DNA from: Rhodospirillales bacterium
GTDB lineage: Bacteria; Pseudomonadota; Alphaproteobacteria; Rhodospirillales; Magnetospirillaceae
Assembly: GCA_019455065.1 (NCBI GenBank)
Contig: JACFNC010000007.1
Location: 62,001 to 126,000 of the forward strand
Length of the DNA stretch: 64,000 nt
Reading direction: 5' to 3'
Shown here: piece by piece, positions 1 to 64,000 of the stretch
How the letters are laid out: every line of letters begins with the position of its first letter
Position numbering within the stretch: position 1 is the first letter of the stretch
Made by a program: the position numbers and the translations under genes
Notes under the pieces: model-generated
What the model saw: only the letters and a program-made list of their open reading frames with translations
Databases searched by the model: none
What the model was told of the DNA's origin: nothing

Positions 1-477
1 CAACGATCCCTCCACATCGATCCCAACAAGTGTACGGGATGTCGGCAGTGCGAGATGGCCTGCTCGTATGAGCAGGAGGGCATCTTCAATCCGTCGAAGT
101 CCCGCATCCGCGTCTTCATGTTCGATGCCGAAGCCCGCTTCGTCCCTTACACCTGCACCCAGTGCGCCGAGGCGTGGTGCATGCTGGCCTGCCCTGTGGA
201 TGCCATCAAGGTCGACCTGAACACGGGCGCCAAGGTGGTCCACGAGAACCTGTGCGTCGGGTGCAAGGTCTGCACGATCGCCTGCCCCTTCGGCACCATC
301 AACTACATGAGCGATCGCGGCAAGGTCATGAAGTGCGACCTGTGCGGCGGTGATCCGGCCTGCGCCAAGGCGTGCCCAACGCAAGCCATCACCTATATCG
401 ACGCCGATTGGACGGGCCTCGAGCGCATGCGCGTCTGGGCCAAGAAGACCGACGCCGGCGCCACGGCCACGCATTAA
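1..477 (+). CDS. AOR-associated 4Fe-4S ferredoxin subunit (5' end cut off)
   Basis: The reading frame is open from base 1, so only a few N-terminal residues are missing. It has four ferredoxin-type cysteine clusters: CTGCRQCEMAC near the start, CTQCAEAWCMLACP, CVGCKVCTIACP and CDLCGGDPACAKACP, consistent with an electron-transfer protein carrying about four [4Fe-4S] clusters. It ends 12 bases before the aldehyde oxidoreductase gene. In the multi-subunit aldehyde oxidoreductases known from Aromatoleum, an Fe-S subunit of this kind (AorA) links the tungsten subunit to a FAD subunit, and the same three-gene order is seen here. Subunit role is inferred from that synteny. Confidence 0.85.
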   Translation, partial: QRSLHIDPNKCTGCRQCEMACSYEQEGIFNPSKSRIRVFMFDAEARFVPYTCTQCAEAWCMLACPVDAIKVDLNTGAKVVHENLCVGCKVCTIACPFGTINYMSDRGKVMKCDLCGGDPACAKACPTQAITYIDADWTGLERMRVWAKKTDAGATATH

Positions 478-489
478 GGGAGGATCGCC

Positions 490-2337
490 ATGAGTTGGGC
501 TGGAAAAGTCCTGCGCGTCAACCTCACCAACGGGACGTGCAAATCCGAGCCACTCAACATGGAGTGGGCGCAACAGTATCTGGGCCAGCGTGGCCTCGCC
601 AGCAAGTATCTGGCCGAGGAGGTGGACCCCAAGGTCGATCCGCTGTCGCCGGCCAACAAGTTGATCATGACCACGGGGCCGCTGACCGGCACCATGGCCT
701 CGACCGGCGGCCGCTATTCGGTGGTCACCAAGGGGGCGCTAACCGGGGCCATAGCCTGCTCGAACTCCGGCGGGTATTTCGGCGCCGAAATGAAGAATGC
801 CGGTTGGGACATGATCATCTTCGAGGGCCGCGCGCCGTCGCCGGTGTATCTCTACGTCGAGAACGACAAGGCGGAGATACGGTCCGCCGAGGGCATCTGG
901 GGGCAGTCCGTGTGGAAGTCCGAAGAGATGATCCGGCATTTCCACCAGGACCCGCAGCTCCGCATCGCCGTCATCGGGCGGGCCGGCGAGGAAGGTGTCA
1001 AGTTCGCCTGTGTGGTCAATGACTCGCACCGCGCCGCCGGCCGCTCGGGCGTCGGCACGGTGATGGGCTCGAAGAACCTCAAGGCGGTGGCCGTCCGCGG
1101 CACCAAGGGTGTGAAGGTCAAGGACTTCAAGGCGTTCATGGAGGCCACCAACGCCGCCAAGGCGATCCTGGCCTCCAACCCGGTGACCGGCCAGGGCCTG
1201 CCGACCTATGGCACGCAGGTCCTGATGAACGTCATCAACGAGACCGGGGCTCTGCCGACCCGCAATCACCGGGACGTGCAGTTCGAAGGCGCGAGCAAGA
1301 TCTCGGGCGAAGCCATGCACGAGAAGCGGCTGACCGACGGTAAGCCCAATCTGGTCAAGAACCAGGCCTGCTTCGGCTGCACCATTGCCTGCGGCCGGGT
1401 ATCGATGCTCGACAAGACCCATTTCAGCGTCTCCAACCGCCCCGAGTACTGGGGCGCGTCCGGCGGACTGGAATATGAGAACGCCTGGGCGCTGGGCGCG
1501 TCCACCGGCGTGTCGGACCTTGAGGCGCTGACATTCTGTGGCTTCCTGTGCAACGAGCAGGGGATGGACCCGATCACCCTCGGCACCACCATCGGGGCCG
1601 CGATGGAGATGTTCGAGCAGGGCACCATCACCGAGAAGGAGACCGGCGGCATCAAGCTCACCTTCGGCAATGCCGAGGCGCTGTGCCAGGTGGTCGAGAT
1701 GACCGGCAAGGGCGAGGGCTTCGGCCGTGAAATCGGTCTCGGCTCGAAGCGCCTGTGCGAGAAGTACGGCCATCCCGAGTTGTCGATGTCGGTCAAGGGA
1801 CAGGAATTCCCTGCCTACGACTCGCGCGGCATCCAGGGAATGGGCCTGACCTACGCCACCTCGAACCGCGGTGCCTGTCACCTGCGCAGCTACACGGTGT
1901 CATCCGAAGTGCTGGGCGTTCCGGTCAAGACGGATCCGCACGTGACGGAAGGGAAGGCCGAACTCGTCAAGGCGTTCCAGGACGCCACCGCCGCAGTCGA
2001 TTCGTCCGGCTTGTGCGTGTTCACCACCTTCGCCTGGGGCCTGCAGGACTTCGCCAGCATGCTGGATGCCGCCTGCGAAGGGGGCTGGACGATGGAGCGG
2101 CTGGCCGAGGTCGGCGAGCGGATCTGGAATCTCGAGCGGAAGTTCAACAATGCCGCCGGCTTTACGGCCGCCGACGACACCCTGCCGAAGCGGCTGCTGA
2201 CCGAGGCCGCCAAGACCGGTCCGGCCAAAGGCTTGGTCAACAAACTGGGCGAGATGCTGCCTGAGTACTACAAGATCCGGGGCTGGACCCCGGACGGCAT
2301 GCCGACCAACGAGACCCTGGCTCGTCTCGGCCTCTAG
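490..2337 (+). CDS. Aldehyde:ferredoxin oxidoreductase, catalytic subunit
   Basis: A 615-residue protein of the AOR family, which oxidises aldehydes to carboxylic acids at a bis-pyranopterin tungsten centre. The N-terminus (SWAGKVLRVNLTNG) and the GPLTGT...GGRYSVVTKG region are typical of the AOR N-terminal domain. The [4Fe-4S] ligands are visible as C294-x2-C297-x3-C301 with a fourth at about C509 (SSGLCVFTTF). The GGLEYENAWALG segment fits the pterin-contacting loop. The start has an AGGGAGG-type ribosome site (aagggaggatcgcc). Full length for the family. The Fe-S partner precedes it and a FAD oxidoreductase follows, so electrons probably go to NAD or a quinone pool as well as ferredoxin. 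Substrate range is not visible. Confidence 0.93.
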   Translation: MSWAGKVLRVNLTNGTCKSEPLNMEWAQQYLGQRGLASKYLAEEVDPKVDPLSPANKLIMTTGPLTGTMASTGGRYSVVTKGALTGAIACSNSGGYFGAEMKNAGWDMIIFEGRAPSPVYLYVENDKAEIRSAEGIWGQSVWKSEEMIRHFHQDPQLRIAVIGRAGEEGVKFACVVNDSHRAAGRSGVGTVMGSKNLKAVAVRGTKGVKVKDFKAFMEATNAAKAILASNPVTGQGLPTYGTQVLMNVINETGALPTRNHRDVQFEGASKISGEAMHEKRLTDGKPNLVKNQACFGCTIACGRVSMLDKTHFSVSNRPEYWGASGGLEYENAWALGASTGVSDLEALTFCGFLCNEQGMDPITLGTTIGAAMEMFEQGTITEKETGGIKLTFGNAEALCQVVEMTGKGEGFGREIGLGSKRLCEKYGHPELSMSVKGQEFPAYDSRGIQGMGLTYATSNRGACHLRSYTVSSEVLGVPVKTDPHVTEGKAELVKAFQDATAAVDSSGLCVFTTFAWGLQDFASMLDAACEGGWTMERLAEVGERIWNLERKFNNAAGFTAADDTLPKRLLTEAAKTGPAKGLVNKLGEMLPEYYKIRGWTPDGMPTNETLARLGL

Positions 2338-2344
2338 CGGCATC

Positions 2345-2385
2345 GGCCGCCCGCCGGGCTTTTACCGGCGGGCGGCCGGCCTTTT
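2345..2385 (+). terminator. Strong hairpin with T-run inside the AOR operon
   Basis: A 13-bp perfect inverted repeat (GGCCGCCCGCCGG, loop of 7, CCGGCGGGCGGCC) followed by ggcCTTTTTG. It looks like a Rho-independent terminator placed between the catalytic and FAD subunit genes, so it may act as an attenuator that lowers expression of the downstream genes. Confidence 0.75.
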
Positions 2386-2412
2386 TGTTCAACCTCGTTG
2401 TCGAGGTCGACC

Positions 2413-3711
2413 ATGAATTACCTGATTCTGGGGGCCGGTCCGGCCGGCGTCGTTGCCGCCGAGACCCTTCGCAATACCGATCCCGACGGCGCCATCACGC
2501 TCGTGGGCGCCGAGAACGAGCCTCCCTATTCCCGGATGGCCATTCCCTACCTGCTCACCGGCAGGATCGACGAGCGGGGAACGCATCTGCGCAAGGAACC
2601 TGGCTGGTACAAGGATCGCCGCATCGACGTAACCAGCCGACGTGCCACCGCCGTGCACCCGGGAAGCAAGACCGTCGCGTTCGCCGATGGCACCTCGGTG
2701 CCCTACGACCGGCTGCTGATCGCCACGGGCGCCCGGCCATTGCGGCCGGCCATTCCGGGCCTCGACCTGCCCGGCGTGCACACCTGCTGGACGCTGGACG
2801 ACGCCCGATACATCATGGACAAGGCGCGGCCCGGGGCCCGGGTCGTGTTGATGGGCGCCGGCTTCATCGGCTCCATCGTCCTCGAGGCATTGGCCGAGCG
2901 GGGCGTAACGCTGACCGTCGTCGAGATGGGCGATCGCATGGTGCCGCGTATGATGAACCCGACCGCCGGCGGCATGATCAAGAACTGGTGCCGCTCGAAG
3001 GGCGTCGAGGTGCTCACTTCCACCCGCATTCTCGGCATCGAGGGTAACGGCGGCCAGGCCAAGGGCGGGTTTCTCGCCTCGCTGTTCCGGAGCAAGCCGG
3101 CCAATGGCGGAGGGGCTTTGACCGTGACCCTGGACAACGGGCACAAGCTCGAGGCCGATCTGGTGGTGATCTCGGCCGGCGTTCGGCCCAACATCGAGTT
3201 CCTCGCCGACAGCGGCATCGTGATGGACGTCGGCATCCAGGTTGACGAGCACATGCGCACCAGCGCGCCCGACGTCTACGCCGCCGGTGACGTCGCCCAG
3301 GGCAAGGATGTCTCGACCGGTCACAACAACATCCACGCGATCCAGCCGACAGCCACCGAACATGGACGCGTCTCCGCCCTCAACATGGCCGGGCGGCCGG
3401 CCGCCTACAAAGGCAGCTTGCAGATGAACGTGCTCGACACCCTCGGCCTGATCTCCAGTTCCTTCGGCCTGTGGATGGGCGTCGAGGGCGGGGAGGCGGC
3501 CGAGGTGATCGACACCGACAACTACAAATATCTCCGCCTCGAATTCGCGGACGATCGGATGGTCGGCGCGACGGCAATCGGGCTTACCCAGCATGTAGGG
3601 GTGCTGCGCGGGCTGATACAGACCGGTGTGCAACTCGGCCCTTGGAAGCAGCGGCTGATGGCCGATCCCCATCGCATAATGGAGGCGTATTTGGCGCGCA
3701 CCCAGGCCTGA
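2413..3711 (+). CDS. FAD/NAD(P)-dependent oxidoreductase subunit of AOR (AorC-like)
   Basis: A 432-residue pyridine nucleotide-disulfide oxidoreductase-fold protein. The FAD-binding motif LILGAGPAGVVAAE is at the N-terminus, a second Rossmann motif VVLMGAGFIGSIV near residue 155 would bind NAD(P), and the FAD-contacting VYAAGDVAQ is near residue 295. The ATG at 2413 has a GAGG site 6 bases upstream, so I prefer it to the TTG at 2398. In the Aromatoleum enzyme the FAD subunit AorC lets the complex reduce NAD; the position here, just after the W subunit, supports the same role. A generic NADH:acceptor reductase is the alternative. Confidence 0.85.
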   Translation: MNYLILGAGPAGVVAAETLRNTDPDGAITLVGAENEPPYSRMAIPYLLTGRIDERGTHLRKEPGWYKDRRIDVTSRRATAVHPGSKTVAFADGTSVPYDRLLIATGARPLRPAIPGLDLPGVHTCWTLDDARYIMDKARPGARVVLMGAGFIGSIVLEALAERGVTLTVVEMGDRMVPRMMNPTAGGMIKNWCRSKGVEVLTSTRILGIEGNGGQAKGGFLASLFRSKPANGGGALTVTLDNGHKLEADLVVISAGVRPNIEFLADSGIVMDVGIQVDEHMRTSAPDVYAAGDVAQGKDVSTGHNNIHAIQPTATEHGRVSALNMAGRPAAYKGSLQMNVLDTLGLISSSFGLWMGVEGGEAAEVIDTDNYKYLRLEFADDRMVGATAIGLTQHVGVLRGLIQTGVQLGPWKQRLMADPHRIMEAYLARTQA

Positions 3712-3713
3712 GG

Positions 3714-3965
3714 ATGAAGATAAGGGTCAAGTTGTTCGCGATGCTGTCGTCCTATCTCCCGGATGGGGCGCAGGGGAACGAGGTCGATTACGAGGTCGAT
3801 GACGGCGCCACCCCCGGGGCCGTCATCGACCGTCTGCACATGCCCCGGGCCAGCTGTCACCTGGTGCTGATCAACGGCTTTTACACCCAGCCCAGCCAAC
3901 TCGACAGCACGCCCCTGCACGAGGGCGATGCGCTGGCCATCTGGCCGCCGATCGCGGGGGGATGA
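3714..3965 (+). CDS. MoaD/ThiS-family sulfur carrier protein
   Basis: An 83-residue ubiquitin-fold protein that begins MKIRVKLFAMLSSYLP and ends in the diglycine expected of MoaD and ThiS proteins, which is activated as a thiocarboxylate to donate sulfur to the pyranopterin. The gene starts 2 bases after the FAD subunit stop and overlaps the next gene by ATGA. MoaD-like genes often sit beside AOR-family enzymes and are thought to serve the tungsten cofactor; dedicated service to this AOR is inference. Confidence 0.85.
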   Translation: MKIRVKLFAMLSSYLPDGAQGNEVDYEVDDGATPGAVIDRLHMPRASCHLVLINGFYTQPSQLDSTPLHEGDALAIWPPIAGG

Positions 3966-4249
3966 GCACCCGCGTCGTCAAAGAGATGGGCCTGCGGCCA
4001 GACGAGTTCTTCCACTGGCTGCCAGGCGCCGCGGGCGGCATGCCCTGGCGGCGAGTGAACGGCGGCGCCGTTCTCGGCGTCGCGGGCAGGGCCGTCACCA
4101 TCAGCCTGGAGCCGCTTCCCGAGCGCAGGATCGCCAACGTAACAATGCCTGTGACCCGGGTGGTCCTCGATTTCGATGGCATGGACGCGGAGGAAACCGC
4201 CGCCTTCCTCATGCGCTTCGATCGCGCCTATCATCGCGGCGGCGGATAG
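3962..4249 (+). CDS. Small AOR-operon protein, function unknown
   Basis: A 95-residue soluble protein with no signal peptide, membrane segment or cysteines. It overlaps the MoaD-like gene in an ATGA arrangement and is therefore probably translated by coupling. The C-terminal half (ISLEPLPERRIANVTMPVTRVVLDFDGMD) reads as a beta-rich fold ending in a helix. The last-gene position in the aor operon suggests a maturation or accessory role like the small fifth gene reported with Aromatoleum aorABC, but I do not recognise a family. Confidence 0.7.
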   Translation: MSTRVVKEMGLRPDEFFHWLPGAAGGMPWRRVNGGAVLGVAGRAVTISLEPLPERRIANVTMPVTRVVLDFDGMDAEETAAFLMRFDRAYHRGGG

Positions 4250-4258
4250 GGTTCGCCC

Positions 4259-4378
4259 CTATCCGCAGAAAGCCAGCGTCGCAGCCAATCCCAGGGTTGG
4301 TCCCCGATACAGCCACGAGGCGCCCGCCAGGAGGGCGAGGAACAGCAGCAAGGTGGCGGCCCGGAGCGTCAGCGTCAT
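4259..4378 (-). CDS. 39-residue membrane protein coupled to the MFS gene
   Basis: The ATG at 4378 overlaps the stop codon of the MFS transporter (ATGA). The peptide begins MTLTLRAATLLLFLALLAGA and continues with a second hydrophobic stretch (LGLAATLAF), so it should be a one- or two-pass membrane peptide. The exact coupling, which is repeated at every junction of this operon, is the main argument that it is a real gene rather than a chance frame. Function unknown; a small partner of the transporter is possible. Confidence 0.5.
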   Translation of the reverse strand: MTLTLRAATLLLFLALLAGASWLYRGPTLGLAATLAFCG

Positions 4379-5595
4379 GCGGGCGCCCTTGCGGCATCGA
4401 GGGGCTCCTCCCTGACCGGAAGGTTGACGAGCGCGGCGAACAGGCTGAGGCCGATGGCCAAGGCCCAAGCGAAGTCATAGGATCCCAGCCGGTCGTAGAC
4501 CATACCTCCGACCCAGCCGCCGAGGAAGCCGCCGACTTGGTGGGCGAGGAAAACCACGCCGCCGAGCATCGACATGTTGGTCACCCCGAAGATTGCGGCG
4601 ATCGTCCCGTTCGTCAAAGGCACCGTGGAGAGCCACAGCAAGCCCAGGGCGGCTCCGGCCAGATACGCACTCCATTCGCTCACCGGAGCCAGCGCGAAGT
4701 CGGCGATCACCACCGCGCGCAGCAGGTACAACCCGGCCAGCAGTCGCGGCTTGCTCATGCGGCCGCCCCACAGGCCGGCATAGTAGGTGCCGGCGATGTT
4801 GACCAGCCCGATCAGCGCCAGCACCGTGGAGCCGACCTCGGCCGAAAGCCCCTGGTCGGAGAGAAAGGCGGGCAGGTGGGTGGCGATGAACACCACCTGG
4901 AAGCCGCAGACGAAGAAGCCGAGGGCAAGCAGCCGGAAGCCGCGGTGGCCGAGGGCGGCGCGTATCGCGTGTTTCGCCGATATCCCCTGCGTCGCCCCTG
5001 ATGCGAGGTCAGATCGCCGGCCGCGCTCGAACAGCGGCATGGCGAACGGAACCATGATGGCGGCGATCAGCGCCATCGCCACGAGTGCGCCCGACCACCC
5101 GAGGAAATCGATGCCGTAGAGGGCGGCGGGCAGCATGATGAATTGGCCGAACGCCGCGCCGCCCATGACGATGCCCATGGCCAGGCTGCGCCGCTCTGGC
5201 GCGGCGGCGCGGCTGACGGCGCCAAGAACCAGCGGGTAGGTCGTTCCGCTGAGCCCGATGCCGACCAGCACGCCGGCACCGAGTATGAAAACCGTCGGGC
5301 CTTCGGGCCAAGCCATGACCAGCAGCCCGGCGGCATAGAGGAAGGTGCCAGCGACGATCACCTTGCCGGCCCCGAATCGGTCGGCGAGGACGCCGGCGAA
5401 AGGTTGCGCGATGCCCCAAACCAGATTCTGCAAGGCGATGGCGAAGGCAAAAACCTCCCGGCCCCAGCCGCCGGCCATGGAGACCGGTTGGAGGAAAAGA
5501 CCGAAGGCATGGCGCAGGCCCAGCGAGATGGCGAGGATGACCGCCCCGCCGACGAGCACCGCCACGGGTCCGGACCGCATCGTTGGCGCGCTCAT
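4375..5595 (-). CDS. MFS transporter (oxalate/formate antiporter-like)
   Basis: A 406-residue major facilitator protein with about 12 membrane segments. The loop 2-3 motif GVLADRFGAGKVIV is present (the G-x3-D-R-x-G MFS signature) and a central cytoplasmic loop lies near FERGRRSDLASG. The ATG at 5595 overlaps the sigma factor stop by ATGA, so I use it instead of the upstream in-frame start at 5655. It belongs to the four-gene coupled operon with the ECF sigma factor, which suggests that export or import by this protein is part of the sigma-controlled response. Substrate unknown. Confidence 0.85.
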   Translation of the reverse strand: MSAPTMRSGPVAVLVGGAVILAISLGLRHAFGLFLQPVSMAGGWGREVFAFAIALQNLVWGIAQPFAGVLADRFGAGKVIVAGTFLYAAGLLVMAWPEGPTVFILGAGVLVGIGLSGTTYPLVLGAVSRAAAPERRSLAMGIVMGGAAFGQFIMLPAALYGIDFLGWSGALVAMALIAAIMVPFAMPLFERGRRSDLASGATQGISAKHAIRAALGHRGFRLLALGFFVCGFQVVFIATHLPAFLSDQGLSAEVGSTVLALIGLVNIAGTYYAGLWGGRMSKPRLLAGLYLLRAVVIADFALAPVSEWSAYLAGAALGLLWLSTVPLTNGTIAAIFGVTNMSMLGGVVFLAHQVGGFLGGWVGGMVYDRLGSYDFAWALAIGLSLFAALVNLPVREEPLDAARAPA

Positions 5596-6146
5596 GGCTT
5601 GCAGCCGCTCCGGGGAGAACAGGGCACGGCGTCGCGGCCAAGATCCAGTTGGCAATGCGTGCGCAGCCGTTCGCGAAGTGTTGCACGGGCGCGATGGAGC
5701 AGGACGCGTGCGTTGCCTTCCTCGATGCCCAGTATCTCCGCCACCTCCGCATGGCTTGCTTCGCCCATGTCGTGAAGGGCGAGGGCCTCGCGCTGGCGCT
5801 CGGGCAACGCCATCAGGTGCTCGACGATGCAGATGCCCATTTCCTGTCTCATCAGCGAAAGGACGAAGTCGCCGTCTTCCTCCGCCGGCAACTCGGCCAG
5901 AGCCGCCGCGTCGGCTTCGGTCTCGGTACGGGTGGCGGGGCGGCGGTAGTGGTCGCGGAGCACGTTGAGGGCGATCGCCGACAGCCAGGTTGCGGGCCGT
6001 GAGCGGCCGGAGAAGCCGGCCGCCGCCGTGATCGCCCGCAACAGGGTTTCCTGCACGATGTCCTCGGCAAGGGCCTCGTTGCCGACGATCCGCAGAACGA
6101 ACCGCCGCAATCCGGCGCGCAGGGCGGCGAAGTCGACGGCGCTCAT
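5592..6146 (-). CDS. ECF-type RNA polymerase sigma factor
   Basis: A 184-residue sigma-70 family protein with the two ECF domains. Region 2 is seen in GNEALAEDIVQETLLRAI and ATWLSAIALNVLRDHYRR, region 4 in LPERQREALALHDMGEASHA and AEILGIEEGNARVLLHRAR (a helix-turn-helix). The C-terminal tail is unusual in carrying two cysteines, CQLDLGRDAVPC, which could bind metal or form a disulfide. The ATG at 6146 overlaps the stop of the preceding small gene (ATGA), which fixes the start. No anti-sigma factor of a familiar type is adjacent; the small upstream gene is the only candidate. Confidence 0.9.
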   Translation of the reverse strand: MSAVDFAALRAGLRRFVLRIVGNEALAEDIVQETLLRAITAAAGFSGRSRPATWLSAIALNVLRDHYRRPATRTETEADAAALAELPAEEDGDFVLSLMRQEMGICIVEHLMALPERQREALALHDMGEASHAEVAEILGIEEGNARVLLHRARATLRERLRTHCQLDLGRDAVPCSPRSGCKP

Positions 6147-6331
6147 CGGACGATCTCGGCGCATGACCGCGCCAGCGGCGACCGTGGAATGGCTCTGTGC
6201 CCTTCGCACATGCTCTGCTCGCACCAGTCCCTCGCGAGCCGGTCGGGTTGGAACGTTGCCACCTCCATGGTGCAAGGGCGTCTTGAGACCACCGTTTCCT
6301 TTTCTTCCTTCGAACCCACCGTCTCCTCCAT
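6143..6331 (-). CDS. Small Cys/His-containing protein upstream of the ECF sigma factor
   Basis: A 62-residue frame (MEETVGSKEEKETVV...) whose stop overlaps the sigma-factor start codon by ATGA. Its C-terminal part contains CEQSMCEGH and a further cysteine, a possible metal-binding or redox motif. The start is uncertain: in-frame ATG codons lie at 6331 and 6268 and neither has a strong ribosome site. The gene order, small protein then ECF sigma with a 4-base overlap, resembles sigma/anti-sigma pairs, but the sequence does not match NepR or zinc-finger anti-sigma proteins that I know. Regulator role is inference. Confidence 0.45.
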   Translation of the reverse strand: MEETVGSKEEKETVVSRRPCTMEVATFQPDRLARDWCEQSMCEGHRAIPRSPLARSCAEIVR

Positions 6332-6362
6332 CCTGGGCGCGGGGAACACCCCGGTCCCGCAT

Positions 6363-6391
6363 TGGACGGACGAGCGGACGAAAACGTTACA
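6363..6391 (-). promoter_or_regulatory. Candidate ECF-type promoter
   Basis: On the minus strand TGTAACG (bases 6391-6385) is followed, 17 bases after the AAC, by CGTCC. AAC in the -35 box and CGTC in the -10 box are typical of ECF promoters. It lies about 32 bases before the ATG at 6331, so the sigma factor may drive its own operon. Confidence 0.35.
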
Positions 6392-6471
6392 ACCCCTCTC
6401 TGTCGCCGACCATCCCCAGTTCACCGGCGTGCGTGGTATCCTGCCAATTCGGCATCTGCTATGACGTGCTC

Positions 6472-6966
6472 ATGAAGGTCTTCGGCATCGCGGGGTGGAG
6501 CGGCAGCGGCAAAACCACGCTCATCGTCAGGCTGCTGGCGGAGCTTCGCGGGCGGGGGCTCAGCGTATCGACCATCAAGCACACGCATCACCTTTTCCAG
6601 ATCGACGCGAGCGACCACGAGAGTCGCGCGTTCCGCGATTGCGGAGCCTACGAGGCGATGGTCGTGTCGCCGCGCGGGTGGGCGCTGATCCACGAGTTGC
6701 GCGATGAGCAGGAACCCGATCTTCGGGCGATGATCGACACGCTGGCCGAAGTTGACCTGCTTCTCGTCGAGGGGTTCAAGTTCCACCCTCACGACAAGCT
6801 CGAGATCTATCGTGCGGCCGTCGGCAAGCCCCTGCTGTGCGTCAGCGATCCGCATGTCGTCGCCGTGGCCAGCGATGGGGCGGTCCCCGACGCGCGGGTG
6901 CCGGTCTTCCATCTGGACGACGTTGCCGGCATCGCCGATTTCATCCGACGGCATACCGGATTGTGA
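6472..6966 (+). CDS. mobB: Molybdopterin-guanine dinucleotide biosynthesis protein MobB
   Basis: A 164-residue P-loop GTPase with the Walker A motif GWSGSGKTTL at residues 8-17, the MobB-typical STIKHTHHLFQID segment, and LLLVEGFKF as the Walker B region. MobB binds GTP and assists guanylylation of molybdopterin for the bis-MGD cofactor. Length matches the family. It stands alone on the plus strand; the molybdoenzyme at 50.8-53.4 kb is a likely client. Confidence 0.92.
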   Translation: MKVFGIAGWSGSGKTTLIVRLLAELRGRGLSVSTIKHTHHLFQIDASDHESRAFRDCGAYEAMVVSPRGWALIHELRDEQEPDLRAMIDTLAEVDLLLVEGFKFHPHDKLEIYRAAVGKPLLCVSDPHVVAVASDGAVPDARVPVFHLDDVAGIADFIRRHTGL

Positions 6967-6975
6967 GCCGTCCGA

Positions 6976-7752
6976 CTACCTGGGCACGCTTGCCGCAAGG
7001 TTGTTGGGATCGAGGCCGAGAGCCGAGGCGGTGACCGGGTTCAACACGCCGCTCGCCTCGAGACCGCGACTCTGCTGGAAACGCGCCACCGCCTCCTGGG
7101 TGTTGGGTCCCCAGATGCCATCCACGCCGCCGTCATAGAACCCGAGGCTGCGCAGCCGCCGCTGTATGCTCGCGACCACCTCCGGCTCCAGGGCATCGGC
7201 GGTGCCCATACCCTCCGGCGCGGCCGCGGCAGTCCTGAACTCGGCTGGATCGAGGCCCATCTCGGCCAATGTTGCACCGGTCACCTCGCCGATGTTCAAG
7301 CCGCGCTCGCGCTGGAAGCGTTCCAAAGCCACCTGGGTCTCCGGCCCCCATACCCCGTCCGCGGACCCGTCGTAGAAACCGAGTTGCCGCAAGCGGTTCT
7401 GCACGGCGCGCACGTCGGTTTCGTCCGACAGCCGCACGGCGGCCGGCGCCGACTCGATGCCCCGCAAGGTTGCCTCGTCGAGGCGCGCCGTGACGGGAAG
7501 TCCCTGGCTCCGCTGGAAACGGGCCACCGCGTCGCGGGTCTCCGGACCCCACAACCCGTCTACGGCGCCGTCATAGAAGCCAAGCCGTTGCAGGCGCTCC
7601 TGGGCGTCGCGCACCTCGGCCGAGGGCTGCGGTGCCGCGGGCAGGACGGTCGGCGGGGCAGAGGCCGCGGCAGGCGCGGCCGGCGCCGAAGTGCGGGTGT
7701 CGGCGCATGCGGCGAGAATCACGCTGGCGGCCAAGAGGAAAATGGGCTTCAT
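6976..7752 (-). CDS. Lipoprotein with three peptidoglycan-binding domains
   Basis: A 258-residue protein with a lipoprotein signal (MKPIFLLAASVILAAC, lipobox LAAC) and an Ala/Pro-rich linker. Three PG_binding_1 repeats follow, each carrying LGFYDG-x2-DG-x-WGP-x-T and an RFQ-x-S/E-x-GL helix, at roughly residues 49-98, 112-158 and 187-240. It should be anchored in a membrane and hold cell-wall glycan; no catalytic domain is fused. It converges on mobB with only 9 bases between the two stop codons. Confidence 0.88.
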   Translation of the reverse strand: MKPIFLLAASVILAACADTRTSAPAAPAAASAPPTVLPAAPQPSAEVRDAQERLQRLGFYDGAVDGLWGPETRDAVARFQRSQGLPVTARLDEATLRGIESAPAAVRLSDETDVRAVQNRLRQLGFYDGSADGVWGPETQVALERFQRERGLNIGEVTGATLAEMGLDPAEFRTAAAAPEGMGTADALEPEVVASIQRRLRSLGFYDGGVDGIWGPNTQEAVARFQQSRGLEASGVLNPVTASALGLDPNNLAASVPR

Positions 7753-7824
7753 GGCGGGCGGTCCTTCATCAGGTCACACGCCATAAACGCCTAAAACACG
7801 GGGATTGTTTCGCGGCGGATCCTC

Positions 7825-9627
7825 TCAGCCACGCTCCTCGTACAAGCGTTCCAGCCGCTCGCCGAAAACCTCCCGAATCTTGTGGCGCCGAATTTTCAGG
7901 GTCGGAGTCAGCATGTGGTTGACCACCGAGAACGCCTCGGCGGTCATGGCATACCGGCGCACTTTTTCGATCGGCGAAAGATCGCGGTTGACGCGATCGA
8001 CGGCCGCGGCAATGGCGCGGCGGAAATCCGGATCGTCGATCAGCTTCTCGAGGTGATTGTCCTTGCCGGCGGCTTTTGCCCACTCCGCCGCCCACTCGGC
8101 GTCGGGTACGATCAGGGCGACCAGATGCGGGCGCCGGTCGCCGTAGGCCATGGCCTGGGCGATTTCCGGCTGGAGAGTGAGGAAGCCCTCCACCCGCTGC
8201 GGCGAAACGTTGTCGCCGCCGGAATTGACGATCAGGTCCTTCTTGCGGTCGGTGATCTGGATGCAGCCGTCTTCGTCCAGCAGCCCGATGTCGCCGGTGT
8301 GCAGCCAGCCGTCGCGGATGGCGTTGGCGGTGGCCTCGGGGTCCTGCCAGTAGCCCTGCATTACGAGTTCGCCGCGCACCAGAATCTCGCCATCCTCGGC
8401 GATCTTTACCTCCACCCCCGTGAGCGGCGGGCCGACGGTGCGGTGCTTGATGTTGGAGGGCCGGTTGGCGCTGATCACCGGCGCCGCCTCGGTCTGGCCG
8501 TAGCCCTGGAGGATGCGCACGCCAAGGGCGGTGAAGAACACCCCGACTTCGTAATTCAACGGCGCACCGCCTGAAACCATCGCCTTCAGCCGGCCGCCGA
8601 AGCGCGCGGCAACCTTCCTGCGCACGAGCCGGTCAAGAAGCTTGTCGAGAATGCGTTCCCCCAGCCGCAGGCTCGCCGGGTCCTCGTATCGCTTCGTGCC
8701 CAGTTCGAGCGCCTTGTAGAACATTCGCGCTTTGAAGCCGCCGGCACGGTCGACCCCGCGCAGGATGCGCATGCGCATCAGCTCGTAAAGCCGTGGCACC
8801 GCGGTCATGATGGTGGGCCGCGCTTCGGCCATGTTGTTGACCAGGGTGTCGACGCCCTCGGCGTAGTAGATCTGGGCGCCCACCGAGATCGGGAAGAACT
8901 GGCCGGCGCTGTGCTCGTAGGCGTGGGAGAGCGGCAGGAACGACAGGAACACCTCGTCGCCCAACCCCAGCTCCAGCAGCACGTCGTGGGCCCCCATGCA
9001 GTTGCACAGAATGGCGCCGTGGCTCAGCATCACGCCCTTCGGCGCGCCGCCGGTTCCCGAGGTGTAGATCAGGCAGCAGGTGTCCTCGCGGCGGGTCGCC
9101 TTGAGGATGTCCTGGACCGTGCCGGGGTTGACCGAGCCCATGTGAAGCGCCTGGTCCCACCCGAAAATCTGAAGATCGTTGTTCTGTCGGAGGGACAGTT
9201 GCTCGATGGAAATGACGATCGGTGGGTGGGCGGCCTGCCAGGCGGCCGCGACGACCCGCTCGGCGAGCTGGCGGGTGGATACGATCACCACCTTGGCGCA
9301 GGAATTGTTCAGGATGTGCAGGTGGTCGCTGACGGTGTTGGTGGTGTAGGCAGGCACCGAGACGGCGCCCGCCGACATGATCGCGATGTCGGCGATCAGC
9401 CACTCCGGCCGGTTCTCCGCCACGATCATCACGCGGTCCCCGGGCTCCACGCCGAGTTGCTGCAGGCCGCTTGCCAGTTCCAGGACGTCGGTTGCCACCT
9501 CGCGCCAGCTCAGCGGACGGTAGGCTCCCTCGCGCTTCGCCCACAGGAACGGCCGGTCGCCGAATCGCTCGACCTGCTCGAAGAACATCGCGGTCAAGCT
9601 GGTGCATGTCTGGTAATCTGTGACCAT
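7825..9627 (-). CDS. Long-chain acyl-CoA synthetase (AMP-forming)
   Basis: A 600-residue ANL-superfamily ligase. The phosphate-binding P-loop YTSGTGGAPKGVMLSH is near residue 185, the GYGQTEAAPV motif near 340, the adenylate-binding HTGDIGLLDEDG near 425, and the hinge DRKKDLIVNSGGDNVSP follows. The P-loop reads TSGTGGAPKG rather than the usual TSGTTG-PKG. The GTG-free ATG at 9627 has a GGGGGAG site 7 bases upstream, so the 750-residue open frame is cut to this start. It activates fatty acids as CoA esters. It is divergent from the peptidase gene. Confidence 0.9.
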   Translation of the reverse strand: MVTDYQTCTSLTAMFFEQVERFGDRPFLWAKREGAYRPLSWREVATDVLELASGLQQLGVEPGDRVMIVAENRPEWLIADIAIMSAGAVSVPAYTTNTVSDHLHILNNSCAKVVIVSTRQLAERVVAAAWQAAHPPIVISIEQLSLRQNNDLQIFGWDQALHMGSVNPGTVQDILKATRREDTCCLIYTSGTGGAPKGVMLSHGAILCNCMGAHDVLLELGLGDEVFLSFLPLSHAYEHSAGQFFPISVGAQIYYAEGVDTLVNNMAEARPTIMTAVPRLYELMRMRILRGVDRAGGFKARMFYKALELGTKRYEDPASLRLGERILDKLLDRLVRRKVAARFGGRLKAMVSGGAPLNYEVGVFFTALGVRILQGYGQTEAAPVISANRPSNIKHRTVGPPLTGVEVKIAEDGEILVRGELVMQGYWQDPEATANAIRDGWLHTGDIGLLDEDGCIQITDRKKDLIVNSGGDNVSPQRVEGFLTLQPEIAQAMAYGDRRPHLVALIVPDAEWAAEWAKAAGKDNHLEKLIDDPDFRRAIAAAVDRVNRDLSPIEKVRRYAMTAEAFSVVNHMLTPTLKIRRHKIREVFGERLERLYEERG

Positions 9628-9735
9628 CGAGTCTCCCCCCCGGCGCCCCGCTTCGTCCGCAGCTTTTGTCATCGAGAGTTCGTTGCGGCCCCGAGTTTCA
9701 TAACCATATCGCTGTCCTGCGCAAAGGAGAAACTG

Positions 9736-11532
9736 ATGACCCATGCTGCCGCCCAGCCCGCTGCCGACCAGCCCGCCGACCTGCCTGAATGGGATCTTTC
9801 CGATCTCTACCGCTCCACCGATGATCCGGAACTCGCCACCGATCTGAAAACGGCCGAGGCCGAGGCCAAGGCCTTCGCCGGACGTCACCAGGGGCGTCTG
9901 GCGGGTATGGACGGCGACGCCGTCGGCGAGGCGGTGGCCGAGTACGAGCGCCTGAGCGAGCGGCTGGGACGGATCATGAGCTTTGCCCAACTGCACTATT
10001 CCGGAAACGTCGCCGATCCGGCGCGGGGCAGGTTCTACCAGTCGATGCAGGAGCGGGTGACCGACATCTCCACCCACACCCTGTTCTTCACGCTCGAGCT
10101 GAACCGGCTGTCTGATGACGTGCTGGCCGAAAAGCTGCGCTCACCGAAGCTGGCCCACTACCAGCCCTGGTTGCGGGATCTTCGGGTGTTCCGCGACCAT
10201 CAGCTTTCCGACGATCTCGAGCACCTGCTGCATGAGAAGGAGGTCACCGGTCGAGCCTCTTGGACACGGCTGTTCGACGAGACCCTGGCCGATCTGCGGT
10301 TCCCGATCGACGGCAAGAGCCTGACCGTCACCGAGACGCTCAACCTTATGTCCGACAAGGACCGGGACAAGCGGCGAAAGGCGGGGCAGGCACTGGGTGC
10401 GGTGCTGGGCGACAACCTGCGCACCTTCGCCCTCGTCACCAACGTCCTGGCGAAGGACAAGGAAATCGAGGACAAGTGGCGGCGCTATCCGCATCCCGCT
10501 TCCGCGCGCAACCTCAGCAACCAGGTCGAGGACGAGGTTGTCGACGCCCTGGTCCAGGCGGTGAAGGGGGCCTACGACCAGTTGGCCCATCGCTACTACG
10601 CCCTCAAGGCCGGCTGGTTGGGGGTCGACGTTCTCGACTATTGGGACCGCAACGCGCCCCTGCCCGAGGACGCGGACCGGCGGTTCGCGTGGAGCGAGGC
10701 CCGCGACGTGGTGTTGAACGCCTACGCCAGCTTTTCCCCCGCCCTCGCGGACATCGGCCGGCGTTTCTTCGACAGCGCCTGGATCGACGCTCCGCCCCGG
10801 CCGGGCAAGGCGTCGGGGGCGTTCGCCCATCCCACCGTCCCTTCGGCCCATCCCTATCTGCTGCTCAATTACATGGGCAAGACGCGCGACGTCATGACGC
10901 TGGCCCACGAACTCGGCCACGGGGTCCATCAGGTGCTGGCGGCGGAGCAGGGGGCGTTGTTGGCCGACACCCCGCTCACGCTCGCCGAAACCGCCTCGGT
11001 CTTCGGCGAGATGATGACCTTCCGGGCGATGCTGGACGCCGAGGACGATCCCCGGCGGCGTCGGGTGATGCTGGCCTCGAAGGTCGAGGACATGTTGAAC
11101 ACGGTCGTGCGCCAGATCGCCTTCTACGACTTCGAGAGGCGGGTTCACGAGGAACGGCGGCAAGGGGAATTGGCCGCCGAGACCATCGGCGACATCTGGC
11201 TGGCGGTGCAGGGCGAAAGCCTGGGGCCGGCCATCCGCTTCCACGACGAATACCGCCATTTCTGGGCCTACATCCCCCACTTCGTGCATTCCCCCTTCTA
11301 CGTCTATGCCTATGCGTTCGGGGATTGTCTGGTGAATTCGCTCTACGACGCCTACCGGAAGGGGCTGCCCGGATTCGAGGGGAAGTACCTGGACATGCTG
11401 CGCGCCGGCGGCACCCTGAGGCACAAGGAACTGCTCGCGCCCTTCGGGCTGGATGCCGGCGATCCGGCGTTCTGGCGGCGGGGCCTGGACGTCGTGGTCG
11501 GCTTCATCGATGAACTCGAACGAATGGCGTGA
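9736..11532 (+). CDS. pepF: Oligoendopeptidase F family metallopeptidase (M3B)
   Basis: A 598-residue cytoplasmic zinc peptidase. The M3 zinc signature is TLAHELGHGVHQ (H-E-x2-H) followed by the glutamate-containing LAETASVFGEM about 25 residues later. The C-terminus has the family HFVHSPFYVYAYAFG segment. The ATG at 9736 has an AAGGAG site 6 bases upstream. It hydrolyses oligopeptides. The stop overlaps the GTG start of the ABC1 kinase gene, so the two are co-transcribed. Confidence 0.93.
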   Translation: MTHAAAQPAADQPADLPEWDLSDLYRSTDDPELATDLKTAEAEAKAFAGRHQGRLAGMDGDAVGEAVAEYERLSERLGRIMSFAQLHYSGNVADPARGRFYQSMQERVTDISTHTLFFTLELNRLSDDVLAEKLRSPKLAHYQPWLRDLRVFRDHQLSDDLEHLLHEKEVTGRASWTRLFDETLADLRFPIDGKSLTVTETLNLMSDKDRDKRRKAGQALGAVLGDNLRTFALVTNVLAKDKEIEDKWRRYPHPASARNLSNQVEDEVVDALVQAVKGAYDQLAHRYYALKAGWLGVDVLDYWDRNAPLPEDADRRFAWSEARDVVLNAYASFSPALADIGRRFFDSAWIDAPPRPGKASGAFAHPTVPSAHPYLLLNYMGKTRDVMTLAHELGHGVHQVLAAEQGALLADTPLTLAETASVFGEMMTFRAMLDAEDDPRRRRVMLASKVEDMLNTVVRQIAFYDFERRVHEERRQGELAAETIGDIWLAVQGESLGPAIRFHDEYRHFWAYIPHFVHSPFYVYAYAFGDCLVNSLYDAYRKGLPGFEGKYLDMLRAGGTLRHKELLAPFGLDAGDPAFWRRGLDVVVGFIDELERMA

Positions 11533-12887
11533 TCCGCATGGCCGGGGCTGAAGACAACCGCATCGGCGGCCGCGTGCGCCGCTACGCCCAGGTTTCGGCC
11601 GCCGTTGGGGGGCTGGCGGCCCGCATGGCCGGCGAGCGGGTGTTCGGCATCCAGGGCGATCCGGCGCGACGCGCCGCCGAACTGAAGGCGGCGCTGGGTG
11701 GCCTCAAGGGGCCGCTGATGAAGGTGGCGCAGATCCTGTCGACGATCCCGGACGCGTTGCCCCGCGAATACGCCCTGGAACTTGCGCAACTGCAGTCCAA
11801 CGCGCCGCATATGGGCTGGCCGTTCGTCAAGCGGCGCATGGCCTCGGAGCTGGGGCCGGAGTGGCAGAAGCGCTTTTCCTCGTTCGACCACGAGGCCTCG
11901 GCGGCCGCCTCGCTGGGCCAGGTTCACAAGGCCATTGGGCTCGACGGCCGGCGGCTCGCCTGCAAACTGCAATATCCCGACATGGCCTCGGTGGTCGAGG
12001 CGGACCTGCGCCAGCTCAAGGTGATCTTCGCGGTCTACCGCCAGTACGACCGCTCGATCGACCCCACCTACATCCATCAGGAGATCGCCGCCCGCCTGCG
12101 CGAGGAGCTGGACTACGCCCGCGAAGCGCGGCACATGCGCCTTTATGCCCACATGCTGCGTGACGAGGCCGGCGTGCACGTGCCCGAGGTCGTCGGCGAG
12201 TTGACCACCAATCGCCTCCTGACCATGACCTGGCTGGACGGCGACCGCATTCTGAAGTTCGTGGGCGAACACATCGACGACCGCAACGCGGTCGCCTACA
12301 ACATGTTCCGGGCGTGGTACGTGCCGTTCTATTACTACGGCGTCATCCACGGCGACCCGCATCTCGGTAATTACACCGTGCGGTCGGACCGCTCGATCAA
12401 TCTGCTCGATTTCGGCAGCATCCGCGTGTTCCCGGCCAGCTTCGTCAAGGGCGTGATCGACCTCTATCACGCCCTCGAGCGCAACGATCGCGACCTTGCC
12501 GTCCACGCTTATGAGACCTGGGGATTCAAGAACCTCGGCAAGCAGGCGATCGACGTGCTCAATCTGTGGGCCGCCTTCCTCTATGCGCCGCTGCTCGAGA
12601 ACCGCCCGCGCCTGATCCAGGAAACGGAGGAGGCGGGCGTCTACGGCCGCGAGGTGGCCGAGAAGGTGCATGGTGAGCTGCGCCGCCTGGGCGGGGTGAC
12701 GCCGCCGCGGGAATTCGTGCTGATGGACCGCGCCGCCATCGGCCTGGGCTCGGTGTTCCTGCATCTCAAGGCCGAGATCAACTGGCACCGCCTGTTCCAC
12801 GACCTGATCGCCGATTTCGACGTCGCCGCCCTCGAACGCCGCCAGGCCGAGGCCCTGGCCGCCGTGGGCTTGGCACCCGGCGCGTAG
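11529..12887 (+). CDS. ABC1 (UbiB/AarF) family atypical kinase
   Basis: A 452-residue ABC1-domain protein. It has the KxGQ-like KGPLMKVAQILS near residue 60, the Ala-rich ASAAASLGQVHKA loop near 120 that replaces the P-loop, the catalytic HGDPHLGNY and the DFG-equivalent LLDFGSIRVF. No C-terminal membrane helices are evident. Family members act in ubiquinone biosynthesis or lipid homeostasis. Start choice is between GTG 11529 and ATG 11538. The last 14 codons and downstream DNA are duplicated 650 bases further on. Confidence 0.88.
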   Translation: MIRMAGAEDNRIGGRVRRYAQVSAAVGGLAARMAGERVFGIQGDPARRAAELKAALGGLKGPLMKVAQILSTIPDALPREYALELAQLQSNAPHMGWPFVKRRMASELGPEWQKRFSSFDHEASAAASLGQVHKAIGLDGRRLACKLQYPDMASVVEADLRQLKVIFAVYRQYDRSIDPTYIHQEIAARLREELDYAREARHMRLYAHMLRDEAGVHVPEVVGELTTNRLLTMTWLDGDRILKFVGEHIDDRNAVAYNMFRAWYVPFYYYGVIHGDPHLGNYTVRSDRSINLLDFGSIRVFPASFVKGVIDLYHALERNDRDLAVHAYETWGFKNLGKQAIDVLNLWAAFLYAPLLENRPRLIQETEEAGVYGREVAEKVHGELRRLGGVTPPREFVLMDRAAIGLGSVFLHLKAEINWHRLFHDLIADFDVAALERRQAEALAAVGLAPGA

Positions 12888-13430
12888 GTCGCACACCAGC
12901 CCCCCTTTTTTTCGCTGTTTGGCGAGGACAGCTTCGCCGCGTGCCGATATAAGGAGGGAAGGGGAGTGTTGGAGGGGGAACATGAGACAAACCGTCACCT
13001 TGGGTGCCGCGGTCGCGTTCGCCGCCGCCCTGCTGGCCGCCACGCCCGCATCGGCCGATTCGCCGGCCGCCGGCGAATATCGCGGCACCATGGATGACCG
13101 GGGGCGGCCGGTCGCGGTGGCTCTGTCGCTGGAGGCGGGCCCGATGCCGGGCGGTCCAGGCGGCCGAATCCGCTTTTCCCAGCCCTGGATGTGTGGCTTC
13201 GAGCTTGAATATTCCGGACAGCAGGACAATGCGGCGATCTATTCCTTTCGTGGCTTCGGGGCCGGCGCCTGCTACCGCTATACGCAGGGCTATGCGCGCG
13301 TTATCCAGCCGGGCGGCGACAGGCTGTATCTGGAGCTTTTCGACGAGAAGATGGACGGACTTAATAAAGTTGGGCTTTGGGCGGTGCGCCCGTAAGGGTG
13401 GCGGGGCCGACCCGCTCTCATGCTCCGCCT
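12831..13430 (+). repeat. Tandem duplication, copy A
   Basis: This segment, from the 3' end of the ABC1 gene through the first secreted-protein gene to about 35 bases past its stop, is repeated in diverged form at 13489-14090. The matching blocks include the ABC1 end (gcgtaggtcgca), the stretch cagccccccttt, the ribosome site ggaggggga, the whole secreted gene and the tail gggtggcgggg. Confidence 0.8.
12982..13395 (+). CDS. Secreted protein of unknown function, copy A
   Basis: A 137-residue protein with a cleavable signal peptide (MRQTVTLGAAVAFAAALLAA, cleavage after ASA near residue 26). The mature part has two cysteines (MCGFELEYSG and GACYRYTQG) that could form a disulfide in the periplasm. 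A strong GGAGGGGGAAC ribosome site precedes the ATG. It is about 60 percent identical by eye to the next gene, which arose from a tandem duplication. No family recognised. Confidence 0.75.
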   Translation: MRQTVTLGAAVAFAAALLAATPASADSPAAGEYRGTMDDRGRPVAVALSLEAGPMPGGPGGRIRFSQPWMCGFELEYSGQQDNAAIYSFRGFGAGACYRYTQGYARVIQPGGDRLYLELFDEKMDGLNKVGLWAVRP

Positions 13431-13488
13431 TGCCGTCCTGATGGGAACGTCCCGCCACGCCCTGGCTCGGATCACCTCTCCATGAAAC

Positions 13489-13546
13489 TGAACGCCGATT
13501 TCAAGCCGAGGTCCTGGCCGCCGTCGGCCTGTCGCCCGGCGCGTAG
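13489..13546 (+). pseudogene. Remnant of the ABC1 kinase 3' end
   Basis: The frame ending at the TAG 13544-13546 reads AEVLAAVGLSPGA, matching the true ABC1 C-terminus AEALAAVGLAPGA at 12887. The rest of the gene is missing. It marks the left edge of duplication copy B. Confidence 0.75.
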
Positions 13547-13638
13547 GTCGCACTCCAGCCCCCCTTTCCGCTGTTTGGTCAGGACAGCTTTGCCGCGTGC
13601 CGCTAAAAGGGAGGAAAGGGGAAATATTGGAGGGGGAT

Positions 13639-14043
13639 ATGAGACAGACCGTCATTTCAGGGGCGGCGGGCGCGTTCGCCGCCGCCCTGCTGGCCGCCGC
13701 GCCCGCATCGGCCGATTCGCCGGCGGCCGGCGAATTTCTCGGCACCCTGAATGACCGGGGGCGGCCGGTCCAGGTGGTACTGTTGTTGGAGCCGGGCCCG
13801 ATGCGGGGCGGTCCAGGTGGCAGCATCCGCTTTCATGAGCCCTGGATGTGTGGCTTCGAGCTCGAATATTCCGGAGGACAGCCCGGTCGCGACCTCTATT
13901 CCTTCCGTGGCGACGGTGCCGGTCGCTGCGGACCCTATACGCAGGGCCTTGCGCGCGTCAGCCAGCAGGCCGGTGACTTTTTTCTGGAAGTCTTCGCCGC
14001 CAACTTCCGCCTGGAACTGGAGCTGCCGTTGGTGCGCCGGTGA
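13639..14043 (+). CDS. Secreted protein of unknown function, copy B
   Basis: A 134-residue paralogue of the protein at 12982. The signal peptide (MRQTVISGAAGAFAAALLAA, ASA cleavage site) and first half (GRPVQVVLLLEPGPMRGGPG, WMCGFELEYSG) are well conserved; the C-terminal 30 residues have diverged completely (FFLEVFAANFRLELELPL). Both cysteines are kept. The frame is intact and has its own GGAGGGGGAT ribosome site, so it is likely expressed and secreted. Function unknown. Confidence 0.72.
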   Translation: MRQTVISGAAGAFAAALLAAAPASADSPAAGEFLGTLNDRGRPVQVVLLLEPGPMRGGPGGSIRFHEPWMCGFELEYSGGQPGRDLYSFRGDGAGRCGPYTQGLARVSQQAGDFFLEVFAANFRLELELPLVRR

Positions 14044-14067
14044 GGGTGGCGGGGCGAACGCCCGCGC

Positions 14068-14349
14068 TCATGCCTCGCCCCGCATCGCCGCCTTGGCTCG
14101 GCTGTCACCTGCCGAGTGAAGCCATCGTGCGAAGATTGCCCGCCGCTCGAGGGTGTCGCTTCGCCGGGTGGTGACCCCTAATCCACCCCAATAGCCATCC
14201 GAGAGACACCGCTAGACCGATAAACCGATGCCACGGATAAGGCCTTCCGGCATAACTGGATGGCCCGAGCGGTCTCCGTGGATCGCGCATGACGAGATGG
14301 GGCGTGACGGTGCGGCAGCCGACCGGAATGGGGCGCGGCTTCCGCACAT
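14068..14349 (-). pseudogene. Decayed VOC/PhnB-like gene
   Basis: Two pieces match the intact VOC gene at 15918-16385 on the same strand. The 5' piece (14349 back to about 14225) has the same GGGAGA ribosome site and, in a shifted frame, reads VGCRTVTPHLVMRD against the intact AGYHTVTPYLVIRN, then ARAIQLCRKAL in another frame against AAAIDFYAKAF. The 3' piece (14104-14068) reads RAKAAMRGEA and a stop, against RAKAAMQGER. The middle is deleted and frameshifts are present, so no product is expected. This fills most of the 414-base gap between 14044 and 14457. Confidence 0.7.
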
Positions 14350-14457
14350 CGCCATTCTCCCTGATCGGCTGCGCCGACGGCGGAGCTGATCGGCTTTCTG
14401 CCTATGGACTGCGCACCCCCCGCATCGCGCCACGATCTATGCAATGGGAGAGGGCCA

Positions 14458-15693
14458 ATGAACATGAGGCCACGGAACGCCATCGGGTTGGCGCTTGTCG
14501 TGTCGGCGCTGCTCGGGGTAACGCCGCGCGCGCAGGCGCAAGCGGTCAGCGAGGTGGAGCAGTTGCGGGCGCAGCTTCGGACGCTGGAGGAAAGGCTGCG
14601 GCAGCTCGAGGCGCGGCAGCTACAGGCGCCGCCGGCAGCGGCCGCTGCGGCTCCGGCGGAGCAAGCAGCGCCGAGAAGCGTCGAGCCCGGCACCGAGCGC
14701 GTTAACCTCGCCCTGTCCGGGCAGGTGAATCGCGGCGTTCTGTACGCTGACGACGGCACGGCGTCGGAAGTCTTTCACGTGGACAACGACAATTCCTCCA
14801 CCCGCATCCGTCTCGACGGCGACGCGACGCTTTCCGAAGACGTGAGTGTCGGCGCGGTGATCGAGGTGCAGTTCGAGTCCAACTCCTCCTCGGCCGTCAG
14901 CCTGCAGCAGGACTCGCCAGTTGGTCCCAACAACTTCACCGAGCGCAAGCTGGAGGTCTTTGCCGACAGCAAGCGCCTCGGCCGCCTGTGGCTGGGGCAA
15001 GGCGACACCGCCTCGAACGGAAGCGCCGAGATGGACCTGTCGGGGACGTCGGTCGTCGCGTATTCGAGCATCAGCGACATGGCGGGCGGCATCGAGTTTC
15101 GCACCGCCGCAGGCGCCTTCGGCCCCAGCATCGGGGCTGTGTTCACCAATTTCGACGGACTCAGCCGCGACGATCGCATTCGCTACGACACGCCGAAATT
15201 CGGCGGCGTGCAGGCGTCGTTCTCGCATGTCGACGGCGGGTCCTGGGACGCGGCGTTGCGCTACTCGGGCAAGTTCGACGAAATCGCCGTCGCCGCCGCC
15301 ATCGCCTACGCCGACGCCGCGTCGCGCCAGGGCTACTCGCAGCTCAGCGGGTCGGCGTCGGTCAAGCTGCCGATTGGCGTCAGTGTCACAGGTGCCATGG
15401 GCGGCCGCGACGACGTGGCGGGGCGCGATCCCTTCTTCTACTACGGAAAGCTGGCTTACACGATGGCACCGCTGCCCTGGGGCGAGACCTCGGTGGGCGT
15501 CGATTACACCATGGCGGAAGACGTCGCGGCGGCGGGCGACGAATTCACCTCATATGCCGTCTTCCTGGTGCAGTCCGTCGATCAGGTGGCCACCGATCTT
15601 TTCGTCGCTGCCCGCAACCATCAACTCGATCGGCCGGGCACGTCCTTCGACGACGTCTTCGCCGCTCTCGGCGGCGCGCGCGTGAAGTTTTGA
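14458..15693 (+). CDS. Outer-membrane porin
   Basis: A 411-residue protein with a signal peptide (RNAIGLALVVSALLGV, cleavage near AQAQA), then a short coiled-coil (VEQLRAQLRTLEERLRQLEA) and an Ala/Pro linker, then a beta-barrel of the gram-negative porin type. Barrel strands alternate as in VNLALSGQVNRGVLYADDGT and TRIRLDGDATLSEDVSVGAV. The C-terminal residues ALGGARVKF end in phenylalanine, the usual barrel-assembly signal. The N-terminal coiled coil may trimerise or reach peptidoglycan. Ribosome site GGGAGAGGG precedes ATG 14458. Confidence 0.88.
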   Translation: MNMRPRNAIGLALVVSALLGVTPRAQAQAVSEVEQLRAQLRTLEERLRQLEARQLQAPPAAAAAAPAEQAAPRSVEPGTERVNLALSGQVNRGVLYADDGTASEVFHVDNDNSSTRIRLDGDATLSEDVSVGAVIEVQFESNSSSAVSLQQDSPVGPNNFTERKLEVFADSKRLGRLWLGQGDTASNGSAEMDLSGTSVVAYSSISDMAGGIEFRTAAGAFGPSIGAVFTNFDGLSRDDRIRYDTPKFGGVQASFSHVDGGSWDAALRYSGKFDEIAVAAAIAYADAASRQGYSQLSGSASVKLPIGVSVTGAMGGRDDVAGRDPFFYYGKLAYTMAPLPWGETSVGVDYTMAEDVAAAGDEFTSYAVFLVQSVDQVATDLFVAARNHQLDRPGTSFDDVFAALGGARVKF

Positions 15694-15704
15694 GACGGGG
15701 CGTG

Positions 15705-15866
15705 ATGAAGGCGAGGCTGCGACTCATACTGCTTGCGGCTGCTTGCGGCGCGATCGCGAGTTGTGCCCGAATGACGCCGCTGGACTACCGGGCAATCGAC
15801 GAAATCAGGCCGGGCCCGGGCCTGCTGAGTGGCGCCGACGGTCGGTTCGTCATCTATCGCCACTAG
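15705..15866 (+). CDS. Small lipoprotein
   Basis: A 53-residue peptide with a lipoprotein signal (LRLILLAAACGAIASC, lipobox IASC), leaving about 32 mature residues. It begins 11 bases after the porin stop, so it is probably in the porin transcript. No recognised family; it could be an accessory to the porin. Confidence 0.6.
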   Translation: MKARLRLILLAAACGAIASCARMTPLDYRAIDEIRPGPGLLSGADGRFVIYRH

Positions 15867-15917
15867 CCAGCCGGAGTCGCCCGTCCTCCGACAAGGCGCG
15901 GCTTTCGGCCGCGCCCC

Positions 15918-16385
15918 CTACCGCTCGCCCTGCATCGCCGCCTTGGCGCGCCGGCGCAACTCCTCCTCCGGCACGTCCTCCACGTGGCTGGCGATGTGCC
16001 AAAGATGGCCGAACGGGTCGGCGAAGCTGCCCGTGCGGTCGCCGTAGAACTGGTCCTGCACAGGGCGAAGCTCGCGGGCGCCGGCCGCGACAGCCTGGGC
16101 CGCGAGGGCGTCGACGTCCTCGACATAGAGGTACAGGCTGACCGGCGAGCCGCCCAGCGAATCGGGCCCGCGCGCGCCCATCTCCGGCCATTCGTCGGTC
16201 AGCATGACGGCCGAATCGCCGATGCGCAGTTCTGCATGGTGAACCTTGCCCGTGGTTTCGTCCGCCATGCGGAAGGCCTCGGTCGCTCCGAAGGCCTTCG
16301 CGTAGAAGTCGATGGCCGCCGCGGCGTTGCGGATGACGAGATAGGGGGTGACGGTGTGGTAACCCGCGGGAACCTTGGCGCTCAT
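15918..16385 (-). CDS. VOC-superfamily protein (PhnB/glyoxalase-like)
   Basis: A 155-residue vicinal-oxygen-chelate protein of the PhnB-like group. It begins YHTVTPYLVIRNAAAAIDFY, contains VSLYLYVEDVDALAAQAVAA as the second beta-alpha-beta unit, and DPFGHLWHIASHVEDV near the end. Metal ligands expected in VOC enzymes are only partly visible, so a non-enzymatic binding role is possible. The ATG at 16385 has a GGGAGA ribosome site. A decayed paralogue lies at 14068-14349. Confidence 0.85.
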   Translation of the reverse strand: MSAKVPAGYHTVTPYLVIRNAAAAIDFYAKAFGATEAFRMADETTGKVHHAELRIGDSAVMLTDEWPEMGARGPDSLGGSPVSLYLYVEDVDALAAQAVAAGARELRPVQDQFYGDRTGSFADPFGHLWHIASHVEDVPEEELRRRAKAAMQGER

Positions 16386-16509
16386 CTTCCATCTCCCTGC
16401 GTCCTGATTACGCTCCTTAGGGAAGATGGGTGGTGGTCGGCCGTCCGCCAGGTCGGTATCCAAAGCGTCGCACCGGGTTCGCGACGTCCGCGCGGGGGTA
16501 ATCCGAACC

Positions 16510-17298
16510 TCAGCGCGGCACGCAGCCTTCGGCCGGCGGGCAGGTCCGGACGGCGCGGATTACCAGGGCGACCCCCGCGATGCTTCCCTCGATGCGGACC
16601 GGCAGCCAGAGGTGCCGATCCAGGGTGATCTCGAATCTTCGTCCGCGCCACCTCTCCAGGTGCCTCTGCGAGAAACCCGCCAGCGGCATGACCCTCACCT
16701 GGATCCGGGGCAAATCCGTTGCAGGGCGGCGTAGCACATGCGCCTCCAGGTCATAGCGCCGACGGCCGTCGAACACGGCGATAGTGAATTCTCGAGCCCC
16801 CGCGGCGATGGCCAATTGGGTTTGCCGGCCGAGCGCCGCAAAGGCGGAAAGGGGGTCCAGGACGGAGCTGCGCATGGCGGCCGACAGGGGCTCGTCGTCT
16901 CGCGGAACCCACGGCCCACCTGGCAAATCGCGCTTCTCGGCAAGGACGGTTCGCCCCTGTCCCGTCGTCGGGTCGAACGTCACCATAACGCGCGTCTCTT
17001 CGTCGTGAGAGCGCGCCTGATAGCGATAGGCCGCCGGTTCCAGGCGCGGATTCTGCCGCCCCTCGCTTTCCGCGCTTAGTTCGAGGCCGAAGAACACATC
17101 CGTCAGTCCACGCGCCTGGAATCCGAGGCGCATGCGGTAGACGCCTTCGCGGTTGCTGGTGATGACCACCGTGTCGGCCATGTGCAGGCCGCCCCAGTAA
17201 CCGACGTAGGACAGGCTGACGTCGCGGGTGGCGGGCGACGCCCCGCCCAGTGCGAACAGAAGAGTGAGGGTGACGAGCGGGCGGACGAGTGGAGACAT
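16510..17298 (-). CDS. DUF3108-family secreted protein
   Basis: A 262-residue protein with a signal peptide (LVRPLVTLTLLFALGGAS). The body matches the DUF3108 pattern: VSLSYVGYWGGLHMADTVV at the start, YRYQARSHDEE in the middle, VLDPLSAFAAL, FDGRRRYDLE, and a C-terminal LWLPVRIEGSIAGVALVIRA. Members are periplasmic proteins of unknown function with a lipocalin-like beta fold. It is monocistronic; the 247 bases upstream to pntAA hold only the divergent promoters. Confidence 0.78.
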   Translation of the reverse strand: MSPLVRPLVTLTLLFALGGASPATRDVSLSYVGYWGGLHMADTVVITSNREGVYRMRLGFQARGLTDVFFGLELSAESEGRQNPRLEPAAYRYQARSHDEETRVMVTFDPTTGQGRTVLAEKRDLPGGPWVPRDDEPLSAAMRSSVLDPLSAFAALGRQTQLAIAAGAREFTIAVFDGRRRYDLEAHVLRRPATDLPRIQVRVMPLAGFSQRHLERWRGRRFEITLDRHLWLPVRIEGSIAGVALVIRAVRTCPPAEGCVPR

Positions 17299-17545
17299 GT
17301 GTTTCTAGGTCGTCCGCCCCGGCGCAAGGGCAAGGGCGACCGCCGGATGAGGAGCACCCGGCCTCTTACGGCCGGATGCCACTTGAAGTCGGGTAGGGGG
17401 CGGGGGTTGCCAAAACCGACCCGAAAGTGGTGTCCAAGCACTGATTTCTGATTTATTTTCGTAGATTCACGCGCTTGGCAAACGGGCATTCTCACGGCAT
17501 GTTGTCGGCTCAAATAACGCCCGCGAAGAACAAGGGGGTATCTAA

Positions 17546-18702
<1,157 letters not shown>

Positions 18703-18703
<1 letters not shown>

Positions 18704-19113
18704 TGGATCCCCAGACCCTCATCGACAACGCCGCCCGGCTGGCGACCCAGGCCCAGGGCCTGGCCAAGGACGCCGCCGAACTGGCCAACCAGACCACCCA
18801 GGTCGCCGTTCCCGCGGCGGCCGCGGGCGGCGGCGAGTTCATGTTCTATCTCACCGTCTTCGCGCTGGCCTGCTTCGTCGGCTACTACGTGGTGTGGCGG
18901 GTGACGCCGGCCCTGCACTCGCCGCTGATGGCGGTGACCAACGCGATTTCGTCGGTGATCATCGTCGGCGCCCTGATCGCCGCCGGGCCCGCCGGCTTCA
19001 CCGCCTCAAAGGTGCTCGGCTTCGTCGCCGTGGTGCTGGCCTCGGTCAACATCTTCGGCGGCTTCCTGGTGACCCAGCGCATGCTGGCCATGTTCAAGAA
19101 AAAGCAGAAGTAG
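18703..19113 (+). CDS. pntAB: NAD(P) transhydrogenase subunit alpha, part 2
   Basis: A 136-residue membrane part of the alpha subunit. After a 45-residue soluble lead-in it has about four transmembrane helices ([53 protein letters not shown]) and ends in a basic MFKKKQK tail. The ATG at 18703 overlaps the pntAA stop, with GGAGG upstream; the GTG at 18700 is an alternative. Forms the proton channel with PntB. Confidence 0.93.
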
Positions 19114-19122
19114 GGGGCGGCC

Positions 19123-20520
19123 GTGATCGAGAACCTTACCGCATTCGCCTATCTCATCGCCTCCATCTGCTTCATCATGGCGCTGCGCGGCCTGTCGTCG
19201 CCGGAGACGTCGCGGGCGGGCAACTGGTACGGCATCGCCGGCATGGCGATCGCCATCGTCACCACCCTGCTCACCCCGGGCGTGGTCAGCTACACGATGA
19301 TCGTGGTCGGCATCGTCATCGGCGGCGCCATCGGCACGGTGATCGCCCAGCGCATCCAGATGACGGCGTTGCCGCAGCTCGTCGCCGCCTTCCACAGCCT
19401 CGTCGGCCTCGCCGCCGTGTTCGTGGCCGGCGCCGCCCTGTTCAACCCGTCGGCCTACGGCATCGGCGCGGTCGGGCAGATCCATGCCGGCAGCCTGGTC
19501 GAGATGTCGCTCGGCACCGCCATCGGCGCCATCACCTTCACCGGCTCGCTGGTCGCCTTCGCCAAGCTTCAGGGCCTGGTCAGCGGCAAGCCGCTGGTGT
19601 TCCCGATGCAGCACCCCTTCAACGCCGCCCTCGGTGTGGTCACGGTGCTGCTCATCGTCTGGTTCGCGCAAAGCGAGTCCTATTCCGCCTTCTTCCTGCT
19701 CACGGCGGTGGCGCTGGCGCTCGGCTTCCTGCTGATCCTGCCGATCGGCGGCGCCGACATGCCGGTGGTGATCTCGATGCTCAACTCCTATTCGGGGTGG
19801 GCTGCGGCCGGCATCGGCTTCACGCTCGGCAACACGCTGCTGATCATCACCGGGGCGCTGGTGGGATCGTCGGGCGCCATCCTGTCCTACATCATGTGCA
19901 AGGGCATGAACCGCTCGATCTTCAACGTCATCCTCGGCGGCTTCGGGGGCGAGACGGCGGCCGCCGGCGGCCCGGCGGGCGGGGCCAAGGGGGCGGTGAA
20001 GGCGGGCAGCGCCGACGACGCCGCCTTCATCATGAAGAACGCCTCGAAGATCATCGTCGTGCCCGGCTACGGCATGGCGGTGGCGCAGGCCCAGCACGCC
20101 CTGCGCGAGATGGGCGACCTGTTGAAGGCCGAGGGCGTCGACGTGCGCTATGCCATCCATCCGGTGGCCGGGCGCATGCCGGGGCACATGAACGTGCTGC
20201 TGGCCGAGGCCAACGTGCCCTATGACGAGGTGTTCGAGCTGGAGGAGATCAATCACGAATTCTCCACCGCCGACGTCGCCTTCGTGATCGGCGCCAACGA
20301 CGTCACCAACCCCGCCGCCAAGACCGACCCGGCCAGCCCGATCTACGGCATGCCGGTACTCGACGTCGAGAAGGCCAAGACGGTGCTGTTCATCAAGCGC
20401 TCGATGGCGTCGGGCTACGCCGGCGTCGACAACGAGCTGTTCTTCCGCGACAACACCATGATGCTGTTCGGCGACGCCAAGAAGGTCACCGAGGAGATCG
20501 TGCAGGCCTTGGGGCACTGA
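19123..20520 (+). CDS. pntB: NAD(P) transhydrogenase subunit beta
   Basis: A 465-residue subunit starting at GTG. About nine N-terminal transmembrane helices are followed by the soluble NADP(H)-binding domain III from about residue 290 (IIVVPGYGMAVAQAQHALRE, VRYAIHPVAGRMPGHMNVLL, VAFVIGANDVTNPAAK, RSMASGYAGVDNELF). All signature segments of domain III are intact. Third gene of the pnt operon, 9 bases after pntAB. Confidence 0.95.
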   Translation: MIENLTAFAYLIASICFIMALRGLSSPETSRAGNWYGIAGMAIAIVTTLLTPGVVSYTMIVVGIVIGGAIGTVIAQRIQMTALPQLVAAFHSLVGLAAVFVAGAALFNPSAYGIGAVGQIHAGSLVEMSLGTAIGAITFTGSLVAFAKLQGLVSGKPLVFPMQHPFNAALGVVTVLLIVWFAQSESYSAFFLLTAVALALGFLLILPIGGADMPVVISMLNSYSGWAAAGIGFTLGNTLLIITGALVGSSGAILSYIMCKGMNRSIFNVILGGFGGETAAAGGPAGGAKGAVKAGSADDAAFIMKNASKIIVVPGYGMAVAQAQHALREMGDLLKAEGVDVRYAIHPVAGRMPGHMNVLLAEANVPYDEVFELEEINHEFSTADVAFVIGANDVTNPAAKTDPASPIYGMPVLDVEKAKTVLFIKRSMASGYAGVDNELFFRDNTMMLFGDAKKVTEEIVQALGH

Positions 20521-20535
20521 GCCTCACCCCCCCAA

Positions 20536-20557
20536 CCCCTCTCCCAAGGGAGAGGGG
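20536..20557 (+). terminator. Hairpin after the pnt operon
   Basis: Perfect 10-bp inverted repeat CCCCTCTCCC-AA-GGGAGAGGGG, 16 bases after the pntB stop. There is no T-run, so it may be an intergenic repeat of the CCCTCTCCC type rather than a true terminator; a similar hairpin is at 58207. Confidence 0.5.
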
Positions 20558-20602
20558 AGGGACCCCGGCCGCAAGGCGGGGTAGGGTAAGGCTGCTTACC
20601 GC

Positions 20603-20631
20603 TTGACGTTAAACGTTTAACAGAATAATTT
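20603..20631 (+). promoter_or_regulatory. higBA promoter with 14-bp palindromic operator
   Basis: A -35 box TTGACG (20603-20608) and a -10 box TAATTT (20626-20631) are 17 bases apart. The perfect palindrome GTTAAACGTTTAAC (20608-20621) fills the spacer, the usual place for a HigA autorepressor site. Confidence 0.65.
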
Positions 20632-20678
20632 CGTTCGCTGCGGCCCCGGCCCGATCCGAAGGCAACTAGGGGCCGTGG

Positions 20679-20957
20679 ATGATCAAGAATTTCCGAGACA
20701 AGGCAACGGCAAGGCTCTATCGAGGCGACACGGTCAAGCAATTCGGCAAGTTCGGCCAGGCGGCCCTGCGGAAGCTTGACATGTTGGATGCGGCGCAGAC
20801 TCTGGAGGATCTGCGGTCCCCGCCCGGCAACCGCTTGGAGGCCCTGCGCGGCGTGCGGGACGGCCAGTACAGCATCCGCATCAATAGCCAGTGGCGGATC
20901 TGCTTCCGTTGGGAAGATGGTGCCGCCCATGACGTGGAGATCGTCGATTATCACTGA
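20679..20957 (+). CDS. higB: HigB-type mRNA interferase toxin
   Basis: A 92-residue RelE/ParE-superfamily toxin. The family core is visible in LDAAQTLEDLRSPPGNRLEALRG and GQYSIRINSQWRICFRWEDG, with the terminal VEIVDYH. HigB toxins cleave mRNA on the ribosome. The toxin gene comes first, as is typical of higBA, and the antitoxin follows after 21 bases. Intact by length. Confidence 0.9.
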   Translation: MIKNFRDKATARLYRGDTVKQFGKFGQAALRKLDMLDAAQTLEDLRSPPGNRLEALRGVRDGQYSIRINSQWRICFRWEDGAAHDVEIVDYH

Positions 20958-20978
20958 TTCGAAGCCAAGGAGCGCGTC

Positions 20979-21266
20979 ATGCGGATCAAGACCCATCCCG
21001 GTGAAGTGTTGCGCGAGGAGTTCATGGTGCCGCTGGGCCTTTCGGCCAATGGCCTTGCGCTGGCGTTGCGGGTGCCGGTGACGCGCATTTCGGAACTCGT
21101 CCATGAGCGCCGCTCGGTCTCGGCCGACACCGCCTTGCGTCTGGCTCGCTATTTCGGCACGACGCCGGAGTTCTGGATGAACCTGCAGCAAGGTTACGAC
21201 CTGTCCGTCACGGCGAACGAACGCGGCGCAGAAATCGAGCGGGACGTCAACCCTCGGGCGGCGTAA
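20979..21266 (+). CDS. higA: HigA-type antitoxin
   Basis: A 95-residue XRE-family DNA-binding antitoxin. It begins IKTHPGEVLREEFMVPLGLS and has a helix-turn-helix in ANGLALALRVPVTRISELVH, followed by the family FGTTPEFWMNLQQGYDL. It neutralises HigB and should repress the promoter upstream of higB through the 14-bp palindrome. A CAAGGAG ribosome site precedes the start. Confidence 0.92.
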   Translation: MRIKTHPGEVLREEFMVPLGLSANGLALALRVPVTRISELVHERRSVSADTALRLARYFGTTPEFWMNLQQGYDLSVTANERGAEIERDVNPRAA

Positions 21267-21305
21267 TCCAGGCCGGCTAAATTAGATCCAGGCCGGATAA
21301 ATTAG
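21266..21305 (+). repeat. Two tandem 20-bp direct repeats
   Basis: ATCCAGGCCGGCTAAATTAG at 21266-21285 is repeated at 21286-21305 with one change (C to A at the twelfth base), overlapping the higA stop codon. Confidence 0.8.
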
Positions 21306-21308
21306 ATC

Positions 21309-21409
21309 GTCATGCCCGGGCTTGGCCCCGGGCATCCACATCTCCCCTCAGATCAATATCTTGGTTCCGGCCCGGTGGCGTGGGTGGCCGGGCCAAGCCC
21401 GGCCATGAC
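21309..21409. repeat. Dispersed palindromic repeat element
   Basis: Outer arms GTCATGCCCGGGCTTGGCCC (21309-21328) and its near-complement at 21390-21409 enclose the element; each arm also forms its own hairpin (ATGCCCGGG...CCCGGGCAT at 21312-21335; GGCCGGGC-CAA-GCCCGGCC at 21386-21404). The right half is nearly identical to 43799-43823. Confidence 0.7.
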
Positions 21410-21463
21410 GATGATGGGTGGGGGCGGCGGTGCCGCCGCCCCTTGCGTGGGCCGCCCCTTGTC

Positions 21464-21931
21464 TCAGTGGGCGATCGGCTTCCAGCCGGGATGGTCGAAA
21501 TGCTTGCCGTAGGCGTCCAGCGCCATCACCACCTTGACGGCGCCGTCCATGGCGTGCTGGCCGCCCTTCATGGCGTCGACGCCCTCGAACACCTGTTCGA
21601 GCACGATGTGCAACTGCTCGTCGACCTCCGGCGCCAGCTTGCAGTTTTCGACCATGTAGTGGATCGAGCCTTCGAGCTTGCCGGCCAGCGCCTTGTAGCC
21701 GTCGGGCGTCATCTTGCCGTGGTGGATGGCGTCGAGCGAGCCGGCCAGGGCGTTGCGGATGTCGGTCATTCCCTTGCGGGCGGGCTCGTCGGTCTGCCAC
21801 TTCTTGCCTTGGTCGAGCTTGAGCGTCGCGGCGTGGCCGCCGCCGTGCGAGTGGCCCTCGGCGGCCATGGCGCCGCCGGCAAGCCCGAACGCCAGGCCCG
21901 CCGCCAACAGGGTGCGCGTGAGTTTGTTCAT
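21464..21931 (-). CDS. Periplasmic His-rich-N-terminus protein
   Basis: A 155-residue protein with a signal peptide (KLTRTLLAAGLAFGLAGGAMA) and a mature N-terminus EGHSHGGGHAATL, a possible metal-binding segment. The rest is predicted helical (GMTDIRNALAGSLDAIHHGK, VDEQLHIVLEQVFEGVDAM) with one cysteine. It follows a two-component system on the same strand by 72 bases, so it may be its target or accessory. Heavy-metal handling is a guess from the histidines; I do not recognise the family with certainty. Confidence 0.65.
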   Translation of the reverse strand: MNKLTRTLLAAGLAFGLAGGAMAAEGHSHGGGHAATLKLDQGKKWQTDEPARKGMTDIRNALAGSLDAIHHGKMTPDGYKALAGKLEGSIHYMVENCKLAPEVDEQLHIVLEQVFEGVDAMKGGQHAMDGAVKVVMALDAYGKHFDHPGWKPIAH

Positions 21932-22003
21932 GTCCTTCCTCTCTCCGATTTCGCCGGCGGCACGATCCGCCGCTTGCATGGTCGGGAGAATGGAAGCGCC
22001 AGC

Positions 22004-23050
22004 TTAAACGGCCCTTAAGGCCACCGAAACGGCGAGGCCGCGGCCGCCCGGACCGGCCTCCAGGGTCAGGGTGCCGCCATGAAGCTCCGCGATGCGGGCG
22101 ACGATGGAAAGGCCCAGCCCACTGCCGGATTCGCCGGTGCCGAGCGCCCGATAGAAGCGATCGAGGGCGCGCGCCCGGTCGGCTTCGGGAATGCCCGGCC
22201 CGTCGTCGGCCACGGTCAGGGTGACGGCGTCGCCCTCGCGGCGCACCGCCACGTCCACGGTTCCGCCCGGCGGGGTGTAGCGGACCGCGTTGTCGATGAG
22301 GTTGCGCAACAGGATGCCGAGCAGGCCGGCGTCGCCCCCGACCATGCAGCCTTCGGCCGGCCCGGTCATCCCCAGCTCGATGCCCTTGCGCGCCGCCATC
22401 GGCGCCGCTTCCGACACCCCTTGCGCCGCCAGGGCGGCGAGTGACTGCGGGGCGAACGCGAAGGCCGCGTGCCCCGGCTCGAGCCGCGCCAGGGTGAGCA
22501 TCTGTTCGACCAGACGTGCCGCCCGGTCGGTGCCGTCGATCACCTTCGCAAGGCTGCGCCGGCGCTCGTCCTCACCGGCGGCGGCCAGGGCGACCTGGGC
22601 ATGCGTCTTGATGGCCGCGAGCGGCGTGCGCAATTCGTGCGCGGCGTCGGCGGTGAATCGGCGTTCCTTCTCGATCGAGGAATCGACGCGCGCGAACAGA
22701 CCATTCAGGGCGTCGACCAGCGGCCGCGCCTCGTCCGGCACGCCCTTGGCGGCCAACGGTTCGAGACTGCCGGGATCGCGGCGCCCGACTTCGGCGGCGA
22801 GAAGGCGCAGGGGCGTCAGCCCCCAGCTTACCGAGAGCCAGATGAGGACCCCGAGGACCGGAATGGCGATGATGACCGGGTGGAGGAGGTGGCTGGCGAC
22901 GCTCTCGGCGACCTGATCGCGAAGTCCTTCGTCGAGGAGCTCGGCCACGCTTCGCCGCGCGTCAACATACGAGAACAATGCCGTGGCCAGCCAGGCGATC
23001 AGGATGGTGGCCGACAGAATGGCCAGCAGGCGGCCGCGCAGCGAGCTCAT
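22004..23050 (-). CDS. Sensor histidine kinase
   Basis: A 348-residue inner-membrane kinase of the QseC/TctE type. Two membrane helices (LLAILSATILIAWLATALFS, HPVIIAIPVLGVLIWLSVSW) flank a very short periplasmic loop of about 25 residues, followed by a HAMP-like region, the HisKA box ADAAHELRTPLAAIK with the phospho-histidine, and the ATPase domain (NLIDNAVRYTPPGG, VADDGPGIPEADR, GSGLGLSIVARIAELHGG). The ATG overlaps the response regulator stop by ATGA. The tiny periplasmic loop suggests sensing in or at the membrane. Confidence 0.92.
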   Translation of the reverse strand: MSSLRGRLLAILSATILIAWLATALFSYVDARRSVAELLDEGLRDQVAESVASHLLHPVIIAIPVLGVLIWLSVSWGLTPLRLLAAEVGRRDPGSLEPLAAKGVPDEARPLVDALNGLFARVDSSIEKERRFTADAAHELRTPLAAIKTHAQVALAAAGEDERRRSLAKVIDGTDRAARLVEQMLTLARLEPGHAAFAFAPQSLAALAAQGVSEAAPMAARKGIELGMTGPAEGCMVGGDAGLLGILLRNLIDNAVRYTPPGGTVDVAVRREGDAVTLTVADDGPGIPEADRARALDRFYRALGTGESGSGLGLSIVARIAELHGGTLTLEAGPGGRGLAVSVALRAV

Positions 23051-23715
23051 GCCGGCTCCCTTGGAATCAGATAGCCGACTCCCCGCACGGTCCGAATGAG
23101 ATCGGGAAAGAGCTTGCGGCGAAGATGATGGACGTAGACCTCGACCGCATTGCTCTCGATCTCCTCGCCCCAACCGTAAAGCTTGTCCTCGATCTGCGCC
23201 TTTGAGAGCACACGTCCGGCGTTCATCAGCAGGGCCTGGAGCGTGGCGAACTCGCGCGCGGACAGCTCGACCGCCTGGCCGTCGAGCGTGACCGACCGGG
23301 CCGCCGGGTCGAGCGCGACGCGGCCGTGGCGAACGACGGGGTCGGCGCGATGGCTGGCCCGGCGCAGCAAGGCGCGCAGGCGCGCCTGCAACTCGGTGAG
23401 GTCGAAGGGTTTGATCAGGTAGTCGTCGGCGCCCGCGTCCAGCCCCTTGACCCTGTCGCCGATGGCGTCGCGGGCGGTCAGGATGAGAACGGGAACGGGC
23501 TGGTTGCCCTCGCGAATACGGCGCAGCACCGAAAGCCCGTCCACTCTCGGCAGGCCGAGATCGAGGACCACCGCGTCATAACTCTGGCTTTGCGCGGCCA
23601 GCAGCGCCTCCTCGCCATCGATCGCGAGGTCGACCGCGAATCCGGCTTGCGCCAGGCCGGCGCGCACGCCGTCGGCGAGCAGGCTGTCGTCCTCGACCAG
23701 CAGAATGCGCACCAT
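23047..23715 (-). CDS. OmpR-family response regulator
   Basis: A 222-residue regulator with a receiver domain (RILLVEDDSLLADGVRAGL; phospho-acceptor aspartate in YDAVVLDLGLP; LTARD and the conserved lysine in DDYLIKPF) and a winged-helix DNA-binding domain ending VEVYVHHLRRKLF and TVRGVGYLIP. Start ATG 23715. It is transcribed before the kinase gene, with which it overlaps. Confidence 0.93.
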   Translation of the reverse strand: MVRILLVEDDSLLADGVRAGLAQAGFAVDLAIDGEEALLAAQSQSYDAVVLDLGLPRVDGLSVLRRIREGNQPVPVLILTARDAIGDRVKGLDAGADDYLIKPFDLTELQARLRALLRRASHRADPVVRHGRVALDPAARSVTLDGQAVELSAREFATLQALLMNAGRVLSKAQIEDKLYGWGEEIESNAVEVYVHHLRRKLFPDLIRTVRGVGYLIPREPA

Positions 23716-23862
23716 GCCCTCCCTTGTCGCGGCCACTATCCCGTGAGCCGTCCCGAATTGTAAAGACCGCCGCCGGGGGGCCGCGCGGATTGCGGAGATT
23801 GCCTTTTCCCCCGCCACCACCTATTCCTCGCGGGGCAGGTTGCGCAAAGAGGGAGGGGTGAC

Positions 23863-24183
23863 GTGGCGTGGATCGCCTTGTTTTTCGCGGGTTTGTTCGA
23901 GGTGGCCTGGGCCGTGGGGCTGAAATACACCGCCGGATTCACACGCCTCTATCCGACGGTGTTCACCCTCGTCGCGATGGCGGCCAGTCTGGGTCTTCTC
24001 GGCTTGGCCCTGCGCACGCTGCCGCTGGGCACGGCCTATGCGATCTGGACCGGAATCGGTACGGTCGGAACGGCGGCCCTGGGCATCGTGGTGTTCGGCG
24101 AGCCGTCCGACGCCCTGCGCATTCTATGCATCGGCCTGATCCTGGCCGGCATCGTGGGACTCAAGCTGGTCACCGCCGAGTGA
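23863..24183 (+). CDS. SMR-family exporter (SugE/Gdx-like)
   Basis: A 106-residue protein with four transmembrane helices. The conserved membrane glutamate is in [15 protein letters not shown] and the [19 protein letters not shown] segment matches the SugE/Gdx guanidinium-exporter branch of small multidrug resistance proteins. Begins at GTG with a GAGGGGTGAC context. No guanidine riboswitch could be recognised in the short upstream region. Confidence 0.88.
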
Positions 24184-24225
24184 GGCGGATGCCCACTCGG
24201 ATACAGGAAACATCACCGAAGGCGG

Positions 24226-24245
24226 ATTCCCGCTTTCGCGGGAAT
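24226..24245. repeat. Short intergenic hairpin
   Basis: ATTCCCGC-TTTC-GCGGGAAT, a common dispersed hairpin in Proteobacteria, lies between the convergent SMR and rpsU genes and could also help end transcription. Confidence 0.5.
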
Positions 24246-24274
24246 GACGAAGCGGATTGCAGTCGGAACTGGCT

Positions 24275-24478
24275 CTAGAAGCCTTCGCGCTCGAGGCGCT
24301 TGCGCTCCAGCTTGCGCGCGCGTCGGACGGCTTCGGCGCGCTCGCGGGCCTTGCGTTCGGACGGCTTTTCGTAATTGCGGCGGAGCTTCATCTCACGGAA
24401 GACACCCTCGCGCTGCATCTTCTTCTTCAGCGCCTTGAGGGCCTGGTCGACATTGTTGTCGCGAACGAGAACCTGCAC
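24275..24478 (-). CDS. rpsU: 30S ribosomal protein S21
   Basis: A 67-residue basic protein that begins [20 protein letters not shown] and contains the family segment [20 protein letters not shown], followed by an Arg/Lys-rich tail. S21 joins the small subunit near the platform and the 3' end of 16S rRNA. It is divergent from def with a 195-base gap. Confidence 0.95.
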
Positions 24479-24673
24479 GTTGCGTCACTGCTCCTCTACG
24501 AAGACGACAAAACACGACGGGCGATGGTACGCCACCGCCCGAGGCCCGCTAGATAGCACACCCGACCTGGGATGTGAAGGGGGTCTGGAGGTTTCGGACG
24601 CGGTAGCCAGCCGGGCGAGGCTTTCCTTCGGCGCCCTATTTACCCGCCTCTGGGGTAGGCCCATACTAACGGG

Positions 24674-25189
24674 ATGGCAATTCTGAAGATCGCCCGCATG
24701 GGTCACCCCGTGCTTCGCCGCCCGGCCGAACCCGTGGCCGACCCTGGATCTCCCGAGATCGCGCGGCTGGTCGCCGACATGATCGAGACGATGGCCGACG
24801 CGGGCGGTGTCGGGCTGGCCGCTCCGCAGGTCCATGTGCCGCTGCGGGTTGTCGTCTACCATGTGCCGGCGGCGCGCGATACCGATGGCGAAGGGCATCC
24901 TCTTACCGTGCTCGTCAATCCCGTCTTGGATCTTCTCGGGGATGACGTGGATGTCGCGTTCGAGGCCTGCCTGTCGCTTCCCGGCCTGGCCGGTGCGGTG
25001 CCGCGTTACCGGAGGGTCGGCTACCGGGCGATCGGTGTCGATGGCAGGCCGATCGAGGGCGAGGCGGCCGGTTTCCACGCCCGCGTTCTGCAGCATGAGT
25101 GCGACCATCTGGACGGCCGGCTGTATCCGACGCGCATGGCCGATTTGACCAGTTTCGGGTTTGCCGAAGAGCTGCGAAAACCCGAGTGA
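24674..25189 (+). CDS. def: Peptide deformylase
   Basis: A 171-residue metallohydrolase that removes formyl groups from nascent peptides. The three motifs are GVGLAAPQ, EACLSLPG and HECDHLDG; the metal ligands (Cys in motif 2, two His in motif 3) and the catalytic Glu (HECDH) are present. Motif 2 reads EACLS instead of the usual EGCLS. It is divergent from rpsU and upstream of the COQ9-family gene. Confidence 0.92.
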   Translation: MAILKIARMGHPVLRRPAEPVADPGSPEIARLVADMIETMADAGGVGLAAPQVHVPLRVVVYHVPAARDTDGEGHPLTVLVNPVLDLLGDDVDVAFEACLSLPGLAGAVPRYRRVGYRAIGVDGRPIEGEAAGFHARVLQHECDHLDGRLYPTRMADLTSFGFAEELRKPE

Positions 25190-25200
25190 AAGGCCGCGAG

Positions 25201-25851
25201 ATGGACCTGCGCAGGACCCGCGATTCCCTGGTACAGCATATGTTGCCGCACGTTCCGTTCGACGGCTGGTCCGTTCGTGCCATGCGGATGGCCAGTACCG
25301 ACGCCGGCCATGACCGCACGATGGCCGAGCGCTGCTTCCCGGGCGGCCCGGTCGAGGCGGTGGAGCATTTCTCCGACTTTGCCGACCGCCTGCTTGTCGA
25401 GGAGATGGCGGGTGCGGACCTCCAGGCGCTTCGGATGCGTCAGCGCGTCGCGTTCCTGGTGAGGCGGCGCATCGAGCCGTGGGGGGGGCATCGCGAGGCG
25501 GTGCGGCGCGCGATGTCGCTGCTCGCCCTGCCACCCAACGGCTTGGTCGCCTTGCGCGCCACCTACCGCACGGTGGACACCATCTGGCACCTGGCCGGCG
25601 ACAGCGCGACCGATTTCAGCTTCTATACCAAGCGCGCCACGCTGGCCGCGGTCCATACCGCGACCGTGCTCTATTGGCTCGATGACATGTCGGAGGACGC
25701 GGCCGACACCTGGGGCTTTCTCGATCGGCGGATCGGCGATGTCATGCAGATCCCGAAGCTGCGCGCCCGCCTGGACGATCTTCCCGGGCTGGGCCTGCTG
25801 TCGAAGTCCGGCCGGCGACGCCGCTTTGGCGTGCGCGCCACCTCGTCCTGA
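25201..25851 (+). CDS. COQ9-family protein
   Basis: A 216-residue protein of the COQ9 group, known in bacteria as the rpsU-divergently transcribed family and linked to ubiquinone biosynthesis through lipid binding. It begins DLRRTRDSLVQHMLPHVPFDGW and contains TVDTIWHLAGDSATDFSFYT and TVLYWLDDMSEDAADTWGFL, the family-specific C-terminal helices. It starts 11 bases after def, and rpsU is divergent from the pair, matching the family's name. Confidence 0.87.
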   Translation: MDLRRTRDSLVQHMLPHVPFDGWSVRAMRMASTDAGHDRTMAERCFPGGPVEAVEHFSDFADRLLVEEMAGADLQALRMRQRVAFLVRRRIEPWGGHREAVRRAMSLLALPPNGLVALRATYRTVDTIWHLAGDSATDFSFYTKRATLAAVHTATVLYWLDDMSEDAADTWGFLDRRIGDVMQIPKLRARLDDLPGLGLLSKSGRRRRFGVRATSS

Positions 25852-25918
25852 CGCCCAAGCCTCCGGTAGTGGCCGGCGGCGTAGGTGTTTGGCGGGCACT
25901 GCGGTTGGCCCGATTGAT

Positions 25919-26539
25919 TTAGTCCGCCGGTGTCGTGGGCGCAGGCTCTTTGGCGGCCTCGCCGGTCCCCTGGGTATCCGCCAGCCGGCGCAGTTGGCGG
26001 CGATTGCGCAGCCAGGTGAAGAGGCCGATCCCCGCGGCAATCGCCACGAACGCCCCGAGCGCGTGAAACTTGTATTCGCCCAGATAGCTTTCCAGGGCGT
26101 GGCCAAGGAAATAGCCGCCGAACGAAAACGAAGCCGCCCAGATGGTGGCGGCGATGAGGTTGAGGATCGCAAAGCGCAGCCGCGGCACGCCGCTGATCCC
26201 GATGACGAAGGGGCTGACGTTGCGGATTCCGTAGATGAAGCGGAACGACAGGATGAAGGCCGTTTCGTATCGGCGCAGAAGCCGAAACGCCCAGTCGATC
26301 CTGTGGCGCATGGTTGGCCAACGGTCGAGCAACGGCGTGCCGTATTTCCGTCCGATGTAATAGTAGAGTTGGTCGCCGCAGAAGCTGCCGATAAGGCCGC
26401 TCAGCATCACCAGCCAGGGGTTCATCAGCCCATGGCTGGCCAACACTCCGGAGACGATGACGACGGTTTCTCCTTCGAGGAAGGTCCAGGCGATGATGCC
26501 CAGGTACCCCCAGGTACTGAGAAACTCCTCGACGCCCAC
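25919..26539 (-). CDS. DedA-family membrane protein
   Basis: A protein of about 206 residues with the DedA/SNARE-associated core: LEGETVVIVSGVLASHG, GSFCGDQLYYYIGRKYG, and the characteristic arginines in FRFIYGIRNVSPFVIG. About five hydrophobic helices. Members transport or flip lipids such as undecaprenyl phosphate. GTG 26539 has an AGGAAAG site upstream; a TTG at 26560 is the alternative start. Confidence 0.87.
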   Translation of the reverse strand: MGVEEFLSTWGYLGIIAWTFLEGETVVIVSGVLASHGLMNPWLVMLSGLIGSFCGDQLYYYIGRKYGTPLLDRWPTMRHRIDWAFRLLRRYETAFILSFRFIYGIRNVSPFVIGISGVPRLRFAILNLIAATIWAASFSFGGYFLGHALESYLGEYKFHALGAFVAIAAGIGLFTWLRNRRQLRRLADTQGTGEAAKEPAPTTPAD

Positions 26540-26603
26540 CAGCTGTCTTTCCTGTCCCAACCGCCCGGCTCAATGTCCTGAAAGAAGCCGGTGCCGTCAA
26601 TCG

Positions 26604-27725
26604 TCAAATGACCGCCCTGGGTCCTTTCGGTCGGATGCGCGTCACATGTCCCATCTTGCGGCCGGGGCGGGCCTCGGTTTTCCCGTAGAGATGGAGTTTG
26701 GCGGCGGGGTCAAGGAGGATTTGGTGCCAATCTTCGAAGTCGTCGCCGATCAGGTTTCTCATCTCCGCATCCGAGTGACGCTCCGGCGAGCCCAACGGCA
26801 GGCCGCAAACCGCTCGCACGAATTGCTCGAACTGGTCGGTGACGCAAGCGTCGATTGTCCAGTGACCGGAATTGTGCGGCCGTGGGGCCATCTCGTTCAC
26901 CAGCAAGCCGCCCTCGCGGGTGACGAACATCTCGACCGCCAGCAATCCCACGAGATCGAGCGCCTCCGCGGCGCGGTGCGCGATGGCGACCGCCGCCTCG
27001 GCCAAGCGGGCGGGGATCGGGGCCGGGGCGATGGTGGTGTCGAGGATGTGGCGGACGTGCCGATTCTCCACCGGATCGAAACATGCCCATGCGCCATCGA
27101 GACCGCGCGCCACGATGACGGAGATTTCCATGGCGAAGTCGACGAATCCCTCGAGCACGCCGACGCTGGCACCCATCCGGCGCCATGCGTCGTCAATGTC
27201 GGTGTCGGCGGTGATCTTCACCTGGCCCTTGCCGTCATAGCCCAGCCGCGTGGTCTTCAGGATGCATGGGCGCCCGAAATCGGCCACCGCCTCGGCAAGG
27301 CCGGACGCACCGGTGATCTCGCGCCAGGGGGCGGTGGCGATGCCCAGGTCGTTGAAGAAGCGCTTCTCGTCCAGGCGATCCTGGGCGATGCGCAGGACGT
27401 TCCAGGACGGCCTGACGGGAACCCGCTGCGCCAGCAGGCGCACGCTCTCGTCGGGAACATTCTCGAACTCGAAGGTTACCACCTGCACCGCGTCGGCGAA
27501 AACGGCCAGCGCGACGGCGTCGTCATAGGCGGCGACGGTGGTGCGATCGGCCACCTGGGAGGCTGGCGAGTCGTCCTCGGGCGTGTAGATGTGGCAACGA
27601 TAGCCCAGGCGCGCGGCCGCAATAGCCGTCATACGCCCGAGTTGGCCGCCGCCGACGATGCCGATGGTGCTGCCCGGCGGCAGCGCCATGCGAGATGCGT
27701 CAGTGTTCAGGGGACGGCTCGTCAC
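26604..27725 (-). CDS. purK: N5-carboxyaminoimidazole ribonucleotide synthase
   Basis: A 373-residue ATP-grasp enzyme of purine synthesis that makes N5-CAIR from AIR, bicarbonate and ATP. The N-terminal [20 protein letters not shown] and the ATP-grasp segments [15 protein letters not shown] and [20 protein letters not shown] are typical, as is [15 protein letters not shown]. The start is GTG 27725, overlapping purE by 26 bases; the ATG at 27689 is possible. Co-transcribed with purE. Confidence 0.93.
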
Positions 27726-28209
27726 GATCTTCAGGCTGCTCCTGCACGGCCGCGGTCTGGTTGGCGCGCCATTCGTCCAGTCGACGCGCCGTCTCGGGAT
27801 CGCCCAGGGCCACCACGGCGGCGGCCAGCAGGGCGGCGTTAACGGCCCCGGCGCGGCCGATGGCCAGGGTGCCGACGGGTATCCCGGCCGGCATCTGCAC
27901 GATCGACAACAGGCTGTCCATGCCTTTCAGCGCCTTGCTCTCGACCGGGACGCCGAATACCGGAAGCGGGGTCATCGCCGCCGCCATTCCCGGAAGATGG
28001 GCGGCGCCGCCGGCGCCCGCAACGATCACCTTGAGGCCGCGGTCGCGCGCCGTCGCTGCGTATTCATACAGCCGTTGCGGAGTGCGGTGAGCCGAAACGA
28101 TGCGGCATTCATGCGGGACGCGGAGCGTCGACAGCGTGCTCGCGGCGTGCTGCATGGTCGCCCAGTCGGACTGGCTGCCCATGATGATGCCGACGACGGC
28201 TTTTGCCAT
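27700..28209 (-). CDS. purE: N5-carboxyaminoimidazole ribonucleotide mutase
   Basis: A 169-residue class I PurE. It begins [18 protein letters not shown] and contains [13 protein letters not shown] and [20 protein letters not shown], the CAIR-binding loop. It converts N5-CAIR to CAIR in the step after PurK. Overlaps purK. Confidence 0.95.
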
Positions 28210-28339
28210 GCTTTATCCCCGCGATTCTGCTGGCGGAAAGAAAGCCCGCCATTATAGGGATCGCGCGAGTCGGCGCAAGCGCGGCAAGCGGGTCTGAATT
28301 CGCCCGGGGGATCGGCTGACCTTTTCTGGGGCCGGGCCC

Positions 28340-28894
28340 TCATGCCTCGCCACGCAGCAGGGCGGCCGCTTCCGCCTCGACGTCCGCGAGATCCATGGAT
28401 TCCCAGGCACGATGCCGGTCCGCGGCATAGGCCAGCGCGTTGCGATGGTAGATCAGAGCGTTGACCACGTTGGCCAGCGACATGTCGGCGGTGCGCACGA
28501 CCTTGCCCGGCGTTCCCATGACGATCGAGTCCGGCGGGATCACCGTGTTCTCCCTGAGGAAGGAATGTCCGGCGACGATCGAGTTCTCGCCGATCACGCA
28601 GCCGTCCATGATCGTGACGCCGATGCCGATGAGACAGCGGTCGCCGATTGTGCACCCGTGCAGCGTGGTGTGATGTGTGACGGAACAGTGATCGCCGATC
28701 GTGACTCCGTGGTCGTAGCCGACATGGATCATCACGAAGTCCTGAATGTTCGAGCAACGGCCGATACGTACGGCGTTGCGCTCGGCGCGGATGACGGAAT
28801 ACGGCCACAGGCTGCTCTGGGGGCCGATGTCGACACGGCCGTACACAAGGGCGGTCGGATGGATGAAAGCCGGTCGGGCTTGCTGATCGGTCAT
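28340..28894 (-). CDS. Gamma-carbonic anhydrase family protein
   Basis: A 184-residue left-handed beta-helix protein with hexapeptide repeats (VTIGDHCSVTHHTTLHGCTI, DRCLIGIGVTIMDGCVIGEN). Zinc-binding histidines are plausible at H57, H74 and H79 region (MIHVGYDHG, VTHHTTLHG). Gamma-CA proteins hydrate CO2 or act as scaffolds. It starts 19 bases downstream of the TSUP gene, in an operon with the IclR regulator. Bicarbonate supply or removal would fit a carboxylase/decarboxylase locus. Confidence 0.88.
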   Translation of the reverse strand: MTDQQARPAFIHPTALVYGRVDIGPQSSLWPYSVIRAERNAVRIGRCSNIQDFVMIHVGYDHGVTIGDHCSVTHHTTLHGCTIGDRCLIGIGVTIMDGCVIGENSIVAGHSFLRENTVIPPDSIVMGTPGKVVRTADMSLANVVNALIYHRNALAYAADRHRAWESMDLADVEAEAAALLRGEA

Positions 28895-28912
28895 GATGTT
28901 TCCTTCGCGCGG

Positions 28913-29659
28913 TCAGAGGCCGCGATGGATGAGCGAGACCCCGGTCAGGGCAAGCATGACCAGGACCATCTTGCGAAAGGTTTCCTGCGGGATTCTATCG
29001 CGCAAAATCTGGCCCGCGGCGAGGCCCGCCAGCAGCGGTACCAGTCCCCATAGCGACAGCGCGACGTTGGTCCGCGTGTACAGGCCGAGGGCGCTCATGC
29101 TGTAGGCGAGGCTGCCGCTGCCGACCAGGAACATTACGTTGGTGGACAAGGCGAACTCGGTACGGTTGAGTTTCATGCCGACCAGCATTTGCACGGAGGG
29201 AAAGCTGTAGAACGAGGTGACGCCGCCGAAAACGCCGCTGAGCACCCCGCCGGCCGCCAGCACCAGCCCCCGGTGGCGGCGCGGCGGGGCGCTGCGCATG
29301 CCGATCCACTGCACCGCCACCAACACCTCGATGAATACGCCGATGGCGAGATTGAGAGTGGTCGGGTCCACGGTTCCGGCCGCGAGCGCCGCCACGGGGA
29401 TTGTCGCGCCGATCGGCAGGATGAGCGGCCAGACCTGCCGTAGAATTGGATAGGCCCGCCGGCACAGATACGCCTGGACGACGCTGGAGACCAGCACCGA
29501 CACCAGCGTCAGCGTGATGGCCACGGGTACCGGGAAAATTTGTGACAGCAGCGGCACCGTGACCAGCGGCAGGCCAAAGGAGATCACGCCCTTGACGAAG
29601 CCGCCGAGCAGGAACACCGCGGTCAGATACGCGAGTTCGACACCGCCCACGCCGAACAT
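28913..29659 (-). CDS. TSUP-family permease (TauE/SafE)
   Basis: A 248-residue protein with about eight transmembrane helices. Repeat motifs at the start (FLLGGFVKGVISFGLPLVTV) and middle (GGVLSGVFGGVTSFYSFPSV) identify the TauE/SafE sulfite/organic-anion exporter family. It lies 7 bases downstream of the IclR gene. The exported or imported anion is unknown. Confidence 0.87.
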   Translation of the reverse strand: MFGVGGVELAYLTAVFLLGGFVKGVISFGLPLVTVPLLSQIFPVPVAITLTLVSVLVSSVVQAYLCRRAYPILRQVWPLILPIGATIPVAALAAGTVDPTTLNLAIGVFIEVLVAVQWIGMRSAPPRRHRGLVLAAGGVLSGVFGGVTSFYSFPSVQMLVGMKLNRTEFALSTNVMFLVGSGSLAYSMSALGLYTRTNVALSLWGLVPLLAGLAAGQILRDRIPQETFRKMVLVMLALTGVSLIHRGL

Positions 29660-29666
29660 GGCGGGC

Positions 29667-30425
29667 TCAGAGCATCGAGGACAGCGCGCGCCGGCCGTCC
29701 TCCAGGGCGGGCAGCAGCTGTTCCACCATCTGCGCCGGCGTCATCCGCGCGGCCTGCAGGCTCACGCTCATGGCCAGCATCACCTGCCCACGCGGGTTGG
29801 CGACCGGCAGGGCGATTGACCGCAACCCGATCTCCAGTTCCTCGTCGCTGATGGCATAGCCGTCGACACGTGCTTTCATGATCTCTTGAAACAGTTCGTC
29901 GCGTTCGACCTTCGTCCTGGGCGTGAGTCGGCGGAATTCGCGATCGTGAAGGAATTGGCGGATGTCGGCGTCGGCCAGGCTGGCCAGCAGCACCCGGCCC
30001 ATCGCCGTGCAGTAGGCCGGCATGCGCGTTCCTACCCCCGTATTGGCGGAAATGATGCGACGGCTTGCCGAATGGGCCAGGAAAACCACCGAGGCGCCAT
30101 CAAGGATGGCGATCGACGCTACCTCCTGCGTGCGCTCGCCGATGCCGTCGAGGATCGGTTGCGCCAGCCGCGGCAAGGGTGTCGTCGCGAGGTAGGCATA
30201 GCCCAGCCGCAGCACCCGTGGGGCGAGCCAGAACAGCTTGCCGTCGCTCTCGGCATAACCCAGGCGAACAAGCGACAGCAGGTAGCGCCGCGCCGCCGCG
30301 CGGCTCAAGCCGGTGCGGCGGGCCACCTCGCTCAGGGTCATCCTCGAGTTGGTCCGGTCGAAGGACTCGATGACGAGCAACCCCTTTTCCAAAGCGCCGA
30401 CGAAATCGCGATCGCTCGCGGTCAT
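29667..30425 (-). CDS. IclR-family transcriptional regulator 1
   Basis: A 252-residue regulator. The N-terminal winged helix is seen in FVGALEKGLLVIESFDRTNS and LSEVARRTGLSRAAARRYLL; the effector domain includes MPAYCTAMGRVLLASL and GYAISDEELEIGLRSIALPV. This resembles the PcaR/PobR branch that controls aromatic-acid genes. ATG 30425. It is divergent from a UbiD-family gene, with two palindromes in between, so it very probably regulates that gene and itself. Confidence 0.9.
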   Translation of the reverse strand: MTASDRDFVGALEKGLLVIESFDRTNSRMTLSEVARRTGLSRAAARRYLLSLVRLGYAESDGKLFWLAPRVLRLGYAYLATTPLPRLAQPILDGIGERTQEVASIAILDGASVVFLAHSASRRIISANTGVGTRMPAYCTAMGRVLLASLADADIRQFLHDREFRRLTPRTKVERDELFQEIMKARVDGYAISDEELEIGLRSIALPVANPRGQVMLAMSVSLQAARMTPAQMVEQLLPALEDGRRALSSML

Positions 30426-30443
30426 GCTTCTCGTCCTACATGA

Positions 30444-30460
30444 TGTGCGGAATACGCACA
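30444..30460. promoter_or_regulatory. IclR-1 operator, site 1
   Basis: TGTGCGGAATACGCACA, with perfect 6-base arms and a 5-base centre. It lies 18 bases upstream of the regulator start codon. Confidence 0.65.
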
Positions 30461-30474
30461 AAGGAAATAGCCAA

Positions 30475-30480
30475 TTGACA
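30475..30480 (+). promoter_or_regulatory. -35 box for the UbiD-1 gene
   Basis: A consensus TTGACA lies between the two operators. The -10 is weak (TAGCCT after 18 bases at 30499), which would suit an activated or tightly regulated promoter. Confidence 0.4.
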
Positions 30481-30519
30481 AGAGTAAAGCGGCTATTCTA
30501 GCCTCATGTCAATAATCAA

Positions 30520-30536
30520 TGTTCGGAATGCGCACA
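30520..30536. promoter_or_regulatory. IclR-1 operator, site 2
   Basis: TGTTCGGAATGCGCACA differs from site 1 at two positions and lies 76 bases from it and 38 bases before the UbiD start, so two regulator dimers could bind this gap. Confidence 0.6.
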
Positions 30537-30574
30537 ACAAGGCGGGGCGCGGAGCCCCGGAATGCGAGGGGCAA

Positions 30575-32002
30575 ATGGCGACACCAAAGGATCTGAGGAG
30601 TTTTCTCGAAGCCATCGAAGCGTCGGGCGACTTGGTAACCGTCACCGACGAGATCGACTGGGACCAGGAACTGTCGGGCATCGGCCGGCTGGCGTGCGAG
30701 CGCAACGGGCCCGCCTTCATGTTCACCAACGTCAAGGATTACGCTCCCGACTGGCGGGTGACGACCAACCCCATCGCCACATGGCGGCGCATGGCCGTGG
30801 CCCTCGGCCTGCCCGCCGATACGCCGGTGCGCGAACTCTACGCCGTCTATGCCGAGCGCGAGCAGAACTCGATCCCGCCGCTGCTGGTCAACGACGCGCC
30901 CTGCAAGGAGGTCGTGATCCCCGCCGACAAAGTCGATCTGTTCGACTTGCCGGTGCCGATGGTCCATGACGGCGACGGCGGCCGTTATCTCGGCACCTGG
31001 GACCTGGTGGTGTCGAAGGACGCCGACACCGGCTGGGTCAACTGGGGCATGTACCGCTTCATGGTGCATAACGAGCGCTACCTGACCGGCTATCCCCGCC
31101 CCACCAGTCACCTCGGCAAGATGCTGCTCGAGGGCTACGTGCCGAGCGACAAACCCATGCCGATCGCCATCGTGATCGGCGCCGACGTTCCCAGCCATCT
31201 CGCCGCCGCGGCGACTTTTCAACTGAACGGCGACGAGGCCAATCTCGCCGGCGGACTCGGCGAGCGGGCGGTCGAACTGGTCAAGTGCGAGACGTCCGAT
31301 CTCTACGTCCCGGCCAATGCCGAAATCGTCATCGAGGCCGAGGTGCTGCCCAACGGCATCGCCCAGGAGGGGCCCTACGGGGAATACCCCGGCTATCGCA
31401 GCGGCGAGATGGGCGACGCGCTGTGCGCGCGGGTGACCGCGATCACCCACCGCCGCGATCCCATCCACACCCTCGATACCACCGGCTTCATGGATTCGAG
31501 CGCCACCACGACTTCGATCTCCGGTGCCATCGCCATCCGGCGGCGGCTCGAGAAGCACGGCGTGCCGGTGGTCGACGTCTACGTTCCGCCCGAGGGCGGC
31601 GTCCATCTCGCCATCGTTTCGGTAAGCCGCGGCGGCGCCGCGGTGGCGAAGAAGGTGGTCGAGGTGCTGACGGCGCGGCGCGCCCTGATGTCGAAGATCA
31701 TCGTCGTCGACGACGACGTCGACGTCTTCAACATTCCGCAGGTGCTGCACGCCTTCGCCACCAAATGCCATCCCGAGCGGGGCACCCACATCCACACCTA
31801 CACCGGGCGCGCCAACGCCCTGACGCCGGCCTACAGCCAGCAGGAGCGGGCGGCCCGCCTCGGCGCCAGCGTCGCCTTCGACGTGACGTGGCCGCCGGAA
31901 TGGCCGCGCGAGGTGACCCCCGTTAGGGCCACCCTCGATCAGATGTATACGAAGGACGTGCAGGACCGGGTCCTGGCACGCTGGAAAGCGCTAGGGCTGT
32001 GA
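30575..32002 (+). CDS. UbiD-family (de)carboxylase 1
   Basis: A 475-residue UbiD-family enzyme, which uses prenylated FMN to decarboxylate or carboxylate aromatic or alpha,beta-unsaturated acids. Conserved segments are PPLLVNDAPCKEVV, GWVNWGMYRFMVHNERYL, and the catalytic-loop EGPYGEYPGYR with both conserved glutamates. The start ATG 30575 has a GAGGGG site; the in-frame upstream start at 30506 would run through operator 2 and is rejected. No ubiX-type prenyltransferase is in the window, so the cofactor must be made elsewhere. Substrate unknown. Confidence 0.9.
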   Translation: MATPKDLRSFLEAIEASGDLVTVTDEIDWDQELSGIGRLACERNGPAFMFTNVKDYAPDWRVTTNPIATWRRMAVALGLPADTPVRELYAVYAEREQNSIPPLLVNDAPCKEVVIPADKVDLFDLPVPMVHDGDGGRYLGTWDLVVSKDADTGWVNWGMYRFMVHNERYLTGYPRPTSHLGKMLLEGYVPSDKPMPIAIVIGADVPSHLAAAATFQLNGDEANLAGGLGERAVELVKCETSDLYVPANAEIVIEAEVLPNGIAQEGPYGEYPGYRSGEMGDALCARVTAITHRRDPIHTLDTTGFMDSSATTTSISGAIAIRRRLEKHGVPVVDVYVPPEGGVHLAIVSVSRGGAAVAKKVVEVLTARRALMSKIIVVDDDVDVFNIPQVLHAFATKCHPERGTHIHTYTGRANALTPAYSQQERAARLGASVAFDVTWPPEWPREVTPVRATLDQMYTKDVQDRVLARWKALGL

Positions 32003-32018
32003 GGCGGGAGAGCAAGAA

Positions 32019-32318
32019 ATGACAAAGGAATACGAAACCTTCGTGCGCGATCGGGCTCATGTGGTGAGCGGTCGCGAGGTGGTCCTGACGCTGCGCGACC
32101 TGACCCCCGGCCGCAAGAAGTACCGCGGGCTCAACGTGCGCGCCGTGGTGTCGCAGCCGCCGCGGCCGGGCGAGCCGCTGCTCTGGCTGCGCTCGGTCGT
32201 CGGGGTGCGGGAAAAGACACCGTGCAGCGTGCGTATCGTCGAGGACTTGCCCGACGTCTTCGAAGGCCGGCCCTATACGGACTTCTTCGCCGCCATGGCA
32301 AGGGCCGAGCGGCGATAG
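32019..32318 (+). CDS. Small protein downstream of UbiD-1, unknown
   Basis: A 99-residue soluble protein that follows the UbiD gene by 16 bases with a GGGAGAG ribosome site. It is rich in arginine and beta-prone (GREVVLTLRDLTPGRKKYRG, LLWLRSVVGVREKTPCSVRI). Many non-oxidative aromatic decarboxylases have small accessory subunits, and this could be one, but the sequence does not look like the known VdcD-type zinc-ribbon subunit. Function not assigned. Confidence 0.7.
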   Translation: MTKEYETFVRDRAHVVSGREVVLTLRDLTPGRKKYRGLNVRAVVSQPPRPGEPLLWLRSVVGVREKTPCSVRIVEDLPDVFEGRPYTDFFAAMARAERR

Positions 32319-32323
32319 TCAAT

Positions 32324-32350
32324 AGGGCCCTCGCGTGAGCGGGGGCCCTT
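32324..32350 (+). terminator. Hairpin after the UbiD-1 operon
   Basis: AGGGCCCTCGC-GTGA-GCGGGGGCCCTT, a GC-rich stem 5 bases after the stop codon of the small gene. Confidence 0.6.
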
Positions 32351-32369
32351 GCCGAAAGTCGATGTGATG

Positions 32370-32396
32370 AAGCCCCCCGCGACCGTGGGGGGCTTT
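32370..32396. terminator. Bidirectional terminator between convergent operons
   Basis: AAGCCCCCC-GCGACCGT-GGGGGGCTTT forms a 9-bp stem with A and T flanks, between the convergent UbiD-1 and UbiD-2 operons. Confidence 0.8.
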
Positions 32397-32409
32397 GTCG
32401 TGTCGGCGA

Positions 32410-33867
32410 TCAGTCTTCGCGCAGCATCTTCGAGCCGAAGAAGATCTTGGGCAGGGCGCGGACGATATCGAGGGAATCGGCGGCCGCGAAATCCTCGAGG
32501 CGAAGGTGGGTGTTGTGCGGGCGTATGCGCTCGAGGGCGGCGTGCGCCTCGGCGTCGGCCGGCGGCGGGCGGGTGGCGTCGATCATGATCTTCGAGCCGA
32601 AGCGCTGCCACAGATTGGTTCCCGGCGCCCCGAGTTCGGTCAGGCAGGCGTCCATGGCATGGTTATGGGTGCCCGGGATGATGACCACGTCGCGCGCCGG
32701 GTCGACGCGGGTGTTGATGGCCCAAAGCAATTCCGCCGGATTGAAGATGTCGACGTCGGGGTCGACGGCGATGGCGACCTTGGGGTGCTGGTATTCCGAA
32801 GACAGCGCCGCCATCAGCAGGGTCTTCGCCTCGCCGTAGGCGCGCGGAGTCATCTGCACCACGACGCCGAACACCCCTGGAAGCACCATCACGTTGTGCA
32901 GGTTCGGTCCGCCGCCGACGTCCTTGAGGCGGCGGTAGATGGCGGCGCTCATCGGTACCTTGTGGAAGACGCAGCCCTCCATCTCCGAGCCGTTCTGGAG
33001 ATTCTTGAAGATGGCATCACGTCGCGTGGTCATGCAGGTGTATTCGACCACCGGGTTCTTGCCGGTACCGGTGACGTAGTAGTCCTGGAACTCCGAGAAC
33101 GGCCCCTCCTCCTCTCGGTAGTGCGGGGGGATGTAGCCCTCGAGAACGACCTCGGCGTCGGCTGGAACCTCGAGGTCCACGGTCTCGCACTTCACCAGAC
33201 GCACCGCTTCCCCGAGATAGCCGCCGGCGATTTCGAACTCGTCGAGGCCGTATGCGGCGGTGGTTGCCGCGGCGGCGTAGTAGAGCGGGTGGTGGCCGAT
33301 GAAGATGGCCACCGGCATCGGCTCGTTGCGCGCCTGGTACTTCGCGTAGTTCTTCCAGCTGTGGCGCGGGTAAAGCAGGATGCCGGACTTGTCCGGCCCC
33401 TTGATTTGCAGGCGGTGGAAGCTGACGTTGCGCTGGCCGGTGTCGGGGTCCTTGCTGACCACGAGGCCCGATCCGATCACCGGGCCGGCGTCCTGGCGCC
33501 CGGCGACGTGCACCGGCAAGTGCGTGAGGTCGAACTCGCCGCGCTTGAAAATCCGGTCCTTGACCGGTGCGTCATTCACCATCACCGGCGGAACCAATGT
33601 CCCCATGCGACGCGCCACCATGGGAACCAGTTCGTCCTCCGTGGTGCCGAAGGCGAGGGCCGCGTGGCGAACGTTGGCCGGCGCCTGCCCGAGCGAGCGC
33701 CAGCCGTGCGGCAGGTTTTCGAAGAGCAGGGCCTTCTCGCGCGACTGATACAGCAGCGAGCCCATCTGCGTCAGGGGATCGACCGGCTTGTCTATCCGGA
33801 CGAGTTCGCCGGCTTCTTTCAGCGTGGCGATCCAGCTGCGCATGTCCTTGGGCTGGGATGTGGTCAT
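32410..33867 (-). CDS. UbiD-family (de)carboxylase 2
   Basis: A 485-residue UbiD-family enzyme only distantly similar to the one at 30575. It begins DMRSWIATLKEAGELVRIDK, contains PPVMVNDAPVKDRIFK, VSFHRLQIKGPDKSGILLYP, and the catalytic-loop EEEGPFSEFQDYYVT with the conserved Glu pair. ATG 33867 has a GAGAGGAG ribosome site. It is divergent from a phenylacetate-CoA-ligase-like gene under matched promoters and operators. UbiD relatives of this sort include the phthaloyl-CoA and isophthaloyl-CoA decarboxylases, but the substrate here is unknown. Confidence 0.9.
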   Translation of the reverse strand: MTTSQPKDMRSWIATLKEAGELVRIDKPVDPLTQMGSLLYQSREKALLFENLPHGWRSLGQAPANVRHAALAFGTTEDELVPMVARRMGTLVPPVMVNDAPVKDRIFKRGEFDLTHLPVHVAGRQDAGPVIGSGLVVSKDPDTGQRNVSFHRLQIKGPDKSGILLYPRHSWKNYAKYQARNEPMPVAIFIGHHPLYYAAAATTAAYGLDEFEIAGGYLGEAVRLVKCETVDLEVPADAEVVLEGYIPPHYREEEGPFSEFQDYYVTGTGKNPVVEYTCMTTRRDAIFKNLQNGSEMEGCVFHKVPMSAAIYRRLKDVGGGPNLHNVMVLPGVFGVVVQMTPRAYGEAKTLLMAALSSEYQHPKVAIAVDPDVDIFNPAELLWAINTRVDPARDVVIIPGTHNHAMDACLTELGAPGTNLWQRFGSKIMIDATRPPPADAEAHAALERIRPHNTHLRLEDFAAADSLDIVRALPKIFFGSKMLRED

Positions 33868-33923
33868 GTGGCGCGGTCTCCTCTCCGAGGGCGGGCATTC
33901 ACCCAGCCCGGGTTCCATACAAC

Positions 33924-33971
33924 GGAATGGCGTTCTACAAAGAATTATCATCAGGCTTTTCGCCGCGTCAA
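33924..33971 (-). promoter_or_regulatory. UbiD-2 promoter with regulon operator
   Basis: On the minus strand, TTGACG (33971-33966), 16 bases, GATAAT (33949-33944), 7 bases, then the 13-mer AGAACGCCATTCC (33936-33924) at the expected start of transcription. The operator belongs to the set described for the second IclR regulator. Confidence 0.65.
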
Positions 33972-34014
33972 TCGGACTTCACGACAAGCCTTTGCCGATT
34001 TCACCAAAAGGCGG

Positions 34015-34062
34015 TTGACGCCGGGAAAGGCCGACAGGTACTTTTACACAGAACGCGGTTCT
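34015..34062 (+). promoter_or_regulatory. CoA-ligase promoter with regulon operator
   Basis: TTGACG (34015-34020), 18 bases, TACTTT (34039-34044), 5 bases, then AGAACGCGGTTCT (34050-34062), with complementary 5-base arms. The start codon follows 16 bases later. Confidence 0.65.
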
Positions 34063-34078
34063 ATCCAGAAGAACGAGT

Positions 34079-35413
34079 ATGCCCGAGGCCCACCCGTTGA
34101 CGATCACGCCGCCGAGCTTCGCCGACCGCGGAGAATTGGCTGCGTTCCAGGCATCGGCGCTCCGTCGTCTAATTGCCCGCACTTGGCAGCGAATCCCCTT
34201 CTATCGCCGGATGTGGCGGGAGGCGGGGGTCGATCCCGACAGCATCAAGGGGATAGCGGATCTGGCGCGGCTGCCCGTGGTGCGCAAGCAGGACCTCGAG
34301 AACGATCTGCGCGCCCATCCGCCGTTCGGCTCGTTCCAGGGGGATTTTCCGTCAGTCCGGCTGCAGGCGAGTTCGGGCAGCACCGGCAAGCCCAAACCGG
34401 TGCTCCACACGCGGACCGATTGGGAAAACATCGCCACGTTGTGGGCCCGGCGGCTGGCGGCTCAGGGGGTTGGGCCGACCGACCGCGTGCAGGTGGCTTT
34501 CGCCTTCGCCTTGTTCATTCCCAGTTTCACGTCCGCCGAAGGGGCGATGAAGCTGGGGGCGCTGGTCATTCCCACCAGCAGCGGCGCCATTACGCCGTCG
34601 GCGCGGCAACTCGAATTGGCCCGCGACTGGGGAACCACGGTCGTCGGCACCACGGGCGGGTATGCACTGCATCTGGCGTCGGTGGCCCGCGAACAGGGGC
34701 TCGACCCGAAGCGCGATTTCAACATCCGCGCCATGTACCACACCGGAGAGCCCCTGGTCGAAGAGACGCGGCGGCGCATCGAGGAGGCGTGGGGCTGCAA
34801 GTCCTACAATAATTACGGCAGCGTCGAGACCGGGGCGCCGGCCTGGGAATGCGCGCGCCAGAACGGCCTGCACATCAACGAGGACGCCTATCTCTTCGAG
34901 GTGGTCGACCCCGATACGCTGGCGCCGGTGCCGGACGGCGAGGAGGGGGCTCTGGTCATCACCTCGCTGTTCAAGGAGGCCGCGCCGGTCATCCGCTACA
35001 TGATCGGCGACATTGCCGCCATCTGGTCGGAGCCTTGCGGCTGCGGCTGCGGTTTCCGTCGCCTCAGCCCGATCCGCGGACGGATCGACGACATGCTCAA
35101 GATTCAGGGCGCGCCGGTCTATCCAACCGCCATAGAAGCGACGCTGCGCCAGTTCCAACAGCTCGGGCCCGAGTTCCGCATCGTCGTCGAGCGTGACAAC
35201 GGCGTAGACCGCCTGGAAATCCGCGCCGAATGCGGCCACGGGCATGGCGTGCCGGATGCCGAACTCGCGGATCAGGTGAAGCGCGCCATCAAAGAGCGCG
35301 TCGGCTGCACCGCTTCCGTCGCCCTGCACCCGTTCGGCAGCCTTACCCTGCCGGAGGAAGTCGCCAAGCGTACCAAGAACCGGTACGTCCTCGATCTCAG
35401 GCCGAAAGGCTGA
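34079..35413 (+). CDS. Phenylacetate-CoA ligase-like aryl-CoA ligase
   Basis: A 444-residue ANL-superfamily ligase of the PaaK branch. The P-loop is QASSGSTGKPKPVLHTRTDW, the adenylate motif YNNYGSVETGAPAWECA, and the C-terminal RLSPIRGRIDDMLKIQGAPV is typical of PaaK proteins. It should activate an aromatic acid as its CoA thioester with ATP cleavage to AMP. The divergent UbiD neighbour suggests that the CoA ester is then decarboxylated. Isophthalate-CoA ligase belongs to this branch too; the actual acid here is not determined. Confidence 0.88.
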   Translation: MPEAHPLTITPPSFADRGELAAFQASALRRLIARTWQRIPFYRRMWREAGVDPDSIKGIADLARLPVVRKQDLENDLRAHPPFGSFQGDFPSVRLQASSGSTGKPKPVLHTRTDWENIATLWARRLAAQGVGPTDRVQVAFAFALFIPSFTSAEGAMKLGALVIPTSSGAITPSARQLELARDWGTTVVGTTGGYALHLASVAREQGLDPKRDFNIRAMYHTGEPLVEETRRRIEEAWGCKSYNNYGSVETGAPAWECARQNGLHINEDAYLFEVVDPDTLAPVPDGEEGALVITSLFKEAAPVIRYMIGDIAAIWSEPCGCGCGFRRLSPIRGRIDDMLKIQGAPVYPTAIEATLRQFQQLGPEFRIVVERDNGVDRLEIRAECGHGHGVPDAELADQVKRAIKERVGCTASVALHPFGSLTLPEEVAKRTKNRYVLDLRPKG

Positions 35414-35494
35414 GAACGACAGAATTGCAGATTCGCTTGGAGGGGGTTCGCGGTAAGCTAAACGAAAAAAGCAGATAATGAGAGGGAGGATAGA

Positions 35495-36550
35495 ATGACA
35501 GCATTGGTTAGGATCCGTCCGCAGGGACGCGCCGGGTTGTGTGCGCTGCTGTTGACCGCCGGGATGGCCTGCGCCTCCGCGGCCATTGCCGCCGACATGA
35601 CCACCGTGCGGGTGGGTATCGCCCAGGCAGCGAGCGACGCGCCCTTTTTCATCGCCGAAAAGAAGGGCTACTTCGCCGAGGAGGGGATCAAGGTCACCTT
35701 CACGTCGCTTACCAACATGGTCCCGCCGCTCGCCACCGGACAACTCGACGTCGGGGGCACCTCGACCTCGGCGGGCTTGTACAACGCCGCCGCGCGCGGC
35801 ATGAACGTCAAGATCGTCGCCGATAAGGGCTCCACCCCGGCCAACTACGACTATCAGCCGATTCTGGTACGCAAGGACTTGATCGACAGCGGCAAGGTCA
35901 AGAACTGGGGCGACTTCAAGGGGCTGAAGGTGGCGGGCTTCAACAACGGCAGCGCGTCGCTGTCGACGCTGAACGACGCGCTGGCGCTGGGCGGGCTCAA
36001 ACTGAGCGACATCAATCTCGTCTTCATGCCGTTTCCCGAGCATGTCTTGGCCCTGAGCAACGGCGCCATCGACGCCAGCATCACCACCGAGCCGTCGGCC
36101 ACCACCGCCGAGGAGAAGGGGGTGGCGGTGCGCTTCACGGACAAGAAGGGCGTCTATCCCGATCACCAACTCGCCGTGCTGCTCTACGGGCCCGATTTCA
36201 TCAAGAATAATCCCGAGGTCGCCAAGAAGTTCATGCGCGCCTACATGCGCGCGGCGCGGGACTACAACGACGCCCTGAAGGACGGCAAGATCGCGGGGCC
36301 GAACGCCGACGAGGTTATCGGCATTCTTACCGAATCGACGAAGATCAAGAACGCAGCGGTCTATCGGAAGATCACGCCCAACGGCATCAACCCGGACGGC
36401 TACGCCAATCTGCCCAGCATGAAGAAGGACTTGGCGTTCTATAAAACCCAGGGCCTTATCGAGGGCAACGTCGAGGTCGAGGATGTGTTGGACAATTCCT
36501 TCGTCGACGCCGCTCTCAAGGACTTGGGGCCGTACAAACGCGCCCAGTGA
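35495..36550 (+). CDS. ABC transporter substrate-binding protein (SsuA/TauA/NMT1-like)
   Basis: A 351-residue periplasmic protein with a signal peptide (LCALLLTAGMACASAAIAAD). The NMT1/SsuA fold is visible in VRVGIAQAASDAPFFIAEKK, TGQLDVGGTSTSAGLYNAAA and GDFKGLKVAGFNNGSASL. These proteins bind sulfonates, nitrate analogues, or aromatic acids such as phthalates. It starts the ABC operon, 81 bases after the ligase gene; a GGGAGGATAG ribosome site precedes ATG 35495. A half-site AGAACGAC of the regulon operator overlaps the end of the ligase gene at 35413-35420. Confidence 0.9.
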   Translation: MTALVRIRPQGRAGLCALLLTAGMACASAAIAADMTTVRVGIAQAASDAPFFIAEKKGYFAEEGIKVTFTSLTNMVPPLATGQLDVGGTSTSAGLYNAAARGMNVKIVADKGSTPANYDYQPILVRKDLIDSGKVKNWGDFKGLKVAGFNNGSASLSTLNDALALGGLKLSDINLVFMPFPEHVLALSNGAIDASITTEPSATTAEEKGVAVRFTDKKGVYPDHQLAVLLYGPDFIKNNPEVAKKFMRAYMRAARDYNDALKDGKIAGPNADEVIGILTESTKIKNAAVYRKITPNGINPDGYANLPSMKKDLAFYKTQGLIEGNVEVEDVLDNSFVDAALKDLGPYKRAQ

Positions 36551-36556
36551 GGCGGC

Positions 36557-37417
36557 ATGAAGCCGTCCGCCTCTTCCGCGCACCAGCGCGGCGGTGTCGT
36601 GGCCCTGCCCAACGGCAGGGCCGAGACATCCAAGATTCGCATCGAGAACCTCAGCAAGGAATTCAAGCTCCGCGGCAAGGCTTTCAAGGCTCTCGACACC
36701 ATCAATCTCGATATCGCCTCGGGAACGTTCTTCGTCATCGTCGGACCGAGCGGCTGCGGCAAGACCACGCTGCTGCGGGTGCTGGCGGGGCTCGAGGAGC
36801 CCACCGAGGGCACCGTGACGGTTAACCGCACCGAGCTTCACCGGCCGTCGAACGCGATGGTCTTCCAGGGCGACTCGATCTTTCCCTGGATGACGGTTTG
36901 GGAGAACGCCGCCTATGGCCTGCGCATGCGCAAGGTTCCCAAGGCCGAGATCAGGGACATCGTCGACCATTACCTGGACTGCACGAGATTGACCAAGTTC
37001 GCCCACTCCTTTCCGCACCAGTTGTCAGGAGGGATGCGGCAGCGGGTATCCATCGCGCGCGCGTTCGCCACCGATCCCGAGGTGCTGCTCATGGACGAGC
37101 CGTTCTCGGCGCTGGACGAACAAAACCGCACATTGCTGCATCAAGAGCTTCTGCGTATATGGGAGCAGCACAAGAAGACCGTGGTGTTCATCACCCACAG
37201 CGTCGACGAGGCGGTGATCCTTGGCGACCGTATCATGGTGATGACCGCCCATCCGGGCCGCGCCAAGGTCACCGTCGACGTGCCATTCGAGCGGCCGCGC
37301 AGCGTGCTCGAGTTGCGCGCGACGCCGGAATACGGCGAGTTGGTATACCGGATTTGGGGATATCTCCGTGAAGAGGTTCAGTCGGCCGCAGAGGAAGCCG
37401 AAGGAGGGCGGAAATGA
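36557..37417 (+). CDS. ABC transporter ATP-binding protein
   Basis: A 286-residue NrtD/SsuB/TauB-type ATPase. Walker A GPSGCGKTTLLR, signature LSGGMRQRVSIARA, Walker B VLLMDEPFSALD and the switch histidine in FITHSVDEAV are all intact. About 30 residues of Ser/His-rich N-terminal extension precede the domain. It begins 6 bases after the binding protein and overlaps the permease by ATGA. Confidence 0.93.
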   Translation: MKPSASSAHQRGGVVALPNGRAETSKIRIENLSKEFKLRGKAFKALDTINLDIASGTFFVIVGPSGCGKTTLLRVLAGLEEPTEGTVTVNRTELHRPSNAMVFQGDSIFPWMTVWENAAYGLRMRKVPKAEIRDIVDHYLDCTRLTKFAHSFPHQLSGGMRQRVSIARAFATDPEVLLMDEPFSALDEQNRTLLHQELLRIWEQHKKTVVFITHSVDEAVILGDRIMVMTAHPGRAKVTVDVPFERPRSVLELRATPEYGELVYRIWGYLREEVQSAAEEAEGGRK

Positions 37418-38259
37418 GCGCCAGATCGCGATGGAACGAGCGGGCCGCCGTCACCGATTCCTGGGGTATCACCTTGCGGCGGGTCGCCAACATCAACATC
37501 ACGCCGGCGGTGCGTGACCGTCTGATCAGCATTCTTTCGCCGTTCGTGCTTCTCGCCAGCTGGGAAGCCTGTGCCGTCGGCGGCCTGCTCGACACGCGGT
37601 TTTTTCCCGCTCCGTCCACCGTGTTCAGCACGCTGGTCAAGCTGATCGAGACCGGCGTCCTCTGGGACAACACCTGGGCGAGCATGACGCGGCTGTTCTG
37701 GGGCTTCCTGCTGGGAGCAATTCCCGCTCTGGCGGTCGGCATCGCGATGGGCCTCTATCGGCCGCTGCGCGCCGCCATCGATCCGCTGATCGCCCTCACC
37801 TATCCCATTCCGAAGAGCGCGATCCTGCCGCTGCTCCTCCTCATCTTCGGGCTCGGCGAGGCGTCTAAGATCGTGATGGTGGCGATCGGCGTATTCTATC
37901 CGATCTGCATCAATGCCGTGGCCGGGGTGCTCGAAATCAACAAGATCTATCTCGACGTCGGAAAGAACTTCCAGGCCAGCCGCTGGAACGTTTTCCGCAC
38001 GATCGCCCTTCCCGGCGCCCTTCCGTTCATCATGTCGGGGGTCAAGCTGGGGATCGGGATGGGATTGATCCTCATCGTGCTTGCCGAGATGGTCGGGGCC
38101 AAGAGCGGGCTCGGCTACATGATCTGGCACGCGTGGGAAATCTTGGCCGTCGAGATGATGTACATCGGCCTGATGACCGTCGCGGTGATCGGCTACGCGC
38201 TCAGCGTGCTGTCCAACGAACTGGAGCGGTGGATCCTGCCCTGGAAGGTCGACCGCTGA
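37414..38259 (+). CDS. ABC transporter permease
   Basis: A 281-residue permease with about six membrane helices and the binding-protein-dependent loop ending GVLEINKIYLDVGKNFQASR and ALPGALPFIMSGVKLGIGMG (EAA-type coupling loop). SsuC/TauC family. ATG 37414 overlaps the ATPase stop, with AAGGAGG upstream. With the two preceding genes it makes a complete importer. Confidence 0.92.
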   Translation: MSARSRWNERAAVTDSWGITLRRVANINITPAVRDRLISILSPFVLLASWEACAVGGLLDTRFFPAPSTVFSTLVKLIETGVLWDNTWASMTRLFWGFLLGAIPALAVGIAMGLYRPLRAAIDPLIALTYPIPKSAILPLLLLIFGLGEASKIVMVAIGVFYPICINAVAGVLEINKIYLDVGKNFQASRWNVFRTIALPGALPFIMSGVKLGIGMGLILIVLAEMVGAKSGLGYMIWHAWEILAVEMMYIGLMTVAVIGYALSVLSNELERWILPWKVDR

Positions 38260-38262
38260 GGA

Positions 38263-38283
38263 GGGGGCGGCGTCGCCGCCCCC
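38263..38283. terminator. Terminator between ABC operon and IclR-2
   Basis: A 9-bp stem, GGGGGCGGCG-T-CGCCGCCCCC, lies between the convergent permease and regulator genes, followed by ttcaat. Confidence 0.65.
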
Positions 38284-38288
38284 TTCAA

Positions 38289-39035
38289 TCAGGCCTCGGC
38301 CGTTTCGGCAAGGGCGCGCAGGAAGGGGCGCGCATCGCCGCCGAGCACCTGCGTCAGATGCGCCGACTGGTCGAGCAACAGACGGGTCATCTCCCCGATA
38401 GCCGCGTCGGTGAACCGGGACTCGGGCCCCGACAGCAAAAGAACCCCTGCCAACCGTTTCTCGAGTTGAAAGACTGGGGACAGCACGGCCGCGGCACCGG
38501 CGATGCGCCGGCTCTGCTTCGTTGCCACCACGATGTCTTCGGCGCGCATCTCGGGGGACGGGCAGGGTTTTCCGCCGAGCGATGACAGCATCAGCGAACA
38601 CGCGCTGTCGTCGATCGGGAAGCGGTCGCCCTCGGCAACGCCGGCATCGCGGATGGGATGAGGCGAGTCGATGCGGTACAGACACACGTCGCTCTCGCCA
38701 TCTCTCACATAGAAGGACGCGCTTTCGCCCGTCTTGGAGACGAGGTGGCGCAGCACCGGCACGACCGCGTCACCAAGCTTGAACGACCGCTGATAGATGC
38801 GGCCCAATTGGAAGACGGCCGGTCCGACGTGATAGCGACCGTCGTCGAGGCGATGCAGGAAGCCGCACCGCAGCAGCGACGCGCACAATCTGAGAATGGT
38901 GCTCTTGTAGAGCCCCGTCAGCTGCGACAACTCGGCCAGCGACAGCGGATTGCCCGCGTGCGTGAAAGCCTCGAGAATGGACAGTCCGCGCTCGAGCGCG
39001 GCCACACCTACCTTTTCCTGAGACGGCTGATTCAA
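38289..39035 (-). CDS. IclR-family transcriptional regulator 2
   Basis: A regulator of about 248 residues. The winged helix is VAALERGLSILEAFTHAGNP and LAELSQLTGLYKSTILRLCA; the effector domain holds GESASFYVRDGESDVCLYRI and VLSPVFQLEKRLAGVLLLSG. I choose the TTG at 39035 because an AAGGAG ribosome site lies 10 bases before it; the longer GTG start at 39059 would place that site inside the gene. A copy of the 13-mer operator lies in its promoter, so it is the best candidate for the regulator of the surrounding regulon. Confidence 0.87.
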   Translation of the reverse strand: MNQPSQEKVGVAALERGLSILEAFTHAGNPLSLAELSQLTGLYKSTILRLCASLLRCGFLHRLDDGRYHVGPAVFQLGRIYQRSFKLGDAVVPVLRHLVSKTGESASFYVRDGESDVCLYRIDSPHPIRDAGVAEGDRFPIDDSACSLMLSSLGGKPCPSPEMRAEDIVVATKQSRRIAGAAAVLSPVFQLEKRLAGVLLLSGPESRFTDAAIGEMTRLLLDQSAHLTQVLGGDARPFLRALAETAEA

Positions 39036-39099
39036 TATATGCTCACTCCTTCGCACCACCCGCCGACCCGTCGGCGGCGGGTATCTATCAGGTGAAAAT

Positions 39100-39117
39100 A
39101 GAACGACGTTTTGTCAA
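39100..39117 (-). promoter_or_regulatory. IclR-2 promoter with regulon operator
   Basis: On the minus strand TTGACA (39117-39112) runs directly into the operator, which reads AGAACGACGTTTT on the plus strand (39100-39112). Binding would cover the -35 region, as expected for autorepression. The -10 box is unclear. Confidence 0.55.
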
Positions 39118-39160
39118 GAGAAATGTAAATCTGGGGTCGTGCGGCCGGCCAGCGCATTTT

Positions 39161-40951
39161 TCATCCGCGATCCGTCTTGCGGTCGCCTCCCGGCGTCTCG
39201 GCCGGATGAAGAACCTCCATGGTCTTTATGCGAACCCATCCGGCCTCGGTCGCCCGCACCTCGGGCAGCATGTCGCAGGTCAGAAACAGCAGGGTGTATT
39301 TCGGATCGGCATGGCGGTAGCCGCTGGCGCGCAAGGACGAGGCAAAGGCCCGCGCCGCGTCCGCACCGGCCGCAAAACTCCCCGTCGCGTGGATTCCGGC
39401 CATCGGGAAGCCGAATTCACACCACTCCCGGCCGGCTGAGCGCAGTACGGTGCCGCCGCCCAGCCGCTTCAGCCGCGCCAACGCCTCCGCCATGGCCTCC
39501 GGCGAGCGTCCAAGCAACAGGACGCCGGCGCTGGTCGTATAGGTCGTGGCCAGAGCCTCCAGGTCGGACGCCATGTCGAGGACGACGCCGCGCGTGATCC
39601 AATGCCCGCCGCGGTCGGTCGCAGCCAGGACGAGCGCCTCCGGCGATGTCGGCCAGAGTCCGCCGCCCTTCGCCTCGAGCCTCTCCGGCGTTTCCCGCGT
39701 GATCGCCGCGCTCTCCAGCCTGCCGGCCGGAAAGGGGTTCGCGGCGGTGGCAGGCAGGAGGAACATGTCGGCGCCCCAGTCCGGGATCTCCGGCCGGCTG
39801 CCGGCATAGGCCTCGGCCCACCGGAATGTGGCGCTGGGCTCTGCGACGGTGAGCGAGCCGTCGCGTGCGACGAGACGGCCGCGGCACACGACCGCCAGCG
39901 GCTTGGGACGGTCGAGATCGGACAGCAGATTCACGTCGGCGACGCGGCCGGGGGCCACCGCCCCCAGATCGTCGCCCAGGCCCAGGAAATTGGCGGGGTT
40001 GAGGGTGGCCATGCGATACGCGACGTTGGCGGCCACCCCGGCGTCGAGGGCGATGGCGACGAGATGATCTATGAACCCATGGTCGGCCAGATGCGGTTCG
40101 CTGGCGCCGTCCGTGGTGAAGGCGAGGCGGTCGTGGAAAGCGGTGGCGTCGAGGCAGGGCAGGAGGGCCGCCAAGTCCTCGCGCAGGCTGGAGTTGCGCA
40201 GCAGCACCCACAGCCCCTGGCGCAGCCGCCCGAGGGCCTCTTCGGCGTTGATGGCCTCGTGACAGGATCGGATGCCGGTGGTCGCCAGGGCGGCCAGCCG
40301 GCGCGGACTGGCGCCCGCCATGTGGCCGTCGTTGATCTTGCCGAGGCGCCGCGCGTCCTCGATCACGGCGAGCAGGGGAAGCGCACGTTCGGGATCGAGC
40401 AGATCCGACCACCGCGTCATCTCGGCGGTTCCGAGATATTCGGCGGCGCCGAGCTGGCGCCGAATGACGTCGGGCGCGAAGAGGCGGGCCTCGTCGGCGA
40501 AACGGGACTGCGACGCGATGCGGGCGAGCCAATAGACATGGGGCAGGGCGGCCGCCGACAGCGTCCGCGTCACCCGGGCCAGGGACGTCTCCCCCATGGC
40601 CAGATACATCATGAGTTGGTCGTAGACGAGGCAGGTGGTGCCCCGTGAGACGGCCGCCTCGGCAAGGCTGAGCGGGTTGGCGAACGGCCACGGGTGCGTG
40701 TGCGGCTCGATGTAGCCTGGGACCAGAACGCGGTCCGTGGCGTCGATCACCTGCGTCGCTTCGCCGCAGGGCCCACGCCACTCGCCGACTTTCGCGATGC
40801 GGTCGCCGCAGATGACGACGTCGGCGGCTGTGACCTCGCCGGTGAAGGCGTTCCATACCCGGCCGCCGCGGATGACGATATCGGGTGCAACCGCCTCCTG
40901 GGCGGCGGCGATCAGACGAAGGCGAAGGGCGGGATCGCAAATGAGCGTCAT
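39161..40951 (-). CDS. Adenine deaminase-like amidohydrolase
   Basis: A 596-residue amidohydrolase with the architecture of adenine deaminase: a beta-sandwich start (DIVIRGGRVWNAFTGEVTAA), a metal site in PGYIEPHTHPW (H-x-H), KINDGHMAGASPRRLAAL, FTTDGASEPHLADHG, and a C-terminal domain ending in SFLALP-like LLFLTCDMLPEVRATEAGW. The metal-site region differs from true AdeC (EPHTHPW instead of a DGHVHIESS-type motif), so the substrate may not be adenine. Its ATG overlaps the stop of the membrane-protein gene (ATGA), so the two are coupled. Confidence 0.8.
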   Translation of the reverse strand: MTLICDPALRLRLIAAAQEAVAPDIVIRGGRVWNAFTGEVTAADVVICGDRIAKVGEWRGPCGEATQVIDATDRVLVPGYIEPHTHPWPFANPLSLAEAAVSRGTTCLVYDQLMMYLAMGETSLARVTRTLSAAALPHVYWLARIASQSRFADEARLFAPDVIRRQLGAAEYLGTAEMTRWSDLLDPERALPLLAVIEDARRLGKINDGHMAGASPRRLAALATTGIRSCHEAINAEEALGRLRQGLWVLLRNSSLREDLAALLPCLDATAFHDRLAFTTDGASEPHLADHGFIDHLVAIALDAGVAANVAYRMATLNPANFLGLGDDLGAVAPGRVADVNLLSDLDRPKPLAVVCRGRLVARDGSLTVAEPSATFRWAEAYAGSRPEIPDWGADMFLLPATAANPFPAGRLESAAITRETPERLEAKGGGLWPTSPEALVLAATDRGGHWITRGVVLDMASDLEALATTYTTSAGVLLLGRSPEAMAEALARLKRLGGGTVLRSAGREWCEFGFPMAGIHATGSFAAGADAARAFASSLRASGYRHADPKYTLLFLTCDMLPEVRATEAGWVRIKTMEVLHPAETPGGDRKTDRG

Positions 40952-42390
40952 CTTAGCGTACTCAGTATGAATATCTCGGCCATGAGGACGGCGAAGGCCA
41001 GCAGCGTGTACGAGCCGTTCCACCGCCACGCCACCGTCGTCGACGGCTTGGCTATCAAATCGGCCGCCAGCATGGAGGACGCGGTGCTCGGCGAACCGCA
41101 GATCGCCAGGCTCCATCCTCCCATCAGCGCCAGGGCCACAACCTCCGGTGCCACCGGAAGGTCGGGCAGACTGCGCAGGGTCGGCGCCAGGATGGTGAGG
41201 GTGACGATCGGATTGATCCCGAACATCGAGAGGGCAAGTATGATCAGAGACGCAAGCGGCGCCAGGAGAAGCGGCGGCAGCCAGCCGGTGGTCAGGAGGT
41301 GCGCCAAGGCCTCCGGTGGCACCGCGGCGGCGACTACGGTACCGATGAAGGCGGCGCCCGCCAGCACCGCGATTTCCGTTCGCACCGCGGGCAAGGCCCG
41401 CCGCGACCGGCGGGCGAGCCGGCGCGCGGTCAGCCGCGGCGCGCGGGCGATGCCGAAGCGGGCGTGCTGCACCGTCAGCCAGACGCCGCCGATGATGGGG
41501 AGCGAGACGAGGACCGCTTGGCTGAGGCGAACGCCACGAGCCTCCTCGATGAAGATCGCGAGGAAAAGCACGCAGAGGACAATGGCCACGAGGCCCAACA
41601 GCGGCCGCAAGTCGCGTTCGGGAACCACCGGGGGCACCTTCGGCGCCAGCATGGCGACCTGGCGCCGCACGGTCAGACGGTCCACAAGCCAGCCGACGCC
41701 CAAGAACGCCAGGCTGGTAAGCGCGCCCAGCCCGAGCATTTTCGGCCAATTCAAGCCGGGCATCGCGGTGAGCAGTACGGCGTAACCCAGCGACAGGGGC
41801 GAGGCCAGCGGCGTGATGGCGAAGCCGCGCAGCACCGCCAGCATCATGCGCTTCTCGCGGAGGGCGCGTACCGCCTCGATGCCGCCGGCCTGAGCCAGCG
41901 TGTTGCGGCGGCGCACCATGGTGCCCAGCAGGGTGATAACGCCCATGTTCAGGATCATGCCGATCAGATAGCTGCCGACGGTGAGCAGCAGATATCGCCG
42001 GCCGGGTCGCTGGTTCACGAAAAAGACGCCGCAGCGGTGGATCAGCGACGAGGTTCGCGCCGCCTCGGCCAGAAAGAACAGGCTTGCGAAGAAGGTGGCG
42101 AAGAACGCGCCGCGGTCGAGCCCCTGGGCCAGTGCGGATTGCCCCGCCCACCATCCGGCCATCACCGGCGCCACCAGCAACCCGCCAAGCGCCAAGAGTA
42201 TTCGGGAATGGAGCGGCAGGCGCGGCCATTCGAGCGCCAGATAGCCAAGCAGCAATATCCATGAAGCCACCCGCAGCGCCTCCTGCGGCCATAGCACGTT
42301 CGTCAGCACGCACACGATGAGCAGCGCCATGGTGCCGGCGCTGCGCGAAGAGACGAAAACCGGCGAATGAACGCGAAGGGTGACGGACAT
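40948..42390 (-). CDS. Polytopic membrane protein, probable transporter
   Basis: A 480-residue protein with about eleven hydrophobic helices (for example LLLTVGSYLIGMILNMGVIT, LLGLVAIVLCVLFLAIFIEE, LLAPLASLIILALSMFGINP). A GSPSTASSML segment near the C-terminus is like the re-entrant loops of ion-transporter-superfamily carriers. It is translationally coupled to the amidohydrolase, so it may import that enzyme's substrate. The family is not certain. Confidence 0.72.
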   Translation of the reverse strand: MSVTLRVHSPVFVSSRSAGTMALLIVCVLTNVLWPQEALRVASWILLLGYLALEWPRLPLHSRILLALGGLLVAPVMAGWWAGQSALAQGLDRGAFFATFFASLFFLAEAARTSSLIHRCGVFFVNQRPGRRYLLLTVGSYLIGMILNMGVITLLGTMVRRRNTLAQAGGIEAVRALREKRMMLAVLRGFAITPLASPLSLGYAVLLTAMPGLNWPKMLGLGALTSLAFLGVGWLVDRLTVRRQVAMLAPKVPPVVPERDLRPLLGLVAIVLCVLFLAIFIEEARGVRLSQAVLVSLPIIGGVWLTVQHARFGIARAPRLTARRLARRSRRALPAVRTEIAVLAGAAFIGTVVAAAVPPEALAHLLTTGWLPPLLLAPLASLIILALSMFGINPIVTLTILAPTLRSLPDLPVAPEVVALALMGGWSLAICGSPSTASSMLAADLIAKPSTTVAWRWNGSYTLLAFAVLMAEIFILSTLR

Positions 42391-42494
42391 GGGTGTCTAC
42401 GTATGAAAAGGCCGAGGCGTGAACTCGACGGTGAATACGGCTGGCCGTGCGGGCAGGCAAGGGCATTCGGCCCCCCTACCGGCAAAAGGGGCGG

Positions 42495-43649
42495 TCAACG
42501 CGCCTTCTCGGCCAGCAGTTCGCGTGCGATGACGAGCTGCTGGATCTGGCTCGTTCCCTCGTAGAGACGAAGCAGCCGGACGTCGCGATAGAGCCGTTCG
42601 ATCGGGAAATCCTTGAGGTAGCCATAGCCGCCGTGAAGCTGCAGCACGCGGTCGGCGATGCGTCCCGCGGCCTCGGTGGCGAAATACTTGCAGCAGGCGG
42701 CTTGCTTGGTGACGGGCTCGCCCTGATCCTTGGCTCGGGCCGCCGCCTCCACCATCGCGCGCGCGGCGAAGCATTCGGCTTCCGAGTCGGCCAGCATCGC
42801 CTGGATCAACTGGAACTGGGCGATCGCCCGGCCGAATTGCTTGCGACCGAGAGCATGGCGGACCCCCTCGTCGATCAGGCGCGTACACAGCCCGACCGAA
42901 ATTGCCGCCATGTGGATGCGCGCGTGATCCAGGCATCTCATGGCGGTCTTGAACCCCACCCCTTCCTTGCCGCCGAGCAATGTGGCGGCCGGGACGCGGC
43001 ATTCGTCGAACCGCACGTCGGCGCTTTGCGAACCGCGGAACCCCATCTTGCGATCCAGGGGGCCGATTTCGATGCCGGCCCGCTCCCGGTCGACGAGAAA
43101 AGTGGAAATGCCGGCAATTCCGGCGTCCTTGTCGGCGGTGCGGGCGAACACGGTGAACAGGCCTGCCTGGGGCGCATTCGTCACGAACCGTTTGGTGCCT
43201 GAGATCACGTAGTCGTCGCCGTCGCGCCGCGCGCGGGTGGTGATGGCCGCGGCGTCCGATCCGGCGTCGGGTTCGGTCAGGCAGAACGCAGCCATGATCG
43301 CGCCCTTCGCGATTCGCGGCAGGTAGCGTCTTTTCTGCTCGTCGGTGCCGTCGAGGAGTATCCCCAGGGTGCCGACCCCGTTGCTGGTGCCGAAATAGGA
43401 ACGGAAGGCGGGGGCCGCGTAGCCGATCTCGAATGCCACCCGCGCTTCCGCAAGCATGCACAGGCCCAGGCCGCCATAGGCTTCCGGAATTGTCATGCCG
43501 AACAGGCCGAAGGACCGCAGTTGTTCCACGATGGCGGCGGGGATTGCGTCGTTCTCCTCGACCGCCGGTTCGGCAGGAACAAGAACCTCGCGTACGAACC
43601 GGCGGACGGCCGTCGTGAGATCGCCGACGTCTTGGCCTTCGACTCTCAC
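42495..43649 (-). CDS. Acyl-CoA dehydrogenase
   Basis: A 384-residue flavoprotein with the ACAD signatures: AFCLTEPDAGSDAAAITTRA and, at the C-terminus, QLHGGYGYLKDFPIERLYRD. The catalytic base is probably the Glu in LLRLYEGTSQIQ. The GTG at 43649 gives a normal family length; the 430-residue open frame upstream is untypical and lies in a repeat. It would oxidise an acyl-CoA to an enoyl-CoA, feeding electrons to an electron-transfer flavoprotein. It is downstream of the TRAP genes on the same strand, separated by a repeat. Confidence 0.9.
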   Translation of the reverse strand: MRVEGQDVGDLTTAVRRFVREVLVPAEPAVEENDAIPAAIVEQLRSFGLFGMTIPEAYGGLGLCMLAEARVAFEIGYAAPAFRSYFGTSNGVGTLGILLDGTDEQKRRYLPRIAKGAIMAAFCLTEPDAGSDAAAITTRARRDGDDYVISGTKRFVTNAPQAGLFTVFARTADKDAGIAGISTFLVDRERAGIEIGPLDRKMGFRGSQSADVRFDECRVPAATLLGGKEGVGFKTAMRCLDHARIHMAAISVGLCTRLIDEGVRHALGRKQFGRAIAQFQLIQAMLADSEAECFAARAMVEAAARAKDQGEPVTKQAACCKYFATEAAGRIADRVLQLHGGYGYLKDFPIERLYRDVRLLRLYEGTSQIQQLVIARELLAEKAR

Positions 43650-43742
43650 GCGGCCGCCCCGGCATGGCAATGACGTGGCGCGATCATGCGGTGATCCTCG
43701 AACGAGCCGATCCTGACGGAGTGAAACGCTCCGCAGCCGAAC

Positions 43743-43840
43743 GGAACCGCCCTCCAGTCGCACCCGGGCTTGCTTGTCCGGGAGCATTCCCAGGAGATGG
43801 CCGGGCCAGGCCCGGCCATGACGGTGAGGAGGGCGGTTCC
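43743..43840. repeat. Palindromic element with 13-bp inverted ends
   Basis: GGAACCGCCCTCC (43743-43755) and its perfect complement GGAGGGCGGTTCC (43828-43840) bound a 98-base element. Inside is the hairpin GGCCGGGCC-A-GGCCCGGCC (43799-43817) followed by ATGACG, which matches 21386-21410 in all but one base. Confidence 0.72.
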
Positions 43841-43867
43841 ATCGGCACGGACCGTGCTAGCCGATTG

Positions 43868-45007
43868 CTATTTCGGCGCAACGGTCTGAGGGTCGAGCTT
43901 GCTGTAGACCTGTTCCCACAGCACCTCCGCCATCTTGGCCGGGTCGCTGCCGATTTCCTGGCTCAATTTTTCCCATTTAACCAGAGCCTTCTCATGGCTC
44001 GCCCAAAGCTCGCCGAAATTGGGGACGCCGCGCTTTTCGGCGTCGCTGACGACGATCTCCCTCTCGCGGGCGCGGATGCCCGCCACCACCTTGACGAACT
44101 CGGCGTCGGGCTTGATGAACTTGATGCCTTTCCGCTCGGCCGCCGCTTCGGCCTCGGACTGCTCGAACAAATAGCCGGCGATGACGGAATCGGCGACCAG
44201 CCGGGGAAGGTTCTTGAAGATCGCCTGTCGCTGTTCGGGCGACAGCTTGCTCCACGCGGCCTTGCTCATGGTGAACATGTCGTTGCCGCGGGCATACCCG
44301 AGGGGATGGGTGATGATGACCTTGGCGCTTTCCTGGAGGCTGAACTGGGTGAGCCAGGGCAGGGGGGACACGGCGCAGTCGATCTGGCCCCTGTTCATCG
44401 CTTCCATCACCTCCGGCGGTGGAACGACGACGCGGGTGGCGCCGAGGTCCGCCAGCAATTCTTTCTGGGCGCCGCCGACGATACGCATCTTGCGCCCCTT
44501 GAGCGACGCCGAGTTCGGCACGTCGGTGGTGCAACTCATGTAGTAGGCGGAGGTGGCCACGGGGGCCATGGGCATCGCCCCGGCCGCCGCCAGTTCCGCC
44601 CGGCAGTCCGGGCAGTTCAACATCACCGTTTCGGCGGTTGCGCCGGTGATGGCCACCGCATTGGCGCCGGCGAACAGGGTTTGCATCAAGGCGTTGAGGG
44701 TCTTGATCTCGCTGGGCACGAAGATCGGTATGACGAATCCGGCGTCGGCGGTGCCGTCGCGCAGGGACGAGATCGACGTTTTGGCGTTCGCGAGCTGATT
44801 GCCAGGGAAGGTCTGGATCGTGACCGTTCCCCCCGTATCCTTGGCCACCCGTTCGACGAAGGGCAGGACCGAGCGCCTGAAGGTCGAGTTGATGCTGGGC
44901 TGCGACGTGGCGTAGCGCAGTTCGATCTTGTCCGCCGCCACGGCGGGTGGACTCGCGAGTACGGCCAATGCCGGAAGGGCGAGCAGAAGGCGTGCCGACT
45001 TGAACAT
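43868..45007 (-). CDS. TRAP transporter substrate-binding protein (DctP family)
   Basis: A 379-residue periplasmic protein with a signal peptide (FKSARLLLALPALAVLASPP, AVAA cleavage). The DctP fold is visible in IELRYATSQPSINSTFRRSV, FPGNQLANAKTSISSLRDGT and the arginine-containing SLKGRKMRIVGGAQKELLAD, whose Arg usually binds the carboxylate of the ligand. ATG 45007 has a GGAGGAA ribosome site. Last gene of the dctQMP set. Confidence 0.9.
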   Translation of the reverse strand: MFKSARLLLALPALAVLASPPAVAADKIELRYATSQPSINSTFRRSVLPFVERVAKDTGGTVTIQTFPGNQLANAKTSISSLRDGTADAGFVIPIFVPSEIKTLNALMQTLFAGANAVAITGATAETVMLNCPDCRAELAAAGAMPMAPVATSAYYMSCTTDVPNSASLKGRKMRIVGGAQKELLADLGATRVVVPPPEVMEAMNRGQIDCAVSPLPWLTQFSLQESAKVIITHPLGYARGNDMFTMSKAAWSKLSPEQRQAIFKNLPRLVADSVIAGYLFEQSEAEAAAERKGIKFIKPDAEFVKVVAGIRAREREIVVSDAEKRGVPNFGELWASHEKALVKWEKLSQEIGSDPAKMAEVLWEQVYSKLDPQTVAPK

Positions 45008-45015
45008 GTTTCCTC

Positions 45016-46323
45016 CTATCGTATTGAAGCCAGACTTGGCAGGAACAGGCTTATTTCGGGCCAAGTGACCAGACAGGCCACGATCACGACCTCGCACAGG
45101 AGGAACCATCCGACCCCTTTGAAGATGGTCTCCAGTGGAACGTCCACGACGCATCTGACGGCATAGACGTTCAGACCCACCGGGGGCGTGAGCAGGCCGA
45201 TCTCCAGGAACTTGACGACCAGCACGCCCATCCAGATGCCGTCCATTCCGAACGTCTTGAACAGCGGCAGCAGCAACGGCAGCGTCAGCAGCATGATACC
45301 GACGGGATCGAGAAACGTGCCCAGGACAAGGTAGATGACGGTGGCGAAGGCCAGCACCGCCAACTGGCTCTGTGCGTGGGTGCTCACGAAGTCCGAGAGG
45401 GCGCCGGGCAGGCCGGTCAGCATCAGGAACCGCGTCAGCAGAATGGCACCCGCGGCGATGAAGAAGATGTTTGCGGTGGTCAACACCGCCTCGCGAACCG
45501 CCGCATGCATGCTGCCGAGGCTGCACTTGCCCATCGCCATGGCGATGACGAAGGCCATCATGGCGCCGAAGGCGCCGGCTTCGGTAACGGTGGTCAGGCC
45601 CGAGTAGATGCCGCCGATCACGCATGCGATCAGCAGCGGCAGCGGCCAGACGCTGCGCAGCGCGGCGAAGCGCTCGTACCAACCGACCTTCTCGTGGATC
45701 GGGGGGGCCAGTCGCGGGCTTGCCCAGCATCGCGTCACGATCATGACGGTATAGACCGCCGCCGTCAGAACGCCCGGCAGGATGCCCGCGATCAGCAGGG
45801 CGGAAACGGACTCCTCGGCGAAGATGCCATACAACACGAACAGAACGCTGGGCGGGATGAGCGAGCCCAGTGTGCCTCCGGCCGCCACCACTCCCGTGGC
45901 GAGGCCCGGATCGTAGCGATAGCGCAGCATTTCGGGGGTGGCGATCTTGGCCATCGCCGAAGCGGTGGCAAGACTTGACCCCGAGGCGGCGGCGAATCCC
46001 GCGCAGGTGAAGTTGCTCGCCACGGCCAAGCCGCCGGGAAGGCCGGCAAGCCACAGTCGCGCGGCGCGGAACAGCGAGGTGGTCAACCCCGAATGGTAGA
46101 CGACCGCCCCCATGAGCAGGAACATCGGCACCGCCGACAGCGTCCAGTGCGCAATGAAATCGTAGGGCAGTACCGCGATGGCGCCGGCGGCCGTATTCAG
46201 GCTGGTGATCTGCCATATGCCAAGAAATGAGACGACCGACAGCGCCAAGCCCACGGGCACCCGCAGGGCAATCAGCACCAGGATCGCGACGAGGCCCAGA
46301 ATCCCGGTCTCAAGCGGCGGCAT
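45016..46323 (-). CDS. TRAP transporter large permease (DctM)
   Basis: A 435-residue membrane protein with about 12 helices. DctM hallmarks are LSVVSFLGIWQ near the start, VPMFLLMGAVVYHSGLTTSL, GFAAASGSSLATASAMAKIA and GTLGSLIPPSVLFVLYGIFA. It overlaps the small-permease gene by 14 bases. Forms the sodium-driven channel with DctQ. Confidence 0.93.
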   Translation of the reverse strand: MPPLETGILGLVAILVLIALRVPVGLALSVVSFLGIWQITSLNTAAGAIAVLPYDFIAHWTLSAVPMFLLMGAVVYHSGLTTSLFRAARLWLAGLPGGLAVASNFTCAGFAAASGSSLATASAMAKIATPEMLRYRYDPGLATGVVAAGGTLGSLIPPSVLFVLYGIFAEESVSALLIAGILPGVLTAAVYTVMIVTRCWASPRLAPPIHEKVGWYERFAALRSVWPLPLLIACVIGGIYSGLTTVTEAGAFGAMMAFVIAMAMGKCSLGSMHAAVREAVLTTANIFFIAAGAILLTRFLMLTGLPGALSDFVSTHAQSQLAVLAFATVIYLVLGTFLDPVGIMLLTLPLLLPLFKTFGMDGIWMGVLVVKFLEIGLLTPPVGLNVYAVRCVVDVPLETIFKGVGWFLLCEVVIVACLVTWPEISLFLPSLASIR

Positions 46324-46858
46324 CGAGACCTCCCTCCGACGCCGCTTCCTCCTCGACGGCGTTCGTGGCGCAGCGCCGCCACGCCACGAGCAGGCAGTAC
46401 GTTCCGGCTATGCCCATGGCTGCCGGTAGAATCCATCGGGTCGGCCAGATCCTGAGAATGTCGACAGTCGTGTCGACGAACTCTCCAAGGCCCGTCTTGT
46501 GTACGGCGAGCTTGGCGGTGTACCAGGTACACAGCAGAAACCAGGCCGCCAGCAGTAGATCGGAGGAAACGTCCAGGACGCGCGAAACCCGCGCGCTGAA
46601 CAACGCCGAGAACAACTCGACTTGGATCATCGATCGGGAGCGGCGCAGGTGAAGCAGTGGCAGGAAGGCGATGCCGACCATGTAGTAGTAGCTGACGACC
46701 TCGGTGGTGGCTTCGAGTGATTGGCGAAAGACCAGCCGCGAGCCGATGTCGGCGACGACATGCACGGTCATCAGGACCATGAAGGCGCACGCCACGGCGA
46801 CGAGCAGGTTGTCGAGTACGGCGAAGAACCGCTCCGGGAACGCGCGCATGGCTTTCAT
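46310..46858 (-). CDS. TRAP transporter small permease (DctQ)
   Basis: A 182-residue membrane protein with four helices (LLVAVACAFMVLMTVHVVAD, VVSYYYMVGIAFLPLLHLRR, LDVSSDLLLAAWFLLCTWYT, RWILPAAMGIAGTYCLLVAW), the DctQ pattern. First of the TRAP genes; 144 bases separate it from the ThDP gene upstream, with no strong hairpin seen, so read-through is possible. Confidence 0.9.
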   Translation of the reverse strand: MKAMRAFPERFFAVLDNLLVAVACAFMVLMTVHVVADIGSRLVFRQSLEATTEVVSYYYMVGIAFLPLLHLRRSRSMIQVELFSALFSARVSRVLDVSSDLLLAAWFLLCTWYTAKLAVHKTGLGEFVDTTVDILRIWPTRWILPAAMGIAGTYCLLVAWRRCATNAVEEEAASEGGLDAAA

Positions 46859-47002
46859 CGCCCTGCGGCCGGGCCGATAGCGCCGTATCGATGCGCGCAG
46901 TCGCGCCCCGGTGACGGGACGCCGCTAAAGACTTTCATCATTCCTCCCCTCTTCGCTCTTGTTCTTATTTTTGTTGGCGGATGCCTGTTCGGCCTGCCGT
47001 CT

Positions 47003-48760
47003 TCAAGGCGGGACCAGCACCTCGCGGTCCGGGAATGCCGGCTCCCGACCAATTTCCGGCGGGCCACTGACCGCTTCGATTTCGGCCACCAGCACCGCGG
47101 CCTGGCCGGCTCGCACCGCCGCCAGGCAGCGGGTCAGGGCCGCTGGCAGAGCCTCAGGGTCGGAGACCCGCTCGCCGTGAGCGCCGGCCGCCGCCGTCAC
47201 AACGTCCCAGCGCGGGCCGTCGAGGGCGGCGCAGAACATCTCCTCGGTGGCCGCCGCGCCGTCGGGATAGACCGCCAGCGTGGCGCGCTTGACCGCCGCC
47301 CAGCCCCGATTGTCGAGGACGACGGTCAGGAAGGGCAGGCGTTGGCGCGCCGCCACGGCGAGGACCGCCTCGGGGGCGGAGAAACCGAAGCTGGCGTCGC
47401 CGGTCACCGCGACCACGAGGCGCCCGGGATGGGCCAGTTTGACCCCGAGAGCCACGCCGCCGGCGAACCCCAGGCCGCCACCGCCGTTTGACAGGAAGGT
47501 GCCGGGCCGCGTGCGCGGCACGCGCGTGAGCACTGCAAGCACGTTGGTGATAGCCTCGTTGACGATGATCGTGTCGTCGTCCACGCACTTGGCGAGTTCA
47601 TCACAGACGAACCCTGCGGATAGCGCACCGCTCCGGCCGGGTGCGGCGGGCGGTGGCGCCTCGCGGCGGGCCAGTGCCTCGAGACGGCGGCGGGCGGCCG
47701 ACCGCCAGTCCTCGCCGGCCCGGGTCTCGAGAATGTCGGCCAGCCGCGTCAGCGTGCTGGCGCTGTCGGCCTGCACACGAAGATGGCTTGGGAAGGGCCA
47801 TGTCGGCAGGTCGCGTTTCAACGGGTCGACGTCAATCTGGGCCCAGAACGTGCCGGGTCTCTCGGTGCCGGCAAGCGGTATCCAGGGCACGTCCACATCT
47901 ACGAGCAGGCCGAAATCGGCGTCCGGGCAGCCGGCGCCGTACAGGAATCCCGCGAAGCAGGGCGCCGTGCGCGAGATGTTCAGGTGGGTCGGATTGGCCT
48001 CGTACACACGCATGCCGGCTAGGCGCCCCAGGCGCTCGATCGCCGCGGGGGCGGCCGGATTGCGGCCGGCGTACTGGGTGATGAGAATCGGGTCGCGCGC
48101 CGCAAGCAGGCGCGTGGCAATGCGTCCGATGGCGTCGTCGTCGGCGCCGCCGACCGCCACTGGCCCGTAGGCGTCGGCGGGATAGCTTCGCACGGCGTGG
48201 TCGTCGACGCCCTGCGCCAGCACCTCGCGGGCGACCGTGAGGAAGACGGGGCCTTTGGGGTCGCTGTGCATGACCGTGTGGGCGCGCCGCAATACCTCCT
48301 TGACGATCGTTCCCGAGGGAAGATCGTAATTCCACGTCACGTAGGGGCGCACCAGCGAGGCCAGGTCGAACGGCTCCTGGACGAAGTTCACCAAGGTGTC
48401 CCGCGATCCCGGAAGTTCGCCGCGCGAGGTGAACGGTGCCTTGCCGGCCAGCAGCAGGAGCGGCACCCGCGAGCGGAAGAAATTGTGTAGCCCCATGGCG
48501 GCATTCGCGGTGCCCACGTCGACGTGGGCGAGCACGGCCTGGCCGCGTCCGGTGGCCATGGCGTAGCCGCCGGCCATGTGCACGGCCACCGTCTCATGCG
48601 GACAAAGAATGACCTCGGGCGGTCGCCGGCCGCGCCGTTTCCACGCCGCCAGTTCCTCGATGATCGGCACATGATCGGTGCCGAGGTTGCAGAACAGGAA
48701 TTCGACGCCGGTTTCGCACAGCGCTTCGAGAAGGTAGTGGGCTGTCGAATGGCTGGTCAT
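47003..48760 (-). CDS. ThDP-dependent decarboxylase/acetolactate synthase-like enzyme
   Basis: A 585-residue thiamine-diphosphate enzyme. The N-terminal domain carries the catalytic Glu in ILCPHETVAVHMAGGYA; the C-terminal ThDP motif runs from VVAVTGDASFGFS to TVVLDNRGWAAVK. The middle domain is of the acetolactate-synthase/benzoylformate-decarboxylase type. Alpha-keto-acid decarboxylation to an aldehyde would suit the aldehyde dehydrogenase at 53606, but carboligase activity cannot be excluded. A strong GGAGG site precedes ATG 48760, 33 bases after the DmsC-like gene. Confidence 0.87.
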   Translation of the reverse strand: MTSHSTAHYLLEALCETGVEFLFCNLGTDHVPIIEELAAWKRRGRRPPEVILCPHETVAVHMAGGYAMATGRGQAVLAHVDVGTANAAMGLHNFFRSRVPLLLLAGKAPFTSRGELPGSRDTLVNFVQEPFDLASLVRPYVTWNYDLPSGTIVKEVLRRAHTVMHSDPKGPVFLTVAREVLAQGVDDHAVRSYPADAYGPVAVGGADDDAIGRIATRLLAARDPILITQYAGRNPAAPAAIERLGRLAGMRVYEANPTHLNISRTAPCFAGFLYGAGCPDADFGLLVDVDVPWIPLAGTERPGTFWAQIDVDPLKRDLPTWPFPSHLRVQADSASTLTRLADILETRAGEDWRSAARRRLEALARREAPPPAAPGRSGALSAGFVCDELAKCVDDDTIIVNEAITNVLAVLTRVPRTRPGTFLSNGGGGLGFAGGVALGVKLAHPGRLVVAVTGDASFGFSAPEAVLAVAARQRLPFLTVVLDNRGWAAVKRATLAVYPDGAAATEEMFCAALDGPRWDVVTAAAGAHGERVSDPEALPAALTRCLAAVRAGQAAVLVAEIEAVSGPPEIGREPAFPDREVLVPP

Positions 48761-48793
48761 CGATGCTCCATCCTCCGCCCGTCCCGCCGTGCC

Positions 48794-49687
48794 CTAGCCG
48801 CGATGCCGTTGCCGGGGAACGATCAAGGGCCGGTAGACGCCGGCCCGCACGGTGGACAGTTTCATGAAGAAGTCGCCGGCCGCCGAGGTCAGTCCGACCA
48901 GCGCCATGATCACGGGATAGTTTCCGCCCGCCGCGCCGAGGGCGAGCGGCACGCCGAGGCCGATCGCCAGCGTTCCTCCATAGAAGATCGCGGCCAGTCG
49001 GCCCGCCAGGATGTCGTGCACCGACCGGCGGGCGGCGACGTCGGATCCGGCCGCGGCGCCCTGTAGCTCCAGCGCGAAGAGAAGGGCGACCAGCCCGGTC
49101 ACCACCAGCCACAACGGCATCAGCGCGGCGCCGCTGGCGTGTCCGAATGCGGCGAGGACCAGCAGCATGGCCACGCCTCCGCGCACGGCATAGGCGATGT
49201 ACAGAACCGGATGCAGGGGCGAGTTCCAGAACGGCACGCCCTTCGAGGCCGTGTAGGTGAAACCCATATAGCCGATGATTGTCAGGGTGCCGGCCAAGGC
49301 CGCCAGGCCCGCGATCAACGCCGCCAAACCTCCCGGTGCCGCCAGCTCGAACGCGAGATGCAGGCATCCCCCCGCAAGGAACAGGGTGAGTCCGACGAAG
49401 CCCCGCGATATCCACGAGGTGCGCCAGTGCCGGACCATCTTGAACGCCCGTTCCGGACGGCCGAGAAAAGCGAGGTGGCCCAGTCCCCCCAATCCCCCGA
49501 GGAGCACGGCCGTCATCAGTCCGGCGGTAATGCCGAACCACCACGACAGCAGCCAGGTTCCGCCGGCAATGCCGACCAGGAAATGTCCGACGACGAGGAG
49601 CACACCGCGGCCTTCGCCCCATTCGCGTTGGGGCCGATAGTCGGCCCTCAGGTCGGCAAGCAATTGTTGGTAGCGCTGGCCGCTCAT
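48794..49687 (-). CDS. DmsC-type membrane anchor subunit
   Basis: A 297-residue protein with about eight helices (LLVVGHFLVGIAGGTWLLSW, GFVGLTLFLAGGCLHLAFEL, LAALAGTLTIIGYMGFTYTA). The pattern is that of the DMSO reductase anchor (DmsC), which exchanges electrons with quinones. It starts 7 bases after the Fe-S gene. With the Fe-S subunit it should form the membrane module for the molybdoenzyme encoded 3 kb upstream. Confidence 0.83.
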   Translation of the reverse strand: MSGQRYQQLLADLRADYRPQREWGEGRGVLLVVGHFLVGIAGGTWLLSWWFGITAGLMTAVLLGGLGGLGHLAFLGRPERAFKMVRHWRTSWISRGFVGLTLFLAGGCLHLAFELAAPGGLAALIAGLAALAGTLTIIGYMGFTYTASKGVPFWNSPLHPVLYIAYAVRGGVAMLLVLAAFGHASGAALMPLWLVVTGLVALLFALELQGAAAGSDVAARRSVHDILAGRLAAIFYGGTLAIGLGVPLALGAAGGNYPVIMALVGLTSAAGDFFMKLSTVRAGVYRPLIVPRQRHRG

Positions 49688-49694
49688 GTCCGCC

Positions 49695-50300
49695 TCACGG
49701 TGGAAGGTAGTAGACGTTGGGTCCGGTGCCGGCTTCCGGGTGCAGGGTGAAGCCGCCGCGTTCCTTGATCAGGGTCGAAACCTGGCTATTGGGATCGTCG
49801 AGGTCGCCGAAATATCGGGCGGTGGACGCGCAGTTGGCGACACAGGCCGGGAGCTTGCCCTCCGCCAGTCGATCGCGGCAGAAGTTGCATTTCATCACCA
49901 CGCCTTCGGGATGGCGCAGCGTGCGCGCCGTCTCGTAGACGGTGGGGCCGGCGCCCGGATAGTAGTCGCGCCGCTCGCCGTTGAAGTAGCGGTTGCCGTA
50001 GGGACAGGCCATCATGCAGGCGCGGCAGCCGACGCACTTGTCCTGGTCGATGTCGACGATGCCATGCTCGGCGTAATGGCTGGCCTCGGTGGGACAGACT
50101 TCGACGCATGGGGCATCGTCGCAGTGGTTGCACAGCACCGGCAGGAAGAGATGCCGGACCGTCGGATATCGCCCCTCCTCGGACTTCAGCACCCGCGCGA
50201 AGAAAACCCCCGGCGGGGTTCCGTGTTCGGCCTTGCAGGACAACTGACACCCGTAGCAGCCGATGCAGCGCCTGAGGTCGATGACCATGCCCAGTCTCAC
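49695..50300 (-). CDS. DmsB-type four-cluster Fe-S subunit
   Basis: A 201-residue ferredoxin-like protein with four [4Fe-4S] motifs: CIGCYGCQLSC, CNHCDDAPCVEVCP, CVGCRACMMACPYG and CNFCRDRLAEGKLPACVANC. This is the electron-wire subunit of complex iron-sulfur molybdoenzymes. GTG 50300 has a GGGGAGG site; the ATG at 50288 is the alternative. No signal peptide, as is usual for this subunit. It starts a possible operon running to the TRAP genes. Confidence 0.9.
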   Translation of the reverse strand: MRLGMVIDLRRCIGCYGCQLSCKAEHGTPPGVFFARVLKSEEGRYPTVRHLFLPVLCNHCDDAPCVEVCPTEASHYAEHGIVDIDQDKCVGCRACMMACPYGNRYFNGERRDYYPGAGPTVYETARTLRHPEGVVMKCNFCRDRLAEGKLPACVANCASTARYFGDLDDPNSQVSTLIKERGGFTLHPEAGTGPNVYYLPP

Positions 50301-50406
50301 GGCCGCTCGCCTCCCCGGCGGTTCCGGTCGCGGCGGCCGCTTGCGGAGACGGCGCGTCCGCCCGCATCGGCGAAAGACGTCATTTCCCTCTTCCGTTCTG
50401 TGTGGT

Positions 50407-50460
50407 GGAACGATATTCTAAATTCAAGAAAAGGTACCATCATCGGCTTCGTTCCGTCAA
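50407..50460 (-). promoter_or_regulatory. Fe-S/anchor operon promoter with regulon operator
   Basis: On the minus strand TTGACG (50460-50455), 18 bases, TACCTT, then 11 bases to the operator, which reads GGAACGATATTCT on the plus strand (50407-50419). The Fe-S gene starts 107 bases further on. Confidence 0.55.
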
Positions 50461-50489
50461 TTGACCGGAATCCCTTGGGCTCATGGCAC

Positions 50490-50825
50490 TCATCCGCCCT
50501 CCTGGCAGGACAGAAGAATCATTTCGACCGTTGCGGCGCCGGCCAGCGGCGCCACGGGGTCGCGCAGCGAGCGAATCAGCCGTCCATTCACCGAAATGCG
50601 GCAGTAGCTCGCCTCCTTGTCCGCGGCGCGCATGATCTCCGCTTGGAACTCCTGGCCGTAGCGGTCGCTGAGGGCGGCGATGACCTGGGCCACCGTCGCT
50701 CCGGCGGGCAGGTGAACGGTGGCGGCGCGCTCCCCCGTCAGGCTCGCCATCATGCCGAAGAAGGCCACTCGAACCTCGCCGGTCGTCTCGGCGGCACCAC
50801 GCGGCACGGGCGGCGCGGCGATCAT
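50490..50825 (-). CDS. MoaD/ThiS-family protein paired with the molybdoenzyme
   Basis: A 111-residue ubiquitin-fold protein (VRVAFFGMMASLTGERAATV, LPAGATVAQVIAALSDRYGQ) ending in SCQEGG, with the diglycine needed for thiocarboxylation. Its ATG overlaps the stop of the molybdoenzyme gene (ATGA). About 18 residues precede the fold. A private sulfur carrier for cofactor assembly or sulfuration of this enzyme is the simplest reading. Confidence 0.82.
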   Translation of the reverse strand: MIAAPPVPRGAAETTGEVRVAFFGMMASLTGERAATVHLPAGATVAQVIAALSDRYGQEFQAEIMRAADKEASYCRISVNGRLIRSLRDPVAPLAGAATVEMILLSCQEGG

Positions 50826-53431
50826 TCGGCCGCCCTCGTGACCTTTACCTTTACGCACAGGTCCAGGTTCAGATTGACGGGGCTGGTGCGTTTCCAGTCG
50901 AGTTCGAGAAGGTCGTTGAAGAAGACCCCCTTGCCCATCGCGGTCGGCAGACCCTTCGCCCAGTGATTGGCCAGAGCGGCGATGCCCAGTCCCTCGGGAT
51001 GGATGCATTCGGTCAGGCGCAGGCGGCCGGTGATCTTGCGGCCGGTGTCGGACTCGATTTCCACGAGATCCCCGTTGGCCAAGCCCCGAGCGCGAGCGAC
51101 CTCGGCGTTGATCGCCACGTTGTAGGAGAAGGGGTCGAGCTGCGCCGCCTCGTCGAGCCAGGCGTTCTCCATCGTGTAGCTGTTGGTGTGCAGGGTGTCT
51201 CGGTAGTAGAAGGCGAAGAAGTCGAAACCGGGCTTCTCGACCTCGTGCGAATGGCAGGGCAGCCAGTCCGGCAGCGGCCGGTAGTATTCGAGCGGCATCT
51301 CGAGGCCCCGCGGATCGGCAAGCGCCGCCGCCTTCTCGCCGATGTCGGGCATCCATTCCCAGTAGATCGGCACCCGCACGTCGAGGAACGGCCGCCAGTA
51401 GACCTCCTGCGGCTTCTTCTTCCACCTGATGACGCCGTTCTCGCGGAACCATTCCAGGCCGCGCTCGGGGCCGAAATTATGCTTCAGTTCGGCGTCGCAA
51501 ATCTCCTCGTAGGTGTAGCGGCGCCCGCCGTCCAGGCGGTAGGGCGGCTCGAGTTCGAGGATGGCGTTGAAAGCGGCGATCATGTCCGGGAGGAAGCCCG
51601 TGCGCTCCGCCAGCTCGAGCAGCACATCGGCGAACCGGCGTTGCTCGCCGTCCGGCGGCAGCACCGGCTGGCGGATCGGCCAGCTCCAGTCGCCCATGCC
51701 CGCGGGATGGCTGAAAATGGTCGGGAAATTGGACCGCGAATCCACCGATTGGAGGTAGCTGCAGTCAGGCAGCACGATGTCGACGAAATCCGAGGTCTCG
51801 GTCAGGAACAGGTCGATCGAGACGATGAATTCATATTTGGCGAGCGATGCCGCCATGGTGTCCTTGTTTGCGATGCTCATCAGCAGGTTGGCCCCGAAAT
51901 TGATCAGCATTTCGGGGCGATACTCGATGCCGAAGCGCTCCCACCAGTGCTCGCGGTCGGGTGCGTCGAGGAAGGGCGACACCATTCCCATTGGAAACAG
52001 GCCTTGTAGGCCGAGCGTCTTCGGCAGTTTCGGGTCCTCGACCGGATAGGGATGATGCCAGCCCATCCATTGGCCGACCTCCATCAGGCCGTCCGGGGTG
52101 GCGACCGGCACGTAATGCGGCCGGCCGCTATCGGGATGGCCGTCCACCACCGGCGGAAAGCCGAGGCACGACCCGACGACGTCGGCGGCGCCGACGAGAT
52201 GGTTCAGCAGGTCGACCGCCAGGAAGTTGTAGACCGAGTTGCGGTGGCCCTGGTTGCCCCGGAAGGCGATGGCCGCCACCGGCCGGTAGGGCAGGGTCAC
52301 CCCCTCGATGACGATGGTGCTGCCGATGCGGGCTTCGCGCGCAAACTCCTCGGCGATGCGCCGTAGGTTGGCTGCCGGAATCGTCGTGATCTTCTCCGCC
52401 CACTCCGGCGTGTATTGCCGCAGATGCTCCTTGAGCAGGGCGAACGAGGGGCGGCAGGTCACGCCGTCGACTTCGAACGATCCTTCCAGCGCCATGTCGT
52501 CGGCGGCGGCGCCGTCGAAGGGGCGGGCGGCGCCGGCCATGAGATCCCACACGAGCGGCTTGCCGTCCTTGTCGCGGACATAGCGGCCGTCGGGACCGAT
52601 CAGATAGGGGCCGTTCGTCTTCCCCTTGAGATAGGGCGCGTCAATCGCGCCAAGGTCGTTGGCGATGACGTTGCCGATCGCCAGCGCCGCCGCGGCGTCG
52701 GTGCCGACGCGCAGGGGCACCCACTCGGTGGCCTTGGCGGCGGCGAAATTGCACATGGGATCGAACACCACCAGCTTCATGCCGCGTGCCCGGGCATCCG
52801 CCGCCATCCCCATGTTCGAGGTCGAGGCATGGCCCGCCGAGTGGCCCTTCGACGCCCCGAAATACATGGCGTAGTTGCAGTACTGGAAGTCCGGCAGGAT
52901 GCCCCACGAGGCGTGCATGATGCCGCTGATGAGATGGGCGCCGTTGCCGCAATGCAGCCCGCCGCCGGCCACCGAGAGGTTTGGCGTGCCGAAGCCGAAG
53001 GCGAAGGCCTGGAAGGGGTTCTTGTTGGCGGTGACGGTGGTCGTGCGCTGGATCACCAGCTTGCGCGGGTCCTCCGCGCGGATGCGCTTGAGGTGGCCGA
53101 CGATCTCGGTCAGCGCCTCCTCCCAGCTGATTTCCTTCCAGCCGGGATCGACCCCGATTTCCTTGACGGGATTGGTGCGGCGCAGCGGCTTGGTCAGGCG
53201 ATTGGGATCGTAGTGGACCATCAGGCCGCTGACACCCTTGGCGCACAGCCGCCCCTTTCCGACCGCGCTCTCCGGGTTGCCTTCGATCTTGATGGCGACG
53301 CCGTTCACACGGTGCACCTGGATCGAACAGGATCCGTAGCACAGGGCGCAGGCCGACGGGATCCAGACGTCGTCCCCTGCGCGCGGTTCGGATGACAGTC
53401 GCTGCTGATGCTCGCACTCGGCGGCGGTCAT
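50822..53431 (-). CDS. Molybdopterin oxidoreductase, DMSO reductase family
   Basis: An 869-residue catalytic subunit. It has an N-terminal [4Fe-4S] site (C28, C31, C35, C63), the bis-MGD domains, and a C-terminal molydopterin-dinucleotide domain (FFAFYYRDTLHTNSYTMENA, VEIESDTGRKITGRLRLTEC). The metal ligand is not obvious; S198 in FGASKGHSAGH aligns by position with the usual Cys/Ser. No Tat signal is present, so it should work in the cytoplasm. ATG 53431 is chosen; the 1424-residue open frame upstream is antisense to the ALDH gene. The reaction (for example hydroxylation, transhydroxylation or reduction) is unknown. Confidence 0.87.
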   Translation of the reverse strand: MTAAECEHQQRLSSEPRAGDDVWIPSACALCYGSCSIQVHRVNGVAIKIEGNPESAVGKGRLCAKGVSGLMVHYDPNRLTKPLRRTNPVKEIGVDPGWKEISWEEALTEIVGHLKRIRAEDPRKLVIQRTTTVTANKNPFQAFAFGFGTPNLSVAGGGLHCGNGAHLISGIMHASWGILPDFQYCNYAMYFGASKGHSAGHASTSNMGMAADARARGMKLVVFDPMCNFAAAKATEWVPLRVGTDAAAALAIGNVIANDLGAIDAPYLKGKTNGPYLIGPDGRYVRDKDGKPLVWDLMAGAARPFDGAAADDMALEGSFEVDGVTCRPSFALLKEHLRQYTPEWAEKITTIPAANLRRIAEEFAREARIGSTIVIEGVTLPYRPVAAIAFRGNQGHRNSVYNFLAVDLLNHLVGAADVVGSCLGFPPVVDGHPDSGRPHYVPVATPDGLMEVGQWMGWHHPYPVEDPKLPKTLGLQGLFPMGMVSPFLDAPDREHWWERFGIEYRPEMLINFGANLLMSIANKDTMAASLAKYEFIVSIDLFLTETSDFVDIVLPDCSYLQSVDSRSNFPTIFSHPAGMGDWSWPIRQPVLPPDGEQRRFADVLLELAERTGFLPDMIAAFNAILELEPPYRLDGGRRYTYEEICDAELKHNFGPERGLEWFRENGVIRWKKKPQEVYWRPFLDVRVPIYWEWMPDIGEKAAALADPRGLEMPLEYYRPLPDWLPCHSHEVEKPGFDFFAFYYRDTLHTNSYTMENAWLDEAAQLDPFSYNVAINAEVARARGLANGDLVEIESDTGRKITGRLRLTECIHPEGLGIAALANHWAKGLPTAMGKGVFFNDLLELDWKRTSPVNLNLDLCVKVKVTRAAE

Positions 53432-53458
53432 GAAGCCTCTCTCGACGTTCTGCGGTAA

Positions 53459-53508
53459 AGAACGGCATTCTATAAAAGATGCTGACATGGCGGTTGGGGC
53501 GTTGTCAA
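53459..53508 (-). promoter_or_regulatory. Molybdoenzyme promoter with regulon operator
   Basis: On the minus strand TTGACA (53508-53503), about 18 bases, a weak -10 (CAGCAT), 7 bases, then the operator, which reads AGAACGGCATTCT on the plus strand (53459-53471). A further half-site GACGTTCT lies at 53444-53451. Confidence 0.5.
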
Positions 53509-53523
53509 TCGGCTTCGGCCGCA

Positions 53524-53574
53524 TTGACGGGGAAACGCGCCTGTGCAAATCTCCATGGTGCAGAACGACGTTCT
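53524..53574 (+). promoter_or_regulatory. ALDH promoter with perfect regulon operator
   Basis: TTGACG (53524-53529), 17 bases, AAATCT, 9 bases, then AGAACGACGTTCT (53562-53574), a copy with complementary AGAACG/CGTTCT arms. The start codon is 32 bases downstream. Confidence 0.62.
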
Positions 53575-53605
53575 GTAGAAAGGAACGATAGAAGGCGAGG
53601 CGAGC

Positions 53606-55057
53606 ATGTTCGAGGCGAACCTTCTGATTGGCGGGGACGACGTCCGGGCTTGCGACGGCGCCACCTTCGAACGCCGGAACCCGCTCGGCGGCGCGATCGC
53701 GACCCGTGCGGCTGCGGCCACGGTGGCCGATGCAGGCGCCGCCGCCGATGCGGCCGGCGCCGCCTTTCCCGGTTGGGCGGCGACGGGCCCCAAGGACCGG
53801 CGGGCCAAGCTGACGGCCGCCGCCGACCTGATCGAGAAGCGCGCCGCCGACTTCGTTGCCATGATGATGGACGAACTCGGGGCGACCCGGGCTTATGCTC
53901 TCTTCAACGTGCGTCAGGGCGTCGATACCCTCCGCGAGGCGGCGGCGATGACGACCCAGGTCTGCGGGGAAGTCATTCCGTCGGACGTGCCGGGGCGCCT
54001 GGCGATGACGGTGCGTCGTCCGGCGGGCGTGGTCCTGGGCATCGCGCCATGGAACGCCCCCCTTATCCTCGGTCTGCGGGCGGTCGCGATGCCGTTGGCC
54101 TGCGGCAATACGACCGTGCTCAAGTCGTCGGAGTTGTCGCCGGGCACGCATCGGCTCATCGGCGACGCCTTCCGCGATGCGGGACTGCCGCCTGGAACCA
54201 TCAACGTGGTGAGCAACGCGCCGGCCGACGGGCCGGCGGTCGTCGAGGCGCTCATCGCCCATCCGGCGGTCCGGCGCGTCAACTTCACCGGGTCGACCCG
54301 CATCGGCCGCATCATCGGCGAAAAGGCGGCGCGGCATCTCAAGCCGGCGCTGCTGGAACTGGGAGGCAAGGCGCCCCTGGTGGTGCTGGAAGACGCCGAC
54401 CTGGATGCGGCGGTCGCCGCCACCGCCTTTGGCGCCTACATCAACCAGGGCCAAATCTGCATGTCGACGGAGCTGGCGGTGGTCGATGATTCTGTCGCCG
54501 ATGCGTACGTGGCCAAACTTGCGCACAAGGCCGCTTCGCTGCCGGCGGGAGATCCGTCCTGCGGCGATGTCGTGCTCGGCGCCATGATTGATCGCGAGGC
54601 CGCGCAGCGGGTCGCCGCGCTCGTCGACGACGCTGTCGGCAAGGGGGCGGTCGTCGCGGCCGGCGGCACGGTCGAGGGTCCGGTCATGGCCGCCACGGTT
54701 CTCGATCGGGTGACCGCCGACATGCGCATTTTCCATGAAGAGAGCTTCGGACCGGTGGTGTCCGTGGTGCGCGCGGCCGGGCCAGACGAGGCGGTGCGCT
54801 TCGCCAACTCGGGCGAGTACGGCCTTGCGGCGGCCGTTTTTGGACGAGACGTCGGCCAAGCCCTGGCGGTGGCGATGCGGATCGAATCCGGGATCTGCCA
54901 CGTCAACGGCGCCACCGTCCATGCCGAACCGCAGGTTCCTTTCGGCGGGGTCAAGGCGAGCGGCTACGGCCGGTTCGGCGGCAAGGCGGGGATCGAGGCA
55001 TTCACCGAGTTGAGGTGGCTGAGCATCGCCACCGAGGCCGCGCGCTTTCCGTTCTAG
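53606..55057 (+). CDS. NAD(P)-dependent aldehyde dehydrogenase
   Basis: A 483-residue ALDH-superfamily enzyme. NAD-binding GSTRIGRIIGEKAARHL, the general-base Glu in LLELGGKAPLVVLEDADLD, and the catalytic Cys in NQGQICMSTE are all present, as is the C-terminal EESFGPVVSV. It resembles aryl aldehyde (salicylaldehyde or vanillin type) dehydrogenases. It is divergent from the molybdoenzyme under a shared operator set; it could oxidise the aldehyde made by the ThDP enzyme. Ribosome site GAAGGCGAGG. Confidence 0.92.
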   Translation: MFEANLLIGGDDVRACDGATFERRNPLGGAIATRAAAATVADAGAAADAAGAAFPGWAATGPKDRRAKLTAAADLIEKRAADFVAMMMDELGATRAYALFNVRQGVDTLREAAAMTTQVCGEVIPSDVPGRLAMTVRRPAGVVLGIAPWNAPLILGLRAVAMPLACGNTTVLKSSELSPGTHRLIGDAFRDAGLPPGTINVVSNAPADGPAVVEALIAHPAVRRVNFTGSTRIGRIIGEKAARHLKPALLELGGKAPLVVLEDADLDAAVAATAFGAYINQGQICMSTELAVVDDSVADAYVAKLAHKAASLPAGDPSCGDVVLGAMIDREAAQRVAALVDDAVGKGAVVAAGGTVEGPVMAATVLDRVTADMRIFHEESFGPVVSVVRAAGPDEAVRFANSGEYGLAAAVFGRDVGQALAVAMRIESGICHVNGATVHAEPQVPFGGVKASGYGRFGGKAGIEAFTELRWLSIATEAARFPF

Positions 55058-55163
55058 GGAGCCGCATTCACTCGCAATGGAGCCTCCACTTGGCAATATG
55101 GCCGGGCGTGGTCAGGCTCTGTTCGACCTTCGCCTGGGAATGAAGTTCTCGTCGTCGTAAATG

Positions 55164-55195
55164 AAAAGCCCCCTCCAACCAGGGAGGGGGCTTCG
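55164..55195. terminator. Terminator after aprBA and ALDH
   Basis: AAGCCCCCTCC-AACCA-GGGAGGGGGCTT with an A-run on the left gives, on the minus strand, a strong stem followed by TTTTC after aprA. It also faces the convergent ALDH gene. Confidence 0.8.
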
Positions 55196-55214
55196 CAGGA
55201 TCAACGGTGGCAGA

Positions 55215-57137
55215 TCAGTGCTTCTGGCCGCCGTAGTGCTTCTCGACCAGGTCGACGTGCGGGCGCTTGAAGCAGGTCCACACGCCGGTCTCGGTGTCGA
55301 TCTTCGAATTGACGAAGCACTTCCAGTTGGCCTCGTCGAGGTTCGGGAAGTCGGCGCGGTAGAAGAACCCCGGATAGCGGGTTTCCTCGCGGAACTGGAT
55401 GTGCCGCAGATGCGCCTCGGCAGTGACGATGCGGTGGTAGTTCTCCCAGGCGCGCATCAGCTCGTGCAGGTCCTTGGCGCGCATCTTCTTGCTGTCTTCC
55501 TTCAGCATGGTCAGCAGATGCAGGCCCTGTTCGAGCAGCTTGGCGTTGGTCTGGTAGTAGGTCGACACGCCCGCCACATACTCGTCCATCAGCTTCTGCA
55601 GGCGCTGCTGCAGCGAGCGGGGCAGGATGTAGTAAGGGTTGACGTCCTCGGCCGTGGTCTTGTCCTTGTGCTCGATGTAGTTGCGCACCGGCAGGTAGAT
55701 TTCCTCGGCGATGGCGTTGATGTCGCCCTTCAGGGCCGGGTTGTAGCCCGGATGATTCTGAACGAAGCGCACCATCTCCTTGCCGGCGATGCGGCCTTCG
55801 GTGTGCGATCCCGACGAGAACTTGTGGCCCGACGCGCCGACGCCGTCGCCGGCGGTGAACAGGCCGGTGACCGTGGTCATGCGGTTGTAGCCCCACTTCC
55901 AGTCGGCCGGGCTGTTGAGGTCCTCAGGCCCCGACACCCAGATGCCGCAGCAGCCGGAGTGGCTGCCCAGCAGGTAGGGCTCGGTCGGCATCAGCTCCGA
56001 CGGGGTCTGCTCGGGGCGGATGTTCATGCCGGCCCACACGCCGGCCTGGCCGATGCACATGTCGAGGAAGTCTTCCCAGGCCTCGGCCTCGAGATGCTTG
56101 ATCTCCTTCGGCGTCATCGTTTCGGCCAGCTTGGCCATCGCCGCCGGGGTCTGCATCAGGATCGGGCCGCGGCCCTCCTTCATTTCCTTCAGCATGGCGT
56201 GGTTGCGCAGGCAGGTCGGCACCACCGCCGCCTTGTCGTAGGGGGCGAAGTCGGCCAGCATGTCCGCGTTCTTCACCACGTAGTCCTCGCCGAAGCCGTT
56301 GGTGGCCTTCGACTTGAACAGCAGGAACCAGGCGCCGACCGGGCCGTAGCCGTCCTTGAAGCGGGCGGGGACGAAGCGGTTTTCCATCATCGTCAGCTCG
56401 GCGCCGACCTCGGCCGCCATGGCATAGGTCGAACCGGCGTTCCACACCGGATACCAGGTGCGGCCGTTGCCCTCGCCGGTCGAGCGCGGACGGAACACGT
56501 TCACCGCGCCGCCGGCCACCAGCAGGATGGCGTTGGCCTTGAAGACGTAAAGCTTGTGCTCGCGCACGCTCAGGCCGACCGCGCCGGCGATGCGGTTCGG
56601 CTCGTTCTGGTCGAGGAGCAGCTTCACGATGAAGCAGCGTTCGATGATGTTCTCGATGCCCAGCGACTTCTTGGCGGCTTCCGCGACGATGGTCTTGTAG
56701 CCTTCGCCGTTGATCATGATCTGCCACTTGCCCGAGCGCACAGGCTTGCCGCCGTCCTTCAGCGGCACGCCCTCGGTCTCCTTGGTCTTCCAGATCGGAA
56801 GGCCCCATTCCTCGAACAGATGCACGGTGTCGTCGACGTGACGGCCGACGTCGAACACCAGGTCGTCGCGGGTGATGCCCATCAGGTCCGCGCTGACCAT
56901 GCGGCAGTAGTCTTCCGGCTTCTGCTCGCCGAGATAGGTGTTGATGGCCGAGAGGCCCATGGCGACGGCGCCCGAGCGGTCGAGGGCGGCCTTGTCGACC
57001 AGGGTGATCTTGACGTTGTCGCCGGCCCAGCGCTTGGCCTCGAAGGCGGCGCCGCAGGCGGCCATGCCGCCGCCGATGATGAGAATGTCGGTCTTGACCT
57101 CGACAATCTCGGGATTACCGAAACTGGCTTCGCTCAT
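55215..57137 (-). CDS. aprA: Adenylylsulfate (APS) reductase, alpha subunit
   Basis: A 640-residue flavoprotein. The FAD motif ILIIGGGMAACGAAFEAKRW follows a short lead, and AprA-specific stretches include GAVAMGLSAINTYLGEQKPE, DEYVAGVSTYYQTNAKLLEQ and RPRSTGEGNGRTWYPVWNAG. AprA catalyses the reversible two-electron step between APS and sulfite plus AMP in the cytoplasm. ATG 57137 has a GGAAGGAAC site; length is as expected. It follows aprB by 66 bases. Direction of the reaction in this organism is not visible. Confidence 0.96.
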   Translation of the reverse strand: MSEASFGNPEIVEVKTDILIIGGGMAACGAAFEAKRWAGDNVKITLVDKAALDRSGAVAMGLSAINTYLGEQKPEDYCRMVSADLMGITRDDLVFDVGRHVDDTVHLFEEWGLPIWKTKETEGVPLKDGGKPVRSGKWQIMINGEGYKTIVAEAAKKSLGIENIIERCFIVKLLLDQNEPNRIAGAVGLSVREHKLYVFKANAILLVAGGAVNVFRPRSTGEGNGRTWYPVWNAGSTYAMAAEVGAELTMMENRFVPARFKDGYGPVGAWFLLFKSKATNGFGEDYVVKNADMLADFAPYDKAAVVPTCLRNHAMLKEMKEGRGPILMQTPAAMAKLAETMTPKEIKHLEAEAWEDFLDMCIGQAGVWAGMNIRPEQTPSELMPTEPYLLGSHSGCCGIWVSGPEDLNSPADWKWGYNRMTTVTGLFTAGDGVGASGHKFSSGSHTEGRIAGKEMVRFVQNHPGYNPALKGDINAIAEEIYLPVRNYIEHKDKTTAEDVNPYYILPRSLQQRLQKLMDEYVAGVSTYYQTNAKLLEQGLHLLTMLKEDSKKMRAKDLHELMRAWENYHRIVTAEAHLRHIQFREETRYPGFFYRADFPNLDEANWKCFVNSKIDTETGVWTCFKRPHVDLVEKHYGGQKH

Positions 57138-57203
57138 TACTTCTGTTCCTTCCCTCAATGCCTTTCATCGCGCCGCAGCGGGGCGCGGTAGGTGGTGGAC
57201 GCG

Positions 57204-57626
57204 TCAGATGGTCGGCAGGGTCTTGCCGGCTTCGGTGAACAGGAGCGGGCTCTTCAGGTCGCCCGCCTCCGGCTTGCCGGCATAGGGGTCGATCGAGCCG
57301 ACCGGCGTCGTGCGCACCGGGAACTTGAACCGCTTCACCTCGCCGTCACGGAACTTGATGGTCCACATGATCGCGCTGTCGGTGCGCATCGGAATGACGG
57401 CGCCGCCCATCGGCACGAAGTCCTGATAGGCGCGGACCTCGATGGCCTGCTGCGGGCACGCCTTGACGCAGCACTGGCATTCCCAGCACTGGTCGGGCTC
57501 CTGGTTGTAGGCCTTCATCCGCGTCGTATCGAGCTTCATCAGGTCATTGGGGCAAATGTACATGCAGGCGGTCACCGAACCGCCCTTGCAGCCATCGCAC
57601 TTGTCGGTATGCACGAAAGTGGGCAT
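57204..57626 (-). CDS. aprB: APS reductase, beta subunit
   Basis: A 140-residue Fe-S protein with two [4Fe-4S] motifs, CDGCKGGSVTACMYICP and CWECQCCVKACPQQ, followed by the AprB C-terminal arm (VPMGGAVIPMRTDSAIMWTI, VKRFKFPVRTTPVGSIDPYA) that wraps around AprA. It passes electrons between the FAD of AprA and the Qmo complex. First gene of the aprBA pair. Confidence 0.96.
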   Translation of the reverse strand: MPTFVHTDKCDGCKGGSVTACMYICPNDLMKLDTTRMKAYNQEPDQCWECQCCVKACPQQAIEVRAYQDFVPMGGAVIPMRTDSAIMWTIKFRDGEVKRFKFPVRTTPVGSIDPYAGKPEAGDLKSPLLFTEAGKTLPTI

Positions 57627-57780
57627 CGCACCTCTCTCCTATGTCTCACACGATTTCAGCTAGTCCGGCGGCAGCGATGCCGACCCGGGCACGCAGCGCC
57701 GCCCGGCCCCGCGTGGATTTGTTTCGCGCCGTCTGCCCCAGAAGGAAAAAACGAACAAACTGGCGGCGATTATTATAAAA

Positions 57781-57813
57781 GGGTAATCTAAATACCCATG
57801 ATAAATGTGTCAA
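57781..57813 (-). promoter_or_regulatory. aprBA promoter with palindrome
   Basis: On the minus strand TTGACA (57813-57808), 17 bases, TAGATT (57790-57785). The -10 is inside the palindrome GGGTATTTAGATTACCC (57797-57781, five-base complementary ends), so a regulator may bind over it. The flank also has TATAATAAT. Confidence 0.6.
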
Positions 57814-57838
57814 ATCCAATCGCGACGGAAATCCCGAC

Positions 57839-58195
57839 ATGACCGACAGGCTCTCGCACCTAACCCGGCGGCTGGTCGCGTTCCGTGACGCGCGGGATTG
57901 GTCGCAGTTCCATTCCCTCAAGAACTTGATGCTGTCTCTTAACCTCGAGGCCTCGGAACTGCTCGAGCTGGCGCAATGGAAGTCCGACGCCGAGGTCGAC
58001 GCTTCACTTGCGGATCCCGCGTTCAAGGAGAGGCTGGCCGAGGAATGCGCCGACATCCTCAATTACCTTCTGCTCATTTGCGAGCGAGCGGGGATCGACT
58101 TGGCCGAGGCGGCAGACGCAAAGATCAGCCGCAACGACGCCAAGTACCCGGTCGCCAAGGCGCGCGGCTCCGCCAAGAAATACACGGAGCTGTGA
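57839..58195 (+). CDS. MazG-like nucleotide pyrophosphohydrolase
   Basis: A 118-residue all-alpha NTP pyrophosphatase of the small MazG/RS21-C6 (dCTPase-like) type. The metal-binding ExxE...ExxD pattern is seen in LNLEASELLELAQW and LAEECADILNYLLLICERAG, and KYPVAKARGSAKKYTEL ends it. It removes pyrophosphate from non-canonical or excess nucleotides. It lies on the opposite strand between sat and aprB, sharing the promoter region with aprB. Confidence 0.9.
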   Translation: MTDRLSHLTRRLVAFRDARDWSQFHSLKNLMLSLNLEASELLELAQWKSDAEVDASLADPAFKERLAEECADILNYLLLICERAGIDLAEAADAKISRNDAKYPVAKARGSAKKYTEL

Positions 58196-58206
58196 TCGTA
58201 CCAAGA

Positions 58207-58226
58207 CCCTCTCCCACGGGAGAGGG
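58207..58226. terminator. Hairpin between the convergent MazG-like gene and sat
   Basis: CCCTCTCCC-AC-GGGAGAGGG, the same type of stem as at 20536, placed between two converging genes. Confidence 0.5.
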
Positions 58227-58253
58227 AGGATGCTGGGGACATCCCTCTCACCG

Positions 58254-59435
58254 TCACTCCGCGGGCACCAGGCTGCGGTAGTAGTCCTGCAGGATGCGCA
58301 CGACCTCGGGCCGGCTGAATTCCGGCGGGATGTCCAGCCCCTGCGACAGCATCTCGCGTTGCTTGGTGCCCGAGATGTTGACCCGGTCCTCGTTGCCGTG
58401 GGGGCAGGTGCGGGCCGTCGCCATGCCGTAGCATTTCTTGCAATAGAAGGTGATGTCGATCTTCAATGCCTGGGTGACCAGGGCGCCGTCCCACAGCGTG
58501 TCGAAGATGTGCTGGGCGTCGAATGGCCCGTAATAGTCGCCGACGCCGGCATGGTCGCGGCCTACGATCAGGTGCGAGCAGCCGAAGTTCTGGCGGATGG
58601 TGGCGTGCAGCAGAGCTTCGCGCGGGCCGGCATAGCGCATTTCGATGGGATAGCCGGCCTGAATGGCGGTGCCGGGAACAAAGTAGTTGTCGACCATGGC
58701 TTGGATGGCCTTGGTGCGGGTCTCGGCCGGAATGTCGCCGGCCTTCAACTTCCCCAAGACCTGATGGATGAACACGCCGTCCGTGACCTCGATGGCGATC
58801 TTGGCGAGATGCTCATGCGAGCGGTGCATCGGATTGCGCGTCTGGAAGGCGGCTACCCGCGACCAGCCCTTCTCGGCAAACAGCGCCCGCGATTCGGCGG
58901 GGCGCAGATACAGGCCGGGATACTTGGCCGGGTATTCGCCCTCGGACAGGCACATGACGCGGCCGGCCAGATTGATAGCGCCCTGCGTCATCACCTTCTG
59001 CACCCCGGGATGGGCGCCGTCGGTGGTGCGGTAGACGTGCTGGCATTCGAAGGCGCGGTCGATCTCGTACTTCTCGGCGACCTCCATGATGGCCATGATC
59101 TCGCCGGTTTCGGCGTCGACCAGCGCCACCTCTTCCTCGATGCCGATGGAGCCGGCCAGCGCCTTGTCAGCCGACAAAGTGATGGGGATGGGCCAGAACA
59201 GGCCGCCAGAGGTCTTCATGTGGGCGCAGACGCCCTGCCAGTCGGCCTTGCCCATGAACCCGTCGAGGGGGGTGTAGGCGCCCATGGCGAACATGATGAC
59301 GTCCGACGTCTCGCGGCTCGTCATCGGCACTTTCTTGAGCTTCGCGGCGCGCTTGATTTCCTCGGCGCGTTCGACTTCGGGCAACAGCAGCGGCTTCAAC
59401 TCGCCGCCGCCATGAGGCGGGACCAGCTTGGACAT
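58254..59435 (-). CDS. sat: Sulfate adenylyltransferase (dissimilatory type)
   Basis: A 393-residue homo-oligomeric ATP sulfurylase. The signature [19 protein letters not shown] (QxRNP and HxxH-like) and [18 protein letters not shown] are intact, with C-terminal cysteines [16 protein letters not shown]. It interconverts sulfate plus ATP with APS plus pyrophosphate. This single-chain form is that of apr-linked pathways rather than the CysDN assimilatory enzyme. ATG 59435. It lies 276 bases downstream of hdrB and has its own AT-rich promoter. Confidence 0.95.
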
Positions 59436-59507
59436 GTCTTCTTCCCTCTCGGGTTGATACTCGTTCGGGACTTGCCGCCCGATTCCTCCACCCTGTCGGC
59501 GGATGCG

Positions 59508-59605
59508 GTTTTTATAATATAATATACCATCAAAATCTAATGGAAAATCCACACTCCGCGACGGGTTCTTGCGGGGTACTTCGGCGGGCAGTTATAATAT
59601 TGAGA
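59508..59605 (-). promoter_or_regulatory. AT-rich promoter region of sat
   Basis: Two AT-rich blocks stand out in this GC-rich DNA: ttataatataatatacc at 59512-59528 and gttataatattgagaattat at 59590-59609. On the minus strand they give TATATTATATTATA and TATTATAAC. A weak palindrome CCATTAGATTTTGATGG (minus strand, 59543-59527) shares TTAGATT with the aprB palindrome. Confidence 0.4.
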
Positions 59606-59643
59606 ATTATTAGCAGAACAGGGCCATCATTCGAGGAGGAGCG

Positions 59644-59667
59644 AAAACAATCCAACCGCTAGGATTG
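59644..59667 (-). terminator. Terminator after the qmo-hdr genes
   Basis: On the minus strand CAATCC-TAGCGGTT-GGATTG is followed by TTTTCG, 45 bases past the hdrB stop. The perfect palindrome GGCGCCGCGGCGCC lies directly after the stop. Confidence 0.6.
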
Positions 59668-59711
59668 CTTCGCCTGCGGCCCGCAATAATTTTGCAGAGG
59701 CGCCGCGGCGC

Positions 59712-60611
59712 CTACTTCGCCATTCCCTTCAGCTTGTCGGCGGGGATGATCTGCTGATTGAGCGCGGCGTCCTTGTTCGGATCCATCCCGTAGGCCACGG
59801 CCATCAACTGGCTGTAGAAGACCACCGGGATATTGAAGTTGGTGCCGTATTTCTGATTGATCTGCTGCTGGTACATCTCGACATTGGTCTGGCACAGCGG
59901 GCAGGGCGTCGAGATGACGTCGGCTTCTTTCGCCTGCGCCTCGTCGAGGATCTTCTTCATCAGGTGCAGCGTCTTGTCCGGGCTCATCACCGACACCGAG
60001 CCGCCGCAGCACGAGGTGGCGTTCTCGAAGTCCAGGGCCTCGGCGCCGACCGCACGGGTGAAGTCGTCGAGGAACTTCGGCCGGTCGTATTCGTCGAAAT
60101 GGTTGCCGCGGTCGGTGTTGGCGAAGGGGCGCACCGTCTGGCAGCCGACATAGCCGGCCACCTTCAGTCCGGCCAGCGGGTTGACGACCTGGGCCGCGAC
60201 CTTGTCCATGCCGACGTCGGTGACCAGCACCTCGCAGGCGTGGCGTACGTGCAGCGAGCCGTCATAGGACTTGCCGGCCACCGCCAGCGCCTCGTTCAGC
60301 TTGCCCTTGAACCCCTCGTCGTTGCGGATGCGCTCGTTGGTGGCGTGGGTGTTGAGATAGCACGCGGCGCATGGGGTCATGACGTCCTGCGGCCCCTGCG
60401 TCTGGGCCTGCGCCAGATTGCGCGCCGACAGCGCCGACTGCGGGATGAAGCCGCCCTCGATGTGGCCGACCGAGGCGCCGCAGCAGTTCCAGTCGTCGAT
60501 GTCCTCGATCTGGACCTCGAGCTTCGGCAGCACGGCGCGCAGCGACCGGTCGAGATGGGCGGCGCTGCCCTGCGAGCTGCAGCCGGGATAGAAGGTGTAT
60601 TTCTTGCTCAT
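59712..60611 (-). CDS. hdrB: HdrB-like heterodisulfide reductase subunit (QmoC-replacing)
   Basis: A 299-residue protein with two CCG domains: FYPGCSSQGSAAHLDRSL ... DDWNCCGASVG ... PCAACYLNTH, and YVGCQTVRPFANTDRG ... ATSCCGGSVSV ... PCPLCQTNVE. Both C-x-CC-x-CxxC sets that hold non-cubane Fe-S clusters are intact. No membrane helices, so unlike QmoC it is soluble. Its position in the qmo operon suggests that it passes electrons between QmoAB and a thiol or other carrier in place of the quinone-linked QmoC. Confidence 0.92.
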   Translation of the reverse strand: MSKKYTFYPGCSSQGSAAHLDRSLRAVLPKLEVQIEDIDDWNCCGASVGHIEGGFIPQSALSARNLAQAQTQGPQDVMTPCAACYLNTHATNERIRNDEGFKGKLNEALAVAGKSYDGSLHVRHACEVLVTDVGMDKVAAQVVNPLAGLKVAGYVGCQTVRPFANTDRGNHFDEYDRPKFLDDFTRAVGAEALDFENATSCCGGSVSVMSPDKTLHLMKKILDEAQAKEADVISTPCPLCQTNVEMYQQQINQKYGTNFNIPVVFYSQLMAVAYGMDPNKDAALNQQIIPADKLKGMAK

Positions 60612-60630
60612 GTCCCGCTCCCGTCGACAG

Positions 60631-60715
60631 ACATCCTTCGAGACGGGCCTGCGGCCCTCCTCAGGATGAGGTCCTCATGCTGAGGAGGCCGCGGCGCGGC
60701 CGTCTCGAAGCATGT
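60631..60715. repeat. Palindromic intergenic repeat between hdrC and hdrB
   Basis: Arms acatccttcgagacgg and ccgtctcgaagcatgt enclose a second inverted pair (cctcctcaggatgagg / cctcatgctgaggagg), so the whole 85 bases can fold back. This is a dispersed repeat type seen in Rhodospirillales intergenic DNA. It may stabilise the mRNA or lower hdrB expression. Confidence 0.72.
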
Positions 60716-61329
60716 CATTGACCGTTGTTGCCCCGCTCTTCGATCTCGTGGGCCTTGGCGAGGATCGCCTGCAGCTCCTTGGTCCCCTTGACCTTGTGCG
60801 GCATGGTCAGGTGCATGCGCTTGGTCTTGACCATCGCCATGGCGATCTTCTGGTTGGCCATGCCCTTCTTGATGCCGTCGCCGATGCCGGTCGAGAAGTA
60901 GTACTTCATCGTGACCAGACGCTCGTCGGTACGCCCCCATTTCTGGGCGCTCCACCAGAAGGCCTTGGCGAAGCGGGCGTTGTCGGCGGTCTTCGCCTCG
61001 GCGTAGCCTTCCTTGACGGCCAGTGCGGCGAGGTCGTGGAGAATGTAGGTGACCGGCACCTGGCGCGGGCAGCGGACAACGCAGTTGTAGCAGGACACGC
61101 AGTTCCAGATGGTGTTCGACGTCAGCACCGCTTCCTTCATGCCGGCGCGGATCATCATGAACAGCTTGCGCGGACCGTAGTCCATCTGATCGCCGATCGG
61201 GCACGATCCCGAGCAGGTGCCGCACTGCATGCACTTCGCCATGCGGTCGCCGCCATCGACGTTCTCGTAGACCCAGCGGGCGAAGTTCAGATCGTACTTC
61301 TTGCGGGGCGTGGGCGAGGTGGCGGTCAT
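60715..61329 (-). CDS. hdrC: HdrC-like ferredoxin subunit
   Basis: A 204-residue protein with two [4Fe-4S] motifs, CMQCGTCSGSCPIGDQ and CVSCYNCVVRCPRQVPV, in the HdrC spacing. No membrane segments. It starts 3 bases after the qmoB stop, so the genes are co-transcribed. It should carry electrons between QmoB and HdrB. Confidence 0.92.
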   Translation of the reverse strand: MTATSPTPRKKYDLNFARWVYENVDGGDRMAKCMQCGTCSGSCPIGDQMDYGPRKLFMMIRAGMKEAVLTSNTIWNCVSCYNCVVRCPRQVPVTYILHDLAALAVKEGYAEAKTADNARFAKAFWWSAQKWGRTDERLVTMKYYFSTGIGDGIKKGMANQKIAMAMVKTKRMHLTMPHKVKGTKELQAILAKAHEIEERGNNGQ

Positions 61330-61332
61330 GGC

Positions 61333-63609
61333 TTAGAACCCCTTCAGCGGGCTGAGGCCGATGCGGTCGATGGTCGCCATGTAGTCGTCGATCATCGGGC
61401 CGATCTTGTGCGATTCGGCGATCGACACCTCCATCTGCGCCACGCGCTCGGTCTCCAGGGCCATGCTCTTCAGCGTGTCGGCGATCTTGCCCATGCGCTC
61501 CTTCGCCATGGCGCTGCCCTTGACGAAGTGGCACTGGTAGTCGTCGCCGGGCTTGCAGCCCATCAGCACGATGCCGTCATAGCCGGATTCCAAAGCCGTC
61601 GAGATCCATACCAGGCTGACCGAGCCGAGGCAGCGCACCGGGATGACGCGCACGTGCGGGCTGTAGGTGTGGCGGTTGATGCCCGCCATGTCGAGGGCCG
61701 GGTAGGCGTCGTTCTCGCAGGCGAGGATCAGCACGCGGGGCTTCTCCTCGAATTCGTCGGGCACCTCGACCGCCTTGATCATCGAACTGATCATCTCGAC
61801 GCTGTAGTTGTCGAAACTGATCGTGCGCACCGGACAGGCGCCCATGCAGGTGCCGCAGCGCCGGCAGCGCGTCGGGTTGACGACCGGGTATTCCTTCTCG
61901 TCCTCGTCGATCGCCCCGAACGGGCATTCCACAGTACAGCGCCGGCATTTGGTGCACGTGTTGTAGCCGATGCGCGGGAACGACAGATCGCCCGAACGCG
62001 GATGCACCGAGGCGCCCTTGGCGGCGTTGCGCACCACCTGGACCGCCTTCATCACCGCGCCGGCGGCGTCCTCGGCGGCCTCGCCCATGTCCATCGGGCG
62101 CCGCACCGGGCCGCAGGTGTAGATGCCGGTGCGCCGCGTCTCGTAGGGGAAGCAGATGTAGTGCGAATCCGAGAAGCCGTCCGCCAGCATCGGAATGTGC
62201 GGGCCCTGACGGTATTGCAGGTTGAGGATGGGCGCGCCGGGCGGCGGGTTGTCGGCGGGGCGGGGCAGGGGCGCCGGCGCCTCCCCCTGATAGCCGGCGA
62301 CCGGAATGGGCGACAGCGGGTTGATGTCCGCCTGCAACTGGGCGGCGGCGTATTCGCTGTTTTCGTAGGGCAGGTCGGGGATGGTGGTGTTGGGCACCAT
62401 GCCGGTGGCGAGAACCACCATGTCCAGGCCCTCCAGCGGCACCTCCTCGCCGATCAGCGCGTCGTCGACGACGACGGTGAGATTGGCGCCCACCGACTTG
62501 ACCTTGCCTTTCAGGAAGATCACGCCCTTGGCCTGGGCGGAGCGGTAGAACTCCTCGGCGACGCCGGGGGTGCGCAGCTCGTCGTAGACGATGTAGGTGC
62601 TGCATTCCGGGTCGGCCTCGACCAGTTGCAGCGCCTGCTTGATCGACGAGGCGCAACACACCGACGAACAGTAGGGCAGGTGGTCGGGGTCGCGCGAGCC
62701 GGCGCACTGGATGAAGGCGACGGCCTTCGGCGCCTGCCCGTTCGACGGGCGCTTCGGCTGGCCGGCCGCCAAAATCTTCTCGAGCTCGACGTTGGTCACC
62801 ACATCGGGCGAGACGCCATAGCCGAGATGGCCCAGCTTGCTCGGGTCGTAGGGACGCCAGCCGGTGGCGACGACGATGGCCCCCACGGTTTCATTCGAGG
62901 GGCCGGCGCCGTTCGCCAGTTCCACCTGGAACTTGCCGGGCATGCCCGAGGTCTTGGTGACGTGGCAGTTGGTCTTGACGGTGATGAGCGGGTCGTTCTC
63001 GACCGCAGCGATCAACGCCTCGATGTCGTTCGGCTGCGGGTCGCGATAGGGCGGGCGATGAGGAATGACCTTGGCGTAACCGCGGGCGTGGCCGCCCAGC
63101 CGGTCGCTGCGCTCCACCAGCAGCACCTCATGGCCGGCTTCGGCCGCCTCGCGCGCCGCCATCAGGCCGGTGGAACCGCCGCCGACCACCATGATGCGCT
63201 GGCTGTATTCGCCCTCGATCCAGGGTTCCGGCGCGGTGGTCTTGGAAGCCTGGGTGATCGCCATGCGGACGTAGTCGGCCGCCGCCGCCTGGGTGTCCTC
63301 GTCCCCGGGGGCATGGCTCCAACTCACCAGCTCGCGCAGATTGGCGCGGATCACCTGGGCGTTGTCGAACTGGAAGCGGTCGGTCATCACGCGCGGCGAG
63401 CAGGCGCCGATCACCAACTGGTTGACCTTGCCCTCCGCGAGGTCGGCGCGGATCGTCTCGACCCCTTCCTCGCCGCACAGCATGGCGTGCTGGGCGCAGT
63501 GCGGGGCCTTGAATTCCTTGACCGCCACGGTTTCGAGTTCATCCATGGCGACGGCCTCGCCGATGCCGCAGCCGCTGCACAGATAAACGCCGGTCTTTCT
63601 CTCGGACAT
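61333..63609 (-). CDS. qmoB: QmoB: HdrA-like flavoprotein with MvhD domain
   Basis: A 758-residue protein. The N-terminus has a cysteine pair in VYLCSGCGIGEAV; the FAD motif is IMVVGGGSTGLMAAREAAEA (about residue 135); two [4Fe-4S] motifs follow, CTKCRRCTVECPFGAI and CRRCGTCMGACPVRTI; the C-terminal 130 residues form an MvhD-like [2Fe-2S] domain (VRVIPVRCLGSV, GIVLMGCKPGDDYQCHFVKG). This is the QmoB architecture. Ribosome site GGAGG before ATG 63609. Confidence 0.93.
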   Translation of the reverse strand: MSERKTGVYLCSGCGIGEAVAMDELETVAVKEFKAPHCAQHAMLCGEEGVETIRADLAEGKVNQLVIGACSPRVMTDRFQFDNAQVIRANLRELVSWSHAPGDEDTQAAAADYVRMAITQASKTTAPEPWIEGEYSQRIMVVGGGSTGLMAAREAAEAGHEVLLVERSDRLGGHARGYAKVIPHRPPYRDPQPNDIEALIAAVENDPLITVKTNCHVTKTSGMPGKFQVELANGAGPSNETVGAIVVATGWRPYDPSKLGHLGYGVSPDVVTNVELEKILAAGQPKRPSNGQAPKAVAFIQCAGSRDPDHLPYCSSVCCASSIKQALQLVEADPECSTYIVYDELRTPGVAEEFYRSAQAKGVIFLKGKVKSVGANLTVVVDDALIGEEVPLEGLDMVVLATGMVPNTTIPDLPYENSEYAAAQLQADINPLSPIPVAGYQGEAPAPLPRPADNPPPGAPILNLQYRQGPHIPMLADGFSDSHYICFPYETRRTGIYTCGPVRRPMDMGEAAEDAAGAVMKAVQVVRNAAKGASVHPRSGDLSFPRIGYNTCTKCRRCTVECPFGAIDEDEKEYPVVNPTRCRRCGTCMGACPVRTISFDNYSVEMISSMIKAVEVPDEFEEKPRVLILACENDAYPALDMAGINRHTYSPHVRVIPVRCLGSVSLVWISTALESGYDGIVLMGCKPGDDYQCHFVKGSAMAKERMGKIADTLKSMALETERVAQMEVSIAESHKIGPMIDDYMATIDRIGLSPLKGF

Positions 63610-63630
63610 TGGGAATTCCTCCGCTGGCGG

Positions 63631-64000
63631 TTACGGACGGGCGCGTCCGGAAACCGCCTGAATCGCCTTCAGGGCGGCGGCCGTGGCCGATTGCACGGAC
63701 ATGGACACGTCGAGCGGCCCGGATGCGACGCCCGCCGACATCAGGCCGCCGTCGCTGCCTTCCGGAACGATGAAGCCGTATTCGTCCATGGGCACGTCCA
63801 TTGCTGGCCGGCCCGCCGCGGTCGAGGGCTGCATGCCGACGGCCAGGACCACCATGTCGTAGGGCGTGCGGTAGATCTCGCGCGTCAGCGTGTTCTCGCC
63901 GCAAACCAGCGGCACGCCGTCCGGGCCGGGCACGATCGACGCCGGCTTCGACTTGATCCAGCGCACCTGCGGGTCATTCCTGAGCTTCTTGTAGAAGTTC
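63631..64000 (-). CDS. qmoA: QmoA: HdrA-like flavoprotein (N-terminus cut off)
   Basis: The frame is open to the window end; about 122 C-terminal residues are present. TREIYRTPYDMVVLAVGMQP and DEYGFIVPEGSDGGLMSAGV match the second FAD-contacting region of QmoA/HdrA proteins, and it ends SATAAALKAIQAVSGRARP, 21 bases before qmoB. In the Qmo complex QmoA and QmoB are the paired flavoproteins that contact AprBA. Confidence 0.88.
   Translation of the reverse strand, partial: NFYKKLRNDPQVRWIKSKPASIVPGPDGVPLVCGENTLTREIYRTPYDMVVLAVGMQPSTAAGRPAMDVPMDEYGFIVPEGSDGGLMSAGVASGPLDVSMSVQSATAAALKAIQAVSGRARP

Follow-up and report, generated by a model that had tools for sequence, protein, structure and literature searches.

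Our preferred reading of the genes at 47003-55057 of the window (the whole 64,000-nt stretch of DNA that was analysed), held at roughly even confidence, is that an inward-facing, quinone-linked molybdoenzyme would oxidise an arylacetate, likely as its CoA ester, to an arylglyoxylate, which would then be turned into an aromatic aldehyde and finally into the acid. The sequence itself provides the gene set, the lack of export signals, the common operator sites, the protein families and the recurrence of 2-oxo-acid modules; the substrate, the direction of the reaction, the CoA ester, the order of steps and the roles of MoaD, UbiD and the transporter we infer. ORF and gene calls bore out the gene positions given in a preliminary description of this DNA, and its opinion that the set belongs to no known named pathway agrees with our search of the open-access literature, which gave no report of such a set and found no benzoylformate decarboxylase with benzaldehyde dehydrogenase joined to an anaerobic phenylacetate/phenylglyoxylate route.

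The molybdoenzyme complex and its MoaD-like protein

The catalytic subunit (50822..53431, minus strand; 869 aa when the ORF is read from 53431) has the Molybdopterin, Fe4S4 and dinucleotide-binding Pfam domains, all over cut-off, and so belongs to the DMSO reductase (MopB) family of Mo/W-bisPGD enzymes, although it reached no NCBIfam equivalog cut-off. Its AlphaFold2 model (pLDDT 90.8) has as nearest solved folds ArrA (Z 33.8, 706 residues aligned) and PsrA (Z 32.7), matches to a predicted structure in a type of search that is unable to exclude other families. The predicted [4Fe-4S] ligands are C28, C31, C35 and C63. Cys161, in the motif GGLHCGNGAH (codon 52949..52951, minus strand), aligns with Cys173 (our own count) of the PsrA chain, which we take to be the metal ligand there; all 37 relatives compared have Cys161. 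A cysteine ligand for PsrA is given in PMC10100899. Cys161 is thus the predicted metal ligand, and FGASKGHSAGH, where the ligand had earlier been sought, is discarded on both the alignment and the conservation. A PhsA/PsrA reductase was also rejected, as the subunit scored 207.7 bits against the PhsA cut-off of 694 and has no Tat signal.

Is the complex really cytoplasmic? The N-terminus of the catalytic subunit lacks a twin-arginine motif combined with a hydrophobic segment, in line with the preliminary description, and alternative starts do not provide one either: the 120 residues upstream in frame hold two RR pairs, at -118 and -37 residues (the nearer between operator copies), neither followed by a hydrophobic stretch. 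Among 121 related or outgroup rows, a Tat-like score was found for two, an outgroup (L134) and a dissimilar ORF (L050 4929-7904), and for none of the clade's own rows, the scoring being weak for single rows because some starts are mis-called (e.g., L037). PadBCD reportedly is membrane-bound, to go by the title of Rhee and Fuchs 1999, and from its action on a CoA ester (PMC5109826, PMC9765128) we take it to face inward. SoeABC is cytoplasmic (PMC9774590, PMC10100899). With these two inward-facing precedents, the earlier generalization that enzymes with a DmsC-type anchor are mostly exported by Tat loses its force here.

The gene for the MoaD-like sulfur carrier (50490..50825, minus strand; 111 aa) shares 4 bp with the catalytic gene in an ATGA overlap. 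The protein ends in GG and matches Pfam ThiS (PF02597) at 29.8 bits (cut-off 22.5), which makes it a MoaD-domain protein, and falls short of the NCBIfam equivalog for housekeeping moaD (21 of 66.15 bits); four other ThiS-family genes in the source genome are over the cut-off. A MoaD-like gene lies within 400 bp of the catalytic gene in 23 of the 28 clade loci, so that the idea of a molybdoenzyme with its own MoaD has gained from the comparison. AOR, which also has such genes, belongs to a different enzyme family than the DMSO reductase-family subunit. In Aromatoleum aromaticum its operon (aorABCDE) likewise joins MoaD-like genes to one Mo/W enzyme, and the introduction of PMC6365974 distinguishes the two families.

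The other two subunits had been described as a DmsB/DmsC-like pair. An Fe-S subunit and a membrane subunit are indeed present, but the anchor fits NrfD better than DmsC: the membrane protein (48794..49687, minus strand; 297 aa), predicted to reduce quinone and conserved with the eight relatives compared, scored 40.2 bits for Pfam NrfD (cut-off 25.8) vs. 22.3 bits for DmsC, exactly at its cut-off. The 4Fe-4S electron-transfer subunit (49695..50300, minus strand; 201 aa) has ArrB/DsrO/TtrB/NrfC/DmsB-like matches, none reaching an equivalog cut-off, and matched Fer4_11.

Operators and the accompanying catabolic genes

A palindrome, CGTTC-N9-GAACG, occurs three times in the window against 0.10 expected, a count reached in 0 of 100 shuffles. 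Its exact copies lie 15 bp upstream of the catalytic gene ATG (53446..53464), upstream of the aldehyde dehydrogenase gene (53569..53587) and upstream of the 4Fe-4S subunit gene (50394..50412), and these predicted operators uphold the earlier proposal that the complex is tied to the ThDP gene and, by a common operator, to the aldehyde dehydrogenase. Genome-wide the pattern is no more frequent than its reversed control (9 vs. 7 places), so the weight falls on the clustering and on the longer CGTTCTG form.

Three weaker sites, missed in the preliminary description, lie within about 160 bp, where a CoA-ligase gene is separated from a UbiD gene: 34057..34075 beside the ligase gene (the window's fourth best site, 18.7 bits; 0.007 expected per 64 kb), 34037..34055 in tandem with it (fifth, 17.3 bits; 0.03) and 33911..33929 at the UbiD gene start (sixth, 14.8 bits; 0.22), with background rates from 300 Markov sequences; the last is barely above the seventh-ranked site (14.5 bits), itself inside a gene. 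These copies suggest that the regulon is probably wider than 47003-55057 and takes in both genes. The ligase (34079..35413, plus strand; 444 aa) is of the PaaK (phenylacetate-CoA-ligase-like) type, at 277 bits for TIGR02155, under the cut-off of 646, and no ligase of this type lies within 9 kb of the window's catalytic gene. The UbiD-family decarboxylase (32410..33918, minus strand, true start perhaps 33867) scored 282 bits for TIGR00148 (cut-off 245).

The ThDP-dependent enzyme (47003..48760, minus strand; 585 aa) is a member of NCBIfam NF006203 (605.1 bits, cut-off 456) and a predicted 2-oxo acid (arylglyoxylate) decarboxylase. Its best solved relatives are benzoylformate decarboxylases, at about 97 bits, and it falls short of the NCBIfam family for that enzyme (NF005485, 160.7 of 493 bits). 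Glu and His at the positions of benzoylformate decarboxylase Glu47 and His70, which we presume to be functional there, are kept in all five family members compared, two of them near copies. Sulfoacetaldehyde acetyltransferase (Xsc) was rejected as an identity at 89.6 of 676 bits.

The aldehyde dehydrogenase (53606..55057, plus strand; 483 aa), which is encoded divergently from the catalytic subunit, is predicted to act on aromatic aldehydes and to be of the vanillin/salicylaldehyde type. It matched vanillin dehydrogenase 9ihb at 572 bits and salicylaldehyde dehydrogenases at 572 and 514 bits, the next solved relative reaching only 320; the 572-bit match covers residues 21-482, and GQICMSTE and ELGGK are kept. 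Downstream of the ThDP gene are three genes (43868..46858, minus strand), a possible uptake system, which by eye we take to be a TRAP transporter (DctQ, DctM, DctP). No role in the scheme was found for the genes downstream at 39161-43649, encoding an acyl-CoA dehydrogenase, a 480-aa membrane protein and an adenine-deaminase-like protein.

Relatives of the catalytic subunit

The clade of the catalytic subunit comprises the window and 27 related loci (28 in all) from Pseudomonadota, Acidobacteriota, Rokubacteria and Tectomicrobia; relatives at 38-48% identity occur in archaea, Chloroflexi and sulfate reducers. The related loci fetched and named are all from metagenome-assembled genomes, and we know of no characterised member. 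An orthologue (68-70%) is present in only 2 of 54 other genomes of the source's own family. The tree of the DMSO reductase family that had been suggested as a check, built without named SoeA, PsrA, PadB or transhydroxylase sequences, put the subunit outside the pad-operon clade, a separate clade of 10 rows (support 100) with L033, L139, L140 and L153 that was identified through operons with PadG/H/I and PadJ-like genes. Gene calls for L150-L157 rest on poor training, and only L153 of these is in the tree. With 29.4% identity to L033, the pad-operon subunit of its own genome, the window's subunit was rejected as a member of that clade, and the presence of that operon together with the separate clades makes phenylacetate itself an unlikely substrate.

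PadBCD of Thauera aromatica and Aromatoleum is nonetheless instructive. Like the window's complex it has catalytic, Fe-S and membrane subunits, and none of the pad-operon rows tested began with a Tat-like sequence; it acts on a CoA ester, giving phenylglyoxylate, which a decarboxylating enzyme then takes over (PMC5109826, PMC9765128). It differs as follows: L033 has Pro-Asp where the window's subunit has its third Fe-S cysteine; the window's complex has a private MoaD, whereas an FdhD-like gene accompanies four pad operons and was near no clade locus (0 of 28); and the window, with no PadEFGHI/PadJ operon near the complex, has a ThDP enzyme and an aldehyde dehydrogenase instead. The portions of PMC2907700, PMC4148979 and PMC4959651 that name PadBCD and PadEFGHI genes do so for other organisms, not for the window's set. 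Closer in sequence is the L028 type (L028, L151, L152), with 35% identity, similar length (860 aa) and the same subunits; its operon, however, contains an FdhD-like gene and PadEFGHI, and neither MoaD nor a ThDP enzyme or aldehyde dehydrogenase was matched there.

Of the 28 loci, 11 have a 2-oxo-acid module within 9 kb, against about 1.8 expected (75 PF02776 and 53 PF01558 matches in about 27.5 Mb from seven genomes, scaled to 0.396 Mb of flanks), although catabolic islands may be richer in ThDP genes than the average of the genome and L044 and L058 are near copies that should count as one; if a cruder 9.6% per locus is assumed, the probability of at least 11 is about 3e-5. The modules, identified by scanning one or two members per cluster, comprise NF006203-cluster ThDP genes (the window, L044, L058 and L049), another ThDP cluster (L039, L042), PadE-F-G-H-I (L054), PadE/G/I (L053) and an IorAB-type fusion (L057, L060, L114); no PadG or PadI match was found near the complex in the window. 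The other 17 loci have no module in their flanks, 9 kb being present on both sides in only 8 of the 28. The window genome and those of L044 (G302) and L058 (G465) have one NF006203 match each, by coordinates beside the complex, and in four further genomes the single match is located elsewhere. The pairing of a ThDP gene with an aldehyde dehydrogenase gene is seen again in the two acidobacterial loci, where the genes overlap by 4 bp. That the L042 ThDP gene is nearest to BbmA and that the L044 aldehyde dehydrogenase is of another subfamily, not the vanillin type, argue against one uniform pathway.

A candidate pathway and its alternatives

In the scheme that we propose, the TRAP transporter would import an aromatic acetic acid, which the PaaK-type ligase would activate as its CoA ester. 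The Mo- or W-bisPGD complex, facing the cytoplasm, would oxidise the methylene beside the carboxyl, most likely of the CoA thioester, to give the arylglyoxylate, passing electrons through the 4Fe-4S subunit and the NrfD-type anchor to quinone. The ThDP enzyme would decarboxylate the arylglyoxylate to the aromatic aldehyde, which the divergent dehydrogenase would oxidise to the aromatic carboxylate with a net loss of one carbon; UbiD may process the product, and the private MoaD may feed pterin sulfur transfer for the molybdoenzyme. The mandelate pathway combines benzoylformate decarboxylase with benzaldehyde dehydrogenase, and the last two predicted steps here (arylglyoxylate to aldehyde to acid) resemble it; the window's ThDP enzyme differs in belonging to NF006203, distant from the solved benzoylformate decarboxylases, and the route would be entered via arylacetate, not mandelate.

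What favours the arylacetate route is the three exact operators with three weaker ones before the ligase and UbiD genes, the excess of 2-oxo-acid modules, the type of the dehydrogenase together with the nearest solved relatives and kept Glu/His of the ThDP enzyme, the L028-type relative, whose operon includes PadI and PadH matches over cut-off, and the PadBCD chemistry. Against it stand the low identity to the pad-operon subunit, the 17 loci without a module, among them L037 without ThDP, the scores of the ThDP enzyme and ligase far under the benzoylformate decarboxylase cut-off and under the PaaK cut-off, the rarity of the orthologue in the family and the scarcity of ligases near the loci (an acyl-CoA ligase within 9 kb in only three other clade loci).

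Could the complex act on another aromatic substrate, such as a benzylic methyl group, a phenol ring or a CoA-free acid, with the ThDP enzyme and aldehyde dehydrogenase serving a later or separate step? We regard this as rather unlikely, but it has the broad aromatic context in its favour. UbiD genes lie within 9 kb in six of the 28 loci and Amidohydro_2 genes in five, and clade members may accordingly differ in substrate. With one member of each family scanned and others assigned by clustering, a ring hydroxylase and a gentisate-dioxygenase-like cupin adjoin relatives in L037 and L051, HpaB with LigB in L039 and L052, and a VanA-type oxygenase in L046; L037, the window's nearest relative, has no ThDP match and also an FAA hydrolase. 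Two to three catalytic paralogues occur in five loci (L039, L053, L059, L061, L087), as though the family had diversified. This alternative, however, leaves unexplained both the module excess and the presence of PadEFGHI genes in L054 and L028, and a transhydroxylase or resorcinol hydroxylase type was rejected because the table of PMC10100899 gives these enzymes a Ser ligand, vs. the invariant Cys161. The same neighbours modify the earlier suggestion of an inward-facing enzyme exchanging electrons with quinone in anaerobic attack on an organic acid: an aromatic acid and quinone remain likeliest, but "anaerobic" is put in doubt by relatives that adjoin O2-dependent ring-attack genes.

A sulfur enzyme, i.e., a SoeABC-type sulfite dehydrogenase or cytoplasmic sulfur reductase serving the neighbouring sulfur cluster (55-64 kb), is in our view improbable. 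In its favour, the subunit resembles PsrA and ArrA in fold and in its Cys, a gene at 55215-57158 exceeds the NCBIfam cut-off for AprA, and dsrA is present in the genome; but the operators join the complex to genes lying away from that cluster, another candidate exists in the genome (L031 5018-7909, which we assume to be SoeA-like), and AprA was matched in only one of the 27 related loci (L040, at 25%), so we rank a sulfur function below the arylacetate route. SoeABC resembles the complex in having a membrane subunit that carries the catalytic and Fe-S subunits in the cytoplasm, and in its Cys ligand (PMC9774590, PMC10100899), location and ligand both being predicted for the window's subunit, and differs in this genetic context. 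Equally improbable is a complex working in reverse as a quinol-driven reductase of a cytoplasmic 2-oxo acid, aromatic acid or N/S-oxide: many DMSO reductase family members with such anchors are reductases, and D-2-hydroxyacid dehydrogenase genes in L037 and L046 show that 2-oxo acid reduction may occur nearby, but a degradation route is indicated by the operators that the complex shares with aldehyde dehydrogenase, decarboxylase-like and ligase genes, and the PadEFGHI neighbours are oxidative.

Returning to the arylacetate route, we tentatively extend it to the whole clade, seen as inward-facing Mo/W enzymes with dedicated MoaD proteins, which might carry out alpha-oxidation of diverse aromatic acetic acids, also in company with O2-dependent ring cleavage, each host adding its own C-C-cleaving module, whether ThDP decarboxylase and aldehyde dehydrogenase, PadEFGHI or others. 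If these readings are true, a substrate class would be assigned to a molybdoenzyme clade across several phyla, and arylglyoxylates formed by O2-independent alpha-oxidation would have an alternative to PadEFGHI, with free aromatic acid rather than benzoyl-CoA as the end product. The role of an enzyme-specific MoaD in Mo/W cofactor supply would, moreover, become testable.

Gene set and shared operators

The gene for the catalytic molybdoenzyme subunit (53431-50822, minus strand) comes first in transcription order and overlaps by 4 bp that of a MoaD-like protein (50825-50490), which is followed, after a gap that carries an operator, by genes for a 4Fe-4S subunit (50300-49695), an NrfD-type membrane subunit (49687-48794) and a ThDP enzyme (48760-47003), all on the minus strand. 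By inspection, three TRAP-transporter-like genes lie downstream on the same strand, and an aldehyde dehydrogenase gene (53606-55057) diverges from the catalytic gene. These coordinates and gene types bear out the preliminary description, except that the anchor, there likened to DmsC, is closer to NrfD.

The operator, CGTTC-N9-GAACG, has three copies in the window, all at promoters of the gene set, where 0.10 would be expected. It is not in excess genome-wide, because it occurs in nine places versus seven for the reversed control pattern, but the three window copies are clustered and have in common a longer CGTTCTG form; a looser pattern has seven genome places, four of them in the window region. 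A weight matrix built from the three window sites only has its fourth, fifth and sixth best window sites at 33.9-34.1 kb, inside or at the edge of the stretch of about 160 bp that separates a UbiD gene from a PaaK-type CoA-ligase gene. Since the matrix derives from the strong sites only, these weaker sites are independent of it. At their scores, 300 Markov sequences of the same make-up yield means of 0.007, 0.03 and 0.22 sites per 64 kb, and eight sites with the sixth site's score or better occur in 1.97 Mb of other loci; the sixth site scores barely above the seventh, which is within a gene. Two window genes that resemble IclR regulators by inspection (29667-30425 and 38289-39005) are candidates for the protein that binds the operator.

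Two other parts of the window may be mentioned here. Between an acyl-CoA dehydrogenase and an adenine-deaminase-like gene lies what is by inspection a 480-aa membrane protein (40948-42390) with no Pfam match at 1e-8. Positions 55215-63999 hold AprA over cut-off, then, by inspection, AprB, Sat and HdrBC/Qmo-like genes, and dsrA is over cut-off on another contig of the genome; judged by these genes, the predicted system is a dissimilatory sulfur pathway, which may be oxidative or reductive.

Relatives of the catalytic subunit and their neighbourhoods

The collection scan gave 279 relatives of the catalytic subunit, of which 80, in 78 loci, were retained; the window and the 27 loci with at least 56% identity make up our working clade of 28 loci. 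In a tree of 104 rows, made by a quick method and with some long deep branches, working-clade-like proteins fall in a 35-row group (support 99) that spans Pseudomonadota, Acidobacteriota, Rokubacteria and Tectomicrobia. The row closest to the window is from a Sterolibacterium MAG (79%), the named loci of the clade are MAGs without exception, and an orthologue is present in 2 of 54 other genomes of the window's own family.

The same contig carries, at about 188-198 kb, a pad operon (L033). Besides a molybdoenzyme and an Fe-S subunit, it encodes PadG and PadI, both of which exceed their cut-offs, a PadH recognised by similarity, and the beginning of a PaaK-type ligase. Its molybdoenzyme has 61-67% identity to those of seven pad operons, which come from genomes of the Sterolibacterium MAG's family and one other betaproteobacterial genome. 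The rows that represent the pad operons (L033, L139, L140 and L153, with the PadB name taken from the operons and no named PadB included) form a separate 10-row group with support 100, which includes other paralogues from the same genome and excludes the catalytic subunit from the pad-operon clade. A place of the 869-residue subunit inside a characterised clade, which would have refuted the preliminary description, was not seen for the pad clade as named from operons. L028, L151 and L152 carry a second molybdoenzyme type, in operons that combine PadEFGHI with an FdhD-like gene. The L151 and L152 enzymes both have 76% identity to the L028 one, and their operons are distinct from the PadJ-linked operons (L150, L153) of the same genomes; L028-type operons possibly serve another arylacetate.

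A 2-oxo-acid module lies within 9 kb in 11 of the 28 clade loci: a ThDP enzyme of the NF006203 cluster (window, L044, L058, L049) or of another cluster (L039, L042), PadEFGHI (complete in L054; PadE, G and I in L053) or IorAB-type fusions (L057, L060, L114), with cluster identities taken from one or two members scanned against the library. The flank examined of the other 17 has none, both 9-kb flanks being covered in only eight loci. From the density of PF02776 (75 matches) and PF01558 (53) in about 27.5 Mb, seven of the genomes, some 1.8 modules are expected in 0.396 Mb of flank, and of the 70 NF006203 matches in 25 genomes four flank the 28 loci, versus about 0.3 expected by density; such figures are indicative only, because L044 is nearly a copy of L058 and such genes may be abundant in catabolic islands. 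A fifth NF006203 match adjoins a 41%-identical gene of the related locus L077. In seven of the 25 genomes the match is the only one, and in three of these it adjoins the complex. Also within 9 kb are UbiD (six loci), Amidohydro_2 (five), acyl-CoA ligases (three), a ring hydroxylase with a gentisate-type cupin (two), HpaB with LigB (two), a pad-type catalytic gene (two) and VanA (one).

Orientation, metal ligand and the MoaD-like protein

The absence of a Tat signal from the catalytic subunit, claimed in the preliminary description, was confirmed for its N-terminus and in-frame upstream extension, and no clade row has a Tat-like score, some starts among the rows being mis-called. Given the lack of such a signal, and because MoaD, the ThDP enzyme, the aldehyde dehydrogenase and the CoA ligase all belong to protein types of the cytosol, the complex should, from its sequence, face inward. 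The cytoplasmic SoeABC provides a precedent (PMC9774590, PMC10100899). Oxidoreductases of this kind, Mo/W complexes that sit on NrfD-type anchors and face inward, are already known, and the window complex would be a variant among them.

An AlphaFold2 model of the catalytic subunit, with an input alignment of 37 relatives (pLDDT 90.8, pTM 0.91), is closest among solved structures to ArrA (Z 33.8, 706 residues, rmsd 3.2) and then PsrA (Z 32.7, 680 residues, rmsd 2.9), followed by formate dehydrogenases and acetylene hydratase (Z 28-30). Cys161 is the expected metal ligand, because its counterpart in the PsrA chain is Cys173 (our own count) and because it is invariant in 37/37 relatives, as is His166; the ligand had been sought in the FGASKGHSAGH region, and the alignment with PsrA points to Cys161 instead. 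This predicted Cys would set these enzymes apart from the phenol hydroxylases, which have a Ser ligand (PMC10100899).

MoaD-like genes lie at most 400 bp from the catalytic gene in 23 of the 28 loci and 2.6-4.6 kb away in three more; none was found in the other two. Among 36 MoaD-like proteins, which include two duplicate pairs, the C-terminus is GG in 30 and AG in five, and one protein runs past GG. The AG-ending proteins are in L044, L058, L047, L052 and L039 (2946-3386), and the adjoining catalytic genes group together in a single sub-branch (support 97). The window MoaD is an extra copy, since four further ThiS-family genes of the genome exceed the cut-off. An FdhD-like gene adjoins four pad operons and three operons of the L028 type and is near none of the 28 clade loci. 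At 1-3711 the window has what by inspection resembles the operon of an AOR-type tungsten aldehyde oxidoreductase, with genes for Fe-S, large and FAD subunits. It is followed by a gene of the ThiS/MoaD family that exceeds its cut-off (about 3774-3962), an arrangement as in Aromatoleum aorABCDE (PMC6365974).

Partner enzymes and a proposed route

Over almost its entire length the aldehyde dehydrogenase can be aligned with vanillin and salicylaldehyde dehydrogenases, which score 572, 572 and 514 bits; no other solved relative exceeds 320 bits. The ThDP enzyme scores above the threshold for the unspecific family NF006203. Its closest solved relatives, though distant, are benzoylformate decarboxylases, and the five family members compared all have Glu and His where benzoylformate decarboxylase has Glu47 and His70, two residues with roles in that enzyme.

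What, then, might the gene set do? An aromatic acetic acid would be taken up and ligated to CoA, the membrane complex would oxidise its methylene group to the arylglyoxylate with electrons passing to quinone, and the arylglyoxylate would be decarboxylated to an aromatic aldehyde that would be oxidised to the aromatic acid, with UbiD decarboxylation perhaps as the last step. This chain of uptake, ligation, oxidation and decarboxylation, with its predicted catalytic steps, is the simplest that uses all the operator-linked parts. Its first oxidation is already known from PadBCD (PMC5109826, PMC9765128); as proposed, the complex, which lies outside the pad-operon clade, would work like PadBCD with another downstream end. 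The genome already has the pad operon L033, which makes a substituted arylacetate the probable substrate here. The statement that no named pathway has this set agrees with our search of the literature outside preprints and most subscription journals, in which we found no published description of the whole gene set.

A uniform route across the clade is disfavoured, because L044 has an aldehyde dehydrogenase, and L042 a ThDP enzyme, of a different kind from the window's. Five loci (L039, L087, L061, L059 and L053) have two or three catalytic genes of the family within 12-22 kb each, which would fit an expansion of the family towards different substrates.
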